The position numbers and the translations under genes were made by a program. The notes under the pieces were generated by a model that worked only from the letters and a program-made list of their open reading frames with translations, was not told the origin of the DNA and did no database searches. Below are positions 1 to 64,000 of a DNA stretch of 64,000 nucleotides, piece after piece (position 1 is the stretch's first letter; every line of letters begins with the position of its first letter). Source of the stretch: Methylovulum psychrotolerans (lineage in GTDB: Bacteria; Pseudomonadota; Gammaproteobacteria; Methylococcales; Methylomonadaceae); the NCBI RefSeq assembly GCF_002923755.1, contig NZ_PGFZ01000014.1, positions 1 to 64,000 on the forward strand. Reading direction: 5' to 3'.

Positions 1-159
1 AGGGCATTGGAACACCCCGACCCCGCCGGGATGCTCAACAGTTTGACCCAAATGATAGGGGACGTGTTTAAACTGATGCCTTCCGAAAAGCACCTTTCCG
101 GCAGGGATTTGGGGCGGATGGAAACAACCCCTTCACTAAAGTATAGGGCTGCCGGATGA
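1..159 (+). CDS. C-terminal end of an unidentified protein (partial)
   Basis: The frame is open from the first base of the window to a TGA at 157-159, giving a 52-residue tail rich in Met, Leu and basic residues. I do not recognise the family. The 5' part lies outside the window, so nothing can be said about domains. A hairpin overlaps the stop codon, which would fit a gene end. An open frame of this length can also occur by chance. Confidence 0.3.
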   Translation, partial: RALEHPDPAGMLNSLTQMIGDVFKLMPSEKHLSGRDLGRMETTPSLKYRAAG

Positions 160-175
160 CCGCTTGAAAGCGGTC
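158..175 (+). terminator. Short hairpin at the end of the first reading frame
   Basis: GACCGCTT and AAGCGGTC are perfect inverted repeats separated by two bases (158-165 and 168-175). No T-run follows (the next bases are TGGGCG), so intrinsic termination is uncertain. The stretch 176-318 holds no gene I can support. Confidence 0.25.
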
Positions 176-318
176 TGGGCGAATGTTAAAAACTTGATGA
201 TCGAGTGACAGTATCCGATCTATACGGTTGGAAGCTTAGCCTTTACCGATGCCCTAAAGCGGTACATCCCTTAAAGACTTATGTTTGTCCTGTAAGCCAA
301 ACATAACAACACCTACAA

Positions 319-756
319 ATGGTGTTCTTATCTATTTTCAACCACTATAAAAATGAGCGAACCGTGAGCTACAAAACCCGTTTAATAAAAATGGCCATAA
401 AATGGACACCCACAAAATTGATTTTATGGGTCGCCAATATCAACCTCAAAGGCATTGCAGAGTTGACCGATTTTAGTGTCGACCTAGATGCGCAAACAGC
501 CTTCGTTCAACTAAAATTGGCGGGTGAAGACGAAGCGATTGAAATCTGTTTGGAAGGTTTTGGTGTCGTAAGTGATGGGCAATCTTGCCAAGTTACCCTC
601 CGGTACGCCCAAGCTAATCGGCTCTGGCTGGATAATATACTTGCGCGTATCGTCGGTAAAACGTGGACAATTCCTGTGCCGTCCCAACTTGCCCCCCATA
701 TAGGTTTAGTCACTGACTTATTTAAGGTTGAGGAACCCAAGCCCGAACAAGATTAA
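319..756 (+). CDS. Hypothetical protein, 145 aa
   Basis: This is an unrecognised soluble protein. The longest form starts at ATG 319. A GTG at 364 and an ATG at 391 (MAIKWTPTKLILWV) are in frame and could be the real start; none has a strong ribosome binding site. The central part alternates hydrophobic and acidic residues in a beta-rich pattern, followed by an amphipathic segment and a Pro/Glu-rich, acidic C-terminus. There is no signal peptide, membrane helix or cysteine motif. It stands alone: the previous frame ends at 159 and the next gene begins more than 200 bases downstream. Confidence 0.55.
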   Translation: MVFLSIFNHYKNERTVSYKTRLIKMAIKWTPTKLILWVANINLKGIAELTDFSVDLDAQTAFVQLKLAGEDEAIEICLEGFGVVSDGQSCQVTLRYAQANRLWLDNILARIVGKTWTIPVPSQLAPHIGLVTDLFKVEEPKPEQD

Positions 757-977
757 TTGGCGTAGGGCAAGGGACTGGGCGTTTTGCTTAAGCCATTTGC
801 AGGTGCTTTGCCCTACAAAAGCATAAAAAGCCGCTGTTATGCTTAAGTAGTTTAAGCCGTTCCCATAATCCGTTACAATCATCATAAAAAATGCACATGC
901 TCGCTGTGCCTTCTGTCATGCAGGCGTTTTTCTATGCCGCGCCCACGGTTTCTTTGGTAACTTAAGGACTTTTTTCC

Positions 978-1466
978 ATGTTGGCAACATTCAAACCCGG
1001 CAATGGCATAACCTTGACTATTAGCAGTAATGCCGAGAAAATCTCTTTGGTTTGCGAAGCCTTGCACGCGCTATGCCTGTATGCCAGCGGTAGCCCGGCT
1101 TGTGCGCTTGAAGTCCAACATGCCGCCGTTGAAGCTTTAAACAACGTTATCATCCATGCCTACCACAACCAGCCAAATCATGAAATTATCGTGCGCTGGA
1201 GTCAGGAGGAACGGCTATTGCGCATTGAAATTATCGACACTGGTACCTCCATGACGTTTTTGCCCGAACCGCTATTGCCCGACTTTGCCAAGGAAGGCAG
1301 TCGGGGCTGGTGGATTATCAATGCCTGTGTCGATGATTATTACTACCAAACCATCGGGCAAAGCGAACAAGCCCCGCTTTTACGTCCGGGTGAAAAATAC
1401 CCCGCTATTGCCGCACTGACGGCCCAACCGCATCAAAATATTTTGACTTTTATGAAGCGTTTTTAA
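978..1466 (+). CDS. RsbW-like anti-sigma factor/serine-kinase family ATPase
   Basis: A 162-residue single-domain GHKL (HATPase_c_2) protein. The N-box is visible as EALNNVIIHAY (residues 52-62), the G1 box as EIIDTGT (84-90) and the G2 glycine segment as GSRGWWII (107-114). Proteins of this size and layout bind ATP and either phosphorylate an anti-sigma-factor antagonist or sequester a sigma factor in a partner-switching pathway. No STAS antagonist, PP2C phosphatase or sigma gene is adjacent, so the partner is unknown. The start ATG at 978 follows AAGGAC with suitable spacing. Family assignment is firm; the physiological role is inference. Confidence 0.8.
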   Translation: MLATFKPGNGITLTISSNAEKISLVCEALHALCLYASGSPACALEVQHAAVEALNNVIIHAYHNQPNHEIIVRWSQEERLLRIEIIDTGTSMTFLPEPLLPDFAKEGSRGWWIINACVDDYYYQTIGQSEQAPLLRPGEKYPAIAALTAQPHQNILTFMKRF

Positions 1467-1583
1467 GCGTTAAAAAAAATGGCAGTTTACCCTTAGCCAG
1501 CTATGTCGTAAATAATTAAAAAATTGGCGATTGGTTTTTTGCGGTCACTCGCCCCCTCCCTAATTTATATAGCACAGGTTTTC

Positions 1584-2333
1584 ATGGAAGCGATTGAATA
1601 TGTGATGAAATTGGAATCGGTCTCTTTGTTATATGAAAAAAATATTGGTATAAAAAACCTGACTATCAAGCTTCCTAGGGGTTGTGTGTATGGCTTTCTT
1701 GGACGCAATGGTGCGGGCAAATCGACCACTTTACAAATCCTCAGCGGGGTTATACGGCCGCATAAAGGCCAAATTTCCTTTCACAATGAGCAATCACCTT
1801 TCGTTAAAACGTCTTGGAAAAAACGCATTGGTTATGTAGCTCAAGACCCGGTTTTTCCGCACAACGTTAATGGTGTGCAAACGGCATGGTTTTTGTCCCA
1901 ACTATACCCTAAATGGAGTAATAGCCGATTTATTGAAATGGTCTCAGCCTTTCAACTGCCGCTGACGCGAAAAACAGAAACTTATTCGTTTGGTATGAGA
2001 ACTATGTTATCAATGGCTTTGGCTTATGCTTGCGACCCCGAAGTCTATATTTTGGACGAACCGACTGCTGGTCTTGACCCTGTTTCACGAAGGATTGTGC
2101 TGGATCTGCTTAAACAAGAAACGGCATTGGGCAAATCGGTTATTTTTTCGACACATATCGTTGATGACTTGTTCGATAATTGCCATTATCTAGGCATTAT
2201 TGATTACGGGCAGATGCTTGATGAGGGGGCTATAGTGAAATTTGGCGAGAGTAAAAATAGCCTGGAGGAGGCGTATTTTCAATTGATTAAACACAATAAA
2301 CCATCAGGACATGTTGCTATTAACAGTCGTTAA
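1584..2333 (+). CDS. ABC transporter ATP-binding protein (ABC-2 type)
   Basis: Nucleotide-binding subunit of an ABC-2 exporter. It shows Walker A GRNGAGKST (about residues 40-48), a divergent signature YSFGMR (about 134-139) in place of LSGGQ, and Walker B with D-loop VYILDEPTAGLDP (about 154-166), followed by the switch histidine in FSTHIVDDL. I choose ATG 1584 (CAGG upstream); ATG 1605 is also possible, and an upstream in-frame TTG at 1524 seems unlikely. The 3' end overlaps the next permease gene by 23 bases, so the two are probably co-translated. Spacing and order (ATPase, permease, permease-peptidase) mark a three-gene transporter operon. Substrate unknown. Confidence 0.88.
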   Translation: MEAIEYVMKLESVSLLYEKNIGIKNLTIKLPRGCVYGFLGRNGAGKSTTLQILSGVIRPHKGQISFHNEQSPFVKTSWKKRIGYVAQDPVFPHNVNGVQTAWFLSQLYPKWSNSRFIEMVSAFQLPLTRKTETYSFGMRTMLSMALAYACDPEVYILDEPTAGLDPVSRRIVLDLLKQETALGKSVIFSTHIVDDLFDNCHYLGIIDYGQMLDEGAIVKFGESKNSLEEAYFQLIKHNKPSGHVAINSR

Positions 2334-4197
2334 GTATCTATGGACCAGCAACCGTTCTTCTATAATCGGGTATTGCCTGGTATCAATTGCCTTGACGGCA
2401 ATTATTTTTTACCGTGAAAATGAGAGCTCGGAAGATTTCAATGCACTTGCGCTGGTTAGTTTTTTAAACATTACTTTTTTCATTTGCGGTACTTTCCTGT
2501 GCCGACAAGTTATCTACAAAAATTTCCAAAATGGCGGGCGGTACTTTTTTGCGCCGTTACCTATCGCGCCTTTGAGGATGCGCCTTTACGAACAGGCTTC
2601 CTTTTTTCTTATCGCCTTACTGCCCTATATTTTGGTGTTGCCGACGCTCTTATTTGCCGTCTATTACGCCGGACTCTGGAGTTCTGCCCAAACCGTAAAT
2701 TTCTTGGGGTTTCAGGTATTTTTCTGGATCGTGTTTGCTAATTTCGCGCTTTGCTTGGCGATGACAGGCCGCCTTTGCTGGTATCTGTATTCGGGTGCCA
2801 TTATTGGCTGTAATCTTTACACGCATTACAACGGGAACCACGCTTTACTGTTTTTAAATTTCTTTGATGTTGACAAAATACTCTACAAATCCGAAGCCAT
2901 AAATAGCGGGCTGATAGTCAATTATGGGGGGCTTTGCGTAATCTTGTATGCAATCGCTCTTGCATTGAGTTATTCGGCCAATAAAAACGGCTTTGCATGG
3001 CTCCATGCTAAAGAAACAAGCCTATCCGGCGGGCTTTTTGGGCTATTTTTGGTGTTTGCGCTTATCGGCAATTTTTATTTTACTAATAAGCTAGATGCAT
3101 CTGAGGCTGAATTCAACGGGCTGCATTTAAGCAAGCTTGGCGGTGCGGACAAGGCAAAAGGTTCTGCCAACAGCCGTCAACAGCCCGATTCATTTTGGAG
3201 TTCATCAATCCCTTTAAAAGATGCCGAAATAGCGTTTTACCAGCAGGCAATCAGCCAACTTCATGGCGATGTCTTGATGTTTGCCGACACCTATCAATTG
3301 CGCCTGCCAGCCATCCATTACCAAAACAAACCGGGGCAATATTCTGTAAAGCCCCTAAAAATTCATGCCGATGGGGATAATGCGCTTGAAATCGAATTTG
3401 ATTTTAAGCAATTACAGGCGCATTTTGCCGATACTGAACGTGACATTCTTGTTGAAAACTTGATTAATCTCTCGCGGGGTTGGCTTCTGAAAGAAAACCA
3501 ATTCATTTTTTTGCGCGGCTTAGCCGCACATTGGAGTCAACGGCATTTAGACAAAGCTTTGAGCCACAAAAGGCTGGTGGCATTAACCAAAAGCCCGGCA
3601 TTCAATAAACACTATGCCGCTCGGGCATGGCTTAGCCTTTATCAAGATAGTGGGTCTTGCTTGTTTGATACACTGGCGGCAAACACGGTTGACGGTATCA
3701 GCGCAACGCTCCCAAAAGACGAGTGGATAACTCATATCCAGACCGGACTTAATCTGGATAATTCTTGGGTGCCGTTCCATCTGTTCCGTTCGCTGTTCAA
3801 ATGGTCTGCCAATGTTGAGAATAGAGCCTCAGCGTTGGTTTTGCCTGAGCTTGCCAACAGACCCTACCAGGCTACAGGGACTGCAAGCCAGTCAGAACCA
3901 GTGAGTTATGAATTAGCCTCAACAGAAATTTTTCCTAAAGTCTTCCAACCGACTTATAGCATCCATTACCCAGGCTCTGGGTATAGTGACGTACAAGTCC
4001 ATATTTATGAACATCAAACCCCCGGACGTTTAGTTGATCTTTTGACGATGGAGTCGGAGATTCTTGCCCCCAATAAGACGGCGTATACCGCACAGTCACT
4101 TATGCTTGAGAAAGACAGATTTTCGACCACGTTATCTTGGTATGACAAAGACTTAGATTGTCGGGTCAATTTGCCTTGGCGCTATGTCGAATTATGA
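2311..4197 (+). CDS. ABC-2 type permease with large soluble C-terminal domain
   Basis: A 628-residue membrane protein. Roughly residues 15-250 contain about seven hydrophobic segments (for example near 17-33, 47-65, 91-113, 130-148, 200-215 and 232-252). The rest, from about residue 255, is soluble and has no motif I recognise; it carries no HExxH. It starts inside the ATPase gene (ATG 2311) and its TGA stop overlaps the ATG of the next gene (ATGA at 4194-4197), which indicates translational coupling. I infer that it pairs with the downstream membrane protein to form the transporter's membrane domain. Large extracytoplasmic domains of this kind are unusual for simple ABC-2 permeases. Confidence 0.75.
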   Translation: MLLLTVVKYLWTSNRSSIIGYCLVSIALTAIIFYRENESSEDFNALALVSFLNITFFICGTFLCRQVIYKNFQNGGRYFFAPLPIAPLRMRLYEQASFFLIALLPYILVLPTLLFAVYYAGLWSSAQTVNFLGFQVFFWIVFANFALCLAMTGRLCWYLYSGAIIGCNLYTHYNGNHALLFLNFFDVDKILYKSEAINSGLIVNYGGLCVILYAIALALSYSANKNGFAWLHAKETSLSGGLFGLFLVFALIGNFYFTNKLDASEAEFNGLHLSKLGGADKAKGSANSRQQPDSFWSSSIPLKDAEIAFYQQAISQLHGDVLMFADTYQLRLPAIHYQNKPGQYSVKPLKIHADGDNALEIEFDFKQLQAHFADTERDILVENLINLSRGWLLKENQFIFLRGLAAHWSQRHLDKALSHKRLVALTKSPAFNKHYAARAWLSLYQDSGSCLFDTLAANTVDGISATLPKDEWITHIQTGLNLDNSWVPFHLFRSLFKWSANVENRASALVLPELANRPYQATGTASQSEPVSYELASTEIFPKVFQPTYSIHYPGSGYSDVQVHIYEHQTPGRLVDLLTMESEILAPNKTAYTAQSLMLEKDRFSTTLSWYDKDLDCRVNLPWRYVEL

Positions 4198-6074
4198 AAG
4201 CCATTATTCAGTCGCTGCTATTAGAAACTAAAATAGGCTTAATACGGAATCTGCTGTTTGTCGTCATTAGTGCCTTATTGGTTTTTTTTGAGGCATTTAC
4301 GGATTTCCCATTTAGCCCTCATGCCCAAGCCCAAGAGTATACTTCCAAGGATGAGCAATTACTGGATATTTTGATTTACTGGATTCTTTTTCTCGCTATT
4401 TTTCGGCAATGCGTACTGAGGGATCTGGATAGCCGCATCTATTTCGCCCAACATCCCCTGAATTATAAAAGCCATTTTATTGGCAAATGTATTTTTCTTT
4501 GCTTGATATTCGTCCTGGTTGATCTGCTTGTTTTTGCGGTGCGCGGGTTTTGCGGGTTTTACTATAGTTATTCGCTAGGAGCGTTTACGTTAAATACTTA
4601 TACAGATAGATTAGTGGCCGATATAGCCGGCAGCTTGTTTTCTGGCGGATTTATTTTGTTAATAAGCTTGTTTAGGCCTCTACATTTTGCACTGCTGATT
4701 GTCATTGTGATAGGCGCTTTTGTTCTGGTTGATGCCCAGCCCAATTCAGCAAGTTATGTCCCTTTGTTTGCAGAAAGTTTCCGGCCCAGTTTATTTTGGG
4801 CACCCGTGCCTTGGTTGTTGGGTATGTACCTTTACGAATGGAAAATGACCCGAACGCCTGTTGCAATAGTAGGGTTTGTTCTGCAACGTTATCCTCGGTT
4901 ACAGAAACTACATCTCACTAAAATTGTGCCCGTGTTGATTACGTCAGGGTGTTTAGGGTTTGCCATCTACTTAAATTGGCCGGAGCAGAAATTGTCACCC
5001 ATCCAGAAAGTCAGGCAGGAATTGCTCGGTGCTATACGCCAACTCAGGCATCAAGACAGTACCGAAACTAACTATTTTTCTTTCAAGTTTCAACAAGAGC
5101 ATCAATGGATAGCAGACGAATTGACCCCATTTGCAGACCAGGAATGGCAGCATCTGCATAAGGAATTTGGTATTCCTTTCAAGGAAAAGCCACGCGTAGA
5201 AGTGTTCATAAAACCCTCTGACGAACATACTCTGGGCTCAACACGGGGAACTTTCATTATCATTAATTCGGCAACTACCCATTCTGCTGATGACCAAGGA
5301 GAAAACCTAAAAAAGACGTTTCGGCACGAACTGACACATGTCATAATTAATCGCTTATCTGATTTTCAATTTATAGAAAATGCCGATATTCTTGGCGGCT
5401 TTTTCCATGAAGGTTTGGCCGAGTTAGCCGAACACAACTGGAATACCGACGACCCCGTCTTGTTAGGCGAAGCTGCCCTACACTATAAAGCCTATGATGA
5501 AGGCTTAATGAGCCTCTTACCGAAACTGAGCCAGTTCAGCGACTATGATTATGATGTCAATTACGGTTTGGGTTATGTTTTTTGGGGCGAGTTCGTCAAA
5601 ATATATGGCCGTGGCAAAGTCAAAGATTTTCTTTATGCAGTGGGAGATATAGATGCGCAAGATGGCGAATATAAAGGCATCCAATTTTTGTTTCATCAGG
5701 CCAATTTGGCTAAAATCGACTTGTACAAAGTTTTTCAAGCCAGCGAGCTGACAATGGCAAACGTTTTGAAAGGCTTAGATCCTCAGCTTTTAGCCCAAGT
5801 ACAGGCGCTAAAACATTTTAAGGCCACCCGATTTGAAACCGATAAGATATTGATCCCTTATCTGTTTGAATCCCCTGCCCACGCGCTATGCAAATTTAGG
5901 CAAAATGATTCCCTACATACGCAAACCGAACGCATTGTAAAATGGAGTTACCAGGGAAATACCGGGGGCTTATGCAATCTACCCAAACATAACGGGGATG
6001 AGCTACAACTGCTCATTTATTTTGATAGTGGCATCGTTTTCCGTTCACGATGGATAAAAATGCCAAAAATATAG
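4194..6074 (+). CDS. ABC-2-like membrane protein fused to a gluzincin-type metallopeptidase
   Basis: A 626-residue protein. The N-terminal half has hydrophobic segments near residues 20-38, 58-72, 97-118, 145-181, 200-215 and 243-260. The C-terminal half contains the zinc-protease motif HELTH (residues 378-382), then GGFFHEGLAE (401-410) in which E406 is the likely third zinc ligand. This is the arrangement of M1/peptidase_MA-type gluzincins. ATG 4194 overlaps the stop of the upstream permease; an in-frame TTG at 4158 lies inside that gene and is not preferred. Fusions of ABC-2 membrane domains with M1-like peptidase domains are known in other bacteria. Here I infer an exporter that processes a peptide or protein at the membrane. 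Confidence 0.75.
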   Translation: MKAIIQSLLLETKIGLIRNLLFVVISALLVFFEAFTDFPFSPHAQAQEYTSKDEQLLDILIYWILFLAIFRQCVLRDLDSRIYFAQHPLNYKSHFIGKCIFLCLIFVLVDLLVFAVRGFCGFYYSYSLGAFTLNTYTDRLVADIAGSLFSGGFILLISLFRPLHFALLIVIVIGAFVLVDAQPNSASYVPLFAESFRPSLFWAPVPWLLGMYLYEWKMTRTPVAIVGFVLQRYPRLQKLHLTKIVPVLITSGCLGFAIYLNWPEQKLSPIQKVRQELLGAIRQLRHQDSTETNYFSFKFQQEHQWIADELTPFADQEWQHLHKEFGIPFKEKPRVEVFIKPSDEHTLGSTRGTFIIINSATTHSADDQGENLKKTFRHELTHVIINRLSDFQFIENADILGGFFHEGLAELAEHNWNTDDPVLLGEAALHYKAYDEGLMSLLPKLSQFSDYDYDVNYGLGYVFWGEFVKIYGRGKVKDFLYAVGDIDAQDGEYKGIQFLFHQANLAKIDLYKVFQASELTMANVLKGLDPQLLAQVQALKHFKATRFETDKILIPYLFESPAHALCKFRQNDSLHTQTERIVKWSYQGNTGGLCNLPKHNGDELQLLIYFDSGIVFRSRWIKMPKI

Positions 6075-6126
6075 TGTGGGGCTAAAGCCGATGGCCATAA
6101 AGCGGGGTTTAAGGTGAACCTAAACA

Positions 6127-7275
6127 TCAGCCCTGCCGCTGCATCACCACCTCTTCCTTAGCCGCCCACAGTCCTATGTCGCCGCCATTTAACGCTGTCG
6201 CCATCAGGTCAGGGAATTTGTCCGGCGTACAGGCAAAAGTGGGTACACCTAAGTTGGCGAAGGCTTGTGCCAGATGTGGGTCGTAACTGGGCGCACCGTC
6301 GTCATTGAGGGCTAACAGGGTAATGACTTGGACACCGCTGTTTTTCAGCTCGGCGATACGGGCGACTAAGGCTTTGGCATCGCCGCCTTCGTATAAGTCG
6401 GTGATGAGGATAAGCGAAGTGGCGCGGGGATTGCCGATGCGTTGCTGGCAGTAACTGACGGCGCGGTTAATGTCGGTGCCGCCGCCGAGCTGGACACCGA
6501 ACAGCACTTCTACTGGGTCGGCAAGTTGTTCGGTCAAATCGACAACGGCGGTGTCGAAGACCACTAATTGGGTTTTTAAGGCTGGAATGGAGGCCATGAC
6601 AGCGGCGAAGATGCTGGCGTAAATGACGCTGGTCGCCATAGAGCCGGATTGGTCTACGCACAACAGCACTTCTTTCAGATTTTGGGGCTTTTTGCGCCCG
6701 TAACCTATCAGCCGTTCGGGGATGATGCTTTTATAGTCGGGCTGGTAATGTTTCAGGTTGGCGCGTATCGTCCGCCCCCAATCAATATCGCCGGGTAAGG
6801 GGCGGTTACGCCGCGCCGCCCGGTTAAGGCTACCGCGCAAAGCCTGTTCGGTTTTACTGCGCAAGCGTTGCAACAGTTCGTCCACCAATTTTTGGACCAA
6901 TTGCCGGGCGGTGTCTCTGGATTGTGCCGGCACTAAATGCTTGAGGCTGATAAGGGTGGCGACTAAGTGGATATCCGCTTCGACCCCCGCCAACATTTCC
7001 GGTTGCAGCAACATGGCCCGCATATTCAGACGCTCAAACGCATCCTTTTGTAAGACCCGCACGACATTGGCGGGGAAACGCTCGCGGATGTCGCCCAACC
7101 AACGCGACACTTTTGGGGCGGAAGCGCCCAAGCCTGCCGAACGCGGTTCGGAGCTGTCCTGGTATAGTGCGTTCAGCAAGTTATCTAGCTGAATGTCATC
7201 CTTTCCTAAGCCGGTTTGGTTATCACCGCCCAGCAATAACCGCCAGCGTTTTTGTCTTTCGTCCAGTTCAGCCAT
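6127..7275 (-). CDS. VWA domain protein (YehP-like)
   Basis: A 382-residue protein with a C-terminal von Willebrand A domain. All MIDAS metal-site elements are present: DQSGS at 208-212, a threonine in GGGTD at 267 and an aspartate in ITDLYEGGD at 293. The N-terminal 190 residues are helical and basic, as in proteins that partner MoxR AAA+ ATPases. The gene is last in an operon with SWIM, DUF5691, MoxR and DUF5682 genes and overlaps the DUF5682 gene by 8 bases. Length and neighbours match E. coli YehP (from memory). In MoxR-VWA pairs the VWA protein is thought to link the ATPase to a substrate, often during metal or cofactor insertion. Confidence 0.85.
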   Translation of the reverse strand: MAELDERQKRWRLLLGGDNQTGLGKDDIQLDNLLNALYQDSSEPRSAGLGASAPKVSRWLGDIRERFPANVVRVLQKDAFERLNMRAMLLQPEMLAGVEADIHLVATLISLKHLVPAQSRDTARQLVQKLVDELLQRLRSKTEQALRGSLNRAARRNRPLPGDIDWGRTIRANLKHYQPDYKSIIPERLIGYGRKKPQNLKEVLLCVDQSGSMATSVIYASIFAAVMASIPALKTQLVVFDTAVVDLTEQLADPVEVLFGVQLGGGTDINRAVSYCQQRIGNPRATSLILITDLYEGGDAKALVARIAELKNSGVQVITLLALNDDGAPSYDPHLAQAFANLGVPTFACTPDKFPDLMATALNGGDIGLWAAKEEVVMQRQG

Positions 7276-9544
7276 GATTGTGCGTAACTCCCAAAATGCA
7301 GTCCAGCAACGGCAACACTAAAGCCGCCTGGGTGTGGTCAAAATCCGGCTCAGCAAGGCTTAGGCCAGTGGCAGGCGCGTCATACAACACCTTATCCAAC
7401 AAAGATCGCCGTTCACCGAAAGCAAACGTAGCAAACGTGCGGCGTAATAATGGGGTAATGGCTTCAAAACGCTCCCGCGTCAAACCGCAAATATAAGTGT
7501 CCAATACTTGCCGCAAGCTGTCATCATGCAACAAGGCCAAACCGGTTCCGTTCAATAAGCCTTCCAGCCAACCAGCGGCTTGCGCCGGTTCTTCCGCACG
7601 GGATAACGCTAAGGACAGAGCCTCGGCGACCGCCTCAGCATTAATGACGTGGGCATTTTCCAGCAAACGGTAGCATTTGCCGCACAACACCCCTTGGATG
7701 CCGTCCGTCGCCGCCAAGCGCACTAGCACTTGCTGCCAAGCCGTGTTCAGTTCCGCCTCGTCCAACAGTTGCAGGGCACTATTGACGGTCGCCAAAGCGT
7801 CGGCCATAGTCCGCGCGGTGTCTTCGTCGAGTTGGCGGCATTGGTTGATCAGGCCGATATTGATGCGCACCGTCAGGCTGGCCACCAATTGTTTGAGGGC
7901 GGCGGTATCGGTGGCTCTGACATCACCATAACGGACAATCCGCACCAAGCCCGGCAGGGCTAACATCAGTTCGTCAATTTGGTTGGTTGTGGCGGCACGG
8001 GCTTGTAACACACCCATTGCCGAACTGACGGCGGCGGGCAAATCGGCTAGCAACAGTTGCTGCAAACCTTCCAATAACAACGCCAAGGAACCGGCTTGAC
8101 TTAGCTCGGCAAGCGCGAAGGCGGCGGCGGCACTGGCGATAGCCGTACCCCAGAGATTACGCTCAATCAGCGATAATTCAAATTCAGGCCGCCATTGGAG
8201 CTGCCACGTTTCTTTAAATGTCCCTTTGCTGCGGCTGTCTTTACTGACGCTTCCCCAAGTGATGCCCAGCAATTGCAAGCGGTACAGCAGTACCGAGCGG
8301 TTACGCCCGCTATCGGTACGCAAATCCAATTCCAAAAGCTTTTCTACCGCTTCTTTCTGTAAGCGCAAGCTTTTCAATTGGTGTTGGAAGTCCTGTTGCA
8401 GAGGGGTTTGCGGCATATCATCCGGCACTTGCCCTAAGCGTTCGCTGACCCATAAGCGTTCATCCAAGAGCCTTAAGGCGGTCGGGTCACCTAAGCCGAA
8501 CAGGGTTTGCATGGCTTCCGTCATGTCGCTAGGATTGGGCGGGTGGCGGTCGCGTAACGTCGCCAAGGCTTCCGCCAAGCGCACGGCATCAATGACACTG
8601 GCGGGTGAAATGTCCAAGCCTTGTGTCCGCAGCAGGCGGGCGGCGCGGGTAATCCAGCCGCTACTGACCGCATAATGGCTAGAGTCGGTTTGGTTACGCT
8701 CCCAAAGATAATCATACCAACCGGGTGAAGCCACACCCGCCCCATAGCCGCTGCACCTGCTGATGCGGCTATATGTCCACGGTATCCAAGTGGCGTTGAT
8801 TTTAGTTTTGGGAAGGCCTTTTAATAAAGCGGTATCCTGCTTGGCGGTTATCGGTTGCACTAAGGCGGGTACATGCCAAGCCCCGCACACCACCGCGATC
8901 TTTTGGTAGCCGTCTTTACGCGCTTGGCGTATGCAGCGCCGCATCCAAGCTTCGCGGTATTGTTCGCGCAGACTTAAGGGGCGTTCGGCTTCAATGGCGG
9001 TACGCACGACGCTCATGGCTTCGGCAATGGCGGTAAAAATCTCCCCTTCCTGCGGGTTTTGTTCGACCATTTGTTCCCACCATTGCTCGCCGTCTTCAAA
9101 TCCGGCAGCGTGGGCAAGCAAATCCAAAGGGTCAAAATCCAGCGTTAAGCTATCTATAGCCTCAAGGGGTGAGTTCCCTTCTTCCGCTTCCGTTTCTTGG
9201 ACGGATCCGTTACGCTTTAAAGCGAGGGCGTGGGTTTGCGGTAAGTCGAAAAATTCCAGCGGCGTTTGCGACTGCTGTGCATAACACAGCGTCTGCCATT
9301 CCGGTGAAAAGCGCGTATAAGGGTAAAACACCGCCTCAGCGGGTTGGTCGGTAGCGTAGAACAGTTGCGCGACGGGCGGCTGTAATTGCGGATGGTTAAT
9401 TTGCGCCAGCAAGGGGGCGGCTTCTGCCGGGCCTTCCAGCAAAATTTTATCCGCCGCAAAGCTGGCTAACGCCCGCAAGACACTGTCCGCCGAGCCGGGG
9501 CCGTGGTGGCGTATGCCCAGGTAAAAGACGTTGTCGACTAACAT
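7268..9544 (-). CDS. DUF5682 family protein (YehM-like)
   Basis: A 758-residue cytoplasmic protein. The family hallmark is near the N-terminus (YLGIRHHGPGSA, residues 8-19, followed by LLEGPAE), and a second conserved element, VVCGAWHVPAL, lies near residue 220. The N-terminal motifs recall TraB/EreA-like proteins with conserved histidines and acidic residues, but I would not assign a reaction. The C-terminal half is long, helical and Leu/Ala-rich. ATG 9544 starts three bases after the MoxR gene stop, so it is co-transcribed. E. coli YehM has nearly the same length (from memory) and also sits beside a MoxR ATPase and a VWA gene. Confidence 0.82.
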   Translation of the reverse strand: MLVDNVFYLGIRHHGPGSADSVLRALASFAADKILLEGPAEAAPLLAQINHPQLQPPVAQLFYATDQPAEAVFYPYTRFSPEWQTLCYAQQSQTPLEFFDLPQTHALALKRNGSVQETEAEEGNSPLEAIDSLTLDFDPLDLLAHAAGFEDGEQWWEQMVEQNPQEGEIFTAIAEAMSVVRTAIEAERPLSLREQYREAWMRRCIRQARKDGYQKIAVVCGAWHVPALVQPITAKQDTALLKGLPKTKINATWIPWTYSRISRCSGYGAGVASPGWYDYLWERNQTDSSHYAVSSGWITRAARLLRTQGLDISPASVIDAVRLAEALATLRDRHPPNPSDMTEAMQTLFGLGDPTALRLLDERLWVSERLGQVPDDMPQTPLQQDFQHQLKSLRLQKEAVEKLLELDLRTDSGRNRSVLLYRLQLLGITWGSVSKDSRSKGTFKETWQLQWRPEFELSLIERNLWGTAIASAAAAFALAELSQAGSLALLLEGLQQLLLADLPAAVSSAMGVLQARAATTNQIDELMLALPGLVRIVRYGDVRATDTAALKQLVASLTVRINIGLINQCRQLDEDTARTMADALATVNSALQLLDEAELNTAWQQVLVRLAATDGIQGVLCGKCYRLLENAHVINAEAVAEALSLALSRAEEPAQAAGWLEGLLNGTGLALLHDDSLRQVLDTYICGLTRERFEAITPLLRRTFATFAFGERRSLLDKVLYDAPATGLSLAEPDFDHTQAALVLPLLDCILGVTHNHG

Positions 9545-9547
9545 CGC

Positions 9548-10627
9548 TCAACTGAGTTCGCGGCAAGCACGGTAAAGGTCTTGCCATCCGGCACGCTCTT
9601 TAACGACGGTTTCCAAGTATTCGCGCCAAACGATAGGGTCTTGCACGGGATCTTTGATGACCGCCCCGATCAGGCTGGAGGCCAAGTCGGCGACATTCAA
9701 CTCGCCGTCACCAAAATGCACCGATAGGCTAATGCCGCTGTTCATAACGGAAATGGCTTCGGCAGTGCTTAAGGTGCCTGACGGTATTTTCAATTTTTCT
9801 TTATTGTCTAAGGTCACGCCCATGCGTAATTCGCGGAAAATGGTCACGACCCGTTGGATTTCCCGCACCGCACTTTTTTCCAATGGCAGTTCCAAAGCAC
9901 GCCCCAATTCGCGTACCCGCTGTTCGACAATTTCCACTTCTTTGGCCAAGCTGGCGGGGGTCGGCAAGATTACCGTGTTAAAACGCCGTTGCAAGGCGCT
10001 GGACAGTTCGTTAACGCCTTTATCGCGGTTATTGGCGGTGGCGATGATGTTAAAGCCTTTCCGCGCCGAGACTTCGGTATTGAGTTCGGGGATAGGCAAG
10101 TGCTTTTCCGACAGCACCGTGATTAACGTGTCTTGGACATCGGAGGGGATGCGGGTCAGTTCCTCAATGCGGGCGATTTTGCCGACTTGCATGGCGTGCA
10201 TCATCGGACTGACCACCAGCGCTTCCATGCTCGGCCCTTTCGCCAGCAATTGTGCGTAATTCCAACCATAACGGATTGCCTCTTCGCTAATCCCCGCTGT
10301 GCCTTGGATGACTAAGGTGGAGTCGCCGCAAATTGCCGCCGCCAAATGTTCGGATACCCACGATTTTGCCGTGCCCGGTACGCCGTAGAGTAATAAGGCG
10401 CGGTCAGTGGTTAATGTGGCGACGGCGATCTCCATCAGGCGTTGGTCGCCGATGTATTTTGCCGATACTTCATAACCGTTACTTAAGGTGCCGCCCATCA
10501 GGTACTGCACCACGGCCCACGGCGATAACGCCCAATTGGTAGGCTTTTGGCGGGTATCGACGGCTTGCAGGGCCGCCAATTCTTCGGCATATTGCTGTTC
10601 GGCGTGCCGTCTTAACACCTCATTCAT
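9548..10627 (-). CDS. MoxR-family AAA+ ATPase (YehL-like)
   Basis: A 359-residue AAA+ ATPase. Walker A is GVPGTAKS (82-89), Walker B is in IARIEELTR (151-159), and sensor and arginine-finger regions follow in IIATANNRDKG and ALQRRFN. The start is ATG 10627, which has AGGAG seven bases upstream; a TTG at 10633 is in frame but poorer. Its first bases overlap the DUF5691 stop in ATGAATGA. MoxR ATPases work with VWA proteins as chaperones for enzyme maturation or stress responses. Here the partner is presumably the VWA protein encoded two genes downstream. What the machine acts on is unknown. Confidence 0.88.
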   Translation of the reverse strand: MNEVLRRHAEQQYAEELAALQAVDTRQKPTNWALSPWAVVQYLMGGTLSNGYEVSAKYIGDQRLMEIAVATLTTDRALLLYGVPGTAKSWVSEHLAAAICGDSTLVIQGTAGISEEAIRYGWNYAQLLAKGPSMEALVVSPMMHAMQVGKIARIEELTRIPSDVQDTLITVLSEKHLPIPELNTEVSARKGFNIIATANNRDKGVNELSSALQRRFNTVILPTPASLAKEVEIVEQRVRELGRALELPLEKSAVREIQRVVTIFRELRMGVTLDNKEKLKIPSGTLSTAEAISVMNSGISLSVHFGDGELNVADLASSLIGAVIKDPVQDPIVWREYLETVVKERAGWQDLYRACRELS

Positions 10628-12152
10628 GAGCAAACTCCTGATGTAGCGCCTGGCGCTGGGAAAAATGGGTTAATAAGTCAAAAAACTGCGGGTTGTCATC
10701 TTGTTGTAAGCGTCGGCTCAAATGGTCATAATTCGCCAGCGGCAATTTAAAGGCCAATTGCGCTAAGCTTTTACGTTCGTAACCGTAAAAGACGGGCGGG
10801 GTAGCCTTGGCGGCTGCCAGCAAAACGTCGATGACGGCTTCTGCGAAAGGTTCGGATAAAGTGTCTTGCTGGGCGGTAAAATTGTAGATAAACCCCAGTG
10901 CTTGGCCGGCATCCAGTTGCTGGAAATAGGCAATGGCTACGGGTTCGATGCACGCGGGCGGATATGATGGGGCAAAGTGCTGTAGCCAAAAACCTTGCTC
11001 CCTCGTATTCAGTAAAGGCATACGCAGTGGCACAAATTCCGCGCAGCTATGCAGGGCCGCGCCAAAATCAAAACCTGATAATAAGGCCGCCGAAAAATCC
11101 GAGCGCAGGGCAGCATCAACTAGCGTTGCCAAGCTTAAACCAAGTTGTTCGGCGAGTGTAAGGGGATTGCTTAAGCTTAGCCATTGATAAAGCCAGCCTG
11201 CCTTATTGCCGATTTTAGCAGAGCCAGTCAGGACAGGCAGGTATTCCAGTTTTTCTTGCAAACCGCGTTTTTTCCAAATTTCGGCGAGCGCATCGGGCAA
11301 ATTGACCCGCAGTTGCTCGTGACCTAATAAAGGCTTATGTATTTCCAGCACGGCTAAAAGATTGTCCTGCACTAAACGGGTCAGCTCAGGGTCTTGCAAT
11401 TGTGCGAGCAGGCGGGTGGTTCTCTCGCGCACCCCTTGGCTACGGTCTTCGGTGATAGTTTGCAAAAAGGGCAACATATCCGCCGTGGGTTGCCCGGCTA
11501 ACACATCTAAAAAGGCTTGCCGGTCTTTAGCGTTGTTTACAGGCCATTGAGCGGCCAATTGGCTTAAGGCTTGGTGGCGGTCTGCTGTTAAGGCTTCGGC
11601 AAAGAGGGCGAACCGCGCCGATCCGATGGCCTCCAGCCAAGTATCGGTGGTTTCCACTGTGGTGGCTAAATTGCCCGGCAATTTCTGCCAAGCGGGATTG
11701 AGTCCGCATAACCATAAGCCACGGTTACCGATCACGGCCCTTAGCTGGGCGGCGTTAGGACGTTGGCTTTCACTCCATGTTAAAAACGCCGCTAACAATT
11801 CAGGGGGTAACAGTTGTTGCCGCTGACTGAGTAGGCCGAGGGCTTCTTTCACCAAAGCATGGTTTTCTTCGTGCAAGTAACGGTGCAGGCATTGGCTGAT
11901 ATGGGCGCTGCAATAGGCCGCTGTTTCAGGGACGGCGGCGGATAAGGGTGCAGGGCTAGCCACCGCCCAAATTTTACCCACCGCTTTATAAGATTCGACC
12001 AAGGCCAGCGCGTTAAGCAATTGCTGTTCGGTGCTTAAATCTTGCCAATGGTGCTGGCGGCTTTGTAAGTCCGGTGGTGCTAACACGGGCAGTTGGCTGT
12101 GGCGCTGAGTGCCGACAATGGCGTGTTTGACTAAGTCTTGCCAGATCTTCAT
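10620..12152 (-). CDS. DUF5691 family protein
   Basis: A 510-residue soluble protein, rich in Leu, Ala and Gln, with helical-repeat character (HEAT-like segments such as LPFLQTITEDRSQGVRERTT around the middle). It begins MKIWQDLVKHAIVGTQR, a typical DUF5691 opening. No catalytic motif is evident. ATG 12152 overlaps the SWIM gene stop by four bases (ATGA), and the gene end overlaps the MoxR start. Its fixed position between SWIM and MoxR genes suggests it is a scaffold or substrate-binding part of the same machine; this is inference from context. Confidence 0.75.
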   Translation of the reverse strand: MKIWQDLVKHAIVGTQRHSQLPVLAPPDLQSRQHHWQDLSTEQQLLNALALVESYKAVGKIWAVASPAPLSAAVPETAAYCSAHISQCLHRYLHEENHALVKEALGLLSQRQQLLPPELLAAFLTWSESQRPNAAQLRAVIGNRGLWLCGLNPAWQKLPGNLATTVETTDTWLEAIGSARFALFAEALTADRHQALSQLAAQWPVNNAKDRQAFLDVLAGQPTADMLPFLQTITEDRSQGVRERTTRLLAQLQDPELTRLVQDNLLAVLEIHKPLLGHEQLRVNLPDALAEIWKKRGLQEKLEYLPVLTGSAKIGNKAGWLYQWLSLSNPLTLAEQLGLSLATLVDAALRSDFSAALLSGFDFGAALHSCAEFVPLRMPLLNTREQGFWLQHFAPSYPPACIEPVAIAYFQQLDAGQALGFIYNFTAQQDTLSEPFAEAVIDVLLAAAKATPPVFYGYERKSLAQLAFKLPLANYDHLSRRLQQDDNPQFFDLLTHFSQRQALHQEFAHE

Positions 12153-13474
12153 GTTACTGCCCTAGCCGTTAAATTGGCGTAAGTCTGTCCGTACCAAACC
12201 CCTAAGGCCTGGAGGCGTTCACCATCCCATTCGCCAAAGACACTGACGGTTTGCCCGCCGCTCATTGCCAATAACGGCCACGGCGCAGTGCCACGCGTAT
12301 CGACTGGAATGGCGGTGCCGTCAGGCAGTTGCAAGTATAAAAAAGGTTCTTGGTATATCGGTATAGCGGGCGGTGCCAGCACCGGATAAGCGCCTAGCCA
12401 CGGGTTGCGGATTTTTAATTGGCTGTAATCCTGCCAAAAAGCGCTATGTTGCGGGGCAGGGCCGATGCCCGCTTGTTGTGGGCTGTTTTGATAGTCGCCT
12501 AATACGGCGCGTAATGGAGTCGCTGACGGGTAGAAATGCGCATTGCCCAGCAAACGGTTGCCAGTCAGCCATAGTGTTTGTAAGGTTTGCCGCTGGCTGG
12601 CATGGGCGAAATGCAGTAATTTGGCGAACTGCCCGCTAGTGGTGCCTAATAACCACACTTCGCGGGTCACTAAGGCGTTTTCTTCGCTAAAACGGGTTGC
12701 TAACACCAGCCATTCGTCATTGACCGCCGGGGCTTGTAATACCTCGTCTTCACGCATTGCCAAGCCCAGCACTTGGTTAATGTCGGCACACAGTCCGGCG
12801 GGTAGCTGGTGGCGTTGCGGATACGCCTTGACCAACAAATGCAGGCGGGCGATTTCTTGCGCGAACAGATGCAGATTATCGCTTTTTTGCAGCAACACCG
12901 CGCTTAACTTTCTGATCCGCCCCGCGAGGCCGGGCATTTTGGCATCGACCATCCGCGCCGCCCATTCATCCCAATAGCGCAAGGGTTTGGCGGGCAATTC
13001 TGCGAAGCCGATACGGACAATATCCTCCAGCCATAGCCCCAATTCCGCCAGCCCTTGCGCCATTTCCCCATCCCGCTGTTGTTGGCGTTTGGCTTGGGCT
13101 TTGGGGTCTACAGGCTTGGCGGCGGCGGGTGCTTTTTTGGCTTCTGCCCGTTGCCCGCGACTTGCCAACCATTCCGCCACCCAAGGCGGTTCCGCATCGG
13201 TCTGGGTAAAATGCTGCGGCTCTTCGGCATATAATAGGAACAACGCCAAGCCATGTTTACAAGGAAACTTGCGGCTGGGGCAGGAACATTTAAAAGCATT
13301 GCCGCTTAAATCAATCCGCGCTTGGTACGGGTTTGCGCCACTGCCTTTACACTCGCCCCACACCGCCCGGCCACTATAGCCCAACACACCCCAAACTTTA
13401 GGGTTACCCAAGCTTTTGGCGGCACTGATGGATGCGGTATCTGGAGCTAACGCGAGGATTTGTTCCCTGTTCAT
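12149..13474 (-). CDS. SWIM zinc-finger protein (YehQ-like)
   Basis: A 441-residue protein with an N-terminal SWIM zinc finger. The ligands are C63, C65, C72 and H74 in FKCSCPSRKFPCKHG, giving the pattern CxC-x6-CxH. The remainder is soluble and has a basic, Ala/Lys/Pro-rich linker near residues 110-135. SWIM domains bind DNA or protein. It is the first gene of the five-gene minus-strand operon, downstream of a good sigma70-like promoter, and overlaps the DUF5691 gene by four bases. E. coli YehQ is the equivalent in the yeh locus (from memory). Function is unknown. Confidence 0.85.
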   Translation of the reverse strand: MNREQILALAPDTASISAAKSLGNPKVWGVLGYSGRAVWGECKGSGANPYQARIDLSGNAFKCSCPSRKFPCKHGLALFLLYAEEPQHFTQTDAEPPWVAEWLASRGQRAEAKKAPAAAKPVDPKAQAKRQQQRDGEMAQGLAELGLWLEDIVRIGFAELPAKPLRYWDEWAARMVDAKMPGLAGRIRKLSAVLLQKSDNLHLFAQEIARLHLLVKAYPQRHQLPAGLCADINQVLGLAMREDEVLQAPAVNDEWLVLATRFSEENALVTREVWLLGTTSGQFAKLLHFAHASQRQTLQTLWLTGNRLLGNAHFYPSATPLRAVLGDYQNSPQQAGIGPAPQHSAFWQDYSQLKIRNPWLGAYPVLAPPAIPIYQEPFLYLQLPDGTAIPVDTRGTAPWPLLAMSGGQTVSVFGEWDGERLQALGVWYGQTYANLTARAVT

Positions 13475-13515
13475 ACAGGTATGGCCTGTTATTGTTGTTG
13501 TATGGACGTACCTTA

Positions 13516-13543
13516 ATTATATATCACAATTAATTTCTGTTAA
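13516..13543 (-). promoter_or_regulatory. Sigma70-like promoter for the SWIM-MoxR-VWA operon
   Basis: On the minus strand TTAACA (13543-13538) is followed after 16 bases by TATAAT (13521-13516), a perfect -10 and a five-of-six -35. It lies about 42 bases upstream of the SWIM gene start, in an AT-rich gap that has no other gene. Prediction from sequence only. Confidence 0.5.
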
Positions 13544-13654
13544 GTAGGCGAATAAGAAATAATTTTAACCTCGGAGTATTCAATAAGCAGATAGGCAATT
13601 AAATGTTGGGAAATATGGTTTTTTTGGCTATAGAGAAACCACAGATCCCTACCC

Positions 13655-14299
13655 TTATTGCGCCGAAACAATCTGCCCTTTATCAAGAAAGGCCACGCTA
13701 TCGGTCAAGTAATGGATTTCCGCTAAAGCGTGGCTGACGTAAAGCATGGGCAGGCGCAATTCGTCACGGGTTTTCAGCAAAAACGGCAGGATCTGTTGTT
13801 TGAGGCGCTCATCAAGGGCGGCCAGTGGCTCATCAAGCAGCAGCAGGCGGGGACTGGTAAGCAAGGCGCGGCCTAGGCCGACGCGTTGTTTTTCGCCGCC
13901 GGAGAGTTTTTGCACGGACTGCCCTAACAAATGGCCGATTTCCAACAGTTCCACTACCGTATCGAGGTGAATTTGCCGTTGGTCGGGTTTGAGCAAATGG
14001 TAGCCGTACAATAAGTTATGGCGTACCGACAAATGTGGGAACAACCGCGCATCTTGAAACACCAGGCCGATCCGGCGCCGATGTGCGGGTAAGTTAATAT
14101 CTTGGCGGGAGTCGAACAAGGGTGTGCCATCGACGATGATATGCCCTTGTTGGGGGGTGAGCAGTCCGGCTATCAAATTCAAGACGCTAGATTTACCCGC
14201 ACCTGAAGGGCCAAATAAGCCGGTGACCAAGTGGCTGCTTTGAAACTGGGCGTGCAATTGAAAGCTGCCGTGGTTCAGTTTTACATCAATATCTAACAT
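13655..14299 (-). CDS. modC: Molybdate ABC transporter ATP-binding protein ModC, short form
   Basis: A 214-residue ABC ATPase with Walker A GPSGAGKSS (30-38), signature LSGGEKQR and Walker B LLLLDEPLAALD. It lies three bases downstream of modB, and modA precedes that, so it is the energising subunit of a molybdate importer. Classical ModC is about 350 residues and ends in a molybdate-binding TOBE/Mop domain. This one stops after the ATPase domain (SVAFLDKGQIVSAQ) and lacks it, so substrate feedback at ModC is probably absent. A non-molybdate oxyanion such as tungstate cannot be excluded, but nif genes nearby favour molybdate. Confidence 0.9.
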   Translation of the reverse strand: MLDIDVKLNHGSFQLHAQFQSSHLVTGLFGPSGAGKSSVLNLIAGLLTPQQGHIIVDGTPLFDSRQDINLPAHRRRIGLVFQDARLFPHLSVRHNLLYGYHLLKPDQRQIHLDTVVELLEIGHLLGQSVQKLSGGEKQRVGLGRALLTSPRLLLLDEPLAALDERLKQQILPFLLKTRDELRLPMLYVSHALAEIHYLTDSVAFLDKGQIVSAQ

Positions 14300-14301
14300 A
14301 A

Positions 14302-14994
14302 TTAACGCCCCGCATTACGGTATAGCTTACGGTTGAGCAGGTCGCTGATGATTAAGGCGAGCAAGGCCAACAGTACCGACAAAATCACCAACCGCGCCGC
14401 CGGGCCGTCGCCGCCCGGCACTTGGGTGGCGGTGTAAATGGCTAAAGGCAAGGTGCGGGTTTCGCCTTCGATATTGCCGACAAAGGTGATGGTTGCGCCA
14501 AATTCACCCAGGCTGCGGCTAAAGCCCAATACCGCCCCGACCAGAATGCCGGGGGCCGCCAACGGCAGGGTGATGGTAAAAAACACCCGCACTGGGGATG
14601 CCCCCAAGGTGCGGGCGGCATTTTCCAGCCCCCGGTCTATCGCGGTGATTGACAAACGCACCGAGCGGACAATTAACGGCAAGGCCATGACCATTGAGGC
14701 CAATACCGCGCCTTTCCAATTAAAGGCCAAACTGACGCCAAAGCTTTGGTACAGCCATTTGCCGATAAAGCCATTATGCCCGAAACACAGCAACAATAAA
14801 TAGCCGGGAACAATCGGCGGTAATACTAAAGGCAGATGCACCAAGCCATCCACCAAGGCTTTGCCGAAAAATTCGTAACGGGCCAACCACCAACCGATGA
14901 TAATCGCCAAGGGGCAGCTTAACAAGGTGCTCCACCCGGCGATTTTTAACGATAACAACAAAGCCGCTATTTCTTGTTCACTCAGTTCCAGCAT
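14302..14994 (-). CDS. modB: Molybdate ABC transporter permease ModB
   Basis: A 230-residue inner-membrane protein with about five to six hydrophobic segments. It carries the binding-protein-dependent permease EAA-type loop (AARTLGASPVRVFFTITLPL) and the ModB-typical segment RSLGEFGATITF. It ends two bases before modC begins and starts 12 bases after the modA stop, so modABC is one operon. It forms the membrane channel for molybdate delivered by ModA. Confidence 0.92.
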   Translation of the reverse strand: MLELSEQEIAALLLSLKIAGWSTLLSCPLAIIIGWWLARYEFFGKALVDGLVHLPLVLPPIVPGYLLLLCFGHNGFIGKWLYQSFGVSLAFNWKGAVLASMVMALPLIVRSVRLSITAIDRGLENAARTLGASPVRVFFTITLPLAAPGILVGAVLGFSRSLGEFGATITFVGNIEGETRTLPLAIYTATQVPGGDGPAARLVILSVLLALLALIISDLLNRKLYRNAGR

Positions 14995-15006
14995 ACGTTA
15001 CCAGGG

Positions 15007-15765
15007 TTAGGGTTGCAGACGGGTAAAGCCATAATGGGCAAACACCTTGCCCGCTTCGGCTTGGCTTAAATAATCGAGAAAAGCCCGGGCTTCTTGGGAT
15101 TGGCTAATCAAGGCCATTGGGTAAGCTATCGGCGCGTGGCTGCTCTCAGGAAAAGTGCCGACCACTTCGACCTTAGTGCTGATCAGGGCATCGGTGGCAT
15201 AGACAATGCCAGCGGCACATTCGCCACGCTCGACAAACGCCAACGCGGCCCGGACATCTTCGGTACCGACGATACGGGTTTTAATGGTGTCCCACATCGC
15301 CAAATTTTGCAAGGCTTCTTTCGCATATTTGCCGGCGGGTACGGTGCTGGTTTCGCCAGTGCATAACTTGCCGTCAAACGCGTTAGCTAAGGCTTCGCCT
15401 TTCGCCAACTTAACAGCAAAGCCTTGGCCTTTTGGTGCGATCAGCACCAAGCTATTGCCCAAAACCTCCTTACGCGAGGTCGCGTCGATTTTACCTTGCT
15501 CATACAAGGTATCCATCCATTGCTTATCGGCGGAAATGAAAATGTCCGCCGGTAAGCCGTTTTCGATTTGTTTGGCCAGTACCGACGATGAGGCAAACGA
15601 GGTTTTTATCGTTACGCCCTGTTGTTTTTGGTAGTGTTTGATAATGTCGGTGAGCGCGTTGGTCAGGCTGGCGGCGGCCAGCACGGTTATTTCCGCTTGC
15701 GCGGCGGGCATAAAAACGCTGCAAATTAAAAAAATCAATAATAAACGTAAGGGTTTAAAAGTCAT
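15007..15765 (-). CDS. modA: Molybdate-binding periplasmic protein ModA
   Basis: A 252-residue secreted binding protein. The signal peptide runs to about residue 24 (LLLIFLICSVFMPAAQA, with cleavage before EITV). The mature N-terminus ITVLAAASLTNAL is typical of ModA; the serine and alanine in AAASL contribute to oxyanion binding. Further family segments are SSSVLAKQIENGLPADIFISAD and AALAFVERGECAAGIVYATDA. ATG 15765 is preceded by AGGAG at good spacing. It is the first gene of modABC and supplies molybdate for the FeMo-cofactor of nitrogenase, whose regulators are encoded 20 kb away in this window. Confidence 0.93.
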   Translation of the reverse strand: MTFKPLRLLLIFLICSVFMPAAQAEITVLAAASLTNALTDIIKHYQKQQGVTIKTSFASSSVLAKQIENGLPADIFISADKQWMDTLYEQGKIDATSRKEVLGNSLVLIAPKGQGFAVKLAKGEALANAFDGKLCTGETSTVPAGKYAKEALQNLAMWDTIKTRIVGTEDVRAALAFVERGECAAGIVYATDALISTKVEVVGTFPESSHAPIAYPMALISQSQEARAFLDYLSQAEAGKVFAHYGFTRLQP

Positions 15766-15799
15766 TGGCGGCTCCTTGGAAGCGAAGAAAATAGATGTA

Positions 15800-15832
15800 T
15801 TGGCAAAACGCTATTACGGTTGCTATACTGCG
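15800..15832 (+). promoter_or_regulatory. Promoter of the porin gene overlapped by a ModE-like half-palindrome
   Basis: TTGGCA (15800-15805), an 18-base spacer and TGC-TATACT (15821-15829) form an extended -10 sigma70-type promoter reading toward the porin gene. Over it lies CGCTATTAC-N6-TATACTGCG (15809-15832), an imperfect dyad resembling the CGNTATATA-type ModE operator. The stretch lies between divergent modABC and porin-modE, where a ModE site is expected. The promoter is moderately convincing; the operator is tentative. Confidence 0.4.
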
Positions 15833-15917
15833 CTTGCGGTGTTTTCTTGTCAAGCAGTGGTCATTAGCGAATTAATGATGATAGAATTTAGTTTTTATCA
15901 TTTTTGGAGATATTCAA

Positions 15918-17447
15918 ATGCTTAACAAATCGGCATTATGGTTGGCAATGACGGCCATCGGTTTTGCTAATACCAGCCAAGCCATGAGTGTGGAACAACG
16001 GATGGCGGCGATGGAAAAGAAAATGGCGCAGATGGAGAACCAATTAAAACACGCCGCAGCCGAAAACCAACAACTGAAAAGCTATCTGGCCGGACGAGCC
16101 CAACCTGTCCAAGCCGCCCCTGTCAAACAGTTGGAAGACAAGCTGTCCGTCATTAGCCAACGTCTTGAAACCGACAAAAAAGCCGCCGACGAACAAGCCA
16201 AAAAAGCCCCTAAAATTGACGTGTCCAATAAAGGCGTGGTCTTGAAGTCCGCCGATGACAATTACAAGCTGAACATTCGTGGTTATGCACAAGCAGACAG
16301 CAATTTTTATGCCGATGATGCGCCGTTGTCTTCGGGCGAGTTTGATAAGTTTTTGATCCGTAGGGCGCGATTAACGTTTGACGGCACGTTGTTTAAAAAT
16401 GTCGATTTTCGCATCGCGCCTGATTTTGGCGGCGGGCAAGTACGCCTGTTTGATGCCTTTGTCGATTTGCACTATTTTACTGCCGCCAGCTTGATGGCGG
16501 GAAAATTCCGCCAACCCGTCAGCTTGGAACGGATGCAAACGGCGACTAATCTGACCTTTATTGAACGCGCCTACCCTGCCCAGTTAGCACCTAACCGTGA
16601 TATAGGTTTTATGCTGCACGGTGCAATTGCTTATCCTGGCTATAAAGCGCAATATACACCGCAGCCAGTTTTTAAGGAGTTTATCGGTTACGAGGTCGGG
16701 GTATTTAACGGTGTCCGCGATAACCAAGCGGTACAAAATGCGGATAGGGACACCGATAACAATAAAGAAGTCGCCGCGCGGTTGTTCTCGCACCCTTTTA
16801 TGCACAGCGGTACCGCTTTGGCAGGTTTAGGTTTGGGCGTGGCGGGTACTTGGGGGCAACCACAACAAAATGCCTTAGTCTCCTTGGTCAGTGCCGGGCA
16901 GCAAGCCATCGTGACCTATAATGGCGCCGCCACTTCATCCGGCGAACAGTATCGGATTTACCCGCAAATGTATTGGTATTGGAAAACCGTTGGCATAATG
17001 GGGGAATATTTAGTATCATCACAAAACCTATATAATGCAGGGTTGAATAAACATGCCCTACAAAACAACGAGGCTTGGCATTTCAATGTGTCTTATATGC
17101 TGACCGGTGAAAATAATAGCTTTTTTGCCATTAAACCTAACAAACGCTTTGATCCGGCAGCGGGTTCTTGGGGGGCATGGCAACTTGCCGCACGGTGGTC
17201 TGAGCTGAATATCGACAAGTCGACGTTCCAAAACATCGGCTCGGTGGCAAACCCTTATTCTTTCGCCAGCTTAAGCAATTCCATCAGAAACGCCCAATCG
17301 TGGGCATTAGGGGTCAACTGGTACTTAAACGACAACCTGAAGCTGATGACCGATTACGAAGAGACGCTGTTTGTCGGTGGTGCTGCCGGCAATACTGACC
17401 GGACGACCGAGCAGGCGGTATTCTCGCGGGTTCAGGTGGCATTTTAA
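15918..17447 (+). CDS. Phosphate-selective porin O/P-type outer-membrane porin
   Basis: A 509-residue outer-membrane protein. It has a signal peptide (cleavage after about residue 22, NTSQA-M), a coiled coil of MEKKMAQMENQLK type at about 27-55, then a beta-barrel region starting at LNIRGYAQADSNFY and ending in an aromatic C-terminal residue (VFSRVQVAF), as expected for BAM-dependent insertion. Segments such as FRQPVSLERMQTA and RRARLTFDGTLF are typical of the OprO/OprP group, which passes anions. GGAG precedes ATG 15918. Placement between modABC and modE suggests that it admits molybdate across the outer membrane; this is inference from context. Confidence 0.85.
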   Translation: MLNKSALWLAMTAIGFANTSQAMSVEQRMAAMEKKMAQMENQLKHAAAENQQLKSYLAGRAQPVQAAPVKQLEDKLSVISQRLETDKKAADEQAKKAPKIDVSNKGVVLKSADDNYKLNIRGYAQADSNFYADDAPLSSGEFDKFLIRRARLTFDGTLFKNVDFRIAPDFGGGQVRLFDAFVDLHYFTAASLMAGKFRQPVSLERMQTATNLTFIERAYPAQLAPNRDIGFMLHGAIAYPGYKAQYTPQPVFKEFIGYEVGVFNGVRDNQAVQNADRDTDNNKEVAARLFSHPFMHSGTALAGLGLGVAGTWGQPQQNALVSLVSAGQQAIVTYNGAATSSGEQYRIYPQMYWYWKTVGIMGEYLVSSQNLYNAGLNKHALQNNEAWHFNVSYMLTGENNSFFAIKPNKRFDPAAGSWGAWQLAARWSELNIDKSTFQNIGSVANPYSFASLSNSIRNAQSWALGVNWYLNDNLKLMTDYEETLFVGGAAGNTDRTTEQAVFSRVQVAF

Positions 17448-17531
17448 AGCGGCGCTTAGCAAGGTTAGCGTCTGGGCCACTTATTTTGTCAGGCGCTAAT
17501 CCGGCTTGGCTTATTATTAAGGAGACTTATT

Positions 17532-18383
17532 TTGTCTAATCTGCCTATTAAGGCCGAGCTTTGCGAAACGGCAGACAGCGCGGCAACACCCGCTGAGCCT
17601 GTCGCTTTGGTCAGCGGCCAAATCCATTTGTTAAGTAGCCTAGGAGAGCGGCTATTCGGCCTACTTTCTGCCATCGGGCAAACGGGTTCCATTAATCAAG
17701 CCGCGCGGGCTGTGGGCTTAACCTATAAAGGTGCGTGGGAAATGATAGAACGCGCCAATAACCTGTCGCCCAATATTTTGGTGACAACGGCTATCGGCGG
17801 CAAACAGGGCGGCGGAACCCAACTGACGCTGGCGGGTAAAGCGTTCTTGGCGGTCTTTCAGCAACTGCAAAGCGAACATGCTATTTTTTTGCAACAACTC
17901 AACCAGCGTTTAAACACCCATCAAGATATTGTTTTCTTACTCAAGAGGTTAATTATGAAAGCCAGTGCGCGTAACCAATTTTTTGGCAAAGTGACCGATG
18001 TTGCCGTCGGTGCCGTCAATGCCACCGTTACTCTCGATCTGAAAGGCGGCGACGTGATTGTCGCTTCTGTGACGAAAGAATCTGTGGAAAGCTTAGGCAT
18101 TAAAAGCGGCCTTGATGCCATTGCCCTGATTAAAGTCTCGCAAGTTACGCTCGTGACCGATTTCGGTGGTTATCGCCTGTCGGCGCGTAACCAACTGAAA
18201 GGTACAGTGACCCGTATCCAAAAAGGCTCGGTCAATACTGAAGTCGTGATTGCCTTGCAAGGCGGCAATGCCATCGCTGCGACCATTACCAACGAAAGCG
18301 TCGATACCTTAGGCCTGACCGAAGGCAGCGAAGCGACTGCGGTCTTTAAGGCAGGTGCGGTATTGTTAGGGGTGGCTTCTTAA
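17532..18383 (+). CDS. modE: Molybdate-responsive transcriptional regulator ModE
   Basis: A 283-residue regulator. The N-terminal winged helix-turn-helix (about 30-130) contains the ModE-typical segments TGSINQAARAVGLTYKGAWE and GGKQGGGTQLT. Two TOBE/Mop domains follow (about 143-208 and 214-280), each with SARNQ(F/L)xGxVT, which bind molybdate. The start is a TTG at 17532 with AAGGAG upstream; no better ATG lies nearby. In known systems molybdate-loaded ModE represses mod operons and adjusts nitrogenase or molybdoenzyme genes. It follows the porin gene by 85 bases and is probably co-transcribed with it. Confidence 0.92.
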   Translation: MSNLPIKAELCETADSAATPAEPVALVSGQIHLLSSLGERLFGLLSAIGQTGSINQAARAVGLTYKGAWEMIERANNLSPNILVTTAIGGKQGGGTQLTLAGKAFLAVFQQLQSEHAIFLQQLNQRLNTHQDIVFLLKRLIMKASARNQFFGKVTDVAVGAVNATVTLDLKGGDVIVASVTKESVESLGIKSGLDAIALIKVSQVTLVTDFGGYRLSARNQLKGTVTRIQKGSVNTEVVIALQGGNAIAATITNESVDTLGLTEGSEATAVFKAGAVLLGVAS

Positions 18384-18408
18384 TTTGCCGATAAGGCACA
18401 AAGGAAGT

Positions 18409-18432
18409 GGAGGACACGGTTGCGTGTCCTCC
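18409..18432 (+). terminator. Perfect 10-bp hairpin between modE and the glucoamylase gene
   Basis: GGAGGACACG, loop GTTG, CGTGTCCTCC: a perfect stem in the gap between convergent genes. There is no clear T-run on either side, so it may be a terminator, a transcript-stabilising hairpin, or both. Confidence 0.5.
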
Positions 18433-18500
18433 GTGGTGAAGTGCTGTTTAGATAAGCTTTACGGTGCAGGCTGGTGGCTAATTAGCCTTGGTTTGTCGTC

Positions 18501-21113
18501 CTAAGGTTGCCAGCCCTGTACACTATCTGTCCGCACGATAGGCGTATTATTCGCCGCCGTTGTAAATGTATGGTCGGCACTTTGCTCCCATAGCGTATTG
18601 CCTTTGCTGTCACGTTTGACATATTTATACTTAAACGCGGTATTCGTCGGTAAGGAAATGCGCGTACTCCAAACTGGATAGCCTTTTGCCGATAGTTTGA
18701 TGCCCGAAGCGGGTATCCAGTTGCTCAGTAAAGGGCTGTCGCCTACCAGATAAATATTTTCTCCCCACTGGGTTTGCGCAGTGGCATTAAAACTGACGGT
18801 CACTTGCGGTTTATCGCAGGCATAACGGTCACACACCACTTTAGGGGCATCGCCTTTCCCAGACTTAATCGCAGCGGTCAGGTTGATATACTCGCCCATC
18901 GCCCAACTTAAAGGCTGCATGGAACGGGTCGCCGTGCCGGGGACATAAGGGGCTGGCGTGATGGTTTCCCAGCCCGTAATGGTTGCGGTCTGATTCCAGA
19001 TTTGTTCGGGGATAAAGCCCGCAGGTGATGAGAAGGCTTTCAGGGCACTCAGATACGCCGTGCCTTTACTGCCGTCGCCGCTTTTGGCGATTTCGTAAAT
19101 ACCCCGTTCCGCCGTAAAAATAGGCCATAAACGTCCGCGCCCCGTGCCATTGTAACTGCCGCCTTGGTTATTTTCGCCATAGCCGTCATTGTTATAACGG
19201 AAAAAAGCATCACCTTTGCCAGGGAACGTTTGCTTCAGAAGTTCATCATATTCGGGCAGGGTGTCCAAAATCGTCCAATCGTTCGGACTCATCGCCCCCA
19301 TACGCACCAATTCTAAGAAGCCGCCGTCAATAATCGACTTTTCTTTATGGTTGCCGCCACCGTTACCGAAAGTCAGGCTATCTTCGTCGTCAGGGTTTTG
19401 GTTGCTGTCGATACGGACATAATATTGTTTATTGCCATAATAGCCTGTGGTGGTAAATGTCCAATTGGCGATATTGTTGCGCCATTCGTCAGCTTTTTGC
19501 AGATAATACGCCGCCGCACCCGGATCGCCCGCCGCCGTCGCCAAATCGGCGGCACAGACTAGCCCGGCAATTTCGGCGGCAATGGTCGAAGGTGAGTACC
19601 CGCCCATTTCTTCCCAGCGCTCTTGCCCAGTATGCGGGCCGGTTTTGGCGACAAATTCCGCCGCCAATTTTATTTTCGGCCAAAGATCGGTGCGGTTAAG
19701 TTTCCACGCCAAAATGATCGGCATCGCCGCTTCGTCCATTTGGGTGCCGTTCCAATAAGGTTTGCCGTCGACAAAACTGTTTTGCGGAAAACGGCCAGCT
19801 GTAGCCCCTGTGGTTTCCATTTGTACATTGAACAAAAATTCGACCGATTTATTGGCGGTGTCTTTATCGCCCGCTGTGATTAAGGCGCTGGCAAATTTGA
19901 ACAAATCTCGCGCCCAGACTAAATGGTAGCCGCCTTGGTTGCTGTCGTTGCTGGTATCGCCCCACGGCGTACCGGGACCTGCCACCATTGCGCCGCTACT
20001 TTTGTCTTGGATGCTTTTTAAGGTCATTGCCGCCAAATAATACTGGTTATCCGCCGTACCGCCTTGGTTGTCAAGGCCTTGGGTATAGGTTTTCCATTGG
20101 TCAGCATAGGTTTTTTCGACCGCCGCCAGATCATTTTTCAGGGCGGCGTTGGCTGTGTTCATCGCTTCATTTTCGCTGCTGCCAAAACCCAACACCACAT
20201 CAAAACTGACTGAACTGCCGGTTGCGGCGGAAAAATCCAGCCAGCCCATTTGCGCGACGTTACCGCCTAAGGCATTGGCATAATGCCAATCCATGGTTCT
20301 GTCATGAACGCCTGCGAACAAATCGGTATAACCGTCGTTAGTGCCGACAAAGCCGTTAGATACCATTGGGTCGCTGCCCGTTACCCGCCAAGGTAAGGAG
20401 ACAGCTAAGGCGGATACTGCCGAATTGGCTTTGCTTTCCGAAGCGACCAAGAAAGTGCGCCCCGACGTGCTTAAGGCTTTCGAGTTATCGGCGCCATCAG
20501 TGGTGCTTTGTTTGCCGCTACATTGTGCCTTGCCCGCCCCGGAATTGTTAATGGCGGGGTTGTTCAGCAAATAGACGTTATAATCTTTCACACTTTTGCC
20601 CGCTTCCAAGGTTTGGAAAGTCACGCGCTGAATGACCACATTACTGTTCGGGTCGGTAAATATTTTTTTGCTGATTTTCCATTTGCCGTTATCGGCGGTA
20701 GTCGCCGCATTCCAAATCATAGCACGCGGATCGGTTTGGCTGATTTCATGCTTGGCTTGTTTGCGCTCTTCATCACCCCAGGTTTTGGCGGCATCGGTGA
20801 CCAAAAACTGCATATCGACATTTTGCACGGTGTCGATGGTCGGATAGAACACTTCGGTTAGGATACCTTCCGCCCCCGTAAAATAAACCCGTGATGTAGC
20901 ACCTAATGATGTGCCGAGAAAGTCTTTAGCGGCAGGGCCCCACGTTGAGGGATAGCCGGGCGGGCAAGGGGCATCTTCGGCATGAAGCGGCGCAGACAGC
21001 GGCAACAACAGTAATAGTGGCCAGCTTTTTTTAATGTGGCGAAAAGGTTGCGGTAATGCCATGCCCGTTAATTGGGCAATGGCGGCGGCTAGGGTACGGT
21101 TTTTTTGTGGCAT
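18501..21113 (-). CDS. Secreted GH15 glucoamylase with C-terminal CBM20 starch-binding domain
   Basis: An 870-residue exported enzyme. The signal peptide has its hydrophobic core at residues 31-41 and cleavage near APLHA-ED. Next comes a bacterial glucoamylase/glucodextranase-type beta-sandwich domain (WGPAAKDFLGTSLGA onward), then the (alpha/alpha)6 GH15 catalytic domain with GGYHLVWARDLFKFA, the general-acid region RWEEMGGYSPST and the general-base region PEQIWN. The last ~102 residues form a CBM20 starch-binding domain (VSFNATAQTQWGENIYLVG). ATG 21113 has GAGGAA upstream; a longer frame to 21212 would overlap the previous gene and is rejected. It releases glucose from alpha-glucans outside the cytoplasm. 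It is the last gene of a nine-gene oxidative cluster and could feed sugar to the oxidases. Confidence 0.88.
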   Translation of the reverse strand: MPQKNRTLAAAIAQLTGMALPQPFRHIKKSWPLLLLLPLSAPLHAEDAPCPPGYPSTWGPAAKDFLGTSLGATSRVYFTGAEGILTEVFYPTIDTVQNVDMQFLVTDAAKTWGDEERKQAKHEISQTDPRAMIWNAATTADNGKWKISKKIFTDPNSNVVIQRVTFQTLEAGKSVKDYNVYLLNNPAINNSGAGKAQCSGKQSTTDGADNSKALSTSGRTFLVASESKANSAVSALAVSLPWRVTGSDPMVSNGFVGTNDGYTDLFAGVHDRTMDWHYANALGGNVAQMGWLDFSAATGSSVSFDVVLGFGSSENEAMNTANAALKNDLAAVEKTYADQWKTYTQGLDNQGGTADNQYYLAAMTLKSIQDKSSGAMVAGPGTPWGDTSNDSNQGGYHLVWARDLFKFASALITAGDKDTANKSVEFLFNVQMETTGATAGRFPQNSFVDGKPYWNGTQMDEAAMPIILAWKLNRTDLWPKIKLAAEFVAKTGPHTGQERWEEMGGYSPSTIAAEIAGLVCAADLATAAGDPGAAAYYLQKADEWRNNIANWTFTTTGYYGNKQYYVRIDSNQNPDDEDSLTFGNGGGNHKEKSIIDGGFLELVRMGAMSPNDWTILDTLPEYDELLKQTFPGKGDAFFRYNNDGYGENNQGGSYNGTGRGRLWPIFTAERGIYEIAKSGDGSKGTAYLSALKAFSSPAGFIPEQIWNQTATITGWETITPAPYVPGTATRSMQPLSWAMGEYINLTAAIKSGKGDAPKVVCDRYACDKPQVTVSFNATAQTQWGENIYLVGDSPLLSNWIPASGIKLSAKGYPVWSTRISLPTNTAFKYKYVKRDSKGNTLWEQSADHTFTTAANNTPIVRTDSVQGWQP

Positions 21114-21162
21114 GGTATATTCCTCAGAAACTGAACAGTGGTGGTTTGGGGATAACATCACA

Positions 21163-23097
21163 TCAGGATTCCAACCTGACCATTTTGGCGTGTGAAGGCT
21201 TACCTGCGGCATTCAAATAAAACATCATGTAGTAACCGGGCGGATACAGATTGGCGTTGCTGGGGGCATTGAATTTAATAAGGGCGCTACCTGCCTTATG
21301 CTCTTTAATCGCTATAGGCAAATCCACCAGACGTTGGCCGTAATCGAAAGAATGCGTGACTGAACCGAGTTTGACCAGCACCAGATCGCCTGCCGCCTCC
21401 GCTGCGCTAACGGTGACTAGGCCGGTTTGGCCATATTTGATAGACTCTGGCGCTTGGATGATTTCGGGGCGCACACCCGGCTTAAACAAATAAGGTGGGC
21501 TGAAAATTTCCGCTTGCCAAATCTCTGCCGGCACGAAAGGCTGGGTATCGCCCTCGGCATAATAGCTTTGCGGATGCTGGTAAAACTCTTCTAAAGTAAA
21601 GGCTTTGGGCTGTCCCGCTTGGTCGGTCAGTTTGGCGAAGACGTTAAATTCCTTCGCATCGCGGATAGTGTCCACGCGGACGTTGCCGACACTGTCACGG
21701 GCCGCCCTGTTGGCGTTGCCGCCGATAATTAACACCCGTGCGTCGGGCAATAGCAACGCGCCGTTATGGTATAGCCTAGGCAAGTGGGCGGCTTTCATGC
21801 GCTTTATGTCATAGCCGCCGTTAGCTTGCGGGTTCGGCGACAGTAATAAGGGTTCATAGACAGGGCGGTATTCGGGATAAACGCCGCCATTAACGACCAA
21901 AACTTCTTTATCCGGCAAAATGACCGCTTGCAGATTGGCTCTAGGCTCCGCAAGAAACGCGGGGGTTTGCGACCATTGGCCTAATTTTGTTCCGGTTTTG
22001 CCGGGCGCTTGCCAACGTTGCAGACTGGAGGCGACGCTAGCGCCCGGAATATCCGGCTTATTAGGCAGGCCAAAGCCAATATCATTAGTCCCCGTCAAAC
22101 CGCCCAGCAACACCACGTCTTCGGAATTGGGCACTTGAAACGCAGTACCGTAAGCTTTTGAGGTTTCGGCTTTATCCGCACCGACCTCAAAACTGACCGA
22201 CAGCTTACCGCCCGTGTCTTTCGCCACCGCCATCAGATACGATTTTTTGCTGCTATGCGGCGTCAAGACATTGGCGATGCCCGCCTCGTCGCCAGTAATC
22301 AGCAATTTGCCTGTGGCAGTAGGGAAAACGCGTGGATACAAGTCGATGCTGTCATAAACCGAACTGCCTTCCAGTTTGGTGTTAAACGGGCTATCGGCAA
22401 TTTGTGCCAAGTCAAAATAATCTAACTTGTTCAGTAAGGGGTCGTAAATTTCTAAGCCCTGATTGATTTGATTGGGTTCATTTAATTTCAGGCCAGAAAA
22501 AATGGCGATTTTGCCGTCGGCCAGCGGCACTAAGCTCGGATACCAACGTCCTTCTTTAAGCTGCCCTTTATCCGACCAAGTATTGTCACGCCAATTATAT
22601 AGGTTGAGCTGCCTGGAACCGGTAAAGCGTCCACCCGGATAATAGCGGCCAGTACCGCCGACAAACAGGACATTGCCGTCAGCTTGCTGTAAATGGCCCG
22701 CGCAAAACAAGTCATTGTTCTCTTGGTGCTGTATCGCCGGTGGCGATGGAATTTTGGCAAATTCGGCAGTTTGGGGATCAAATAGGACGGTATTGTTAAC
22801 GGAATCATAGTCGCCTGAATCCACGCCTTCTTGGATTTTCTGAGTGTCGCCTTCGGTGACAATGGTATTACGGAAGCTGCTGCCGTTCGCTATCAGTACC
22901 TTACCGTTAGGTAACAACACCGAATGTACAGCTTGGGCTAGGGTTTGCTGGCTGGGCATAGGAACACTCTCCCATGCTCCTGCCGTTTGCGGATCTTCTT
23001 CAGCCGTGGCGGCATTAACGTTCGCGCTCATAATGACAGCGCTTAGCATTAATGATAAGGCCGTTTGATATATAGGTTGTTGGGTCAGTATGGGCAT
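21163..23097 (-). CDS. Copper radical oxidase (galactose/glyoxal oxidase-like, AA5 type)
   Basis: A 644-residue secreted protein with a signal peptide (cleavage near MSANVNA-A), a kelch-type beta-propeller, and a C-terminal DUF1929 immunoglobulin-like domain. The full copper/radical set is visible: C132 in FCAGH and Y186 in GRWYPS would form the Cys-Tyr cofactor; Y443 and H444 in RLYHNGALLLPD and H582 in VTHSFDYGQR are copper ligands. FCAG and YH match glyoxal-oxidase-type enzymes more than fungal galactose oxidase. Such enzymes oxidise primary alcohols or aldehydes and make hydrogen peroxide. The DyP peroxidase gene lies 27 bases upstream, and a glucoamylase gene 49 bases downstream. Substrate unknown. 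Confidence 0.85.
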   Translation of the reverse strand: MPILTQQPIYQTALSLMLSAVIMSANVNAATAEEDPQTAGAWESVPMPSQQTLAQAVHSVLLPNGKVLIANGSSFRNTIVTEGDTQKIQEGVDSGDYDSVNNTVLFDPQTAEFAKIPSPPAIQHQENNDLFCAGHLQQADGNVLFVGGTGRYYPGGRFTGSRQLNLYNWRDNTWSDKGQLKEGRWYPSLVPLADGKIAIFSGLKLNEPNQINQGLEIYDPLLNKLDYFDLAQIADSPFNTKLEGSSVYDSIDLYPRVFPTATGKLLITGDEAGIANVLTPHSSKKSYLMAVAKDTGGKLSVSFEVGADKAETSKAYGTAFQVPNSEDVVLLGGLTGTNDIGFGLPNKPDIPGASVASSLQRWQAPGKTGTKLGQWSQTPAFLAEPRANLQAVILPDKEVLVVNGGVYPEYRPVYEPLLLSPNPQANGGYDIKRMKAAHLPRLYHNGALLLPDARVLIIGGNANRAARDSVGNVRVDTIRDAKEFNVFAKLTDQAGQPKAFTLEEFYQHPQSYYAEGDTQPFVPAEIWQAEIFSPPYLFKPGVRPEIIQAPESIKYGQTGLVTVSAAEAAGDLVLVKLGSVTHSFDYGQRLVDLPIAIKEHKAGSALIKFNAPSNANLYPPGYYMMFYLNAAGKPSHAKMVRLES

Positions 23098-23124
23098 TAG
23101 ATCAACCTCTTAAAAATGAGTGGC

Positions 23125-24537
23125 TTAGCTTAACAGGCTAGTCAGGTTGGCTAAGAAACTGATGCTGGGGGCAAAAAAGTATTCGCCGCCTTGCAGAGTG
23201 ATACACAGCGGCATCGACACCGCTTCCCTAGTGGGTGCGCCCCATTGGCTAGGCCATTGTTGGGTGCCTTGGGGTTGCCCGATCACAGGGTCGGGGCCGA
23301 CAGCGACTTTGACAAAATTTGCCGAATTAGACCAACTGGCTTGGATAAAATTGAATTGGTTTTCGATGTTCGCCTGAAAGCATAAGAACAGCAAACCGGA
23401 ACCGGTTTCGGGGGCGGCAGTCAGATCGGCATTACCGTAACTGACGGCCCGCCGGGCGATACGGTGCTTTTTTTCCATCGCCAACGCTTGCGCGACATCA
23501 TCCGATGACACAACCCTGCCGGTATCGCCACGCGGGTTGGTTTTACGCAAATGGGAATGGAACGGGCATTTGTTCGCTGCCGTATCGGCATCGTAATTAA
23601 AATTATTGGTGGTCGGGTTATCGGGTATCGGTGTGTCCGATAAAACCACAGGACTGCCGTCTTGGAAGCGGCCCATCATCATCGCCCCCGCCAAACCGTT
23701 ATCCACACCCAAGGTTTGCGCTAAGGCTTGTTGCGAGGTATGGAACTTTTTGACATTTTGTTCCAGTTTTCGGTATACCAGATAACTGCCAAAACTGTCT
23801 TCGGTTAGGCCATTAGGGTCTTTGGTGACGATAATATCTAACGAAGCCCTAGGATCCCATTGATCGAATCCACCATCTTTTTCTTTAGCGGCATCAATAT
23901 CGCTTTTCATGAACAGGGGTTGGCTGATGCCATCGACAAAGCCAAAATGCTCTATCACTTGGCCAGCGGCGTTTCTTAAGATGAAGCCGTCATCCCGCTG
24001 GACAATATCGGCTATTTGCTCTAAGGTGTCGGCAATACCGCTTACCACATTCTGTAAGTGTTGGCTATCATCATCTGCCAACAGTAACAACGCGTGGATG
24101 TCGCCTTGAAAACCGTTTTCCCATTGGGAAGCGGACGGATCGCCTAACGTTTGGGCGATATCCGGATTTTTTATCCCTAGACGGAACGGTTTGTCGGTAG
24201 GGATTTTAAACGGCGGGATACCCAGATATTCATAACCTTGGCAGGACAGCAAGCAGTTTGCCCACACCCCGCCAGATAGCCGTTCGGCTTTATAACGCGC
24301 AGTCTCCTGCCATTGTTGGGCGGCGGATTTGACATATTGTTTGGTAAAGCCCTCCAGCCATGCCGCCACTTCAGCGGGTGTGGCCTTAAAGCGCAGTAAC
24401 AGGTGGACGCTATAATCGCGGCCATGGCCTTTGAGGATATTGCCTTGCAGATCGTCAAGAAAAATCTTGAAAATATCAGGATTACCCGGGTCAATCCCCG
24501 TCTCTAACGTAGTTGATAAAATGTCGTCTGTTAACAT
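23125..24537 (-). CDS. DyP-type haem peroxidase
   Basis: A 470-residue dye-decolorising peroxidase. The distal motif GFVDG with catalytic Asp (about 199-203) lies in HFGFVDGISQP, and the proximal histidine motif is CPFHSHLRKTNPR (324-336, H329 the likely haem ligand), with distal Arg expected downstream near LLFLCFQANIENQF. The length and CP-x-H-x-R-K-T-N-P-R version point to the long fungal/class V-D group. No Tat or Sec signal is visible from ATG 24537 (GGAG upstream; TTG 24600 and ATG 24558 are alternatives), so export is unclear. It would consume peroxide made by the neighbouring copper radical oxidase and possibly the GMC enzyme. Confidence 0.88.
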   Translation of the reverse strand: MLTDDILSTTLETGIDPGNPDIFKIFLDDLQGNILKGHGRDYSVHLLLRFKATPAEVAAWLEGFTKQYVKSAAQQWQETARYKAERLSGGVWANCLLSCQGYEYLGIPPFKIPTDKPFRLGIKNPDIAQTLGDPSASQWENGFQGDIHALLLLADDDSQHLQNVVSGIADTLEQIADIVQRDDGFILRNAAGQVIEHFGFVDGISQPLFMKSDIDAAKEKDGGFDQWDPRASLDIIVTKDPNGLTEDSFGSYLVYRKLEQNVKKFHTSQQALAQTLGVDNGLAGAMMMGRFQDGSPVVLSDTPIPDNPTTNNFNYDADTAANKCPFHSHLRKTNPRGDTGRVVSSDDVAQALAMEKKHRIARRAVSYGNADLTAAPETGSGLLFLCFQANIENQFNFIQASWSNSANFVKVAVGPDPVIGQPQGTQQWPSQWGAPTREAVSMPLCITLQGGEYFFAPSISFLANLTSLLS

Positions 24538-24737
24538 CACGTCTCCGGCAAATGCCATTACACTGTTTGAAAAATCCGCTACAAAAACATAGCTAGCCAA
24601 ATTGATGGTTTTGCTTTATTACATATAAAGGGTGCGAAGCGTTTGCTGGTACGCGTCTTCGTACCCTTCGCGGCTAACCGCTTTCATAATAGCGGGCCAC
24701 TTGGGGCCGTGGCTTTATCCCAGCGGCAAGTCTTTTC

Positions 24738-25133
24738 CTAAGGCTTGTTATTCCATAATTGTCTGGAAATGAGCCATTCGCCGTTGTCAGGGCTGCATTC
24801 GACAATCCACAAGGCCGTATATTTGGCGACCCGTATCGCTCTTGTGCTGTGGTCAGTGATTTGGGCAACCGAGTTGCCTAAAACATAAGCCGTAGCGCCA
24901 AATAATCGGATTTCCTCGGCAGTAAATACGGGATCGATATCGGCATTGGCGATTTGTCTGGCAAAACCTTCGGCTATTTCGGCTTGGCCACGGCAATCTG
25001 CCGCATTGGGCGGAGACCAAAAGGCATCGGCGGTGTACATAGCGATATAAGCCTCAATATCCCTACCCCTAACCCTATCGGCATACGTTTGCTCAAACAG
25101 GGTCTGTATCGCTTCATAATCTGACATGCTCAT
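24738..25133 (-). CDS. SnoaL-like/NTF2-fold protein (SgcJ/EcaC or DUF4440 type)
   Basis: A 131-residue protein with the typical opening YEAIQTLFEQTYADRVRGRDIEAYIAMYTADAFWSP and a closing GEWLISRQLWN beta-strand, as in cone-shaped NTF2-fold domains of stress or secondary-metabolism enzymes. No catalytic residues can be assigned. It starts 9 bases after the TIM-barrel gene stop, so both are in one transcript; the DyP gene begins 200 bases further on. ATG 25133 or ATG 25127 may be the start. Confidence 0.7.
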   Translation of the reverse strand: MSMSDYEAIQTLFEQTYADRVRGRDIEAYIAMYTADAFWSPPNAADCRGQAEIAEGFARQIANADIDPVFTAEEIRLFGATAYVLGNSVAQITDHSTRAIRVAKYTALWIVECSPDNGEWLISRQLWNNKP

Positions 25134-25142
25134 AAGTAAACC

Positions 25143-26183
25143 CTATTGGTTGGCGGCGGGAGGCTGATGCCCTCTTAATACAGATGCGGGCACATTAGCG
25201 TGGATGGCCGCCAGCACCTCGGCGGCAATAGTGTAAGCACTGGGATAAGGTGGTTTAGCGGGATCTTCTCCAGGTATCCAAAACTTCCGTCTGGATAAGC
25301 GTAGCGAATCTAAAAACGCCGGAATGGCATTAAAAATCTCCACCGCAATAGGGCCTTGATGGGCGTTTAACAGTGGTTCGACCAAGGTTTGCCAAGGTAT
25401 CCAACTGTCTTGGACATTACCCCGATCCGGTGGGGAAATCTGCGCATAATGCAGACGGCCTTCCTGTACCAGCCAGTCGAGCTGTTCTTTAAACAGTAAG
25501 GGGCCGGCACCGTCGAGGGTTTCGTGGGCCGTGTCGAGGCATACCCCGACCTGCTGACAAGGTACGCCTTCTAAAAAGCCGATCAGTTGCGCCAAAGTGT
25601 TAGGGCCTGGCGTTTCCCAATGCGTGATCGGTTCTATCGCCAATTTGACGGCTTTGCCTTGTGCATACAGGCCTAATTCGTTCAGTACGGGCTGGGCGTT
25701 CAGATAACGTTGGGCCATATAATCTTGCAGCGCGTCGCTCCAGATGCCTTGATTGTCGGCGGTTACCGGAAAGTGCCCATAAGGGTAGACAATCGGCCCC
25801 ATCATAATAGTGCCCCGTAACGCGGCGGTGATGTCCACCCGCGACTTTAAATACACCAAAGCGGCGTCGCGTTGCGCCTGATCTTCGGAACTGGGGTCAA
25901 ACGTGGGCGTAGCCCCGACATTGGTAGCGACTTTCATATCCTCCAAGCCGCTGGCATCCATCGCTTGCCGCAATTGTGCATAGTCGGCAATTTGCTGGGC
26001 ATAATCGGTGTCTTCAGTAACGGCCAGCGGGAATTCGAAACCCGAATAGCCCAGCTCTTTTAAAGCCTGCATGTGGGTGATGATGACGTTTCTATAGGCT
26101 TCGTCGCTGGGCTTCATATCTGTGGTAAACATGAAAAAGCTGATGTAAATGTCTCTGGCAGTCTTATCAGTGTGGTGATTCAT
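25143..26183 (-). CDS. TIM-barrel sugar isomerase/epimerase (AP endonuclease 2 family)
   Basis: A 346-residue cytoplasmic protein without a signal peptide. Metal-ligand positions typical of xylose isomerase-like TIM barrels are seen in LAIEPITHWE, VCLDTAHE, HYAQISPPDRG and VEIFNA. Such enzymes include tagatose/psicose 3-epimerases, inosose isomerases and related keto-sugar isomerases. It is preceded by AAGGA at good spacing and follows a second, exported TIM-barrel gene. The two share a fold but little sequence. Context with oxidases suggests it acts on an oxidised sugar (keto-sugar); the substrate is unknown. Confidence 0.78.
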   Translation of the reverse strand: MNHHTDKTARDIYISFFMFTTDMKPSDEAYRNVIITHMQALKELGYSGFEFPLAVTEDTDYAQQIADYAQLRQAMDASGLEDMKVATNVGATPTFDPSSEDQAQRDAALVYLKSRVDITAALRGTIMMGPIVYPYGHFPVTADNQGIWSDALQDYMAQRYLNAQPVLNELGLYAQGKAVKLAIEPITHWETPGPNTLAQLIGFLEGVPCQQVGVCLDTAHETLDGAGPLLFKEQLDWLVQEGRLHYAQISPPDRGNVQDSWIPWQTLVEPLLNAHQGPIAVEIFNAIPAFLDSLRLSRRKFWIPGEDPAKPPYPSAYTIAAEVLAAIHANVPASVLRGHQPPAANQ

Positions 26184-26218
26184 TAGCTATCCTTTGTGTC
26201 CGATAGGGTTAAAAATAC

Positions 26219-26272
26219 GGGTAACCATAAGGGTTATGGTTACCCCTACATGAACCTCAGTTATCTGAGGTT
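26219..26272 (-). repeat. Two tandem hairpins between the TIM-barrel genes
   Basis: GGGTAACCATAA/TTATGGTTACCC (26219-26230 and 26234-26245) is a perfect 12-bp stem with loop GGG. AACCTCAG/CTGAGGTT (26253-26260 and 26265-26272) is a perfect 8-bp stem with loop TTAT. The first resembles dispersed palindromic (REP-like) repeats. On the minus transcript they follow the IolE-like gene stop directly and could attenuate or stabilise the message. Confidence 0.55.
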
Positions 26273-26276
26273 GGCT

Positions 26277-27338
26277 TTAAAACCCTATGGTTTCACGAAG
26301 ATATTGGCGGGCCATTTGGGCATAGACTAAAGGATTGGCTTTTTTGGGGTCTTGCTCGGCTTCGACGACCAGCCAGCCTTGATAATTGGCGGCCGCTAAG
26401 GTTTCTAAGATCGGTTTAAAATTAATCGCCCCCGCACTGTCACCGGGTACGGTAAACACCCCGGCACGGATGGAGTCTAAGAAACTGCTGTTACTGGCAA
26501 CCGAACTGTCCAACACGGATTTGCGGATGTTTTTCAGATGGACATGCTTAATCCGGCTAGCATATTTTGTCGCAATCGCTAAAGGGTCAACGCCGGCATA
26601 AAACAAATGCCCGGTATCTAACAATAAATGGACATATTTAGGGTCAGTACCCGCCATCAGACGGTCAATATCCGGCGCTTTTTCCACACCCGTGCCGACA
26701 TGGGGGTGATAGCACAAACGCATCCCTTCTTTTTCCGCCAAGGCACCCAACATATTCAAGCCGTCCAGCAACGCTTTCCATTGTGCGTCGGTAAATTCCG
26801 GCTTATTTGGCAATACCGCCACCGGTTGCTGATGTACGGCATTGCCTAATTCCGCGACCACGATATCGGTACCACCCATGGTTTTGATAAAGGCCATTTG
26901 CTTTTTGAAGGTTTCTAGGGTCTGCTCATCCATGGCCTTAATGGTGTAATAAGTACCTACCCAAGGCTCGGAAATTTTCAAGCCGCGTAAGTTCAGCTCG
27001 TCAGTCAGCACTTTGGTGTCGGTCGGATATTTATGGCCGACACTGGAGCCTTGAAAGCCCGCCAAAGCCATTTCGCTGACGATTTGCTTAAAGCCAATAT
27101 CATCATCAATGGTCGGATCGTCATCATTAACCCAACCCGTTGGGGTAATGCCCAAAAAAACTTTGCTGGGGTCAAACAGGGTTTTGGTGGTGGGGGCGGT
27201 TATTTTGGCTTTAGCATAAGCGCTTTCGGCGACCGCAGCAGGACTCGCCAATACCATGCCTCCGACCATAGCGGCCAGCAAACAATGGGCAATGGCACGG
27301 CGAAGCGTAATGTTTGTAAAATAGTTACTATTGTTCAT
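26277..27338 (-). CDS. Exported inosose dehydratase/IolE-like TIM-barrel protein
   Basis: A 353-residue protein with a signal peptide (hydrophobic core LLAAMVGGMVLASPAAVA, cleavage near residue 38). The mature part opens with FLGITPTGWVNDDDP, close to the IolE/MocC family start, and carries metal-ligand-type residues in VVAELG, CYHPHVGTG, LLLDTGHLF, HVHLKN and VVEAEQD. IolE is normally cytoplasmic and dehydrates scyllo-inosose. A secreted version implies a periplasmic keto-sugar or inositol-derived substrate. It belongs to the minus-strand oxidative cluster, 113 bases after the small dehydrogenase subunit gene. Confidence 0.75.
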   Translation of the reverse strand: MNNSNYFTNITLRRAIAHCLLAAMVGGMVLASPAAVAESAYAKAKITAPTTKTLFDPSKVFLGITPTGWVNDDDPTIDDDIGFKQIVSEMALAGFQGSSVGHKYPTDTKVLTDELNLRGLKISEPWVGTYYTIKAMDEQTLETFKKQMAFIKTMGGTDIVVAELGNAVHQQPVAVLPNKPEFTDAQWKALLDGLNMLGALAEKEGMRLCYHPHVGTGVEKAPDIDRLMAGTDPKYVHLLLDTGHLFYAGVDPLAIATKYASRIKHVHLKNIRKSVLDSSVASNSSFLDSIRAGVFTVPGDSAGAINFKPILETLAAANYQGWLVVEAEQDPKKANPLVYAQMARQYLRETIGF

Positions 27339-27451
27339 ATCAATACCTTTTACTGAGATAAAATCATGTGATGTATCGTTAGGAAAACGGCGCAGCTTTG
27401 GGTGTTGCTGACATGAAATCCAGCAAGGCCTCCAACCGTCGCTAGATTTGC

Positions 27452-27907
27452 TTAGGAAAATACCGGGGCGTTAACCCAACTGTCATATCCGGGGGCTTTG
27501 GCACCGGCGGGGGTTACCCCGACAGTAGGCCATAGCAAACCTTCAGTATAGGCGGCTGGACTGACGACAAAGCTGTCGCCCTGTTCTCCGGTTCCGTAAG
27601 CGCCCCACCAGTCTTTTGGTAATTGATACCAAGTGCCGACAAACCAGAGCTTAATGATATTGCGGGTGACCGGGCCGAATTTCGGATCGTTGAAAATGGT
27701 ATTGCGCAACAGGTTATCCAACGTTGCGGCATCACCGTTTGCGGTGGCAACAATGGCTTGATATTGCAACAGCAGCTCATCTAAAGTGGCCGGGCCGATA
27801 ATCTTTTGCACGGTCTCAAAATAAGGTGCCGCCATGCCAGTACCCTGTAGCCTAAAGGTACTGAAACCTGTCAGTGTCACGGAAAAATCGATAAATAAAT
27901 CAAACAT
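27452..27907 (-). CDS. FAD-dependent sugar dehydrogenase small subunit (FAD-SLDH/FdhS type)
   Basis: A 151-residue protein. The opening FSVTLTGFSTFRLQGTGMA and the closing LLWPTVGVTPAGAKAPGYDSW correspond to the family pattern of small subunits of membrane-bound sorbitol, fructose and glucose dehydrogenases (LTG... and PTxxGGAPGYW). The family usually starts with a Tat signal that carries the catalytic subunit out of the cell. Here none is visible: GGGAGC sits directly before ATG 27907 and there is no upstream extension in frame that would add one. It lies downstream of the GMC catalytic gene with one gene in between. Confidence 0.7.
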   Translation of the reverse strand: MFDLFIDFSVTLTGFSTFRLQGTGMAAPYFETVQKIIGPATLDELLLQYQAIVATANGDAATLDNLLRNTIFNDPKFGPVTRNIIKLWFVGTWYQLPKDWWGAYGTGEQGDSFVVSPAAYTEGLLWPTVGVTPAGAKAPGYDSWVNAPVFS

Positions 27908-27934
27908 GTAGGTAGCTCCCGTTAATTCTTTAGG

Positions 27935-29038
27935 TTATGCCGCTCTCGAACCAAAGGTAGGGCCGGCATTAGTGCTCTCACCTTGGATAGGATTAGGGTT
28001 TCTGACTAATTGGCTGGCCAGTTCTTTTAAGCGGAACATACCGCCCACCGCCGGGATCAGGTATTCTGGTTTACCGTTATAAGCGTCAGTGATGTGGCGT
28101 AAAAAGTCATAATAAGCCGCTTCAAAGTCGCTGGCCGCCTGATAGACTTCAGTGCCTTGCGGATAATCCGTCAAATGCGCATTGCTTTTCAGGTCATAGA
28201 CGGCATCCCAATCGACCGTGAAAAAGTCGCCGCTCGGTTGGTTAACTGGGTCGCCGTGGACGTAATAGCGCCCTTTTTGGATTTGTTGGAAACGGTAATA
28301 GTGGCCAATTTCACCGCTGCTGCTATAAACAGAGTCTGCGTAACCCTCGCCCTGTTCGATAATCAAGTTAAGGGCCGCTTTGGCTGTTTCTAAGTTGTTG
28401 ACGACGATGATGTCGCCGCCCCCCGAATAATAATATTTGGGGCCGATTTGTAAGGCTTCATCGCCAGAAAACAACGCCTCGCCGAGTTGCGCATAAACGG
28501 TATCCAAACCGTCAATAATGGCTTCATAAAACTCGCCGATACTGTAAAAGTGCATATCCGCAGATTTGCCGCAAGCGATCAGAGCCTTATCAAGGATGCA
28601 ATGGCAATGCCGGTCTTTATGTTTATGGACTATATGGCCGCGTAAGCCGTGCGGGAGATGCACAGGCCTTAAGGCTGGGCGCTCGATATTCAAAAAAGTT
28701 TCGATAGCTTGTAGGGAAAACTTTTCCGTGCTGACCTGAAAATCCGTTTCCCCACTAGGTAAATAAGTCGGGTAGAGGGGGACAAAATCGGCTGCGGCCA
28801 AATCCGGCTTGCCGCCAATCGCATTTAAAACATTGGCAGCCAAGGTCAGATGCAACATCTCTTCAACCAGAGCGGCGCGGAGAATCAATGTGGCATCCAG
28901 GTTAGTACCCGGATGGATGGAATAAAGCGCGGTCAGGTATACGGGTATAGTGGAGTGTTCAAGCTGTAATGCCGTTTGCAGATAATGCTGCAACTCTTCT
29001 TTGCTGTTAATTTTGGCGCAGGCTGTGGTATGGTTCAT
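27935..29038 (-). CDS. Ferritin-like VioB-type (iminophenyl-pyruvate dimer synthase-like) domain protein
   Basis: A 367-residue protein. The N-terminal ~230 residues form a ferritin-like domain: LQTALQLEHSTIPVYLTALY, then RAALVEEMLHLTLAANVLNAIGG supply the Glu and His residues of a diiron-type or degenerate site. This is the domain shared with VioB/RebD/StaD, which couple oxidised tryptophan-derived imines. The VioA-type partner is absent; the adjacent flavoenzyme is a GMC protein. ATG 29038 has AGAGGA upstream (TTG 29053 is in frame but weaker). It lies 27 bases upstream of the small-subunit gene and 55 bases downstream of the GMC gene. Reaction unknown. Confidence 0.72.
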   Translation of the reverse strand: MNHTTACAKINSKEELQHYLQTALQLEHSTIPVYLTALYSIHPGTNLDATLILRAALVEEMLHLTLAANVLNAIGGKPDLAAADFVPLYPTYLPSGETDFQVSTEKFSLQAIETFLNIERPALRPVHLPHGLRGHIVHKHKDRHCHCILDKALIACGKSADMHFYSIGEFYEAIIDGLDTVYAQLGEALFSGDEALQIGPKYYYSGGGDIIVVNNLETAKAALNLIIEQGEGYADSVYSSSGEIGHYYRFQQIQKGRYYVHGDPVNQPSGDFFTVDWDAVYDLKSNAHLTDYPQGTEVYQAASDFEAAYYDFLRHITDAYNGKPEYLIPAVGGMFRLKELASQLVRNPNPIQGESTNAGPTFGSRAA

Positions 29039-29093
29039 GTATGTCCTCTTCAAATAAAAGTAGGGTTATCAATAGCGCGTGGATATATCCGGC

Positions 29094-30956
29094 CTAAGCC
29101 GTTTGTAAATCCCGCAAAATTTGCTCGATGCTCATATAGCACATAGCGGCTAAGGTGAGGGTGGTATTTGAGGTTGCGATGCTTGGCAAACTGCCGCTGC
29201 CTACCAGATAAAGGTTGTCGTGGTCCCAAGAACGTTGGTTGCGGTCTACCACAGAATCGGCGGAACTGCTGCCCATGATATGGGTGCCTGAAAAATGGTT
29301 ACCGCCCCGTGCGATCATCTCTTGGCCGTTATAGATCAAGTAGCCGAAAGAACTGGGGTCGTAATAGGTGTGATCTTCAACGCCGATCTGCGCGAAAATT
29401 TCCTTGGACAATTTACGCCCATACGCCATCCCCGCTAAGCTATAATCGGACAGGCTATAAGTGATGACCGGACGGTAATTGCCGATTTGGTCGGTGTAGC
29501 TTGGATCAATAGTGATGCGGTTATTGGGATCAGGCAATTGCTCGACCATGAACGCCAGCAACAATTGGCGCGAGACGTTATTAACCAGTCCGTTGCGTAG
29601 GTCAGTCCCATATTGCTGCTGATTATCGACCAGATCCAGCAAGTCCGTTGTCGGTGAGCCGGTTGCCCAGCCCCAGCCTTCGTTATGGATGTCGATACGG
29701 AAGCCTGCATGTTGGCTGCGGAACTGCCCGCTACGGATCTCTTCGATACCCGATGTGCCTTGCGGGCCGCGCATTGTGCCGGAAATTTCCGGCATCAGGC
29801 CCCAGGCATGGATATACGGATGATCCATTAGATTTCTGCCAACCATATCGCTGCTGCTGTTTAAGCCGGAAGCCAGCATCAGCTTGGCGTTTTCTATAGG
29901 GTTGGCGGCCAAGACAAATACCCGCCCTTGTACCGTGCCTTCGGTATATTCGGGTAAAGCGGGGTCTTGGTAGGATTTATAATGGATACGCGTGACCCGT
30001 TGGCTATCAGGATCTATGTCTATTTTGTGGGCGACCGCTTGGGAAATGATCTCGGTATTGCCGGTTTGTAAGGCTTTATACAGGGTTTTTCTGGCATCAT
30101 ATTTGGCTTGTACCGGACAAATGGGCACACAGTTGCCGTTACCTTGGCAACGCTCGCCCATTTCTTCTTGGTTAGTGCCTAGTGCGCCAACGGGTACATA
30201 GCCCTTGCCGCCATCATAGTTTGGGTTGGGGACACCGTTACGCGCTTGGGGGATACTGCGCACCAACAAACTCCGCGCTTCGCCGCTTTCGAGTGTGATG
30301 GTCATGCCATCGACATGTTTAGCGACCATCTTGTCCAGATAGGAAACCGGAATCCTTTCCATAGGAAACACATAATTGGGGTCAAAGGTAATATCAAAAT
30401 AGCGTTGGTCGTCAACATCGGCAGCTACGCCCAATTCCCGTTCCGCTATATTGTAATAAGGGTTAAGGGTTTCATAATCGTAAGGCCAGTCGCGGCCTTG
30501 TCCGAATAAGGTTTGCATTTTAAAGTCTTCCGGCAACATACGCAGGCAAGTGGCTTGCCAATGCAAGGTCGTACCGCCCAAGACGCGGGTATAAGTGCTT
30601 TCTAAAGGCAAGGTGCCCAATTGCACAAAATAGCCTTTGGTGTCAGGTACGCCGGGAGTGAGCTTGTCGACATCCAGGCTACTGGGGCTTTGCGCGTTGG
30701 CGTTAAAGGGGTAAGGGGCGTTGTTGTCTTTGTTGATATTGCCATAAAAGGTTTCGATATACTTGTTGTAACCGTTCATGGTGTAAATGTTTTCCGGACC
30801 GGCTTCCAAGATCAGCACCGACTTGCCTTGGCTGCTGAGTTCTTTGGCAATAATTGCGCCGCTAACTCCCGACCCTACGATAACGACATCATAGATTTTT
30901 TCCGCAAAGCGGGCATGATCGCTTTGGCAGCGGCATACATGTGAATACTTCGGCAT
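29094..30956 (-). CDS. GMC oxidoreductase with [3Fe-4S]-type cysteines (FAD-GDH/FdhL-like catalytic subunit)
   Basis: A 620-residue flavoenzyme. The FAD dinucleotide motif is VVIVGSGVSG (24-33) with LEAGPE at the end of the second strand. Cysteines 270, 276 and 280 in CQGNGNCVPICP give C-x5-C-x3-C, the spacing that binds a [3Fe-4S] cluster in FAD-dependent glucose and fructose dehydrogenases. The catalytic His/Asn pair typical of GMC enzymes lies in GNHFSGTHIMG and near ATSNTTLTLA. With the small subunit two genes downstream it should form a sugar or polyol dehydrogenase that donates electrons to a cytochrome or quinone. No signal peptide is visible. It is the first gene of the cluster, with a strong AAGGAG site. 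Confidence 0.85.
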   Translation of the reverse strand: MPKYSHVCRCQSDHARFAEKIYDVVIVGSGVSGAIIAKELSSQGKSVLILEAGPENIYTMNGYNKYIETFYGNINKDNNAPYPFNANAQSPSSLDVDKLTPGVPDTKGYFVQLGTLPLESTYTRVLGGTTLHWQATCLRMLPEDFKMQTLFGQGRDWPYDYETLNPYYNIAERELGVAADVDDQRYFDITFDPNYVFPMERIPVSYLDKMVAKHVDGMTITLESGEARSLLVRSIPQARNGVPNPNYDGGKGYVPVGALGTNQEEMGERCQGNGNCVPICPVQAKYDARKTLYKALQTGNTEIISQAVAHKIDIDPDSQRVTRIHYKSYQDPALPEYTEGTVQGRVFVLAANPIENAKLMLASGLNSSSDMVGRNLMDHPYIHAWGLMPEISGTMRGPQGTSGIEEIRSGQFRSQHAGFRIDIHNEGWGWATGSPTTDLLDLVDNQQQYGTDLRNGLVNNVSRQLLLAFMVEQLPDPNNRITIDPSYTDQIGNYRPVITYSLSDYSLAGMAYGRKLSKEIFAQIGVEDHTYYDPSSFGYLIYNGQEMIARGGNHFSGTHIMGSSSADSVVDRNQRSWDHDNLYLVGSGSLPSIATSNTTLTLAAMCYMSIEQILRDLQTA

Positions 30957-31665
30957 TGCATGACTCCTTAAGGTTTATTAATGGACATCTAAAAGAAAAG
31001 GGTGGTACTCATGTTAGGCTGCCAAAACAGCTGGCCACCCTAAAAAAACAACAACGGATACTAACTTTTATGTTGAGTTGACCCGTCAAGCTGAAAGCCC
31101 TTAAACTAAGAGCTTTGCCCGAAAAATTAATCTGTTCAACAGAAAATAAATTGGGGTATAAGCACTTTTTTCTGTATAAAAGCCAAGCGCCTATTACCCA
31201 TGATAAAGTTATTAACGTTTAAGCATCACAAATAGATAAAAATTAACGCATAAAATAATAAGACACTAATAGTTAGTTGCCTCGATTTTTTAAATCCTGA
31301 GAATTTATAACAAAATAAAAAAATAAATGAAATTAATTATTACCTATAAAAAAGTGAATATTCCACAAAAATTGTTTAACAACAAAAAAGTGCTTGATTT
31401 GAAAAAGAAAAACATTTGTGTACTGAAATAAATTTTTGCCTGTTTTTATTATGTGGCGCCAATATTAGCTTATCTGCTTGGCAAGCAGTACCCCGTTGGG
31501 GCTACCCATTAAGTACCTCCTCATCGTGATAGCAGACAACGCTTTTATGGTTGCTTGGCGGTAACTAACTGAACAAAGCCCACCGGTATGGATACTATTT
31601 GTCGGCAAACTATTTTGCCTATACTAAAGGGTGCTATGATTTTTATAGATGCGGCGCATCGGTGT
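30957..31665. other. AT-rich intergenic region upstream of the GMC cluster
   Basis: About 700 bases without a supportable gene, between divergent transcription units. It is strongly AT-rich at 31080-31440. Two small perfect hairpins lie side by side: CTGCTT-GGC-AAGCAG (31474-31488) and CCCC-GTT-GGGG (31491-31501). The promoter of the minus-strand cluster must lie here, but I could not pick a convincing one. Confidence 0.5.
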
Positions 31666-31796
31666 AAGTAGTGGTTCATAAGTCTTTTAACATTTTTATC
31701 TCCGACTTGCTCCTAAGCGAAGCCCCGTTCCCTGAGCGAAGCAGAAGGGAGCGGGGTAAAATTCACAAATGTTAAAAAATATATGAACACCTACTT
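31666..31796. mobile_element. MITE-like palindromic element, about 131 bp
   Basis: The ends are long imperfect inverted repeats: AAGTAGTGGTTCATAAGTC at the left and, on the other strand, AAGTAGGTGTTCATATATT at the right, continuing into TTTTAACATTT on both sides, with roughly 26 of 32 positions identical. Between them sits a second hairpin, CCCCGTTCCCT/AGGGAGCGGGG (31723-31733 and 31746-31756), with CTGAGCGAAGCAG in the loop, which looks like a common dispersed palindrome. There is no coding capacity and no obvious target duplication. Non-autonomous transposable element or complex palindromic repeat. Confidence 0.6.
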
Positions 31797-31852
31797 ATTG
31801 ATTAACATGAAACCCGTACTATCCAGAGGTATCCCATTTGCGCCATACTACT

Positions 31853-32626
31853 ATGCTAAACCCTTACACCTCTTTGATAATTTTGGCTTCATTGGCCTGT
31901 TTGCTAATGCCAAAACCTGTTTGGGCGGCGCGGATGGACGGTTTTCCCGCTATTATCTTATGGGCATGGGAGCGGGCAGAAGATTTGCGTTTTTTGCCTA
32001 GCGAACGTTTTGGGGTGGCTTTTTTGGCGCAAACCCTGCGCTTACAAGAAGACACACTGCTGGTGAACCCCCGCCGCCAAGCTTTGAAAGTGTCGCCCAC
32101 CACCCGTTTGATAGCGGTAACACGCATCGAAACCCATAAAAAAAGCCACCAGCGGGCGGCTTTGTCAGCGGCACAACGTGAAGCGATCATCCAAAGGGTG
32201 TTGCAGACCGCCGCCCTTAAAAATATTTCGGCAGTACAAATAGATTTTGATGCCAAAGTCTCGGAACGGGAATTTTACCGCCAATTTCTCATTACCCTGC
32301 GTAGCCGCTTAGCGGCGGATATTGCCTTATCCATAACGGCGTTGGCTTCTTTCTGTCTCGGTGATGGTTGGATTAATGGCTTGCCCGTAGATGAAGCGGT
32401 GCCGATGATTTTCCGTATGGGAATTGACGCGAAGAAAGTGCGGCACTTTTTGGCTGAAGGCAACGATTTTTCTGTGCCGTTATGTCAACAAAGTTACGGC
32501 ATCGCTACCGACGAAGCCGAACCGCCACAGCATTTCGTTAAGCTTCGGCAACGCCGTTTGTATGTATTTAAGGGACGGCATGATGGCTGGAAACTCTCTG
32601 ACCTAGATTTTTTAACACACCGCTAA
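31853..32626 (+). CDS. Exported DUF3142 family protein
   Basis: A 257-residue protein beginning MLNPYTSLIILASLACLL with signal peptide cleavage near PVWA-A. The conserved core AVQIDFDAKVSEREFY, LSITALASFCLGDGW and LPVDEAVPMIFRMG defines DUF3142, whose fold resembles TIM-barrel glycosidase-like domains. The aspartates in QIDFDA are the likeliest functional residues. A TTG at 31838 in frame is a weaker start. The next gene follows after 34 bases and is probably co-transcribed. Function unknown. Confidence 0.72.
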   Translation: MLNPYTSLIILASLACLLMPKPVWAARMDGFPAIILWAWERAEDLRFLPSERFGVAFLAQTLRLQEDTLLVNPRRQALKVSPTTRLIAVTRIETHKKSHQRAALSAAQREAIIQRVLQTAALKNISAVQIDFDAKVSEREFYRQFLITLRSRLAADIALSITALASFCLGDGWINGLPVDEAVPMIFRMGIDAKKVRHFLAEGNDFSVPLCQQSYGIATDEAEPPQHFVKLRQRRLYVFKGRHDGWKLSDLDFLTHR

Positions 32627-32660
32627 CCCTTCATGCCCCCCCGATCACCAAGAATCCGCC

Positions 32661-34877
32661 ATGCACATCTTATCAAGACCCACTGTTAAACTAGCCTGGG
32701 GCATCGTCCTGCTCATGTCGGTTAGCTTACCGATACGAGCTGGCTCGTCATTGCCGCTGCCCATTTTTACTATAGCGGAACGCCCCGAAAATTTTGAGGA
32801 ATTCAGCCAAGGTAAGCTGGGCATTATCCATGGCCAGTTATACCGTCCGGCGTTATTCGCGGCTTATCGGTCGTTAAGCAGTCAGCCCTTTTCGGCCACC
32901 GAACAACAAGCGTTGCTCCGCAGTTGGCAAAATATTTATGAGAGGACAGACGTAAAGCAAGACCAAAACACCACCGCGCTCAACAATTGGTTGGCGGCGC
33001 GGCAAGCCGTGTCAGCCGACGCGCCCAAGCCGGATATTAATGCGTTCAGACAAGGCAAAGACTATGCGTCTTATGCCAATTGCACCCCCGGCGCATTCGA
33101 TAACGCCCGCAAAATATTAGCGGCTAGAATAAGCCGCTACACTGCCGCCAACGCCTTTGTTAAAGAGTGGCTGCAAGGCCAAGACCAAGTGTTTGCCAAT
33201 TGCGCAAAAAACCAAGCCCTGCCCAACCCCGCACCCGCCGACGCACCTGCTTGGCTAAAGCAGGATCGGGCTTACCAAATAGCTGCCGCGCATTTTTACG
33301 CCGAGGATTATACCGCCGCCCAAGCAGACTTTAGCCACATCGCCCAAGACCCCCATTCCGAATGGCAACCGTTAGCGGCGTATCTATTGGCCAGGGTCGC
33401 GGTGCGCAAAGCCGCTGACCAAGCCGCCATCGATCAGATTAATGCCGTCTTGGCCAATAGCCAATTGGCGGCTTACCACAACGCCGCCAAGCAATTGGCA
33501 AACTACGTCAATTTCCGCTTGCAGCCCCGGCAACGGCACGCCGAACTGGCGAAACTACTGGTGCAGGCCAAAGACAACCCCCAGTTTTACCAAGACCTGA
33601 CCGACTATCGGCGCTTACTGGACAAAGCTGAGCTACACGATGATGAAGACAATACTGAAGCGTTAAAACGCCAGAACGAATTTCGCCAAGACAGTGACTT
33701 AAGCGACTGGATTTTTACCGTACAGGCTAAAGATGACGACAAAACCGCCTTCAGCCATGCCTTAGTGCGTTGGCAAAGCGGCCGCACTCTGCCTTGGTTA
33801 GTGGCCAGCTTGCTCAAAGCCCCCGCTAAGGCCGCCGCTGCCGCCGCCCTGATCGCCGCCAGCGCCAGCGTCGGCCGCGAATCGCCCGCCTATCTGACCG
33901 TCAATTACCACGCCGTCCGCCTGCTGATGGCGCAAGGTAAAAATGCACAGGCACGGGCAAAACTCGATGCCTTACTCGCCAAGCCGTTGCCGGGTCACGC
34001 CAAACTAGCAGCCAACCAATTTTATGGCCAACGCTTGCTATTGGCGCAAACCCCCGACGAATTTGTCAAATACGCCCAACGGCAAACGCCGTTTTTGGCG
34101 TTAGAAGACAGTTATGAACTGGTTGACCCTAAAACTGACGGTGGCGCGATGTTCGATGCCGATGCCACCAGTATTTTCAATGTGCTAATGCCGCTATCGG
34201 TATTAAAAACCTTCGCCTTACACCCTGCCCTGCCCAAAGACCTGAAAAGCCGTCTGCTGATTTCGGTATGGACCCGCGCCGTGTTACTGGGTGATGATGC
34301 CAGCGCCGTAGCATTTGCCCCGCACCTAGGCAAATATCTGCCGACACTAAAACCGTTTCTCAAGCAATACCAACAGGCCAACACCCCGGAGCAACGCCAT
34401 ACCAGTGCGCTGTGGTTAATACTCAACAACCCTGCCATGCGCCCGCTGGTGAACAAAGCTGAGGGCCGTTGGGTGGAGATTAACGAAATTGACGATTTTC
34501 GTGATAACTGGTGGTGCGACAACCAGGCCGACCAATACCCTTCAGGTAGCGCCGATAACCTGCCTGTCGGGCCGCCCCCGGCTTTTCTGACCGCCGCCGA
34601 GCTTAAGCAAGCCGCCAAAGAAAACGCCCAAATCACCGCCTTGACCGGAGCAGCCAATTATTTGACCGCCCAGACCCTACAATGGGCCAAAGCCTCCGCT
34701 ACCGACCCGCGTATACCCGAAGCCCTGTATCTGGCAGTACGGACAACCCGCTACGGCTGCACAGACTGCGCCACCAAAAACTATTCCAAAGCCGCATTTG
34801 AGCTACTGGCGCACCATTATCGGGGTTCGGTATGGCAACGCAAAACTCCTTACTGGTTTGGCCGATGCGATCAATAA
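32661..34877 (+). CDS. Exported hypothetical protein with helical (TPR-like) repeats, 738 aa
   Basis: A large periplasmic or lipid-free exported protein: signal peptide with core GIVLLMSVSLPI and cleavage near RAG-S. The body is Ala/Gln/Lys-rich and helical, with TPR-like stretches such as AYQIAAAHFYAEDYTAAQADF (around residue 210) and later ARAKLDALLAKPLPGHAKLAA. Cysteines near the C-terminus (YGCTDCATKNY) may form a disulfide or bind metal. It accompanies the DUF3142 gene, and the two probably work together at the cell envelope. No function can be assigned. Confidence 0.68.
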   Translation: MHILSRPTVKLAWGIVLLMSVSLPIRAGSSLPLPIFTIAERPENFEEFSQGKLGIIHGQLYRPALFAAYRSLSSQPFSATEQQALLRSWQNIYERTDVKQDQNTTALNNWLAARQAVSADAPKPDINAFRQGKDYASYANCTPGAFDNARKILAARISRYTAANAFVKEWLQGQDQVFANCAKNQALPNPAPADAPAWLKQDRAYQIAAAHFYAEDYTAAQADFSHIAQDPHSEWQPLAAYLLARVAVRKAADQAAIDQINAVLANSQLAAYHNAAKQLANYVNFRLQPRQRHAELAKLLVQAKDNPQFYQDLTDYRRLLDKAELHDDEDNTEALKRQNEFRQDSDLSDWIFTVQAKDDDKTAFSHALVRWQSGRTLPWLVASLLKAPAKAAAAAALIAASASVGRESPAYLTVNYHAVRLLMAQGKNAQARAKLDALLAKPLPGHAKLAANQFYGQRLLLAQTPDEFVKYAQRQTPFLALEDSYELVDPKTDGGAMFDADATSIFNVLMPLSVLKTFALHPALPKDLKSRLLISVWTRAVLLGDDASAVAFAPHLGKYLPTLKPFLKQYQQANTPEQRHTSALWLILNNPAMRPLVNKAEGRWVEINEIDDFRDNWWCDNQADQYPSGSADNLPVGPPPAFLTAAELKQAAKENAQITALTGAANYLTAQTLQWAKASATDPRIPEALYLAVRTTRYGCTDCATKNYSKAAFELLAHHYRGSVWQRKTPYWFGRCDQ

Positions 34878-34879
34878 AC

Positions 34880-34913
34880 GGATGCTAACCCTAAAATTTA
34901 GAATGTGGCATCC
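34880..34913. terminator. Weak hairpin between convergent genes
   Basis: GGATGC (34880-34885) pairs with GCATCC (34908-34913); inside lies CTAAA-A-TTTAG (34891-34901). It sits in the 53-base gap between the plus-strand helical-repeat gene and nifA on the minus strand. No strong T-run; tentative bidirectional terminator. Confidence 0.3.
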
Positions 34914-34930
34914 AAAGAGGAACCGCTTTT

Positions 34931-36475
34931 TTAAATCTGCTTCATCGTAATATCCAAAGTGGAAATCCGGTAGGCGATTTGGCGGGGGGTCATGTTCAGC
35001 AAACGGGCGGCTTTGGCTTGTACCCAACCGCTTTGCTCCAACGCGGCGATGACCCGTTCGCGGTCATCAAGGTTTTCATCATTAAAATCAACGGATGGCA
35101 GTTTTTGCGGCTTGGCGTTCAGTCCGGCTTGTGCGACTACATTTTCCAAGCCGGTATTGACCATCACATCACGGTCGATGCTACCGTTAGGGCTCATAAT
35201 CGCCGCCCGCTCCAAGCAGTTGGCCAGTTCCCTGACGTTACCAGGCCAATCATGCTTCATCAGAATACGGATGGCGCTTTCTTTGATCTCCAAAGGCCGC
35301 CCGCCCTGTTGCTCGGAAATGCGGCGCAGCAAAAACTCCGACAGTTCGGGGATATCTTCGCTACGGTCACGCAAAGCCGGCATGTGAATAGGCATGACGT
35401 TAAGACGGTAATATAAATCCTCACGGAATTTGCCTTGGGTTACCTCTTCTTCAAGATTACGGTTGGTCGCGGCAATAATGCGCACATTGACCTTAATGGT
35501 TTGCGACCCGCCGACCCGCTCAAACTCGCCTTCCTGCAGGACCCGCAGTAACTTGGCTTGGAAAGAAGCCGATATTTCGCCAATTTCATCCAAGAATAAA
35601 GTGCCGTTATTGGCCAGTTCAAAGCGGCCTTTGCGTTGGCTGATCGCCCCGCTGAACGCACCTTTCTCATGACCGAACAGTTCCGATTCCAACAAGGTGT
35701 CCGGCAAGGCGGCACAATTGAGTTTGAGGAATGGCCCGCTGGCGCAACCGGAATTGAAATGGATGGCGTTGGCGACCACTTCCTTACCCGTGCCGGATTC
35801 GCCGCGCACTAAGACAGTGGTATTCCATTTGGCGACTTGCCGGATCAGGTCGAACACTTTCAGCATCGGTGGCGAATGGCCGATAATATTCTCAAAGCGG
35901 TAGTTTTTTATCAGTGCCTGTTTAAGCTGGTCGCGCTCGCTTTGCAGATGCAGTTGCTTGCGTTCGATAACCCGCAAGACTTTGACGCTTTGCGCAATCA
36001 GGTTAGCGATCATCTCCAAAAAGCGGGCGCGTTCGCCTAAAAACAAACTGTTATCGGGCTGGGCCGCCAACACGCCAATCGTGTCGCCTTGTTCGATGTA
36101 AATAGGCGAGCCGATAAACGGCAGTTCCGGGTCATATAAGCCTAAACGGCCTAAGAAACGCGGCTCGTCTGCGACTTTCTCTACCACCAGGGTACTGCCA
36201 GCATCCAGTATTGCCCCCATTAGGCCTTCACCAGACTGATAACGGATAGGCTGCTTAAGCGGGCTGCTCGCATCGGTGTGTACCACACTGACAATCAGGC
36301 TGTTACTTTCTATTTCCTTAAGGGTGATCATGCCAGAACGCATCCCCGAGCGTTTATGCAACAATTCCAGCACGGCTTGTAATTTGGCGTGCAGATCATG
36401 GGTGCTATTGAGGATTTGGCTGATCAGATACAAGGTATCCAGCTCCGCTTCAATCAGTTGGGTGCGATCAAGCAT
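34931..36475 (-). CDS. nifA: Nif-specific sigma54 activator NifA
   Basis: A 514-residue regulator: N-terminal GAF domain (about 18-165), central AAA+ sigma54-interaction domain with Walker A GESGTGKE (225-232) and Walker B GTLFLDEIGE (291-300), and a C-terminal Fis-type helix-turn-helix (AAARLLNMTPRQIAYRI-like region near 490-508). The sigma54-contact loop reads GAFSGA (272-277) where most activators have GAFTGA. There is no interdomain Cys-x4-Cys linker, as expected for a NifA controlled by NifL. The start overlaps the nifL stop (TGATG), so the two are translationally coupled. It should activate rnf through the sites at 38284-38340. Confidence 0.93.
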   Translation of the reverse strand: MLDRTQLIEAELDTLYLISQILNSTHDLHAKLQAVLELLHKRSGMRSGMITLKEIESNSLIVSVVHTDASSPLKQPIRYQSGEGLMGAILDAGSTLVVEKVADEPRFLGRLGLYDPELPFIGSPIYIEQGDTIGVLAAQPDNSLFLGERARFLEMIANLIAQSVKVLRVIERKQLHLQSERDQLKQALIKNYRFENIIGHSPPMLKVFDLIRQVAKWNTTVLVRGESGTGKEVVANAIHFNSGCASGPFLKLNCAALPDTLLESELFGHEKGAFSGAISQRKGRFELANNGTLFLDEIGEISASFQAKLLRVLQEGEFERVGGSQTIKVNVRIIAATNRNLEEEVTQGKFREDLYYRLNVMPIHMPALRDRSEDIPELSEFLLRRISEQQGGRPLEIKESAIRILMKHDWPGNVRELANCLERAAIMSPNGSIDRDVMVNTGLENVVAQAGLNAKPQKLPSVDFNDENLDDRERVIAALEQSGWVQAKAARLLNMTPRQIAYRISTLDITMKQI

Positions 36476-38094
36476 CAGATTAGTCCTCCAAGCTCCTGTC
36501 TATGTAAAGGGAAGCTGATTTTGAAGCGGCAGCCTTGCTCATAATTAGGGTCTATATCAATAAACCCCTGATGTTGGCTGACAATTTCCTTCGCTATCAC
36601 CAAGCCCATGCCCGCTTTTTGTCCGCCCATTGCCCGGGTCGTGTAAAAAGGCTCAAAGACTTTACTGCGTTTTTCTACAGGAATGCCCGGCCCTGTATCC
36701 TCAATATGTACATAGATCAGATCGGCATCGGCATAGGTGCTGATTTTTATACGTTGTTCGGTGGAGTTTCCAAAACCGACCGCCTCAATGGCGTTATCTA
36801 ATAATTGGTTGAATAATACCCGCAAACGGCTTTCAGAACCTAAAATATTCGGCAGTTCCGCCAGCGGTTGCCAATGCACGTCAATGCCGTTACTCCAGAT
36901 ACGTTGGTCGCTGAGCAATAATACTTCATGAAGAATCTGGTTAAGGTTGACCGGAATGATAGCGGTTTGGAGGATTTCAGGGATACAGTTTTGCATGGTC
37001 GCAATCGCTTCTTCACCCGATTGCTGGATTTGTTGCAAAATTTGCAGCAGTCCAGGATTTTGCCCATCACCTTTGTGCCGTAAAATTTGCTCAGCGGCTT
37101 TGATTTGATTCATCGGCATGTGGATTTGATGGATAGCCCCCAATAACGTTTCACGGATGCTGCGTACCCGTTCATCTTCGGACATTAAGGTTTTTAAGGT
37201 TTGGATATTCAATTCCTCCATTTGTCGCCGTTGCCGGGTAATGTCGGTAATAGTCAGGATAAGATATTGCTTAGAAGCGTTTTCAAAAAAACTGTCGGCA
37301 TGGACTTCGTTTTCCTTAAACCAATTGCCCGCGCAGGAAAACCAGCGCGACCTACGCCCAGCTTTGCCTTCCACCCTGAATTCACGGTTATTAAAACCTT
37401 TCTCGTTCGCTTGCAGGTCTGTCCATAAGCCGCCCATTTCCTCACGCAATAACTGTAAAAAATAGGCGGCAGGCTCACCTTTGTCCAGGTCGCTGACTAG
37501 TATTTTATAATTGTGATTGTCCAGTATCACCTTGTCTTGATCATCAATGACCACCATGGCAATCGGAGAAGAATTAATCACCGATTCTATCAGTAATTTT
37601 TGGTTAATGACTTTTTTATCCGCTTCATGAGCCTGGGTAATATCATGGTGCATCCCGATATAATGGCTGACCGCACCTTGGGCATTGAGCATAGGCGCGA
37701 TGGTCAGGTTGGCTATATAGCGATGCCCTGACTTATGGCGGTTACATAAAGTGCCACGCCAGACTTTTTTGCTGCGGATGGTATGCCATAAGTCGTAGTA
37801 CACCGTTCTGGGTGTGCGTTTGTCGGAGAGTATGGATTCGTTTTTGCCGAGAATATCTTCTGGCTGGTAGCCTGTGACTCTGGAAAACTCTTCATTGACG
37901 TAAAGGATTTTGGCTTTTTTGTCGGTGATGGAAATGGCGATGGGCACTTGCTCCACCGTCTCGACAAACAAGCTGTAAGGCATGGTGCCACCATTAAGGC
38001 CATCCGCATCGGTAAACAAATCAGGGATCAGTTCGCCAATGACGTTTGCCATATTGGTATGCGCCTGTAAAAACAGTAAAGAGGATTTTTTCAT
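36475..38094 (-). CDS. nifL: Nitrogen fixation anti-activator NifL
   Basis: A 539-residue PAS-PAS-histidine-kinase-like protein. The first PAS domain (about 40-160, VPIAISITDKKAKILYVNEEF, with GMHHDITQAHE after it) is the FAD redox sensor in known NifL. A second PAS follows (about 170-290). An H-like region IHQIHMPMNQIK and a GHKL ATP-binding domain (N-box FNQLLDNAIEAVG, G1 EDTGPGIP, G2 GMGLVIAKEI) complete it. NifL inhibits NifA when oxygen or fixed nitrogen is present. It is encoded immediately upstream of nifA. The ATG at 38094 has a weak ribosome site; ATG 38052 is an alternative. Confidence 0.92.
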   Translation of the reverse strand: MKKSSLLFLQAHTNMANVIGELIPDLFTDADGLNGGTMPYSLFVETVEQVPIAISITDKKAKILYVNEEFSRVTGYQPEDILGKNESILSDKRTPRTVYYDLWHTIRSKKVWRGTLCNRHKSGHRYIANLTIAPMLNAQGAVSHYIGMHHDITQAHEADKKVINQKLLIESVINSSPIAMVVIDDQDKVILDNHNYKILVSDLDKGEPAAYFLQLLREEMGGLWTDLQANEKGFNNREFRVEGKAGRRSRWFSCAGNWFKENEVHADSFFENASKQYLILTITDITRQRRQMEELNIQTLKTLMSEDERVRSIRETLLGAIHQIHMPMNQIKAAEQILRHKGDGQNPGLLQILQQIQQSGEEAIATMQNCIPEILQTAIIPVNLNQILHEVLLLSDQRIWSNGIDVHWQPLAELPNILGSESRLRVLFNQLLDNAIEAVGFGNSTEQRIKISTYADADLIYVHIEDTGPGIPVEKRSKVFEPFYTTRAMGGQKAGMGLVIAKEIVSQHQGFIDIDPNYEQGCRFKISFPLHRQELGGLI

Positions 38095-38283
38095 ATGACG
38101 GCCTAGTCTGAAGAAGCTATAGATAATTATTAAGCAATTTTAACGCCAGTAACGGCATGGTGATGGCCATAGCGTAAGCTAGATGGATGACTTTTGGGTG
38201 TTTGTCAAGCAGATAAGCTTGCCAGTCTTGCCCCCTATTACTCTGCCCTTACTTGCACAATTATTCAAGCACTACTTATAGTT

Positions 38284-38299
38284 TGTCGGGTTTGCGACA
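38284..38299. promoter_or_regulatory. NifA upstream activator site 1 (TGT-N10-ACA)
   Basis: TGTCGGGTTTGCGACA matches the TGT-N10-ACA consensus exactly. It lies about 108 bases upstream of the start of the -24 element of the rnfA promoter, the usual distance for NifA binding followed by DNA looping. The motif alone is short; the distance and second copy raise its credibility. Confidence 0.7.
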
Positions 38300-38324
38300 A
38301 AAACTTTCTTTCCGTCTTGTCCGG

Positions 38325-38340
38325 TGTCCTACTTAGAACA
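38325..38340. promoter_or_regulatory. NifA upstream activator site 2 (TGT-N10-ACA)
   Basis: TGTCCTACTTAGAACA is a second exact TGT-N10-ACA match, 41 bases after the first and about 67 bases upstream of the -24 element of the rnfA promoter. It is symmetric and could in principle also serve the divergent nifL gene, for which I found no correctly spaced -24/-12 element. Confidence 0.65.
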
Positions 38341-38406
38341 GCTGAACCCTGCCCATTATCAGGCTTATGTAGCTGTTTAGCGGAGCAAATGGAGTTTTAA
38401 CCCTAT

Positions 38407-38422
38407 TGGCATGGTTACTGCT
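38407..38422 (+). promoter_or_regulatory. Sigma54 (-24/-12) promoter of the rnf operon
   Basis: TGGCATGGTTACTGCT matches TGGCAYR-N4-TTGCW with a single deviation (C for T in the -12 box) and exact GG-GC spacing. Transcription would begin near 38433, 30 bases before the rnfA start codon. With two TGT-N10-ACA sites upstream this is a complete NifA-dependent control region. Confidence 0.78.
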
Positions 38423-38462
38423 TTTAATTAAGCAAAGCCCTATCAATCGTCTGGACACTACA

Positions 38463-39044
38463 GTGAGTGAATATCTGCTTCTTCTATTAGGCACAGCATT
38501 GGTGAACAACGTCGTGCTGGTCAAATTTCTAGGTTTATGCCCGTTTATGGGGGTGTCGAAAAAACTCGATTCCGCTTTAAGCATGGGGTTGGCGACGACT
38601 TTTGTGCTGACCTTGGCGGCCATGACCAGTTGGTTATTGGAACATTTTATCTTAGCGCCGCTGCATATTGAATTTTTGCGCATCTTAGCCTTTATTTTGG
38701 TGATCGCCGCCGTCGTACAGTTTACCGAAATGGTTGTGCATAAGACTTCACCCGTACTCTATCAGATTTTAGGCATTTTTTTGCCGCTGATCACCACTAA
38801 TTGTGCGGTATTGGGCGTGGCGTTACTGAATGTGCAAGAGCAATACGGTTTTATGCAAAGCCTGATTTTCGGTTTCGGCTCCGCCCTAGGCTTTACCTTG
38901 GTGATGGTGTTGTTTGCAGGCTTACGCGAGCGTCTTGCTGTGATGGCCGTTCCGGTATTGTTTGCCGGCACCCCTATCGCCTTTATCACCGCCGGGATAT
39001 TATCTTTGGCTTTTATGGGCTTTGCAGGGCTTTATACTAAATGA
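38463..39044 (+). CDS. rnfA: Electron transport complex subunit RnfA
   Basis: A 193-residue integral membrane protein with six hydrophobic segments, of the RnfA/NqrE family. The start is GTG 38463 ([24 protein letters not shown]), the standard RnfA N-terminus. The open frame extends back to a TTG at 38406, but that would overlap the sigma54 promoter. Conserved segments include [14 protein letters not shown] and [16 protein letters not shown], whose cysteines ligate an intramembrane iron-sulfur cluster in Rnf/Nqr complexes. First gene of rnfABCDGEH, which here likely drives electrons from NADH to ferredoxin or flavodoxin for nitrogenase. Confidence 0.94.
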
Positions 39045-39078
39045 GTACACCGTCAACAAAAAGCGACAGGAAAACAGC

Positions 39079-39633
39079 ATGTATGTGTTATACGCCATTG
39101 TCAGTTTGACTTTATTGGGGCTGGTGTTAGGCCTTGCGTTGGGGATTGCCGGCAAATATTTAAAAGTTGAGAGCAGTCCGCTGGTGGATGAGCTGGAAGC
39201 CATGTTGCCCGGTTCGCAATGCGGGCAATGCGGCTTCCTTGGTTGCCGTCCCGCTGCCGAAGCCTTGGCGGAAGGTAATGCGCCGGCGACCATTTGCCCG
39301 CCCGGCGGCAGTACCTTAGCCGAACAGATTGCGGCACTTTTGGGCTTGGATCTGGATTTAAGCGCGGTCAAAGAACCGGAATTGCTGGTCGCTAGAGTCA
39401 GTGAAGCCACCTGCACGGGCTGTACCCGTTGCTTTAAGGTTTGCCCCACCGATGCCATTGTCGGTGCCCCGAAACAAATCCATGCCGTGGTTGCCGATGC
39501 CTGCATAGGCTGTAAAAAATGTGTTGAGGTCTGTCCAACCGAATGCCTGCAAATGCACCCGATCGAAATCACGTTGCGTAATTGGCGCTGGGCTAAGCCC
39601 ACCATCAACCCTGCGGGTAACGCCTTATGTTAA
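39079..39633 (+). CDS. rnfB: Electron transport complex iron-sulfur subunit RnfB
   Basis: A 184-residue subunit: an N-terminal membrane anchor (IVSLTLLGLVLGLALGIAG), then a four-cysteine [4Fe-4S] domain (CGQCGFLGC with a later CPPGG cysteine), and two ferredoxin-type clusters CTGCTRCFKVCP and CIGCKKCVEVCP. The start ATG 39079 has AGGA upstream; longer frames would run into rnfA. It passes electrons to soluble ferredoxin. It overlaps rnfC by seven bases. Confidence 0.94.
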   Translation: MYVLYAIVSLTLLGLVLGLALGIAGKYLKVESSPLVDELEAMLPGSQCGQCGFLGCRPAAEALAEGNAPATICPPGGSTLAEQIAALLGLDLDLSAVKEPELLVARVSEATCTGCTRCFKVCPTDAIVGAPKQIHAVVADACIGCKKCVEVCPTECLQMHPIEITLRNWRWAKPTINPAGNALC

Positions 39634-41114
39634 GCTTCTTTACCAAAGCGCGTATCCGTGGTGGTGTCCATGCCGAAGAACACAAAGCCATTACGGCGAC
39701 CCAAGCTATCGTCACTGGTTTCCCGTTGCCGAAAACACTGTATATTCCCCTCCAGCAACACGTCGGCAAACCTGCCGAACCGCTGATTAGGGTAGGCGAA
39801 CAGGTTTTGAAAGGGCAATTGCTTGCCTACAGCCAAGGCTTGATCTCTGCCCCTGTCCACGCGCCCAGTTCCGGGGTGATTCTGGATGTCAATGACTACC
39901 CTGCCCCGCACCCGTCCGCTCTGCCTATCCGCATGATTGTACTGGAAACCGATGGCAAGGATCAATGGCTGGAGCTACCTGCCGTGGCTGACCCGTTCCA
40001 GTTAGCCCCCGAAGACATCAGCTTGCGGGTGGGGGCGGCCGGCATTGTCGGCTTGGGCGGGGCAACGTTCCCGACTGCCGTCAAGCTGAATATGGGGCGG
40101 GAAAACCATATCGACACATTGATTATCAACGGTGCGGAATGCGAACCCTATTTAAGCTGTGATGACCGTTTGATGCAGGAGCGTAGTGACCAGATCATTG
40201 ACGGGGTGCGGCTGATGCTGCACGGCATGGAAACCGGGCAGGCGATAGTGGCGATTGAAGATAATAAACCGCAAGCTTTTAATGCTATGCTGGCATCGGC
40301 GCAGGCTTATCCTAAAATTACCGTGATACAAATCCCTACCCGTTATCCTATGGGCTGGGATAGGCAACTAATCGGTTATGTGACAGGCCGCGAAGTGCCG
40401 GTAGGTTCACGTTCTTCAGAAGTCGGCGTAACCATCCATAATGTCGGCACCGCTTATGCTACGCATAAAGCGATACGCTATGGCCAGCCTTTGGTTAGCC
40501 GGGTACTGACCGTCTCCGGCGGCGCGGTGGGGCGGCCTATGAATGTGGAAGTGCCTTTGGGGACATTAATCTCCGAAGTGTTTGACTTTTGCGGTGTCGA
40601 TGCCCGGCAGACCGCCCGTATCATTATGGGTGGCCCCATGATGGGCGACGCCTTGCCGCATACTGGCTTGCCGACCGTCAAAGCCACCAGCGGCCTGTTG
40701 GCCCTAACTGCTAGCGAGCTTAAAGATACCGATGAACAACCGTGTATCCGTTGCGCCAGTTGCGTCAGCGTCTGTCCTGCTGGATTGCGGCCTTTAGATA
40801 TGGCGAATAATATCCGCGTCAACCAACTGGATGCCGCTGTTGATATAGGCCTGAAAGACTGTATCAGTTGCGGTTGCTGCTCCTATATTTGCCCGTCCAA
40901 TATCCCTTTGGTGCAGTATTTTAAATATGCGTCCGGCGAAGTCGCCGCCCGGCAACAAGCCCAACACAAGTCTGAACAAACTAAACGCCTGATGGAAGCG
41001 CGTAACACCCGTCTGGAGCGTATCGCCGAGAAACAGCGCGAAGAAGAACAGGCGCGTATCGCCGCCAAATTGGAACGGGAACGCCTGAAAGCCGAGCAGG
41101 AGGCCAGCGTATGA
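39627..41114 (+). CDS. rnfC: Electron transport complex subunit RnfC
   Basis: A 495-residue peripheral subunit. It contains the NADH/FMN-binding Nqo1-like region (GLGGATFPTAVKLN and INGAECEPYLSCDDRLM), an SLBB-like segment and two [4Fe-4S] ferredoxin clusters, CIRCASCVSVCP and CISCGCCSYICP, near residues 373-425. A charged helical tail rich in Glu, Arg and Ala closes the protein; this tail is short compared with that of E. coli RsxC. It takes electrons from NADH. It overlaps rnfB by seven bases and rnfD by four. Confidence 0.94.
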   Translation: MLSFFTKARIRGGVHAEEHKAITATQAIVTGFPLPKTLYIPLQQHVGKPAEPLIRVGEQVLKGQLLAYSQGLISAPVHAPSSGVILDVNDYPAPHPSALPIRMIVLETDGKDQWLELPAVADPFQLAPEDISLRVGAAGIVGLGGATFPTAVKLNMGRENHIDTLIINGAECEPYLSCDDRLMQERSDQIIDGVRLMLHGMETGQAIVAIEDNKPQAFNAMLASAQAYPKITVIQIPTRYPMGWDRQLIGYVTGREVPVGSRSSEVGVTIHNVGTAYATHKAIRYGQPLVSRVLTVSGGAVGRPMNVEVPLGTLISEVFDFCGVDARQTARIIMGGPMMGDALPHTGLPTVKATSGLLALTASELKDTDEQPCIRCASCVSVCPAGLRPLDMANNIRVNQLDAAVDIGLKDCISCGCCSYICPSNIPLVQYFKYASGEVAARQQAQHKSEQTKRLMEARNTRLERIAEKQREEEQARIAAKLERERLKAEQEASV

Positions 41115-42184
41115 TGATACTCAGCAAACCTAACAGCGGTGCCCACATTGGCGCTAACAGAAGTGTCCGCCAGATTATGTGGCAAGTCATCTTGGCCTTA
41201 TCGCCCGCCACCGTCTTTGGGCTGTGGTGTTTTGGCTGGCCTGCCCTCAACCTGTTTATCATTACCGTCACCTCAGCACTATTTTTTGAAGCGTTCTGTA
41301 TCCGCTTGCAAGGCCGGGCGGCTAAGCCCGTGCTGATGGACGGCTCGGCATTACTGACCGGATGGCTGTTGGCGATGACCTTGCCGCCGTGGGCGCCGTG
41401 GTGGATAGGTGTGGTCGGTTCCGGGCTCGCCATCATTTTAGGCAAGCAAGTCTATGGCGGCTTGGGGCAGAATTTGTTTAATCCGGCGATGTTGGCGCGG
41501 GTGGCCCTGTTAATTTCCTTCCCTATTGAAATGACCACTTGGGCGAACGTTTCGCCGCTGTTCTTTAGTCATTCGCCGGGGCTGGCCGAGAGCTGGCATA
41601 TCACTTTTTCAGGGTTGGATAATCTGGACGCTTACACCGGGGCGACCACCCTAGGCTATATTAAAACGGAATTTTCGCAAAACCGCGTTTTAGCGGACAT
41701 TATGCAAGATTATTCGCCGATTCTGAGCTTTATTGGCTGGAGCCGTGGCAGCTTGGGCGAAGCCTCAACGCTATTGCTGGCTTTAGGCGGTATCTGGTTG
41801 ATCCGCGCCAAAATCATCACTTGGCATATTCCGGTGGCCTTACTGGCGACTGTCACCGTCTTGGCCAGTATTTTCCATTTGGCCGATAGCCAACATTATA
41901 TCAGCCCCTTTGTGCATCTGAATTCGGGGGCAATGATGTGTGTGGCTTTTTTCATCGCCACCGATTATGTCACCTCTCCTAACACCGCTACCGGGCAATT
42001 GGTGTTTGGCGCGGGTTGCGGCTTATTGATTTTCGTTATCCGCACTTGGGGCGCGTATCCCGAAGGCGCCGGGTTTGCGGTGTTGCTGATGAATTCGGCG
42101 ACCCCGCTGATCGACCACTATATCCGCCCGCGCATTTACGGACGTGACCGCAAAGGCAAGCCGCTGGAAATCCCCAAACCGTAA
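41111..42184 (+). CDS. rnfD: Electron transport complex subunit RnfD
   Basis: A 357-residue membrane protein of the NqrB/RnfD family with eight to ten hydrophobic segments. The flavin attachment motif is in the segment DAYTGATTLGYIK (the threonine after GA carries covalent FMN in the family). It starts in the four-base overlap ATGA with rnfC. It forms part of the membrane core for sodium or proton translocation. Confidence 0.93.
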   Translation: MMILSKPNSGAHIGANRSVRQIMWQVILALSPATVFGLWCFGWPALNLFIITVTSALFFEAFCIRLQGRAAKPVLMDGSALLTGWLLAMTLPPWAPWWIGVVGSGLAIILGKQVYGGLGQNLFNPAMLARVALLISFPIEMTTWANVSPLFFSHSPGLAESWHITFSGLDNLDAYTGATTLGYIKTEFSQNRVLADIMQDYSPILSFIGWSRGSLGEASTLLLALGGIWLIRAKIITWHIPVALLATVTVLASIFHLADSQHYISPFVHLNSGAMMCVAFFIATDYVTSPNTATGQLVFGAGCGLLIFVIRTWGAYPEGAGFAVLLMNSATPLIDHYIRPRIYGRDRKGKPLEIPKP

Positions 42185-42212
42185 CGTCCCCCTTGCTGAC
42201 AGAGCGCACACC

Positions 42213-42923
42213 ATGAAACCAGAACCCTCCCTGACCGAACGCCTCACCGTGCAAGCCGCTTACTATTGGGAGTGGCTAAAGCGTTGGCTGGAACCTGCGC
42301 ACTTGGCACAGTTACGGCCTTTGCTGACTTTTCAAACCGGCATCTTGGCAGGTTTTGCATTGCTTGCCAGTGTGTTGTTGGGTTTGACCAATTGCAGCAC
42401 CCAAGACTTGATCCAACAGCGCTTGGACGATGATTTAAAAGCCTCGTTGGCCGAAGTGCTGCCTGCCGACATGTACGATAATAACCTGCTGCAAGACACC
42501 AAGACCATCCCGTCCGACACCTACAATATCGCCGCGAATGAGACTTTGGTGTATCTGGCGAAAAAATCCGGCAAAGTCACCGCCGTTTGTTTCAAGCTGA
42601 CCGCCCCCGACGGTTATTCAGGGGCAATCAACATGATTATGGGCATAGACCGCGACGGCGCTGTCTTAGGTGTGCGTGTCTTAAGCCATAAAGAAACGCC
42701 GGGCTTAGGCGATAAAATAGAAGTCGGCAAATCCAATTGGATACTCGACTTTGTCGGGCGTTCTTTAGAAAACCTGAACGCCGCACAATGGGCTGTAAAA
42801 AAAGATGGTGGCGTGTTCGATCAATTTGCCGGTGCCACCATCACCCCGCGCAAATCCGTCCAAGCTATTTATCGTGGCCTGCAATTGTTTAAAGCCCACC
42901 AAGCAGAACTTATTAACCCTTAA
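42213..42923 (+). CDS. rnfG: Electron transport complex subunit RnfG
   Basis: A 236-residue subunit with one membrane anchor (LLTFQTGILAGFALLASVLLG) and a periplasmic FMN-binding domain. The covalent FMN site is the threonine in FAGATITPRKSV near residue 209 (family motif S/TGAT). GHKETPGLGDK-type residues (SHKETPGLGDKIE) are also typical. ATG 42213 follows the rnfD stop by 28 bases; upstream in-frame starts overlap rnfD and are not preferred. Confidence 0.92.
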   Translation: MKPEPSLTERLTVQAAYYWEWLKRWLEPAHLAQLRPLLTFQTGILAGFALLASVLLGLTNCSTQDLIQQRLDDDLKASLAEVLPADMYDNNLLQDTKTIPSDTYNIAANETLVYLAKKSGKVTAVCFKLTAPDGYSGAINMIMGIDRDGAVLGVRVLSHKETPGLGDKIEVGKSNWILDFVGRSLENLNAAQWAVKKDGGVFDQFAGATITPRKSVQAIYRGLQLFKAHQAELINP

Positions 42924-42938
42924 GTCGAGGACTAGGCC

Positions 42939-43628
42939 ATGTTTCTATCAGAAAACTACCGAAAAATCGCCAGCGACGGTATATGGAACAATAATATCGT
43001 CTTCGGGCAAAACTTGGCCTTATGTCCGCTGTTGGCGGTCACAGGAACGGCGACGAATGGCTTAGGCATGGGGTTGGCGACCCTGGTGGTCATTACCGCC
43101 TCGAACGGGCTGATTTCCCTGACCCGCCATTTAATTCCCAGCGAAATCCGCATCCCGATTTTTGTCTTGCTGATTGCCGCCTTAGTGACGCTGGTGGATA
43201 TTTTAATGAACGCCTGGGCGCATGAGTTGTATAAGGTGCTAGGCTTATTTATTGCCTTGATCGTTACCAACTGCGCCCTATTAGGCCGTGCCGAGGCCTT
43301 TGCTTCCAAACAACCTGTCAAAGAGTCCTTATGGGATGGCCTAATGATGGGCTTAGGTTTCACGCTGGTGTTGGTCGCCTTAGGGGCGGTGCGGGAAATC
43401 AGTTCGGCAGGTACTTTATTCGCCCATGCCTCGGTTTTGCTGGGCGAATCGTTCCGGTTTTTGGAAGTGACGGTCATCTCCGACTATAAAGGTTTTTTAC
43501 TGATGGCCTTACCGCCCGGCGGCTTTATTATGCTGGCGTTTTTAATTGTCGGCAAACGCCTGATTGACCAAAAGCTTGCGCAAAGAAAAGTGCCTGCCGA
43601 GGTGTTAACCCCAGCGATTATTGATTAA
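42939..43628 (+). CDS. rnfE: Electron transport complex subunit RnfE
   Basis: A 229-residue integral membrane protein, paralogous to RnfA, with six hydrophobic segments. Family segments include WNNNIVFGQNLALCPLLAVT and LIVTNCALLGRAEAFA, whose cysteines match those ligating the membrane iron-sulfur cluster together with RnfA. GAGGAC precedes the start. It lies 15 bases after rnfG and 11 before rnfH. Confidence 0.93.
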   Translation: MFLSENYRKIASDGIWNNNIVFGQNLALCPLLAVTGTATNGLGMGLATLVVITASNGLISLTRHLIPSEIRIPIFVLLIAALVTLVDILMNAWAHELYKVLGLFIALIVTNCALLGRAEAFASKQPVKESLWDGLMMGLGFTLVLVALGAVREISSAGTLFAHASVLLGESFRFLEVTVISDYKGFLLMALPPGGFIMLAFLIVGKRLIDQKLAQRKVPAEVLTPAIID

Positions 43629-43639
43629 GAGGTGCCATT

Positions 43640-43900
43640 ATGAATGTCGGAGTCTGTTACGCCGAAGTGGATAGGCAATTATGGATGCGTTTGGAAGTAC
43701 CCGAACACAGTACCGTTGAAGAAGCCATTAACTTGTCGGGCGTATTAAAACTTTATCCAGAAATAAACTTAGCCACCCAAAAAGTCGGCATCTTCGGCAA
43801 AATCGCCACCCTGAGTACGCCTGTACAAGATGGTGACCGTGTAGAAATCTATCGGCCTATCACCGCCGACCCGCAACAAGTGCAGCGGCGGCGACGTTAG
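43640..43900 (+). CDS. rnfH: RnfH family protein (UPF0125)
   Basis: An 86-residue beta-grasp (ubiquitin-like) protein. It opens MNVGVCYAEVDRQLWMRLEVP and has the family end VQDGDRVEIYRPITADPQQ with a basic tail. GAGG lies at correct distance from the ATG. It is the last gene of the rnf operon, as in Rhodobacter and Azotobacter nif-linked rnf clusters; its exact role is unknown. Confidence 0.9.
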   Translation: MNVGVCYAEVDRQLWMRLEVPEHSTVEEAINLSGVLKLYPEINLATQKVGIFGKIATLSTPVQDGDRVEIYRPITADPQQVQRRRR

Positions 43901-44176
43901 TTTTTGCTTACTTTAAGCGAAAAATATGATAACTAGCCCGCAAAAGTAAAAAAAATTATCTTAAACCGCTAATAAAAAGATACAATCCTCTTTAGCGACT
44001 CAAAATAAACCGTAAGTTGTTAATTATTAACATGAAAAATGGTATTAATCCACAAGATGCCAAACTTGTTTTTTAGCGTCTGCCCGGAATTAGTTGAGTC
44101 TGCTTAAGCGCATATCCAGGATAAGGCCCTGCCGCTTTGTCCTAGAGTGCCCATAATAATTAGAGGAGTATAAGCG

Positions 44177-45952
44177 ATGAAAGATAAGCGATTTGATTTT
44201 AAGGCCTTATCCAAGGCGACAGCTGTGGCCGCACTCATGGCCGCACCATGGTCTGCCGACGCAACCGTCACCACCTTCCCGCAAGGTTGGTCGGCCAGCG
44301 ACAAAACCCAGTTTTATAGCCTAGACCAAGGTTCCGAACTGATGCCGTTAAACTGGATGGTCGCGTTAAAGCAAGCCGATGGCCGCCCATTTATGGCGGA
44401 CAGCCTTAGCCGTTACGGGTATTTGCCTAATGAAGCCAGCGTCCAACATTTACCAATAGGCTTTACCGTAGCCCACGCGGGTGACCAAGGCCAAATGTTG
44501 GGCATGACCTGCGCCGCTTGCCATACCCGGCAGATAGAGGTTAAAGACAGTACCTACCGTATTGACGGTGGTCCGGCTATTGTTGACTTCCAAAGCTTCG
44601 CCGCCGATTTGGACACTGCGGTCGGCGTGGTGGTCAATGATGACAAGGCCTTTGCCGAATTTTCTCTGACGGTGTTAGGCCCTGATGCCGACCAGGTTGA
44701 ACAGCTACAGCTAAAAGCCGATGTCGCGGCGTGGTATCAGCGTTATCATACCTTAATGGATAGGGCTTTGCCTAAAGACAAGCCTTGGGGGCCATCGCGT
44801 TTAGATGCCGTGTCCATGATTTTTAACCGCCTGACCGGTTTGGATATCGGCACATCCGCCAATCATATTATCCCCGAAAACATTTATCGTGCCGATGCCC
44901 CGGTACGCTACCCTTTCTTATGGAACGCCCCTATCCAAGACATGACCCAATGGCCGGGCTTTGCTGATAACGGCAATAATATTCTAGGCCTAGCGCGTAA
45001 TTTGGGCGAAGTGTATGGCGTGTTTGGCAGCTTTTATCCGAAAAAATCCAGTTGGCGCTTATTAGGTGTGGATTATCTGCACAAAAACTCTGCCGACTTT
45101 AACGGCTTGGATAATGCCGAAAGCTTGATCCGCAAATTGCAGCCGCCTAAATGGCCGTGGGCAGTCGATAAAGACTTGGCAGCGGCGGGTAAAAAAGTAT
45201 TTGATCTGCCTAACGATCAAGGCGGCTGCGTCGGGTGCCACGGCATTACCAAAGGTAAGACCCGCTTTTTGTTACAACAAACGTGGGCGACACCTATCTT
45301 AGATGTAGGCACCGATACCAGAGAATATGCTGTCCTTGCGCGTACAGTTAACACAGGCGTGTTGGTCGGTGCGAAAATCCCCGCCCTGACCCCACCGCTC
45401 CAGCAAACCGATACGGCCTTTAATGTCCTCGGCCTGTCGGTGATAGGGGCTATTTTGCAACATTATGAATCAGTGGCGGTCACCCCGGCGGTACAAGCGC
45501 ACCTGACAAAGGATGTGACAAAAGTGGAAGGGCTACTTAACCATATAGAGGCCGACATTTCACCGTTCACGCCGATGACTGCTGATCTTAAAGGCGCGTT
45601 CCATCAGTCCGCACCGCAAGCCACCGCCGCCGCTGCGCCTTCTTATGCGTATGAATCACGCGTCTTGCAAGGGATTTGGGCGACCGCGCCGTATCTGCAT
45701 AACGGTTCGGTACAAAGCTTGGCCGATTTGCTAAAACCTGCTACCGACCGTACGGCGGCATTTGCCATAGGGCCTGAGTATGATCCGGTCAATGTCGGTT
45801 TGGCCAGCAAACAAACCAAGTTCGGCTATACCTTGCAAACTACCGATTGCAGCCACCGCGATTCCGGCGACAGCCGTTGCGGACATGAGTTCGGCATCCA
45901 ACTGTCAGACAGTGATAAAAAAGCCTTATTGGAATATTTGAAAACGCTGTAG
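44177..45952 (+). CDS. RoxA/MauG-like dihaem c-type cytochrome
   Basis: A 591-residue exported protein. A signal peptide (AVAALMAAPWSADA) is followed by two c-haem sites: CAACH (112-116) and CVGCH (351-355). The late segment YESRVLQGIWATAPYLHNGSV is typical of the cytochrome c peroxidase/RoxA superfamily, and the size fits RoxA-like rubber oxygenases or related dihaem oxidases rather than the ~350-residue CcpA peroxidases. Late cysteines (DCSHRDSGDSRCGHEFG) may be paired. GAGGAG precedes the ATG. It is separated from rnfH by 276 bases and is probably independently transcribed. Substrate unknown. Confidence 0.8.
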   Translation: MKDKRFDFKALSKATAVAALMAAPWSADATVTTFPQGWSASDKTQFYSLDQGSELMPLNWMVALKQADGRPFMADSLSRYGYLPNEASVQHLPIGFTVAHAGDQGQMLGMTCAACHTRQIEVKDSTYRIDGGPAIVDFQSFAADLDTAVGVVVNDDKAFAEFSLTVLGPDADQVEQLQLKADVAAWYQRYHTLMDRALPKDKPWGPSRLDAVSMIFNRLTGLDIGTSANHIIPENIYRADAPVRYPFLWNAPIQDMTQWPGFADNGNNILGLARNLGEVYGVFGSFYPKKSSWRLLGVDYLHKNSADFNGLDNAESLIRKLQPPKWPWAVDKDLAAAGKKVFDLPNDQGGCVGCHGITKGKTRFLLQQTWATPILDVGTDTREYAVLARTVNTGVLVGAKIPALTPPLQQTDTAFNVLGLSVIGAILQHYESVAVTPAVQAHLTKDVTKVEGLLNHIEADISPFTPMTADLKGAFHQSAPQATAAAAPSYAYESRVLQGIWATAPYLHNGSVQSLADLLKPATDRTAAFAIGPEYDPVNVGLASKQTKFGYTLQTTDCSHRDSGDSRCGHEFGIQLSDSDKKALLEYLKTL

Positions 45953-45963
45953 GTTTTATCGTC

Positions 45964-45994
45964 CCAGACTGGCGGATGTCATCTGCCAGTCTGG
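45964..45994 (+). terminator. Hairpin downstream of the dihaem cytochrome gene
   Basis: CCAGACTGGC (45964-45973) and GCCAGTCTGG (45985-45994) are perfect inverted repeats with an 11-base loop, 11 bases after the stop codon, followed by TTTAAGG. A probable terminator with a short T-run. Confidence 0.65.
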
Positions 45995-46170
45995 TTTAAG
46001 GTGTTGTTACAAAAATGAGAAATTACGCAGTGAGATAGGCTGAAATTTTGGCTTGAGATGTGTGCGATGGCTGGTATCTATCACTGAAGTTAAGCTTGAG
46101 CGGTAAATTAATTCGTAATCTGCATAATTAATGCTTTAAACTCATATGGTTTTGTCTGGCTAAAATAGCT

Positions 46171-46203
46171 AACAGCCGGATGGAGCTAGAAATTCCGGCT
46201 GTT
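46171..46203 (-). terminator. Hairpin downstream of the multicopper oxidase gene
   Basis: AACAGCCGGA (46171-46180) and TCCGGCTGTT (46194-46203) form a perfect 10-bp stem, 15 bases past the oxidase stop on the minus strand; AGCTATTTTA follows on that strand. Probable terminator. Confidence 0.65.
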
Positions 46204-46218
46204 ATTTTCAACCCCTAA

Positions 46219-48228
46219 TTAATGATGACTGGTGGCCGTACCGCCTTTGCCATCAGGAATACCGATACTGACGTTTTGCATCATGCCTTGGTCTTCGTGG
46301 TCAAGAATATGGCAATGCAGGACGAATTCGCCGATATAACGCTGATAACGGGTACGCACAACAATCGTGTATAGGCCGTTTTGTGCGGTATCAGGCGGAA
46401 TCAGGCTCTTTATCCACAGCGTATCTTTCCATACACCTTTCAGGCCGGGATATTGTGGGTCTACCGTACCGCCCCCATTATCGACCGACCCCAAAGCGCT
46501 GACATCTTTACCGCTAGGATCAAGGATTTTAACGATTTGGAATGGATTGACATGGATATGGAACGGATGGCTGACAAAATTGGACTGCAATGTCCATTCA
46601 TCAACACCGCCCAATATCAGGTTACGGTCAATCCGGGCCGGATCATAAGGTTTAGGATCAAATTGCGCACCAATGCCATTGCTAACCTCAAATTTAGTCG
46701 GGGTAGCGGATGTGTCGATGAAAAATGACAAATCTTGTTTGCCGGTCACTTCGCTATCTTTAATGTCAGGATGAGGGATGAAGCTAGTCAGTTGCAGATT
46801 GTTTTTAAGATCGGCGATGATTTTAGGTTTAACGGATGCGGGCATGGTGTATTCGGCGGCGGCCACTAAGGCTGTCGTCAGGTAGTCATGGATGTTAGTA
46901 ACTGGAATGCCAGAACCTGCCAACACGATACCCAACAATTGTCGGCTTTCGGCGGTTTGGCCGGGGCTGCTGCTTGCCGGTGCCGAAGCATCGACCACGC
47001 AATAAGAACCGGCTTCTGGGAATACGACCAGCGCATCGTTACGGTAACCGGGCTGTAAAGTGGACAGGGTCGTTTGTTGGGCGCCAGCCATAGTCAGGCC
47101 ATCAGCGGCGATGACGTGATAAGGGACGGGATCGCCTACGCAATAATCACTGATATAGCGGTCAGCATCGGCAGCTTTTAGGCGATTGGCAGAAGGTGCG
47201 CCGACTTTCAGTTTACGGAATTCTAAGCTGATGGTATTGCGTACCCCGGCATGGATAAGCCGCCAGCGTTCGATTTCTCCGGCTTTAGCGTTAAACAAAG
47301 GCAAGACCTTGCCGTTAATGCTGGTGTAGCGTCCTGAGGTAGCCCATGAACTTGGGCCGAAATTAGCATAAGACTCAATCACTCCCGTGCTGTTTGTGCA
47401 GTCCCAAATATTGCTGGTATTATCGGGGCAGTAATACTGGATTTGTTGTAAAACCAGAATGCGTTCGCTTAAGGAAGCGCCATCCGGTTTTTTCAGCAAG
47501 GTATCAATATCGCCGTTAGTTTGTTCGCTAGGTAAACGGTTGCCGCGCACGATCAGTGCCCCGGCCATACCGCTGGAGACTTGCAGGGCAGTAGAGCCAT
47601 GCCGATGGCTGTGATACCAGAACGTGCCCGACGGGTGGTCAGGGGGGATGTTGTATTCATATTGGAAGCTAACCCCTGGATTGATAGACAGCAGTACGTT
47701 ATCGCTATTGCCGGTTGGGCTGACCCATAAGCCATGCGAATGCAGATTAGTGCCGTTGAAGCAATGTGGCGTGTTAACATCGCCCTGTGCATCGGTACAG
47801 CTTGGGTCGTTAGGCAATTGGTTATTTAAGTTGACACGCACTGTGTCGCCTGGGGAAACTTCTATCGTTGGGGCGACAAACGGGACGTTCGGATTAGTAT
47901 CCGTCCCCCGGTAGCTGCGCAAATGCACCTTATCGTTGGTGCCGGTCGCCGGATTGTAAAGCATACCATCCGTATAAACGATATTGAGGTCAAGCTGCTT
48001 TTCCGTTATAGCGGATCCGGCGGCTTGCGGCACAGCCATTAAACCGAGGCGCGGCGGGGCTTTTCTAAACTTAAGTAAGGGCGGGTTTTCTATAACCCGC
48101 TCCCCGTCGGCCCATGAAGGCAAGGCGGATAGGGTAAGATAAGCGGCCATGACCGCAATCATCGCTTTAACTGGCAGCGGTCTGTCAGTTAACGTACTGT
48201 TGGGGTTTTTCTTCAGTGTTCTCGACAT
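46219..48228 (-). CDS. Secreted multicopper oxidase
   Basis: A 669-residue laccase-like enzyme. The signal peptide ends near LPSWA-DG (residue 40). All four copper motifs are present: NLHSHGLW (162-168), WYHSHRHG (204-211), HPFHIHVNP (554-562) and HCHILDHEDQGMM (638-650), with a methionine as probable axial ligand of the type 1 site. The type 2/3 cluster is therefore complete. It oxidises phenols, metals or other reductants with oxygen. It starts 76 bases after the decarboxylase-like gene in the same direction, so the two are likely co-transcribed. Confidence 0.9.
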   Translation of the reverse strand: MSRTLKKNPNSTLTDRPLPVKAMIAVMAAYLTLSALPSWADGERVIENPPLLKFRKAPPRLGLMAVPQAAGSAITEKQLDLNIVYTDGMLYNPATGTNDKVHLRSYRGTDTNPNVPFVAPTIEVSPGDTVRVNLNNQLPNDPSCTDAQGDVNTPHCFNGTNLHSHGLWVSPTGNSDNVLLSINPGVSFQYEYNIPPDHPSGTFWYHSHRHGSTALQVSSGMAGALIVRGNRLPSEQTNGDIDTLLKKPDGASLSERILVLQQIQYYCPDNTSNIWDCTNSTGVIESYANFGPSSWATSGRYTSINGKVLPLFNAKAGEIERWRLIHAGVRNTISLEFRKLKVGAPSANRLKAADADRYISDYCVGDPVPYHVIAADGLTMAGAQQTTLSTLQPGYRNDALVVFPEAGSYCVVDASAPASSSPGQTAESRQLLGIVLAGSGIPVTNIHDYLTTALVAAAEYTMPASVKPKIIADLKNNLQLTSFIPHPDIKDSEVTGKQDLSFFIDTSATPTKFEVSNGIGAQFDPKPYDPARIDRNLILGGVDEWTLQSNFVSHPFHIHVNPFQIVKILDPSGKDVSALGSVDNGGGTVDPQYPGLKGVWKDTLWIKSLIPPDTAQNGLYTIVVRTRYQRYIGEFVLHCHILDHEDQGMMQNVSIGIPDGKGGTATSHH

Positions 48229-48304
48229 GTTAATAACCTTTTTATTATGGCCTTTAAAACCATGGCGTTACCACGGCATAAGGCTCTATTAATTATGGCG
48301 CCGT

Positions 48305-49450
48305 TTATAGGACGGGGTAAGCTTGGGCAATTTTTGCCCCCTGTTTATAATGGACATTCGGTTGGGCGGTAAAGCTAACATTACTGGCAGACTCAAACAG
48401 GACGATAATGTCAGAACCGCCAAATTGAAAATATGACAGTTCTTCGCCTTTGCGTAAGGTCACGCCCACTTCGGCGGTAATGATGACGGAGGACACTTGC
48501 GCCATGCCTATCGGCAGTACCGCCACTAGACCAATCGGGGTATCCAGCACTACTAAGCCACGGGCTTGGGCAAACTGATAGCCGGCATTATCGGGGGCAT
48601 CGAAGGCACGCTTTCCCACCAAACTACTGCAACCTTCCGGATCATCTTGTATAGGCACGGCCTGCACCTCCAGATAAACCTGCCCTGGAATAACCCGCGC
48701 TTCCACAACTTTACCGCCGACTGGGGCATGTTGGCGATGGTAATCGCTCGTGTTAAGAAAGCTGTGCATAAACATACCGTTGGTAAAGCGGTCTTTATAC
48801 GCGCTGCCTTCCAGCAATTCTTCTATGCGCCAATGCAAATTTTTCACAGTGACTTGTGAATCGGTACGGATTTCCCATTGCCCTGCAAAAGTGGCATCGG
48901 CAGGCGAGACAATGACGTGCTGGTCGCACAGGGCGGCAACAGGGCGGTAGCCTGGCTTGTAATTGCGGGCAAAAAATTGGTTAAAGGTTTTCCAATCACC
49001 GTGCGGACGGAGATAATCGCCCATATTGTAGTTAGGCGACTTATAAAACGAGGCGAGAGACTCGGGGGTCAGCGAGTCTGGGGTATCTAAAAACTCACCC
49101 ATAGCTTTGGCATAGTTGACCATCCATGCCGACAAATCCGTCAGAGGAGGTGCTATATCATGCGGCAGGACTTTATTTTGCAGCCCTAGCACAGGTGGCT
49201 GATCAAGAATGAAATAGAATTCGTACAGGCGGTTATAAATTTCTTTGCCAGGGTAGTTTTCGCTTGGGACCCAATAGAGTAATTCGTTCATCCAAGCCAA
49301 ATAATCTTCGAGGTTTTTTATGTCTCTAATTTGCCTGACGTTTTGTTTATGGGCATTGTTAATAGCTTCATTGAACTGGTCGGCCCACTGGTGGGTGGCG
49401 ATGAGTTCGGCTAGTTCTTTAACCACTGGGTGTATGGGCTGCATTGCCAT
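48305..49450 (-). CDS. Phosphatidylserine decarboxylase-like protein of the PSDC/PsiD type
   Basis: A 381-residue protein. The N-terminal ~140 residues (NLEDYLAWMNELLYWVPSEN, FILDQPPVLG) match the PSDC domain that precedes the catalytic domain in fungal-type and tryptophan-decarboxylase (PsiD-like) members. The catalytic domain shows FNQFFAR, VSPADATF, HSFLNTSDYHRQHAPVGG and the self-cleavage motif FGGSD (343-347), where the serine (346) becomes the pyruvoyl group. No membrane segment is present, so it is soluble, unlike housekeeping Psd. It could decarboxylate an amino acid such as tryptophan rather than phosphatidylserine. AGGAG precedes ATG 49450 and ATG 49444; the latter is better spaced. 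Confidence 0.82.
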   Translation of the reverse strand: MAMQPIHPVVKELAELIATHQWADQFNEAINNAHKQNVRQIRDIKNLEDYLAWMNELLYWVPSENYPGKEIYNRLYEFYFILDQPPVLGLQNKVLPHDIAPPLTDLSAWMVNYAKAMGEFLDTPDSLTPESLASFYKSPNYNMGDYLRPHGDWKTFNQFFARNYKPGYRPVAALCDQHVIVSPADATFAGQWEIRTDSQVTVKNLHWRIEELLEGSAYKDRFTNGMFMHSFLNTSDYHRQHAPVGGKVVEARVIPGQVYLEVQAVPIQDDPEGCSSLVGKRAFDAPDNAGYQFAQARGLVVLDTPIGLVAVLPIGMAQVSSVIITAEVGVTLRKGEELSYFQFGGSDIIVLFESASNVSFTAQPNVHYKQGAKIAQAYPVL

Positions 49451-49729
49451 ATTCTCCTAATAGAAGTAAAAGTTACCAGAACCTTAATAACGAATGCCGA
49501 ATGGTCAAGGTATTAAGCGTATTAAGGTAGAGGCACAGTTGCCAAAATGACAACTGTCTTTTACATTAGCAATTTATTTTTATAAATTCTATTAGTTATT
49601 ACCGAATAAAAAGGGAATATTCAACACAATTGTTTTTATTGTCTATATCTTATTGATTTTTATTGTTTGTTCTGTTCGCAATAAAAGCAAAAATAGGTAA
49701 GCTTTAGTCAGAGAGTAAAAAAATATTTT

Positions 49730-49889
49730 GTAACCATTCACCTACTCCCACCTTTCGAAAGATGGAAATCTTCCGAAAAGCACCGTAACTTATTGATATT
49801 TTCTTTCGGAATCACAAAAAAGAGTGAAAATCCGATTAAAATTTTGAAAATTACGCTCAAATAGGAGATGGGAGTAGGTGAACGGTTAC
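49730..49889. mobile_element. MITE-like element with 24-bp terminal inverted repeats
   Basis: GTAACCATTCACCTACTCCC (49730-49749, continuing ACCT) is repeated in inverse orientation at 49866-49889 (GTAACCGTTCACCTACTCCC then ATCT on the minus strand): 22 of 24 positions identical. The 160-bp element has no coding capacity. Its inside is AT-rich with small palindromes around GGAAATCTTCC. It lies between the decarboxylase operon and a broken cupredoxin gene. The 279 bases before it (49451-49729) are AT-rich with no gene. Confidence 0.7.
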
Positions 49890-49938
49890 GGCATAATTAC
49901 TGTCTCCAAGAATGCTCCATGGCCGCAATGGTGACATC

Positions 49939-50306
49939 ATGAACAGATTGCTGAGAAACGGGCCGTTAAGCTTACTTTTGCTCGCCCCACTACTGACTAA
50001 TGCCGCCGCCAGTACGGATGCTGCTACCCAGATTATTGTCATCAAAGCCAACTGTTTTGCCTTCCAACCCGCCAAAATTGCGTTAAAAAAAGGCCAGACC
50101 GTCATTTTAGAGCTGAGCAGCACCGATAAGCGACACGGATTTTTCTTGCCTGATTTTGGTATCCGTGCTGATGTGATGCCAGGCAAAACAGTCCGTATTC
50201 GCTTTACGCCCGACAAAATAGGGACATTTATCTCCGTTGCGATATTTTTTGCGGCGATGGCCATGAAGAGATGGTGGGGGAAATTATCGTCCGGCAAGAG
50301 CTGTAG
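49939..50306 (+). pseudogene. Cupredoxin-like gene broken by a one-base frameshift
   Basis: From ATG 49939 (or 49912) the frame encodes a signal peptide (LLLLAPLLTNAAA) and a cupredoxin fold (ANCFAFQPAKIALKKGQTVIL, KRHGFFLPDFGIRADVMPG), with the first copper His in RHGF. From about 50236 the original frame turns into an unrelated basic tail. In the frame offset by one base, 50238-50303 reads CDIFCGDGHEEMVGEIIV and stops at TAG 50304-50306: precisely the Cys/His/Met copper-binding end of COX2/nitrous-oxide-reductase-like cupredoxins. One base is missing near 50233-50238. Either a recent mutation or a sequence error. If intact the protein would be about 122 residues. Confidence 0.8.
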
Positions 50307-50321
50307 GCAGTAATTTAGGCT

Positions 50322-52592
50322 TTACGTTCCCACGCGGCTTCTTAGCACTTTGGCGGCTTCAACCATACGCGTTAAAGAGGTTCTGACATCCTGCCACTGC
50401 CGGGTTTTTAGCCCACAATCGGGATTTATCCATAACTTATCCGCCCCGATCCGCTCCCCGGCTTTTTCCAGTAGGGCGATCATGTCTTCGGTGCTGGGTA
50501 TATTGGGGCTATGGATGTCATAAACCCCTGGGCCTATTTCGTTTGGGTAGTCAAAACCGATAAAAGCTTCCAATAATTCCATATTAGAACGGGACGTTTC
50601 AATAGTAATCACGTCGGCATCCATATCGGCAATGGCGGCAATAATATCGTTAAACGCCGAATAGCACATGTGGGTGTGGATTTGGGTGCTGTCGCTGACC
50701 CCGCTGGAACAAATGCGGAATGCCTGTACCGCCCATTCCAGATACGCTGGCCAGCGCGATTGCTTAGGCGGCAAACCTTCCCGGAAGGCTGCTTCGTCGA
50801 TTTGGATAATTGGGATACCGGCCCGTTCCAAATCGGCCACTTCCTCGCGCAATGCTAAAGCCAATTGGTAGGCGGTAGCCGAGCGCGGCTGGTCGTCACG
50901 CACGAAAGACCAGTTCAGCAAGGTCACGGGGCCGGTCAACATGCCTTTCATGGGTTTGTCGGTCAACGCTTGGGCGTATTGGCTCCACCGTACGGTCATC
51001 GCCCGTGGACGGCTGACATCACCGTAGATAATCGGCGGTTTGACGCAACGGGAACCGTAAGACTGCACCCAACCATGGGCAGTAAACAAAAATCCCGCCA
51101 ATTGCTCGCCGAAATATTCCACCATGTCATTACGTTCCGCTTCGCCATGCACCAAGACATCCAGGCCTAAAGCCTCCTGCTCGCGCACACAGAATGCAAT
51201 GGCTTGCTCCATCTGGTCGATGTAATCAGCCTCGCTAAGCAAGCCACGCTTAAAATCGGCGCGGGCCTTGCGGATTTCCGGCGTTTGCGGGAAAGAGCCG
51301 ATGGTAGTGGTCGGATAATCGGGTAATTTAAGCTTAAGGCGTTGTTGCCCGCGCCGGATTGCGAACGGTTGCGCCCGTTGTGCCAAGCTACCATTAAGCG
51401 CCGCGACGGCGGCCTGTACGGCGGGATTATGGATAAGCGCCGATGCGCGGCGGGTTTGCTGGGCGTTAGCCGCAACCGCCAATTCGGCTTCTGCCGCCTC
51501 CGGTTTTGTTAAGGCCAAGCGTAAGGTCGCCAATTCGGCCAGTTTCTGCCGGGCAAAAGCCAACCACGCCTTAATGCCCGGCTCTAAAGCCGTTTCGGCT
51601 TCCAGATCAATCGGCACATGCAGCAAAGAGCAGGATGGTGCCAGCCATAGCTCGCCGTGAAAACGTCCCCTAACCGCCGTAATGGTGTTAAGGGCGGCGT
51701 TTAAGTCGGTGCGCCAGATATTGCGCCCGTCAATCAGCCCTAAGGACAACACTTTATGGCTGGCGATATTGTCCAGCACCGCCGTTAACTGTTCAGGAGC
51801 CCGTACCAGATCAATATGCAGCCCGGCAACAGGCAATTTGCAGACGAATGAAGTCTGCGCCCCCAAGTCGCCGAAATACGTCGCCAACAGCACTTTGACG
51901 GGAGCGCTTTGCAGACGGTGGTACACGGTTTCAAAGGCATTGATCCAAGCAGGTGGCAAATCCAGCACCAGAATCGGCTCGTCGATCTGCACCCATGTTA
52001 CGCCTTGCCCGGCTAGACGGCGCAAAATGTCGCCATAAACAGGTAGCAAGCGGTCGATTAAGTCCAGCTTATCAAAATCGCTGGTGGTTTTTGCCAGCCA
52101 TAACCAAGTCAATGGTCCTAATACAACGGGTTTCGGTGAATAACCCAAACCTTGCAGTTCGGCAGTTTCGACAAACAATTTATCGCTGGACAAGGTGAAG
52201 CGTTGCTCCGGCTGCACTTCCGGGACCAGATAATGGTAGTTGCTGTCAAACCATTTGGTCATTTCGCAAGCGCGATAAGGCTTGCCGTCCGCCGCCTGCC
52301 CGCGGGCCATCCTGAAATAAGTGTCCAAGCCGCTGGCTGTACCGAAACGTTCAGGAATGACCCCCAACATGACGCTGGTGTCTAAAACGTGGTCATAATA
52401 GGAAAAATCCCCCACGGGGATAAAATCCAGGCTGCTCTCGGCTTGTAGATGCCAATGCCGTTCACGGATGGCGGCGGCGACCCGGCTTAATTCCTCCTGA
52501 CCGCATTCGCCACGCCAATAGCTTTCCAAGGTGAATTTTAACTCACGGTCCGCGCCCAATCGCGGGAAACCGAGGTTGTGAATAGTAACCAT
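50322..52592 (-). CDS. metE: Cobalamin-independent methionine synthase MetE
   Basis: A 756-residue enzyme that methylates homocysteine using methyltetrahydrofolate polyglutamate. The N-terminal half opens [21 protein letters not shown]; the catalytic C-terminal half contains [56 protein letters not shown] (His and Cys zinc ligands) and, near the end, [12 protein letters not shown] (Cys ligand). ATG 52592 has GGAG upstream; the TTG just before it is in frame but less likely. It is divergent from metR, the usual arrangement for MetR-controlled metE. Confidence 0.96.
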
Positions 52593-52679
52593 CAATAATG
52601 CTCCACTTAGTATTTACAAGGAAACACTATTCTAGGGCTTGTCATCTGTGAAAAATATTGATAGTTTCTCACTATTTCA

Positions 52680-52692
52680 TGAGGAATATTCA
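52680..52692. promoter_or_regulatory. Possible MetR operator in the metE-metR gap
   Basis: TGAGGAATATTCA differs from the MetR consensus TGAA-N5-TTCA at one base and lies just before metR in the 105-base divergent gap. The motif is short, so this is tentative. Confidence 0.4.
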
Positions 52693-52697
52693 TCGGT

Positions 52698-53600
52698 ATG
52701 GAATTAATCCATTTGCGCATTTTATTGGCCTTGAAACAGCGTGGCACTTTGAATGCCGCAGCCGAAGAGCTGCACTTGACCCAATCGGCCTTATCCCACC
52801 AGATGAAAAATTTGGAGCAACGCCTAAAGGTTGTGCTGTGGCGTAAACAAGGACGTACTTTAGTGCTGACCCAAGCAGGCAGATACCTGTCCGAGGTAGC
52901 CGAATCAGTCATTGCCACCGTGACTTCCGCCGAACAGCACCTGAATTTGTTGGCGGTGGGCAAAACCGGGCAACTGACTATCGGCATCGATTGCCATGCC
53001 TGTTATGAATGGTTCCGCACCATACTCCAACCGTACCTGCAAGCTTGGCCAGATTTGGCGATTGAAGTGACTTCCCGTTACCGTTTCAATGCCTTCGAAG
53101 CTATCCGGCAGTACAAGCTGGATGCGGTGTTGACTTCTGATCCTTTATTTAACGGTGGCCTGCATTACCAGCCTTTGTTTGACTTCGAGCTGGTGCTTAT
53201 CGTCGCTAAAACCCACCAGTTCGCCGGACTTGGCGAGATTGAGCCGGCCGATCTGCAACAGGAGACCATTTTGACGTATCCGGTCGCCCGTGAGCGCTTG
53301 GATATGTTCAGAAAAGTCCTGCAACCTGCCGGTATTGAAGCGTTTGCCCATGTCACTGTCGAAGAAACCGATATTATGCTGCTGCTGGCCGCCAGCCAGC
53401 GTGGCGTTTGCCTGTTGCCGGATTGGCTGCTCGCCGATCAGGCCAAACATCCCGATGTGGTGAGTTTACGATTTAAAAACCTACCCTTAACCAAAACCAT
53501 GTATTTGGCAACACGTCATGAAGACGTGCAACTGGACTATATCCAATGGCTAATTGGCCATGCTGCCCGGACTAGCGCGACGGTCAGGCCAGTGGCCTAA
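52698..53600 (+). CDS. metR: LysR-family regulator MetR
   Basis: A 300-residue LysR-type regulator: N-terminal helix-turn-helix (LKQRGTLNAAAEELHLTQSALSHQ region, about residues 10-35) and a C-terminal periplasmic-binding-like effector domain (LTIGIDCHACYEWF, a segment characteristic of MetR, which senses homocysteine). Divergent from metE. The only start with the right N-terminus (MELIHLRILLALKQRGTLN) is ATG 52698, although GAGG lies rather far upstream. Confidence 0.92.
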   Translation: MELIHLRILLALKQRGTLNAAAEELHLTQSALSHQMKNLEQRLKVVLWRKQGRTLVLTQAGRYLSEVAESVIATVTSAEQHLNLLAVGKTGQLTIGIDCHACYEWFRTILQPYLQAWPDLAIEVTSRYRFNAFEAIRQYKLDAVLTSDPLFNGGLHYQPLFDFELVLIVAKTHQFAGLGEIEPADLQQETILTYPVARERLDMFRKVLQPAGIEAFAHVTVEETDIMLLLAASQRGVCLLPDWLLADQAKHPDVVSLRFKNLPLTKTMYLATRHEDVQLDYIQWLIGHAARTSATVRPVA

Positions 53601-53624
53601 GGAAAGTAAGGGCGGCACTGTGTC

Positions 53625-53673
53625 AAAATGGCTATTTCATCCCTCACCTATTCGTGACATGATAGCCACTTTT
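53625..53673 (+). terminator. Possible terminator after metR
   Basis: AAAATGGCTAT (53625-53635) pairs with ATAGCCACTTTT (53662-53673) with a one-base bulge and a 26-base loop, ending in TTTT. Located 25 bases after the metR stop. The following stretch to 53979 is AT-rich and holds no gene I can support. Confidence 0.4.
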
Positions 53674-53979
53674 ACTGTAACCAATGGGCGTACTGCTTTG
53701 CTTCGTCGGCGAACGCAAACATACCCGTTATGTGCTTAAGCTTGAAATATAGATGCCGTCACTCATTAAGCGACATAGAGCGGAGTGCAAAGGTCTTTAG
53801 CCTTTTTTGTGAAAAATATAGACTAGCCATGATTTAAAGGAAACCTATAAATTTAAATTTTCAATATATTGATTTTAAAAAGTAAAAATTTTTACATCAC
53901 TCCATATTGGCATGGTTTTCAAAAAGTCTTTTCTGTCAATGCGTAACTTCTATAATGGTACATTCTTAAAGAGGCCTTT

Positions 53980-54615
53980 ATGATTACCTCAACCACGACT
54001 AAAAATAAAAACTCGACTCTGTTGATCTATCCTTCAGAGCCGTTGGAAATTGATTTCGGCGATCTGCTGAAACCAATGAATGGCGATGATTTTTTCTATT
54101 TTTGTCAGCGGCACAAAGATTTGCGGATTGAAATGGATCAGTTTGGAGAAATAACCATTATGTCACCCACAGGCAGTGAAACTGGCGGAATAAACTTTGA
54201 GTTAAGTGTAGATTTTGGCGTTTGGGTACGAACAGACGGCACAGGCAAAGGCTTTGATTCTTCAACAGGCTTTATTCTGCCCAACGGAGCCAAGCGTTCG
54301 CCAGATTTGTCCTGGATAAAACTGGAAAAATGGCTTGCCATACCCGCCGAAAAACGCAAAAAATTTGCGCCGATTTGCCCTGATTTTGTCGTCGAAATCC
54401 GCTCCGAATCCGATTCGCTAACCAAATTGCAAGGAAAAATGGCGGAATATATCGAAAACGGCTCAACGCTTGGCTGGCTGCTCGACGTGAATGATAAAAA
54501 AGTCTACATCTACCAACAAAACGTACCCATTCAGATACTGGACAACCCAAGCGAAATATCCGGCGAACCGTTGCTAAAAGGCTTTAATTTGCAGATGAAA
54601 GGTATTTTAGGTTAG
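53980..54615 (+). CDS. Uma2 family (DUF820) putative restriction endonuclease-like protein
   Basis: A 211-residue protein of the PD-(D/E)xK superfamily. Core residues appear in SPDLSWI, CPDFVVEIRSESDS and KLQGKMAEYIENGSTLGWLLD, matching Uma2 proteins that are abundant in cyanobacteria and in some gammaproteobacteria. GAGG precedes the ATG. The gene stands alone between gaps of about 380 and 330 bases and looks like a mobile single-gene insertion. Its biological role is unknown. Confidence 0.8.
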   Translation: MITSTTTKNKNSTLLIYPSEPLEIDFGDLLKPMNGDDFFYFCQRHKDLRIEMDQFGEITIMSPTGSETGGINFELSVDFGVWVRTDGTGKGFDSSTGFILPNGAKRSPDLSWIKLEKWLAIPAEKRKKFAPICPDFVVEIRSESDSLTKLQGKMAEYIENGSTLGWLLDVNDKKVYIYQQNVPIQILDNPSEISGEPLLKGFNLQMKGILG

Positions 54616-54942
54616 AAAAACAAACGGACAGAAAAGCATTGCCCGCTTTGCATTATTACAATTTTCTGATTGAACCGGATTATGAGGTATGCTCAATGTT
54701 TTATATCCAATTGATTTGGTATCAACGAGTTTTTGACCACCCATAATGCGGTACAATCAGTTTTTATCGATGCCCTAACTTATTGAGAAGTTACTTTTTA
54801 TGCTTGTATAAAATTGATTTTAAAAGCTTTTAATTTATATGCGTTTGCCCGGGGGCAGCGCCAATCCGCTGCAATGACGCTATCTTAAACTAGGCTAAAT
54901 ATTGTCTGGACAATGGGGTCTCACTTAACTGAGCGAATATGG
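54616..54942. other. Intergenic region without a recognised feature
   Basis: About 330 AT-rich bases between the Uma2 gene and the next operon. I see no gene, strong hairpin or clear promoter here. Confidence 0.4.
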
Positions 54943-55710
54943 ATGACAAAAATAATTCTTACCACTGAACAAGATTACCAAACAATTCAAGCTGAGCTCA
55001 ACGCCGGCAAAAAACCTTCCAAAACCTTGCGGTTTATGGTGCAGGCCTTAGAAAATTACCGCCAAGCCAGAAAATACGGTTGGTCAAGACCTTGGAACAA
55101 GTACGGTGTGGTCAATTTCCAAAGCTTTCGCCTAAATGATAGTGATGCTGAACTCCGTCAGTTGGCGGTGCAGGTGATTATGGCCGAATGGCCGCAATTG
55201 CCCGATGCTCCGCGCCACTTTATTGATGAACTGTTAAACAGCGCAACAAAGCCTTTAGGATTTATTTTTTTCCAGGAATACACCGACAACGGCCAGCACT
55301 TTGAAGGGGTAGTAGTGAGTTATGGGCGCATCAATAAAGACAGTCGCAGACACCGCGACCGCTTGGATCTGATACTAGAATCCCCTGTCAGTCAGGGTAT
55401 CAGTACCGGCTTAGCCAGATTGAGGATTTATGTCGATCCCTTTAATGACGAGGGCAAAGAACCGTTATGGCAAGGGCATATTGATAAGCCAATACAGCCG
55501 GACACCCAGAGGTTGTTTGCCTATCTGGCGGATTTGTCTTGGGTTTGGGCGGAGGATAAGAGCCGCATCTGGCAACATTGGATAACCGATTATATTGATT
55601 ACTTCGGCCCTAGGCAGTGGGTGATGCAAAAAAGTTATTTCTATATTCCGGGCAATTCTGCGGCACGGGCGGTTTTTGCCGATACGCCTTACGAAAACGA
55701 GGCGGGATAA
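54943..55710 (+). CDS. Hypothetical protein, 255 aa, first gene of a three-gene operon
   Basis: An unrecognised soluble protein starting MTKIILTTEQDYQTI (an ATG at 54913 is a less likely longer start). It has an N-terminal helical part and a C-terminal half with aromatic-rich segments (WVWAEDKSRIWQHWITDYIDYFG). No catalytic motif, signal peptide or membrane segment. The stop at 55710 is five bases before the next ATG, and that gene overlaps the ABC1 kinase gene, so the three are probably co-transcribed. The kinase context suggests a lipid- or quinone-related role, but this is only inference. Confidence 0.6.
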   Translation: MTKIILTTEQDYQTIQAELNAGKKPSKTLRFMVQALENYRQARKYGWSRPWNKYGVVNFQSFRLNDSDAELRQLAVQVIMAEWPQLPDAPRHFIDELLNSATKPLGFIFFQEYTDNGQHFEGVVVSYGRINKDSRRHRDRLDLILESPVSQGISTGLARLRIYVDPFNDEGKEPLWQGHIDKPIQPDTQRLFAYLADLSWVWAEDKSRIWQHWITDYIDYFGPRQWVMQKSYFYIPGNSAARAVFADTPYENEAG

Positions 55711-55715
55711 CCGGT

Positions 55716-56360
55716 ATGGATTTTGTTATTTCGGTCATCCATCCTGTGGCAGACTTTGCCGAAGCCACGGCGTTTCTCTGCGACACTCTAGGTTTCCAAT
55801 GCCAACAGGCAACGGCGGAAGCGGTTATTGTTGATAATGGTAGCCTTGCCGTCAGGTTAGTGCCTGCTAAGGATGCTGTACAAAGTAGCTTGCATCTGGA
55901 ATTGCACAGCCAAAATCTGGCGCTAACCACCGACGCGTTGCTGTCCTTGCCAAATGTCAGCCTGATAACGCGCGACATTACTATCAGCCCGCAACGGCTT
56001 GAGAGCCGTATCCAAGGTCCGCAGGGCATTGTCATCATTGTCGCCCAAGCGTTTAACGAAGACGAATTGGAGATTATGCCGCCCTTGCCCATGTCGTTGC
56101 TATGGGATGACGATGCGGAACAGTGTGTCAAACAGATGTTACGGCTGACACCGCTGGGTTTCCGTGAAGCGGCAAGAACCCGTATAACCGAGCAGGCAGA
56201 AATGTTAGCAGGCGAAGAGGCGGCCATTACCGTCACTATCGCTAACGCCGTCCGGGCTTTGGCGGAGGTCACGCCAGCGTTCCAGCATCCTGCTTTGGTG
56301 TCGGCATTGCAACAACACGGCATTGAGCCAGCCCCGCATTTTAATGGGATGGCACAATGA
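55716..56360 (+). CDS. Glyoxalase/VOC-like N-terminal domain with helical C-terminal domain
   Basis: A 214-residue protein starting MDFVISVIHPVADFAEATAFLCDTLGF, a VOC-type beta-alpha-beta opening with VIDNGSLAVRLV-like strands. After about residue 130 a helical domain begins (LLWDDDAEQCVKQMLRL, then FREAARTRITEQAEMLAG) that faintly resembles the PCP-reductase domain found in light-independent protochlorophyllide reductase and in some ferredoxin-like proteins. The stop overlaps the ABC1 kinase start (ATGA, 56357-56360). Function unknown; the second-domain similarity needs a profile comparison. Confidence 0.55.
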   Translation: MDFVISVIHPVADFAEATAFLCDTLGFQCQQATAEAVIVDNGSLAVRLVPAKDAVQSSLHLELHSQNLALTTDALLSLPNVSLITRDITISPQRLESRIQGPQGIVIIVAQAFNEDELEIMPPLPMSLLWDDDAEQCVKQMLRLTPLGFREAARTRITEQAEMLAGEEAAITVTIANAVRALAEVTPAFQHPALVSALQQHGIEPAPHFNGMAQ

Positions 56361-57886
56361 TACCGCGTTTATTAAACAAAACCTTACATTGGTACCGTAT
56401 AGCGTTAGCGATGCGGCGGCTAAAGCGGGTGGACTCACCCACCCGCAGACATGCCCAGCAAACGTTAGCCTTACTCCTTGCCGATTCGCGCGGCTTGGCG
56501 ATGAAAATAGGCCAAGTCATGGCAGGCAGTGCCGACAATAACGCTTTTCAAACACTGGTCACCAGCATCGAGCCTTTGCCTTTAAGTGCCGTACAAAACA
56601 GTCTGGGAAAGCCTTTGGTACAAGCCCTACAAGCGATAGAGGAATCGGTAGCGGCGGCTTCCTTAGGGCAAGTCCATCGTGCCCTACTTCATAATGGCAC
56701 GGAGGTCGCCATAAAAATCCGTTATCCGGGTATTGTCGGCAGTATCAAAGCGGAACTCAAACTCAGTGCTTGGCTACCTAGTGTCGGCCCCCTCAAACGT
56801 TGGCAATTTAATGTCAACGATTACAAAACCATCCTACACCGCCAACTCCTGCGCGAAACCGATTACCGCCTTGAAATGCACACCCAGCAGCGTTTTCAAC
56901 AAACGCTCAGCGTGCCGGGCTTGTTTATTCCGCCAGTCTATCCTGAGTTCTGCTCGGAGGCGGTGCTGGTGCAAGCCTGGGCAACAGGTAGCCGTTTCAG
57001 CGAGGCGTGTACTTGGTCAAAACAGCATAGGCTGGAAATTGGCCGAACCTTGCTGATGCTGTTGTGGCAAAGCCTGTTTGTCCATGGCGAAGTGCATGGC
57101 GACCCGCATCCGGGCAATTATCTGTTCCGGCTGAATCCGCAGGGCAACGCCGAAACGGTCTTGTTGGATTATGGTTGTACGGTAGTGGTCGCCCCGCCAC
57201 GGCGGCTGGCGTTATTGAAGCTGATGGATGCCTATCATAGCGGCCAGCCGATTGATGCCTTCCGCTGTTTTGTCGCAATGGGCTTTAACGCCGAAAAACT
57301 GGCACATTTACAGGTAAAAATGCCCGGACTCTGCCAGATTCTATTGCGGCCCTTCTTATCGCCACGGCCTTTTCAGATGCAAGAATGGCAGTTAAGCACG
57401 TCTTTACAGGCTTTGCTGGGCGAACAGCGTTGGTGGTTTAGGGCGGCGGGCCCGGCTGACCTGATGCTGTTGTTACGCGCGTTTCACGGTGTCAGCCAAC
57501 AATTGGCGCAACTGGATGTCGCCCTGCCGTGGTGGCCGTTGTTGCAAAACGTGGTCGGGCAAGAGCTGTTGGCACAAGCCCGCGCTTTCGAACTGCCTCC
57601 CGTTAGTGCGGACGATAGTTTAAGCGCTAATAGCCACAGCCATGCGCAACGCTTATGTATACGGATGACGGAACACGGAAACACCGTTATCGCTATGGAT
57701 TTGCCCGCCGAAACCGCCGCCGATCTGGAATCGATTATCCCATTGTCGGTGCGGGAGCAGATAGTGGCAGCAACAACCGTCGACATTGCCGGGCTAAGCC
57801 GTCGTGTGCAACGTGAAGGTATCGTGCCGCAAGAGCTGTTTAGTGTAGAGCTTGGGCAGCAACATTGCCGGGTCTGGCTGGAGTAA
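56357..57886 (+). CDS. ABC1/UbiB-family atypical kinase
   Basis: A 509-residue protein with the ADCK/UbiB core: KxGQ segment LAMKIGQVMA (about 49-58), the A-rich loop AASLGQVHRA, lysine in VAIKIRYPG, catalytic loop HGDPHPGNYLF and metal-binding LLDYG. The family acts on quinone or lipid pathways; UbiB itself is about 545 residues with C-terminal membrane helices, which are not obvious here. The C-terminal part carries an extra soluble domain. It is the last gene of a three-gene operon. Assigning it to ubiquinone synthesis would be premature. Confidence 0.8.
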   Translation: MIPRLLNKTLHWYRIALAMRRLKRVDSPTRRHAQQTLALLLADSRGLAMKIGQVMAGSADNNAFQTLVTSIEPLPLSAVQNSLGKPLVQALQAIEESVAAASLGQVHRALLHNGTEVAIKIRYPGIVGSIKAELKLSAWLPSVGPLKRWQFNVNDYKTILHRQLLRETDYRLEMHTQQRFQQTLSVPGLFIPPVYPEFCSEAVLVQAWATGSRFSEACTWSKQHRLEIGRTLLMLLWQSLFVHGEVHGDPHPGNYLFRLNPQGNAETVLLDYGCTVVVAPPRRLALLKLMDAYHSGQPIDAFRCFVAMGFNAEKLAHLQVKMPGLCQILLRPFLSPRPFQMQEWQLSTSLQALLGEQRWWFRAAGPADLMLLLRAFHGVSQQLAQLDVALPWWPLLQNVVGQELLAQARAFELPPVSADDSLSANSHSHAQRLCIRMTEHGNTVIAMDLPAETAADLESIIPLSVREQIVAATTVDIAGLSRRVQREGIVPQELFSVELGQQHCRVWLE

Positions 57887-57887
57887 A

Positions 57888-57927
57888 GGCTAAAAGCTGT
57901 TCGGTTCGGCCATGAACGGCTTTAGCC
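57888..57927 (+). terminator. Hairpin after the ABC1 kinase gene
   Basis: GGCTAAAAGCTGTTC (57888-57902) and GAACGGCTTTAGCC (57914-57927) pair with one bulge, right after the stop codon. It lies between convergent genes and may terminate both. Confidence 0.5.
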
Positions 57928-57947
57928 CTCCTTAGATTACTAGTGAC

Positions 57948-59018
57948 TTAACCACCTAATGCCGGATAATCGGTGTAGCCTGGCGCACCCGGTGTATAAA
58001 AAGTCGCAGGGTTGGCCGCATTCAACGCCGCACCCGCTTGGATGCGGGCCGGCAAATCGGGGTTTGCCAAGAAAGCCCCGCCAAAAGCCACGGCATCGAG
58101 CTTCCGGTCGGTAATCGCGGCGGCGGCTTCGGCGGCATCATAGCCCATATTGCCGATCAGCGTACCTTGATAATGGGTGCGCACCGGGGTCATGACATCG
58201 CCGCTTTGTTGTTGGAAAAAATCACCGCGCATGACATGCAGATAGGCCAGGTCAAACGCATTCAGGCGTTGCGCCAACCACGTCACCAAGCCCACCGGAT
58301 CACTGTCGATCATGCTGTTATAGCTGTTCAACGGGGAAATGCGCAAACCTACCCGGTCGCTGCCCCAAACCTCACACACTTGCGCCAGCACTTCCAATAA
58401 CAAGCGGGCGCGGTTTTCCAGCGGGCCACCATAAGGGCCGCTACGTTTGTTCGCCCCATCGCGTAAAAACTCATCCAGTAAATAACCGTTCGCCCCATGT
58501 ACTTCAACCCCGTCAAAACCTGCCGCTTGGGCATTTTGCGCCGCCTGCTTAAAGCCCGCGATGATAGCGGGCAGTTCGTCATCATGCAGTTCGCGCGGTA
58601 GCACATAAGGCTGTTTGCCTTCGGGGGTGTGGACTTCGTCACCCGTAATGGCAATGGCGCTGGGTGCGACCGGTTGCGCTCCGGCATTTAATAAGGGATG
58701 GCAAGCCCGTCCGCCATGCCAAATTTGCAGGAATATCCGCCCGCCAGCGGCATGGACGGCATCGGTCACGTTATGCCAGCCGTCAATTTGGGCGGGGGAA
58801 TAAATACCCGGCTCATGCCAGAATGACGAATTGCCCGCCATTGCCATGGTCGCTTCGGCAATAATCAATCCGGCACTGGCCCGTTGGCTATAATAGGTCG
58901 CCATCAATTCGCCGGGGATATGTCCGTCTTCGGCGCGGCAACGGGTTAATGGTGCCATCAAGATACGGTTAGGTAGCGTCAGACTACCGACTTGCAAAGG
59001 CTCAAACAAAGTGTGCAT
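57948..59018 (-). CDS. Old yellow enzyme family flavin oxidoreductase (NemA/XenB-like)
   Basis: A 356-residue FMN enzyme with a TIM-barrel fold. It opens LFEPLQVGSLTLPNRILMAPLTRCRAEDG and contains GGRIFLQIWHGGRACHP, FDGVEVHGANGYLLDEFLRD and NKRSGPYGG, all typical of class I OYE proteins, where the His/Asn pair in HGAN binds the carbonyl or nitro group of the substrate. It reduces activated alkenes or nitro compounds with NAD(P)H. It appears monocistronic. ATG 59018 is a clear start. Confidence 0.9.
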   Translation of the reverse strand: MHTLFEPLQVGSLTLPNRILMAPLTRCRAEDGHIPGELMATYYSQRASAGLIIAEATMAMAGNSSFWHEPGIYSPAQIDGWHNVTDAVHAAGGRIFLQIWHGGRACHPLLNAGAQPVAPSAIAITGDEVHTPEGKQPYVLPRELHDDELPAIIAGFKQAAQNAQAAGFDGVEVHGANGYLLDEFLRDGANKRSGPYGGPLENRARLLLEVLAQVCEVWGSDRVGLRISPLNSYNSMIDSDPVGLVTWLAQRLNAFDLAYLHVMRGDFFQQQSGDVMTPVRTHYQGTLIGNMGYDAAEAAAAITDRKLDAVAFGGAFLANPDLPARIQAGAALNAANPATFYTPGAPGYTDYPALGG

Positions 59019-59087
59019 AGTTTACATCCCGATTGTGGTGAAAAGTTGGGTAAGAATACGGCGGGTAAATCCCTGTCACCAACAGCC

Positions 59088-60020
59088 TTAGCTTTTGGCG
59101 CTTAAATTTTTAATAATTTCTTCCAAGGGCACCAAGTTAAGCTTGATTCTGAACAGCACCTCCTGATTTTCCAGCAAACCGAAACACTCATAAGTACGCA
59201 AGAGGATGCGGGTGTGGTTAAGGGTATTGTCTTTAGATTCGGGTAACTGTTTGACTAACACATGGACTTTATCATTGTTTTTTAGTTGCTTGACCAGCAG
59301 ACGGTCAACTGAAATGTCATGCGAGGTGTACACCATCGGATTAGCTTTAAAATCATGCCGCTCCAACCGGGCTTTTTCCAGCAAAACCCCCGAAGTCAAA
59401 CTGCACGGAAAAATTTCCGGATAATGGGTAAACTGGGTTAACTCGTCAAAATAATCCGATTGCTCGGCTAAAGAGCCGGACAGAAAGTTTTTGACGTTAC
59501 CGTTGTGCAGCCATTTACGCTTTAGAAAGAACTCGCTATCCGGTACAAAGGTTTTGTCGGGTAGGCTATTCAAATCCGGCAAGGCACTTAAATCAGTATC
59601 GGTCAAAAACAATGGCTCTTGGGTTTCTTTTTTATAACCCAGTAAAATGGTTTTGCCTTGCGATTTTATGCTCACCCGATTGGTCAAGGTCAGCTTAGGG
59701 ATAGTGCTGATGAGGGTTTTTTTAATGTCTAACGACATTTCTTGCCTAGGTCTTAGGGCATTAACAAAAATGGTCTGGTAATTACTGAAACGTAATTGTT
59801 TGTCGGCGATAATCTCATCTTCATGATGCGCTTCACGGTACAAGCGCATTTGGTATTCGATCAGGGTGTTCAACTGAAACCCCAACACTATCGGGCCTTT
59901 AAAGGGATTATGGGTAATCTCCAACCATTTATGCTTGTCGTGGAAGAGGTTAAAATCGTCAGAAGCGTTACGGGCCACTTCGATGTGTATTTGTTCAAAC
60001 GTAAACAAGTTTTCTTTCAT
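59088..60020 (-). CDS. MaoC-like (hotdog-fold) protein
   Basis: A 310-residue soluble protein. The N-terminal segment ARNASDDFNLFHDKH followed by FKGPIVLGFQLNTLIEYQ recalls the MaoC/hydratase pattern (S.D.NP.H...GPI..G), though the catalytic His is shifted. A second hotdog-like half follows. It may be a double-hotdog acyl-binding protein. No signal peptide or membrane segment. It is downstream of the old yellow enzyme gene start on the same strand, with a 69-base gap, but co-transcription is uncertain. Confidence 0.5.
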   Translation of the reverse strand: MKENLFTFEQIHIEVARNASDDFNLFHDKHKWLEITHNPFKGPIVLGFQLNTLIEYQMRLYREAHHEDEIIADKQLRFSNYQTIFVNALRPRQEMSLDIKKTLISTIPKLTLTNRVSIKSQGKTILLGYKKETQEPLFLTDTDLSALPDLNSLPDKTFVPDSEFFLKRKWLHNGNVKNFLSGSLAEQSDYFDELTQFTHYPEIFPCSLTSGVLLEKARLERHDFKANPMVYTSHDISVDRLLVKQLKNNDKVHVLVKQLPESKDNTLNHTRILLRTYECFGLLENQEVLFRIKLNLVPLEEIIKNLSAKS

Positions 60021-60602
60021 CGTCTAATTGTTATTAATTATGGTGCCGCTACGGCTAGGTTGAATTTAGTGGACACTCGGCAAGTTTTGCTTCATCAGGA
60101 AGCTATAAAATCACCAGAATTTGGGATTGGCCAGCTAATCTAAATAGTAGCTACCTTAAGTTTTATAGGATGGAATTATAGCGTGATAAGGTGTTCTGGC
60201 ATAGGTCATGCCTAAGCAAACCAATCTCTTTAGGCGAAATAACCTTATTTTCTACTCAGTGAAAAGGCTATGGGGGGTAAGAGGTATGTTTTTAGGCCTT
60301 ACGCTAAGTGCGCAGCTTTTCAGTATTGCATCCACTGTTATACTTTACTTTGCCATTTGCAATGGGCTTCCACGCTACAATAATAGGCGTTTTTTCTACT
60401 CTGCAATAATTGTTACCCCGCTACCGCATTACCTCACAGAAATTGCAGCACATCCTGCTGTCATCCGTTAATAAAATAATAGTTTAAATAAAAACAACTG
60501 CTTGCAAATAAAATAAACTTGGTATGTTTAGTGCTTTACTACGGATAAGCGGAAACTACCGCCTGCAACAGACGTAAATATTAAAATAAACGGAGCATCA
60601 AA
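60021..60602. other. Intergenic region with a doubtful small hydrophobic reading frame
   Basis: About 580 bases between the hotdog-like gene and the RTX gene. An 87-codon frame (60208-60471, plus strand) encodes a hydrophobic segment but lacks a ribosome site and recognisable similarity, so I do not call it a gene. GGAGCATCAAA just before 60603 is the ribosome site of the RTX gene. Confidence 0.4.
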
Positions 60603-61922
60603 ATGACTTACTATACGACTAATAGTACACAGGACAGCATTGGCAGCAATGAGGATTTCCACGGTAACGATGGCAATGATGAGCATCATGGTGGTTCAGG
60701 CAATGATCATCTGGACGGCGGCACTGGCGATGACAGGTTAAGCGGCGGCGATGGCAATGATGATCTGATCGGTGGCTTAGGTCTCGACTATCTGTACGGT
60801 GACAATGGTGACGATACCTTGTCAGGTGGCGATGGCAATGATGCCTTAGTCGGCGGACTGGGTACTGACAAGCTCTATGGAGGCAACGGTGACGATGGCT
60901 TGGCAGGTGGGGATGGTAATGACATATTGTCCGGTGATATGGGAGCCGACAAACTTTATGGTGGTAACGGCGATGACGTCTTGGCAGGCGGCGACAACAA
61001 TGACATTTTACTAGGAGAATTGGGTATTGATAAGCTCTATGGCGATAATGGCGATGATACACTGTCAGGTGGCGAGGGTAATGATGCGTTGATCGGTGGG
61101 ATTGGTCTCGACAAGCTTTATGGCGGCAACGGTGACGATGGTTTGGCTGGTGGGGATGGTAATGACATATTATCCGGTGATATGGGAGCCGACAAGCTTT
61201 ATGGTGGTAATGGTGATGATGTCTTGGCAGGCGGCGGCGACAACGATTTTTTACTAGGAGAATTGGGTGTTGATAAGCTCTATGGCGATAATGGCGATGA
61301 CATTCTGTCTGGTGGTGAGGGTAGTGATACGTTGATCGGTGGGGTTGGTCTCGACAAGCTTTATGGCGGCAACGGTAATGACGGCTTGGCAGGTGGGGAT
61401 GGTAATGACATATTGTCCGGTGATATGGGTGCCGACAAGCTTTATGGTGGCAACGGCGATGATGTCTTAGCAGGTGGGAGTGATAATGATCTGCTGTTAG
61501 GTGATTCAGGTAACGACAAGATCGTTGGCGGCTACGGCGATGACCAATTGCTGGGAGGTGATGGTAATGATTTGCTGATAAGTGATGCAGGACATGACCA
61601 GTTAGTCGGCGGCACTGGCTCAGACACGTTCAAATTTCTTAACGATAGCATCTATCTTGATGATATTATTAAAGATTTTACCAAAGGCCAAGATAAAATA
61701 GACTTGTCGGCAATAGATGCCAAAACATCTACCCTTACCGTCAATGAAGGCTTTACTTTTATAGGTTCACAAGCCTTTAGTAGTGCCAATGCAAGCGGTC
61801 AACTACATTTTGATGCACTTACCCATACTTTATCAGGCAGCACCGATGCCGATAGCCAAGCTGAATTTTCTATCCAATTAACAGGCATAAGCAGCCTATC
61901 TGCTAGCGATTTTATTTTGTAA
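60603..61922 (+). CDS. RTX calcium-binding repeat protein with type I secretion signal domain
   Basis: A 439-residue acidic protein consisting almost wholly of GGxGxDxUx nonapeptides (about residues 20-345). The last ~95 residues, beginning DTFKFLNDSIYLDDIIKDF and ending SLSASDFIL, match the serralysin C-terminal domain found in type I-secreted RTX proteins. No enzyme domain precedes the repeats. It is therefore predicted to be exported without a cleaved signal peptide and to fold outside the cell on binding calcium. Residues 59-301 form three tandem 81-residue units. Transporter genes (T1SS) are not in the window. GGAGCA lies before the ATG. Confidence 0.88.
   Translation: MTYYTTNSTQDSIGSNEDFHGNDGNDEHHGGSGNDHLDGGTGDDRLSGGDGNDDLIGGLGLDYLYGDNGDDTLSGGDGNDALVGGLGTDKLYGGNGDDGLAGGDGNDILSGDMGADKLYGGNGDDVLAGGDNNDILLGELGIDKLYGDNGDDTLSGGEGNDALIGGIGLDKLYGGNGDDGLAGGDGNDILSGDMGADKLYGGNGDDVLAGGGDNDFLLGELGVDKLYGDNGDDILSGGEGSDTLIGGVGLDKLYGGNGNDGLAGGDGNDILSGDMGADKLYGGNGDDVLAGGSDNDLLLGDSGNDKIVGGYGDDQLLGGDGNDLLISDAGHDQLVGGTGSDTFKFLNDSIYLDDIIKDFTKGQDKIDLSAIDAKTSTLTVNEGFTFIGSQAFSSANASGQLHFDALTHTLSGSTDADSQAEFSIQLTGISSLSASDFIL
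60777..61505 (+). repeat. Three tandem 243-bp (81-residue) units inside the RTX gene
   Basis: The marker GATATGGG recurs at 60936, 61179 and 61422, exactly 243 bases apart. Each 81-residue unit comprises nine nonapeptides in the same order (LGxDxLYGDNGDD..., then GGxGxDKLYGGNG, then GGDGNDILSGDMGADKLYGG) with few substitutions. Near identity at DNA level points to recent tandem amplification or gene conversion. Confidence 0.85.
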
Positions 61923-62062
61923 CCTACCCAAAAATAAACTCAGTGGACAGCCTGTTGCAGGCTCTCTGCGGAACTCTGGCACTTAAAGCTTTTCGGATCT
62001 GCAAATAGATAAGGCCAGCCCATTCTTAAATGAATTCTTACCTTACAAACAACTTGCCAACT

Positions 62063-62096
62063 GGTGGTTTCCGGTAACATCGTACCGGAAACCACC
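62063..62096. terminator. Perfect 13-bp hairpin between the RTX gene and nifS
   Basis: GGTGGTTTCCGGT (62063-62075) and ACCGGAAACCACC (62084-62096) pair perfectly around an 8-base loop between convergent genes. TTTA follows on the plus strand; no T-run on the minus strand. A smaller hairpin, AGCCTG-TTG-CAGGCT, lies at about 61950, closer to the RTX stop. Likely bidirectional terminator. Confidence 0.7.
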
Positions 62097-62112
62097 TTTA
62101 GCCTTACCTTAC

Positions 62113-63321
62113 CTACGCATACGTCGGCTTAAACGCCTGTTCTGGATTAGCCACAGGGCCGTTACCATCCCAGTACGGTGACAATTTACGCAAGGTGGCG
62201 ACCACGCCTGGCATGACTTTCAGCACTTCGTCGACTTCGTGCATGGAATTATAGCGGGAAAACGAGAAGCGTATTGTACCGTGGGCTGCTGTGTAGGGAA
62301 TATCCATCGCCCGCATAACGTGCGAAGGTTCCAAAGAACCTGACGTACAGGCCGAGCCGCTGGAAGCGGCAATACCCGCTTTATTCAGCAACATCAAAAT
62401 CGCTTCGCCTTCGATGTACTCAAAAGCAATGTCGGTGGTGTTGGGCAATCGGTTATTCATATCCCCGGTGACGAAACAATGTGGGATCTGTTCGGTAATG
62501 CCGCGCTCCAAACGGTCACGCATGGCTTTGACATGAGTATTTTCGTATTCGATATGCTCTAAAGCCAGCTCGCAGGCCTTGCCTAAACCGACAATAGAGG
62601 CGGTATTCTCTGTACCCGCCCGTCGGCCACGCTCCTGATGGCCACCCCGTAACAGCGGACGGTAGCGGGTGCCACGGCGCAGATATAACACGCCAATACC
62701 TTTAGGGGCGTGCAGTTTATGGCCGGACAGCGACAGCATGTCGATTTTAGTATCCTGTAACATCATCGGGATTTTGCCGACTGCCTGCACGGCATCGGTA
62801 TGGAACATCACGCCTGCCGCATTAGCCAGTTCCGCCATCTCCACGACCGGAAACAGCGTTCCCGTTTCGTTATTGGCCCACATGACCGAGACAATGGCGA
62901 CTTGCTCGGACAGCAGTTTTTTATAAGCTTCCAAGTTTAAGCGGCCTGCTTTATCGACAGGCATCCGGTGGATAGTGTAGCCTTCTTTTTCTAGCGCTTC
63001 GCACAGGCTTAAAATCGCCGGATGCTCAACGGTGGTGGTGATGATTTCTTTTTTGTTCGGCTGGGCTTTAATGGCGGACAAAATCGCGGTGGAATTGGAT
63101 TCCGTACCGCAAGACGTGAAGATAATTTCCGAATCATGCTCACAGCCGATCAGGTTTTGCACTTGTTGGCGGGCCTGTTTAAGGCCACGCGCCACACCGT
63201 CGGCAAATTTATGGATGGATGAGGGGTTGCCGTATTGCTCCAGAAAATAAGGGATCATCACATCAACCACAGCATGATCCACTTTGGTGGTGGCATTGTT
63301 GTCCAGATAAATATCGGTCAT
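62113..63321 (-). CDS. nifS: Cysteine desulfurase NifS
   Basis: A 402-residue PLP enzyme that mobilises sulfur from cysteine for nitrogenase iron-sulfur clusters. The PLP lysine lies in LSGHKLHAPKGIGVLY, and the active-site cysteine in ASSGSACTSGSLEPSHVM. IYLDNNATTKVD opens the protein; WANNETGTLFPV is also typical. The 402-residue length, the NifS-type sequence and the neighbouring nifU favour NifS over IscS. It lies 10 bases downstream of nifU and is translated from ATG 63321. Confidence 0.95.
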   Translation of the reverse strand: MTDIYLDNNATTKVDHAVVDVMIPYFLEQYGNPSSIHKFADGVARGLKQARQQVQNLIGCEHDSEIIFTSCGTESNSTAILSAIKAQPNKKEIITTTVEHPAILSLCEALEKEGYTIHRMPVDKAGRLNLEAYKKLLSEQVAIVSVMWANNETGTLFPVVEMAELANAAGVMFHTDAVQAVGKIPMMLQDTKIDMLSLSGHKLHAPKGIGVLYLRRGTRYRPLLRGGHQERGRRAGTENTASIVGLGKACELALEHIEYENTHVKAMRDRLERGITEQIPHCFVTGDMNNRLPNTTDIAFEYIEGEAILMLLNKAGIAASSGSACTSGSLEPSHVMRAMDIPYTAAHGTIRFSFSRYNSMHEVDEVLKVMPGVVATLRKLSPYWDGNGPVANPEQAFKPTYA

Positions 63322-63331
63322 GACAGTTGTC

Positions 63332-64000
63332 CTATGCTGTTGCTATGTTCACAAGTTTGGCCATTTCCGAAGCAGGGACGACTTTAATAAACTCGCCCAT
63401 CACTTCCATCAGCCGTTGTTGGATACCCGCTATGGTCATTGCCGCCATTTGGCAACCGCTACACGCACCTGTCATATTGACGTAGGCGGTATTGCCTATC
63501 ACTTCGACCAATTCGACATCACCGCCGTCGGCCATTAGCGAAGGCCGTAACGATTCCAGCACTTGTTCGATTTTTTTGATGCGTTGCAGATTAGTCAGCG
63601 AGCCTTTGACCTCGGCGACCACCGGTTTGCTGACCGGCGCGGCTTCGGGGTCAAATTTCTCGCCTTTTTCCGCCAAGACTTTTTCCAGAATCGCTTCAAT
63701 GTCTTCATGGCAAGCCGCGCAACCGCCGCCCGCTTTCGTAAAGTTAGTCACATCTTGGACGGTACGCAATTTATTGGCCCAGACCATTTCCTCAATCATA
63801 ACGGCATCGATGGCGAAACATTTGCAGATTAACGCGCCTTCCGCATGGTCATCCGCCCATTCTTCACCCCGATAATTGGCGATCGCCGCTTGTAAGGCTT
63901 CCCTTCCCATGACCGAACAGTGCATTTTTTCTGGCGGCAGACCTTCCAGATGGTCGGCGATGTCTTGGTTAGTGACTTTTAAGGCTTCGTCCAGCGTCAT
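63332..64000 (-). CDS. nifU: Iron-sulfur cluster scaffold NifU (3' part, cut by the window edge)
   Basis: The frame is open to the window edge, so the N-terminus is missing. Visible parts: the end of the IscU-like domain (residues equivalent to [21 protein letters not shown]), the central BFD-type [2Fe-2S] ferredoxin domain with CKC and CAAC motifs ([21 protein letters not shown]), and the C-terminal Nfu domain with GACSGCQMA. NifU assembles clusters with sulfur from NifS and passes them to nitrogenase. Its stop is 10 bases before nifS. Confidence 0.95.

Follow-up and report, generated by a model that had tools for sequence, protein, structure and literature searches.

A conserved four-gene core in Methylovulum psychrotolerans and other bacteria: a possible route from glucan to dehydrated keto-sugars

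Introduction

Nine genes on the minus strand of a 64,000-nucleotide stretch of Methylovulum psychrotolerans DNA (the window), all within positions 18501-30956, include a core of four that is conserved in bacteria. The core consists of a GMC oxidoreductase, a ferritin-like protein, a dehydrogenase small subunit and an IolE-like protein, which occur together in 82 of 83 loci selected by GMC similarity. Since these four families recur so regularly, and eight of the nine window families are found together in five cyanobacterial loci of the same 83, the grouping seen in the window is not due to chance. We put at slightly better than even the chance that the nine-gene block is a cyanobacterial-type variant of a widespread pathway for the oxidation and dehydration of glucose units. 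The core and its partners probably convert glucose to a dehydrated keto-sugar product; the substrate, the regiochemistry and the product we infer. A fuller proposal, which we regard as possible rather than probable, is that an unrecognised pathway from storage or external alpha-glucan to dehydrated keto-sugar has spread horizontally over six phyla. In it a ferritin-like di-iron protein would replace the cytochrome, taking electrons from flavin and a 3Fe-4S cluster to oxygen, IolE would have changed its substrate, and two unrelated folds, a TIM barrel and the propeller of aldos-2-ulose dehydratase (AUDH), would interchange at the third step. No description of the module or its chemistry was found in open PMC papers, in keeping with an earlier note on this DNA, which knew of no described system with this set of genes.

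The Gene Cluster in the Window

The earlier note had listed nine genes in one direction. Their common strand is borne out, and Pfam and NCBIfam searches confirm the families of all but the small subunit (Table 1). From GMC to GH15 the intergenic gaps are 40, 27, 113, 93, 9, 137, 27 and -50 nt with the listed ORF starts. For DyP a better start is the ATG at 24537, preceded by GGAG; the SnoaL-DyP gap is then 200 nt, as the earlier note had given it. A start at 21113 is more likely for GH15 than the listed 21212, and the ferritin-like gene probably starts at 29038. The stem between IolE and TIM2 is a possible transcript break. Terminator-like sites are no commoner than in shuffled sequence (22 vs 19.6, sd 4.6), promoter and terminator scans both gave counts at the shuffled level, and repeats flanking the cluster are imperfect, widely spaced, chance-like matches. 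The order of the genes, with TIM2 before SnoaL and DyP before AA5, is unlike that in cyanobacteria.

Table 1. Genes and terminator-like stems of the cluster, with listed ORF coordinates.
Feature	Position	Strand	Basis or location
GMC oxidoreductase, resembling the alpha-subunit type of 3Fe-4S FAD sugar dehydrogenase (core gene 1)	29094..30956	-	PF05199/PF00732
Ferritin-like putative di-iron protein (core gene 2)	27935..29053	-	PF12902, E 1e-60
Small subunit, likely a remote relative of the FAD-sorbitol/fructose dehydrogenase small (hitchhiker) subunit (core gene 3)	27452..27907	-	fold and paralogue
IolE-like dehydratase with signal peptide (core gene 4)	26277..27338	-	TIGR04379
Terminator-like 12-bp stem with T-rich tail	26219..26245	-	between IolE and TIM2
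TIM2, AP_endonuc_2 TIM-barrel protein	25143..26183	-	PF01261
SnoaL-like/DUF4440 protein	24738..25133	-	PF14534, PF12680
DyP-type peroxidase	23125..24600	-	TIGR01413
AA5-like copper radical oxidase with signal peptide	21163..23097	-	PF09118; galactose-oxidase/GlxA-like
Secreted GH15 glucoamylase, glucodextranase-N and CBM20	18501..21212	-	PF09137, PF00723, PF00686
Terminator-like 10-bp stem	18409..18432	-	3' of last gene

Signal peptides are visible by eye on three of the nine proteins, IolE, AA5 and GH15, so that the term extracellular, applied earlier to the whole system, holds for part of the cluster. The other six, GMC, the small subunit and TIM2 among them, show none, and with a signal peptide on IolE this arrangement is hard to fit to a simple linear pathway.

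Distribution of the Core

Of the 83 loci, 78 are the distinct ones among the 80 top-ranking stretches out of 239 confirmed, and five are plasmid regions; the sample is weighted towards Rhizobium, Streptomyces and Pseudoalteromonas. The loci extend over six phyla and 44 genus-type labels, which are our own, mostly genera with some MAG names, Richelia being counted twice. The sole locus without the full core runs into a contig edge. The idea of one system is supported, and the co-occurrence asked for in the earlier note holds for the core. SnoaL, AA5 and DyP were found in five of the 83 loci only, all cyanobacterial, where AA5 and DyP travel together.

A cyanobacterial origin for all nine genes was considered, and the trees do not show one: the window protein adjoins cyanobacteria in the IolE tree (99/81) and stands weakly beside them in the GMC tree (87/49), and its placement relative to them is not resolved for TIM2.

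The GMC Protein and its Partners

The best PDB relatives of the GMC protein are the large subunits of FAD glucose dehydrogenase and fructose dehydrogenase. H132 aligns with the FAD-linked His of BcGDH, C270, C276 and C280 align with its 3Fe-4S cysteines, and H554 and N597 with its His/Asn pair; the roles of the cysteines and histidine in BcGDH are those given in PMC6719666. These residues suggest that GMC is a dehydrogenase whose electrons leave by way of Fe-S, and the earlier term oxidase is unsupported for it. A pyranose oxidase was also considered, and rejected at 56.8 bits against TIGR02462, whose equivalog cut-off is 544.9.

The small subunit (151 aa) has no Pfam match above chance and no NCBIfam match, and its profile gave only chance-like matches in a PDB sequence search. 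Its label, though remote, is likely right, since a paralogue (L019:6510-6980) matches PF12318 weakly (E 0.006, below cut-off) and the three best PDB matches of its predicted fold are fructose-dehydrogenase small subunits (E 0.35-0.5, TM 0.48-0.60). Its earlier naming as a FAD-sorbitol-dehydrogenase small subunit is therefore kept as likely from fold and paralogue, with the family databases silent. No Tat signal is present in the window protein, nor was one seen by eye in 43 rows, one per label, which include some second copies and some unsure starts.

The gene for the ferritin-like protein directly follows that for GMC in 82 of the 83 loci. Its predicted structure (pLDDT 84) matches 3hl1 (E 8e-11), and an EExxH motif and further Glu/His positions are conserved in the alignment and may bind iron. 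Of its earlier description as a VioB-type protein, the PF12902 family stands; the VioB model itself matches weakly (14.5 bits, E 0.0055). No multihaem cytochrome c subunit occurs among the nine genes or among the annotated neighbour-family representatives, and since the cluster has no cytochrome subunit the ferritin-like protein is the best candidate acceptor. The module resembles the three-subunit BcGDH and FDH complexes in the GMC residues for His-linked FAD, the 3Fe-4S cluster and the His/Asn pair, and probably in the fold of the small subunit. It differs from them in a small subunit with no visible Tat signal, in the lack of cytochrome c in the window, and in its fixed ferritin-like partner.

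IolE, TIM2 and AUDH

Canonical IolE, myo-inosose-2 dehydratase, dehydrates 2-keto-inositol. The IolE-like protein of the window belongs to the same family, exceeding the TIGR04379 equivalog cut-off (356.7 bits vs 290), and is the one IolE of the host genome. However, module IolE proteins form a single clade (99/94) apart from 30 other IolE proteins, which were taken from the best-scoring matches, a choice that favours canonical IolE; the tree carries a long-branch warning, with L045 among the flagged sequences. They also differ from the myo-inositol enzyme in their partners and, in the window and cyanobacteria, in having a signal peptide. Homologues in L019-L023 align only from window residue 50-57 onward.

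TIM2, which matches PDB entry 2qw5 (E 6e-132), occurs without AUDH in 65 of the 83 loci and an AUDH homologue without TIM2 in 15; none has both and three have neither (Fisher p 7e-14). By label the figures are 32, 9, 0 and 3 (p 3e-7). These p values are a guide only, since loci and labels are related, and the counts cover the fetched flanks only. Aquimarina, with both types in different species, was scored as TIM2 in the label count, and the TIM2 match in L045, just 25% identical, is doubtful. The AUDH homologue matches PF22301 (E 3e-43) and aligns with residues 79-432 of fungal AUDH, 4a7k (E 6e-60). All eight AUDH-type genomes tested have a single PF22301 gene, with coordinates within the module locus, contigs being placed by agreeing coordinates and not by name match to loci. 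A profile search found no PF22301 in the host genome; no control genome matched, and positives were checked separately. In three of the 14 members of its neighbour family (L048, L059 and L093) the AUDH gene and the core are on opposite strands. Dehydration of the IolE type, with TIM2 alternating with AUDH, points to keto-sugar dehydration rather than the simple isomerisation suggested earlier.

In fungi, pyranose oxidase and AUDH (glucosone to cortalcerone) likewise combine sugar oxidation by a GMC enzyme with subsequent dehydration. Unlike the fungal AUDH, the bacterial homologue is a propeller only, of 421-440 aa vs 900 in 4a7k, and fungal pyranose oxidase forms a separate GMC branch. To our knowledge that oxidase lacks Fe-S cysteines, and we know of no fungal counterpart of IolE and TIM2.

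Accessory Genes and Glucan Hydrolases

The window has in common with cyanobacteria an accessory set made up of SnoaL, the copper radical oxidase and DyP. Eight-gene cyanobacterial clusters are present in L037, L058, L100, L101, L110 and L112; L098 also has all eight genes, with DyP cut short where the fetched locus stops. Of the six cyanobacterial loci among the 83, one, L081, lacks the three accessory genes. The DyP protein exceeds the TIGR01413 superfamily cut-off (112.2 bits vs 100.5), and its Nostoc orthologue in L100 falls under it at 89.7 bits. In AA5, residues C132, Y186, Y443, H444 and H582 (full-ORF numbering) are invariant in six sequences and correspond to the Cys-Tyr, Tyr and two-His radical-copper site of galactose oxidase; the protein is below the GlxA equivalog NF052501 (175.7 vs a cut-off of 800). 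Both proteins belong to the families of GlxA/galactose-oxidase AA5 and DyP, here attached to the keto-sugar core. It is plausible that AA5 would release peroxide and that DyP would consume it.

The GH15 protein (PF00723 139.2 bits, starch-binding domain 88.8 bits) is below the equivalog TIGR01535 (633.4 vs a cut-off of 741.9), and related GH15 proteins are found in L045 (33%) and L114 (35%). A GH15, GH133 or GH63-like hydrolase was found in 75 of the 83 loci and 39 of the 44 labels by a search whose representatives were drawn partly from the loci counted, which sustains the tie to alpha-glucan-type hydrolases made in the earlier note. None was found in eight loci, including four of the six cyanobacterial ones (L037, L058, L081 and L098), and in L100 and L101 the matching genes are fragmentary, lying where each locus ends. 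In one cyanobacterial genome GH15 adjoins the accessory set.

Proposed Pathway and Alternatives

In the proposed pathway, GH15 in the window, or GH15, GH133 or GH63-like enzymes in its relatives, would release glucose or short glucosides from alpha-glucan. GMC with the small subunit would then oxidise a ring hydroxyl, most likely at C2 (or C3), to give a keto-sugar. Electrons would leave GMC through FAD and the 3Fe-4S cluster, the ferritin-like di-iron protein being the candidate acceptor or oxygen-reducing partner. The IolE-like enzyme would eliminate water next to the ketone by beta-elimination, as canonical IolE does, after which TIM2, or the AUDH propeller elsewhere, would catalyse the next isomerisation or dehydration to a deoxy-diulose or pyranone-like product. 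In the window and in cyanobacteria, exported AA5 and DyP might oxidise the product further or handle peroxide. The pathway might serve an antimicrobial or antioxidant purpose or be a catabolic shunt. Against this pathway, the closest solved GMC structures are glucose and fructose dehydrogenases, enzymes that oxidise C1 and C5, and the pyranose-oxidase score is low. The lack of AUDH in the host genome, the AUDH genes on the other strand, the loci in which no hydrolase was found, the differing gene order, the uneven signal peptides and the stem between IolE and TIM2 also count against it.

The breakdown of 3-keto-glucosides and C-glycosides employs AP_endonuc_2 enzymes, with oxidation followed by TIM-barrel lyase/hydratase steps, and lactose and glucoside 3-dehydrogenases oxidise C3. 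The module shares this order of steps, and its GMC complex could oxidise C3, with IolE and TIM2 acting as lyase and hydratase on a 3-keto sugar. We think this rather unlikely, although the module IolE profile does match the 2-hydroxy-3-keto-glucal hydratase 8ro4 (E 3e-11). The alternate of TIM2 is an AUDH homologue, and AUDH is an enzyme of 2-keto sugars. In the glucoside 3-dehydrogenase family the small subunit bears a Tat signal and a cytochrome is present, whereas no such signal was seen on the module small subunit and the window cluster has no cytochrome. The 3-keto-glucoside systems differ further in their other subunits and partners; Pfam detects none of the small beta subunits known to us from them among the nine proteins. 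A levoglucosan pathway proceeding by oxidation, elimination, hydration and reduction has been published (PMC7676230) and is a precedent for such chemistry. Inositol or other cyclitol catabolism, in which GMC would oxidise a cyclitol and IolE carry out its textbook reaction, agrees with the TIGR04379 score and is very improbable indeed: the partners are alpha-glucosidases and AUDH, the module IolE clade is separate, and no IolD above cut-off was found in the host genome (best 236.4 bits vs 715). For want of IolD and with that separate clade, a literal inositol pathway was rejected. The TPP enzyme of related loci was not accepted as an IolD either: the models that it matches best, though under their own cut-offs, are of the indolepyruvate decarboxylase type, and the 25 families listed out of 52 do not include IolD.

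The signal peptides on GH15, AA5 and IolE, seen by eye, and the joint occurrence of AA5 and DyP in five cyanobacterial loci would suit an extracellular oxidation in which glucose released outside the cell by GH15 is oxidised by GMC and AA5, with DyP consuming the peroxide. Yet no signal is visible on six of the nine proteins, the type of GMC is that of an Fe-S dehydrogenase, and searches of 78 of the 83 related loci found neither AA5 nor DyP; we judge this explanation decidedly improbable. VioB-type domains carry out a key oxidation, and the ferritin-like protein might do so in a biosynthetic cluster whose sugar enzymes supply a building block. PF12902 membership (the VioB model itself being at E 0.0055 only) and the occurrence of SnoaL, lipocalin-like and ABM-domain neighbours are in its favour. 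It seems improbable, however, as no NRPS, PKS or amino-acid oxidase occurs among the annotated recurring neighbour families, which are a subset of the neighbours.

Significance

Public annotations of the module genes read 'myo-inosose-2 dehydratase', 'ferritin-like protein' and 'GMC family oxidoreductase'. If the proposed glucan to keto-sugar pathway is correct, such annotations would be misreadings in the loci examined, where the genes would together serve the conversion of glucan to dehydrated keto-sugar, a route whose known fungal counterpart yields the antibiotic cortalcerone. A function would then be suggested for 2qw5, a PDB entry labelled by fold, and for the ferritin-like family. The core would provide Fe-S sugar oxidases of a new class, and the replacement of a TIM barrel by an AUDH propeller would be directly testable.

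Gene content and genomic setting

All nine minus-strand genes listed in an earlier note on this Methylovulum psychrotolerans DNA are present, and eight of its nine family names are backed by Pfam and NCBIfam; for the 151-aa small subunit these sequence libraries returned nothing. The note had taken them for a possible extracellular carbohydrate oxidation system with isomerisation chemistry and local consumption of peroxide. That the genes belong to a real system was borne out, and no description of it was found in the literature searched; the border and the chemistry were wrong in part. The cluster is probably a keto-sugar oxidation and dehydration module to which a partly exported oxidase/peroxidase/amylase attachment is joined.

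The host genome encodes a methane/ammonia monooxygenase-type protein (PF02461, E 2e-129) and so most likely belongs to a methanotroph. Judged by their families, the ABC-transporter, porin and TOBE-domain genes on one flank look like molybdate uptake genes; sigma-54 activator, histidine kinase and Rnf genes lie on the other. The sugar cluster is thereby embedded in a molybdate/nitrogen-fixation-like region of the window. Of 151 genomes searched, host counted, just 2 had a GMC homologue (E <= 1e-60), which suggests horizontal gain; the second genome is an order-level relative (42% identity). The five-gene run at the head of the table resembles MoxR-vWA NTPase systems.

Features of the window in and around the nine-gene cluster
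Feature	Position	Strand	Remark
CoxE-type vWA protein, DUF5682, MoxR-like AAA, DUF5691, SWIM zinc finger	6127-13474	-	five-gene run
ABC transporter set, porin O/P, TOBE/HTH protein	13655-18383		molybdate-like; one flank of cluster
Nine-gene cluster	18501-30956	-	
AP_endonuc_2 TIM barrel (TIM2)	25143-26183	-	
Sigma-54 activator with GAF, PAS histidine kinase, Rnf-type genes	34931-43628		other flank of cluster
RoxA-like cytochrome and multicopper oxidase	44177-48228		13-17 kb from cluster
Large ORFs of 738, 628 and 638 aa	32661-34877, 2311-4197, 4158-6074	+	without Pfam match in scans made
RTX calcium-binding repeat protein	60603-61922	+	14 matched repeat stretches

Conservation of the core

Scanning genome contigs with a ten-sequence GMC alignment yielded 239 stretches that were confirmed; the top 80, equal to 78 loci, were combined with five plasmid regions to give 83 loci. 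Since these were chosen by GMC similarity, the counts describe how this GMC branch keeps its partners, not every GMC. With the nine window proteins, tblastn found GMC in all 83 loci, the ferritin-like protein, the small subunit and IolE in 82 each, TIM2 in 65, SnoaL, the copper radical oxidase AA5 and the peroxidase DyP in five each, and window-type GH15 in one. The sole locus without GMC partners, L047, reaches its contig edge 92 bases past GMC. The ferritin-like gene follows GMC within 500 nt in 82/83. By their labels, the loci belong to Pseudomonadota, Actinomycetota, Planctomycetota, Bacteroidota, Cyanobacteriota and Myxococcota. In three rhizobial loci (L019, L021, L023) and one from Pseudoalteromonas (L020) the module lies on large plasmids; that of L023 is flanked by a LuxR/AHL-synthase pair on one side and an IS701 transposase on the other, and its second GMC gene is annotated as two pieces.

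The module IolE proteins, 44 in all with one for each label and that of the window, made a single group in a tree with 30 other IolE proteins (99/94; 98% of 200 bootstrap trees). At none of the 30 comparison loci did a further window gene lie within some 1.5 kb. The window IolE branches next to cyanobacteria (99/81). A signal peptide was seen by eye on the IolE of the window and of six cyanobacterial rows, and on none of the remaining rows printed, where the gene starts of high-GC loci are uncertain. The IolE profile matches a keto-sugar enzyme, 2-hydroxy-3-keto-glucal hydratase (8ro4, E 3e-11), over the same region; no IolD exceeded the cut-off in the host.

The probable oxidation step

The GMC protein aligns with the FAD glucose dehydrogenase BcGDH, whose site residues are described in PMC6719666, at the FAD-linked histidine (H132) and the His/Asn pair (H554, N597). 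C270, C276 and C280 align with the BcGDH Fe-S cysteines 212, 218 and 222 and are invariant in the ten-sequence alignment. The electrons of BcGDH pass to a cytochrome c subunit, according to PMC6719666; no such subunit was found among the nine genes, and the small subunit showed no visible Tat signal. It gave a confident model (pLDDT 87) whose three best PDB matches are fructose-dehydrogenase small subunits, all weak (E 0.35-0.5); a paralogue of its family in L019 weakly matches the FAD-SLDH family (E 0.006). Among the fixed partners, only the ferritin-like protein (pLDDT 84 for its model, best PDB match 3hl1) could accept electrons, and it may be their acceptor here.

Attachments and accessory genes

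Four kinds of attachment surround the core in the 83 loci. A TPP decarboxylase-type enzyme with a metallo-hydrolase is found in 47, 42 of which have GH15; an AUDH propeller, homologous to fungal aldos-2-ulose dehydratase, in 15, with GH133 and GH63-like both in 12; and SnoaL, AA5 and DyP in five, exclusively cyanobacterial. The fourth is a further pair of small-subunit and GMC genes, frequently accompanied by GH15 and lipocalin-like genes. A GH15, GH133 or GH63-like hydrolase occurs in 75/83 loci and 39/44 labels. Chance proximity should be rare, because the window's genome has two GH15 genes in 5.19 Mb.

GMC at E <= 1e-150 was found in 5 of 291 cyanobacterial genomes. In two of these, besides L058 (genome G548), all eight non-GH15 genes lie together (L110, L112). 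Genome G694 divides the genes between the strands: GMC, the ferritin-like protein and the small subunit share one, and IolE-SnoaL-TIM2-AA5-DyP lie on the opposite one, with GH15 (35% identity to that of the window) about 2.3 kb beyond. In the stretches read, G835 has only GMC, the ferritin-like protein, the small subunit and a piece of DyP. Compared with cyanobacteria, the window has equal gene content, with the order swapped for TIM2/SnoaL and AA5/DyP. Orthologues in the five cyanobacterial clusters share 56-65% identity for AA5 and 48-60% for DyP, the last a partial match. The copper-radical site residues of the window AA5 are kept across six sequences, and the window DyP is above its superfamily cut-off. 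Between IolE and TIM2 lies a terminator-like stem that could divide the block into two transcription units, but sites of this kind were no commoner than in shuffled sequence. Multicopper oxidases were also encountered, one in the window (table) and one between IolE and SnoaL in L098.

Alternation of TIM2 and AUDH

The AUDH-type protein is the strongest functional clue to the module. Under half the length of fungal aldos-2-ulose dehydratase 4a7k, it matches residues 79-432, the propeller part (E 6e-60). The fungal enzyme acts with pyranose 2-oxidase to convert glucose to cortalcerone, as worded in the title of a 1992 reference (in PMC11650716). PF22301, the family of the AUDH-type protein, was single-copy in 8/8 genomes searched, with coordinates inside the module locus; a search of 299 genomes from the host's phylum, in which no control matched either, gave no PF22301.

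By locus (n=83), 65 have TIM2 only, 15 AUDH only, none both and three neither (Fisher p 7e-14); by label the counts are 32, 9, 0 and 3 (p 3e-7). In Aquimarina both types occur, each in a separate species. The loci with neither are L047, which ends at its contig edge, and L089 and L094 (Salipiger, Puniceibacterium), where another AP_endonuc_2-type TIM barrel, examined with Pfam in L089, may be a third replacement. This barrel follows a PCC-domain protein and precedes an ODP-type metallo-beta-lactamase-fold protein. Read most simply, the pattern would mean that TIM2 and AUDH perform the same or an equivalent step.

The families themselves were known already. What looks new is how they are combined, along with the ferritin-linked Fe-S dehydrogenase and the replacement between TIM2 and AUDH. 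A close relative of TIM2, PDB 2qw5 (E 6e-132), is labelled only 'Xylose isomerase-like TIM barrel', and the module context suggests a function for it.
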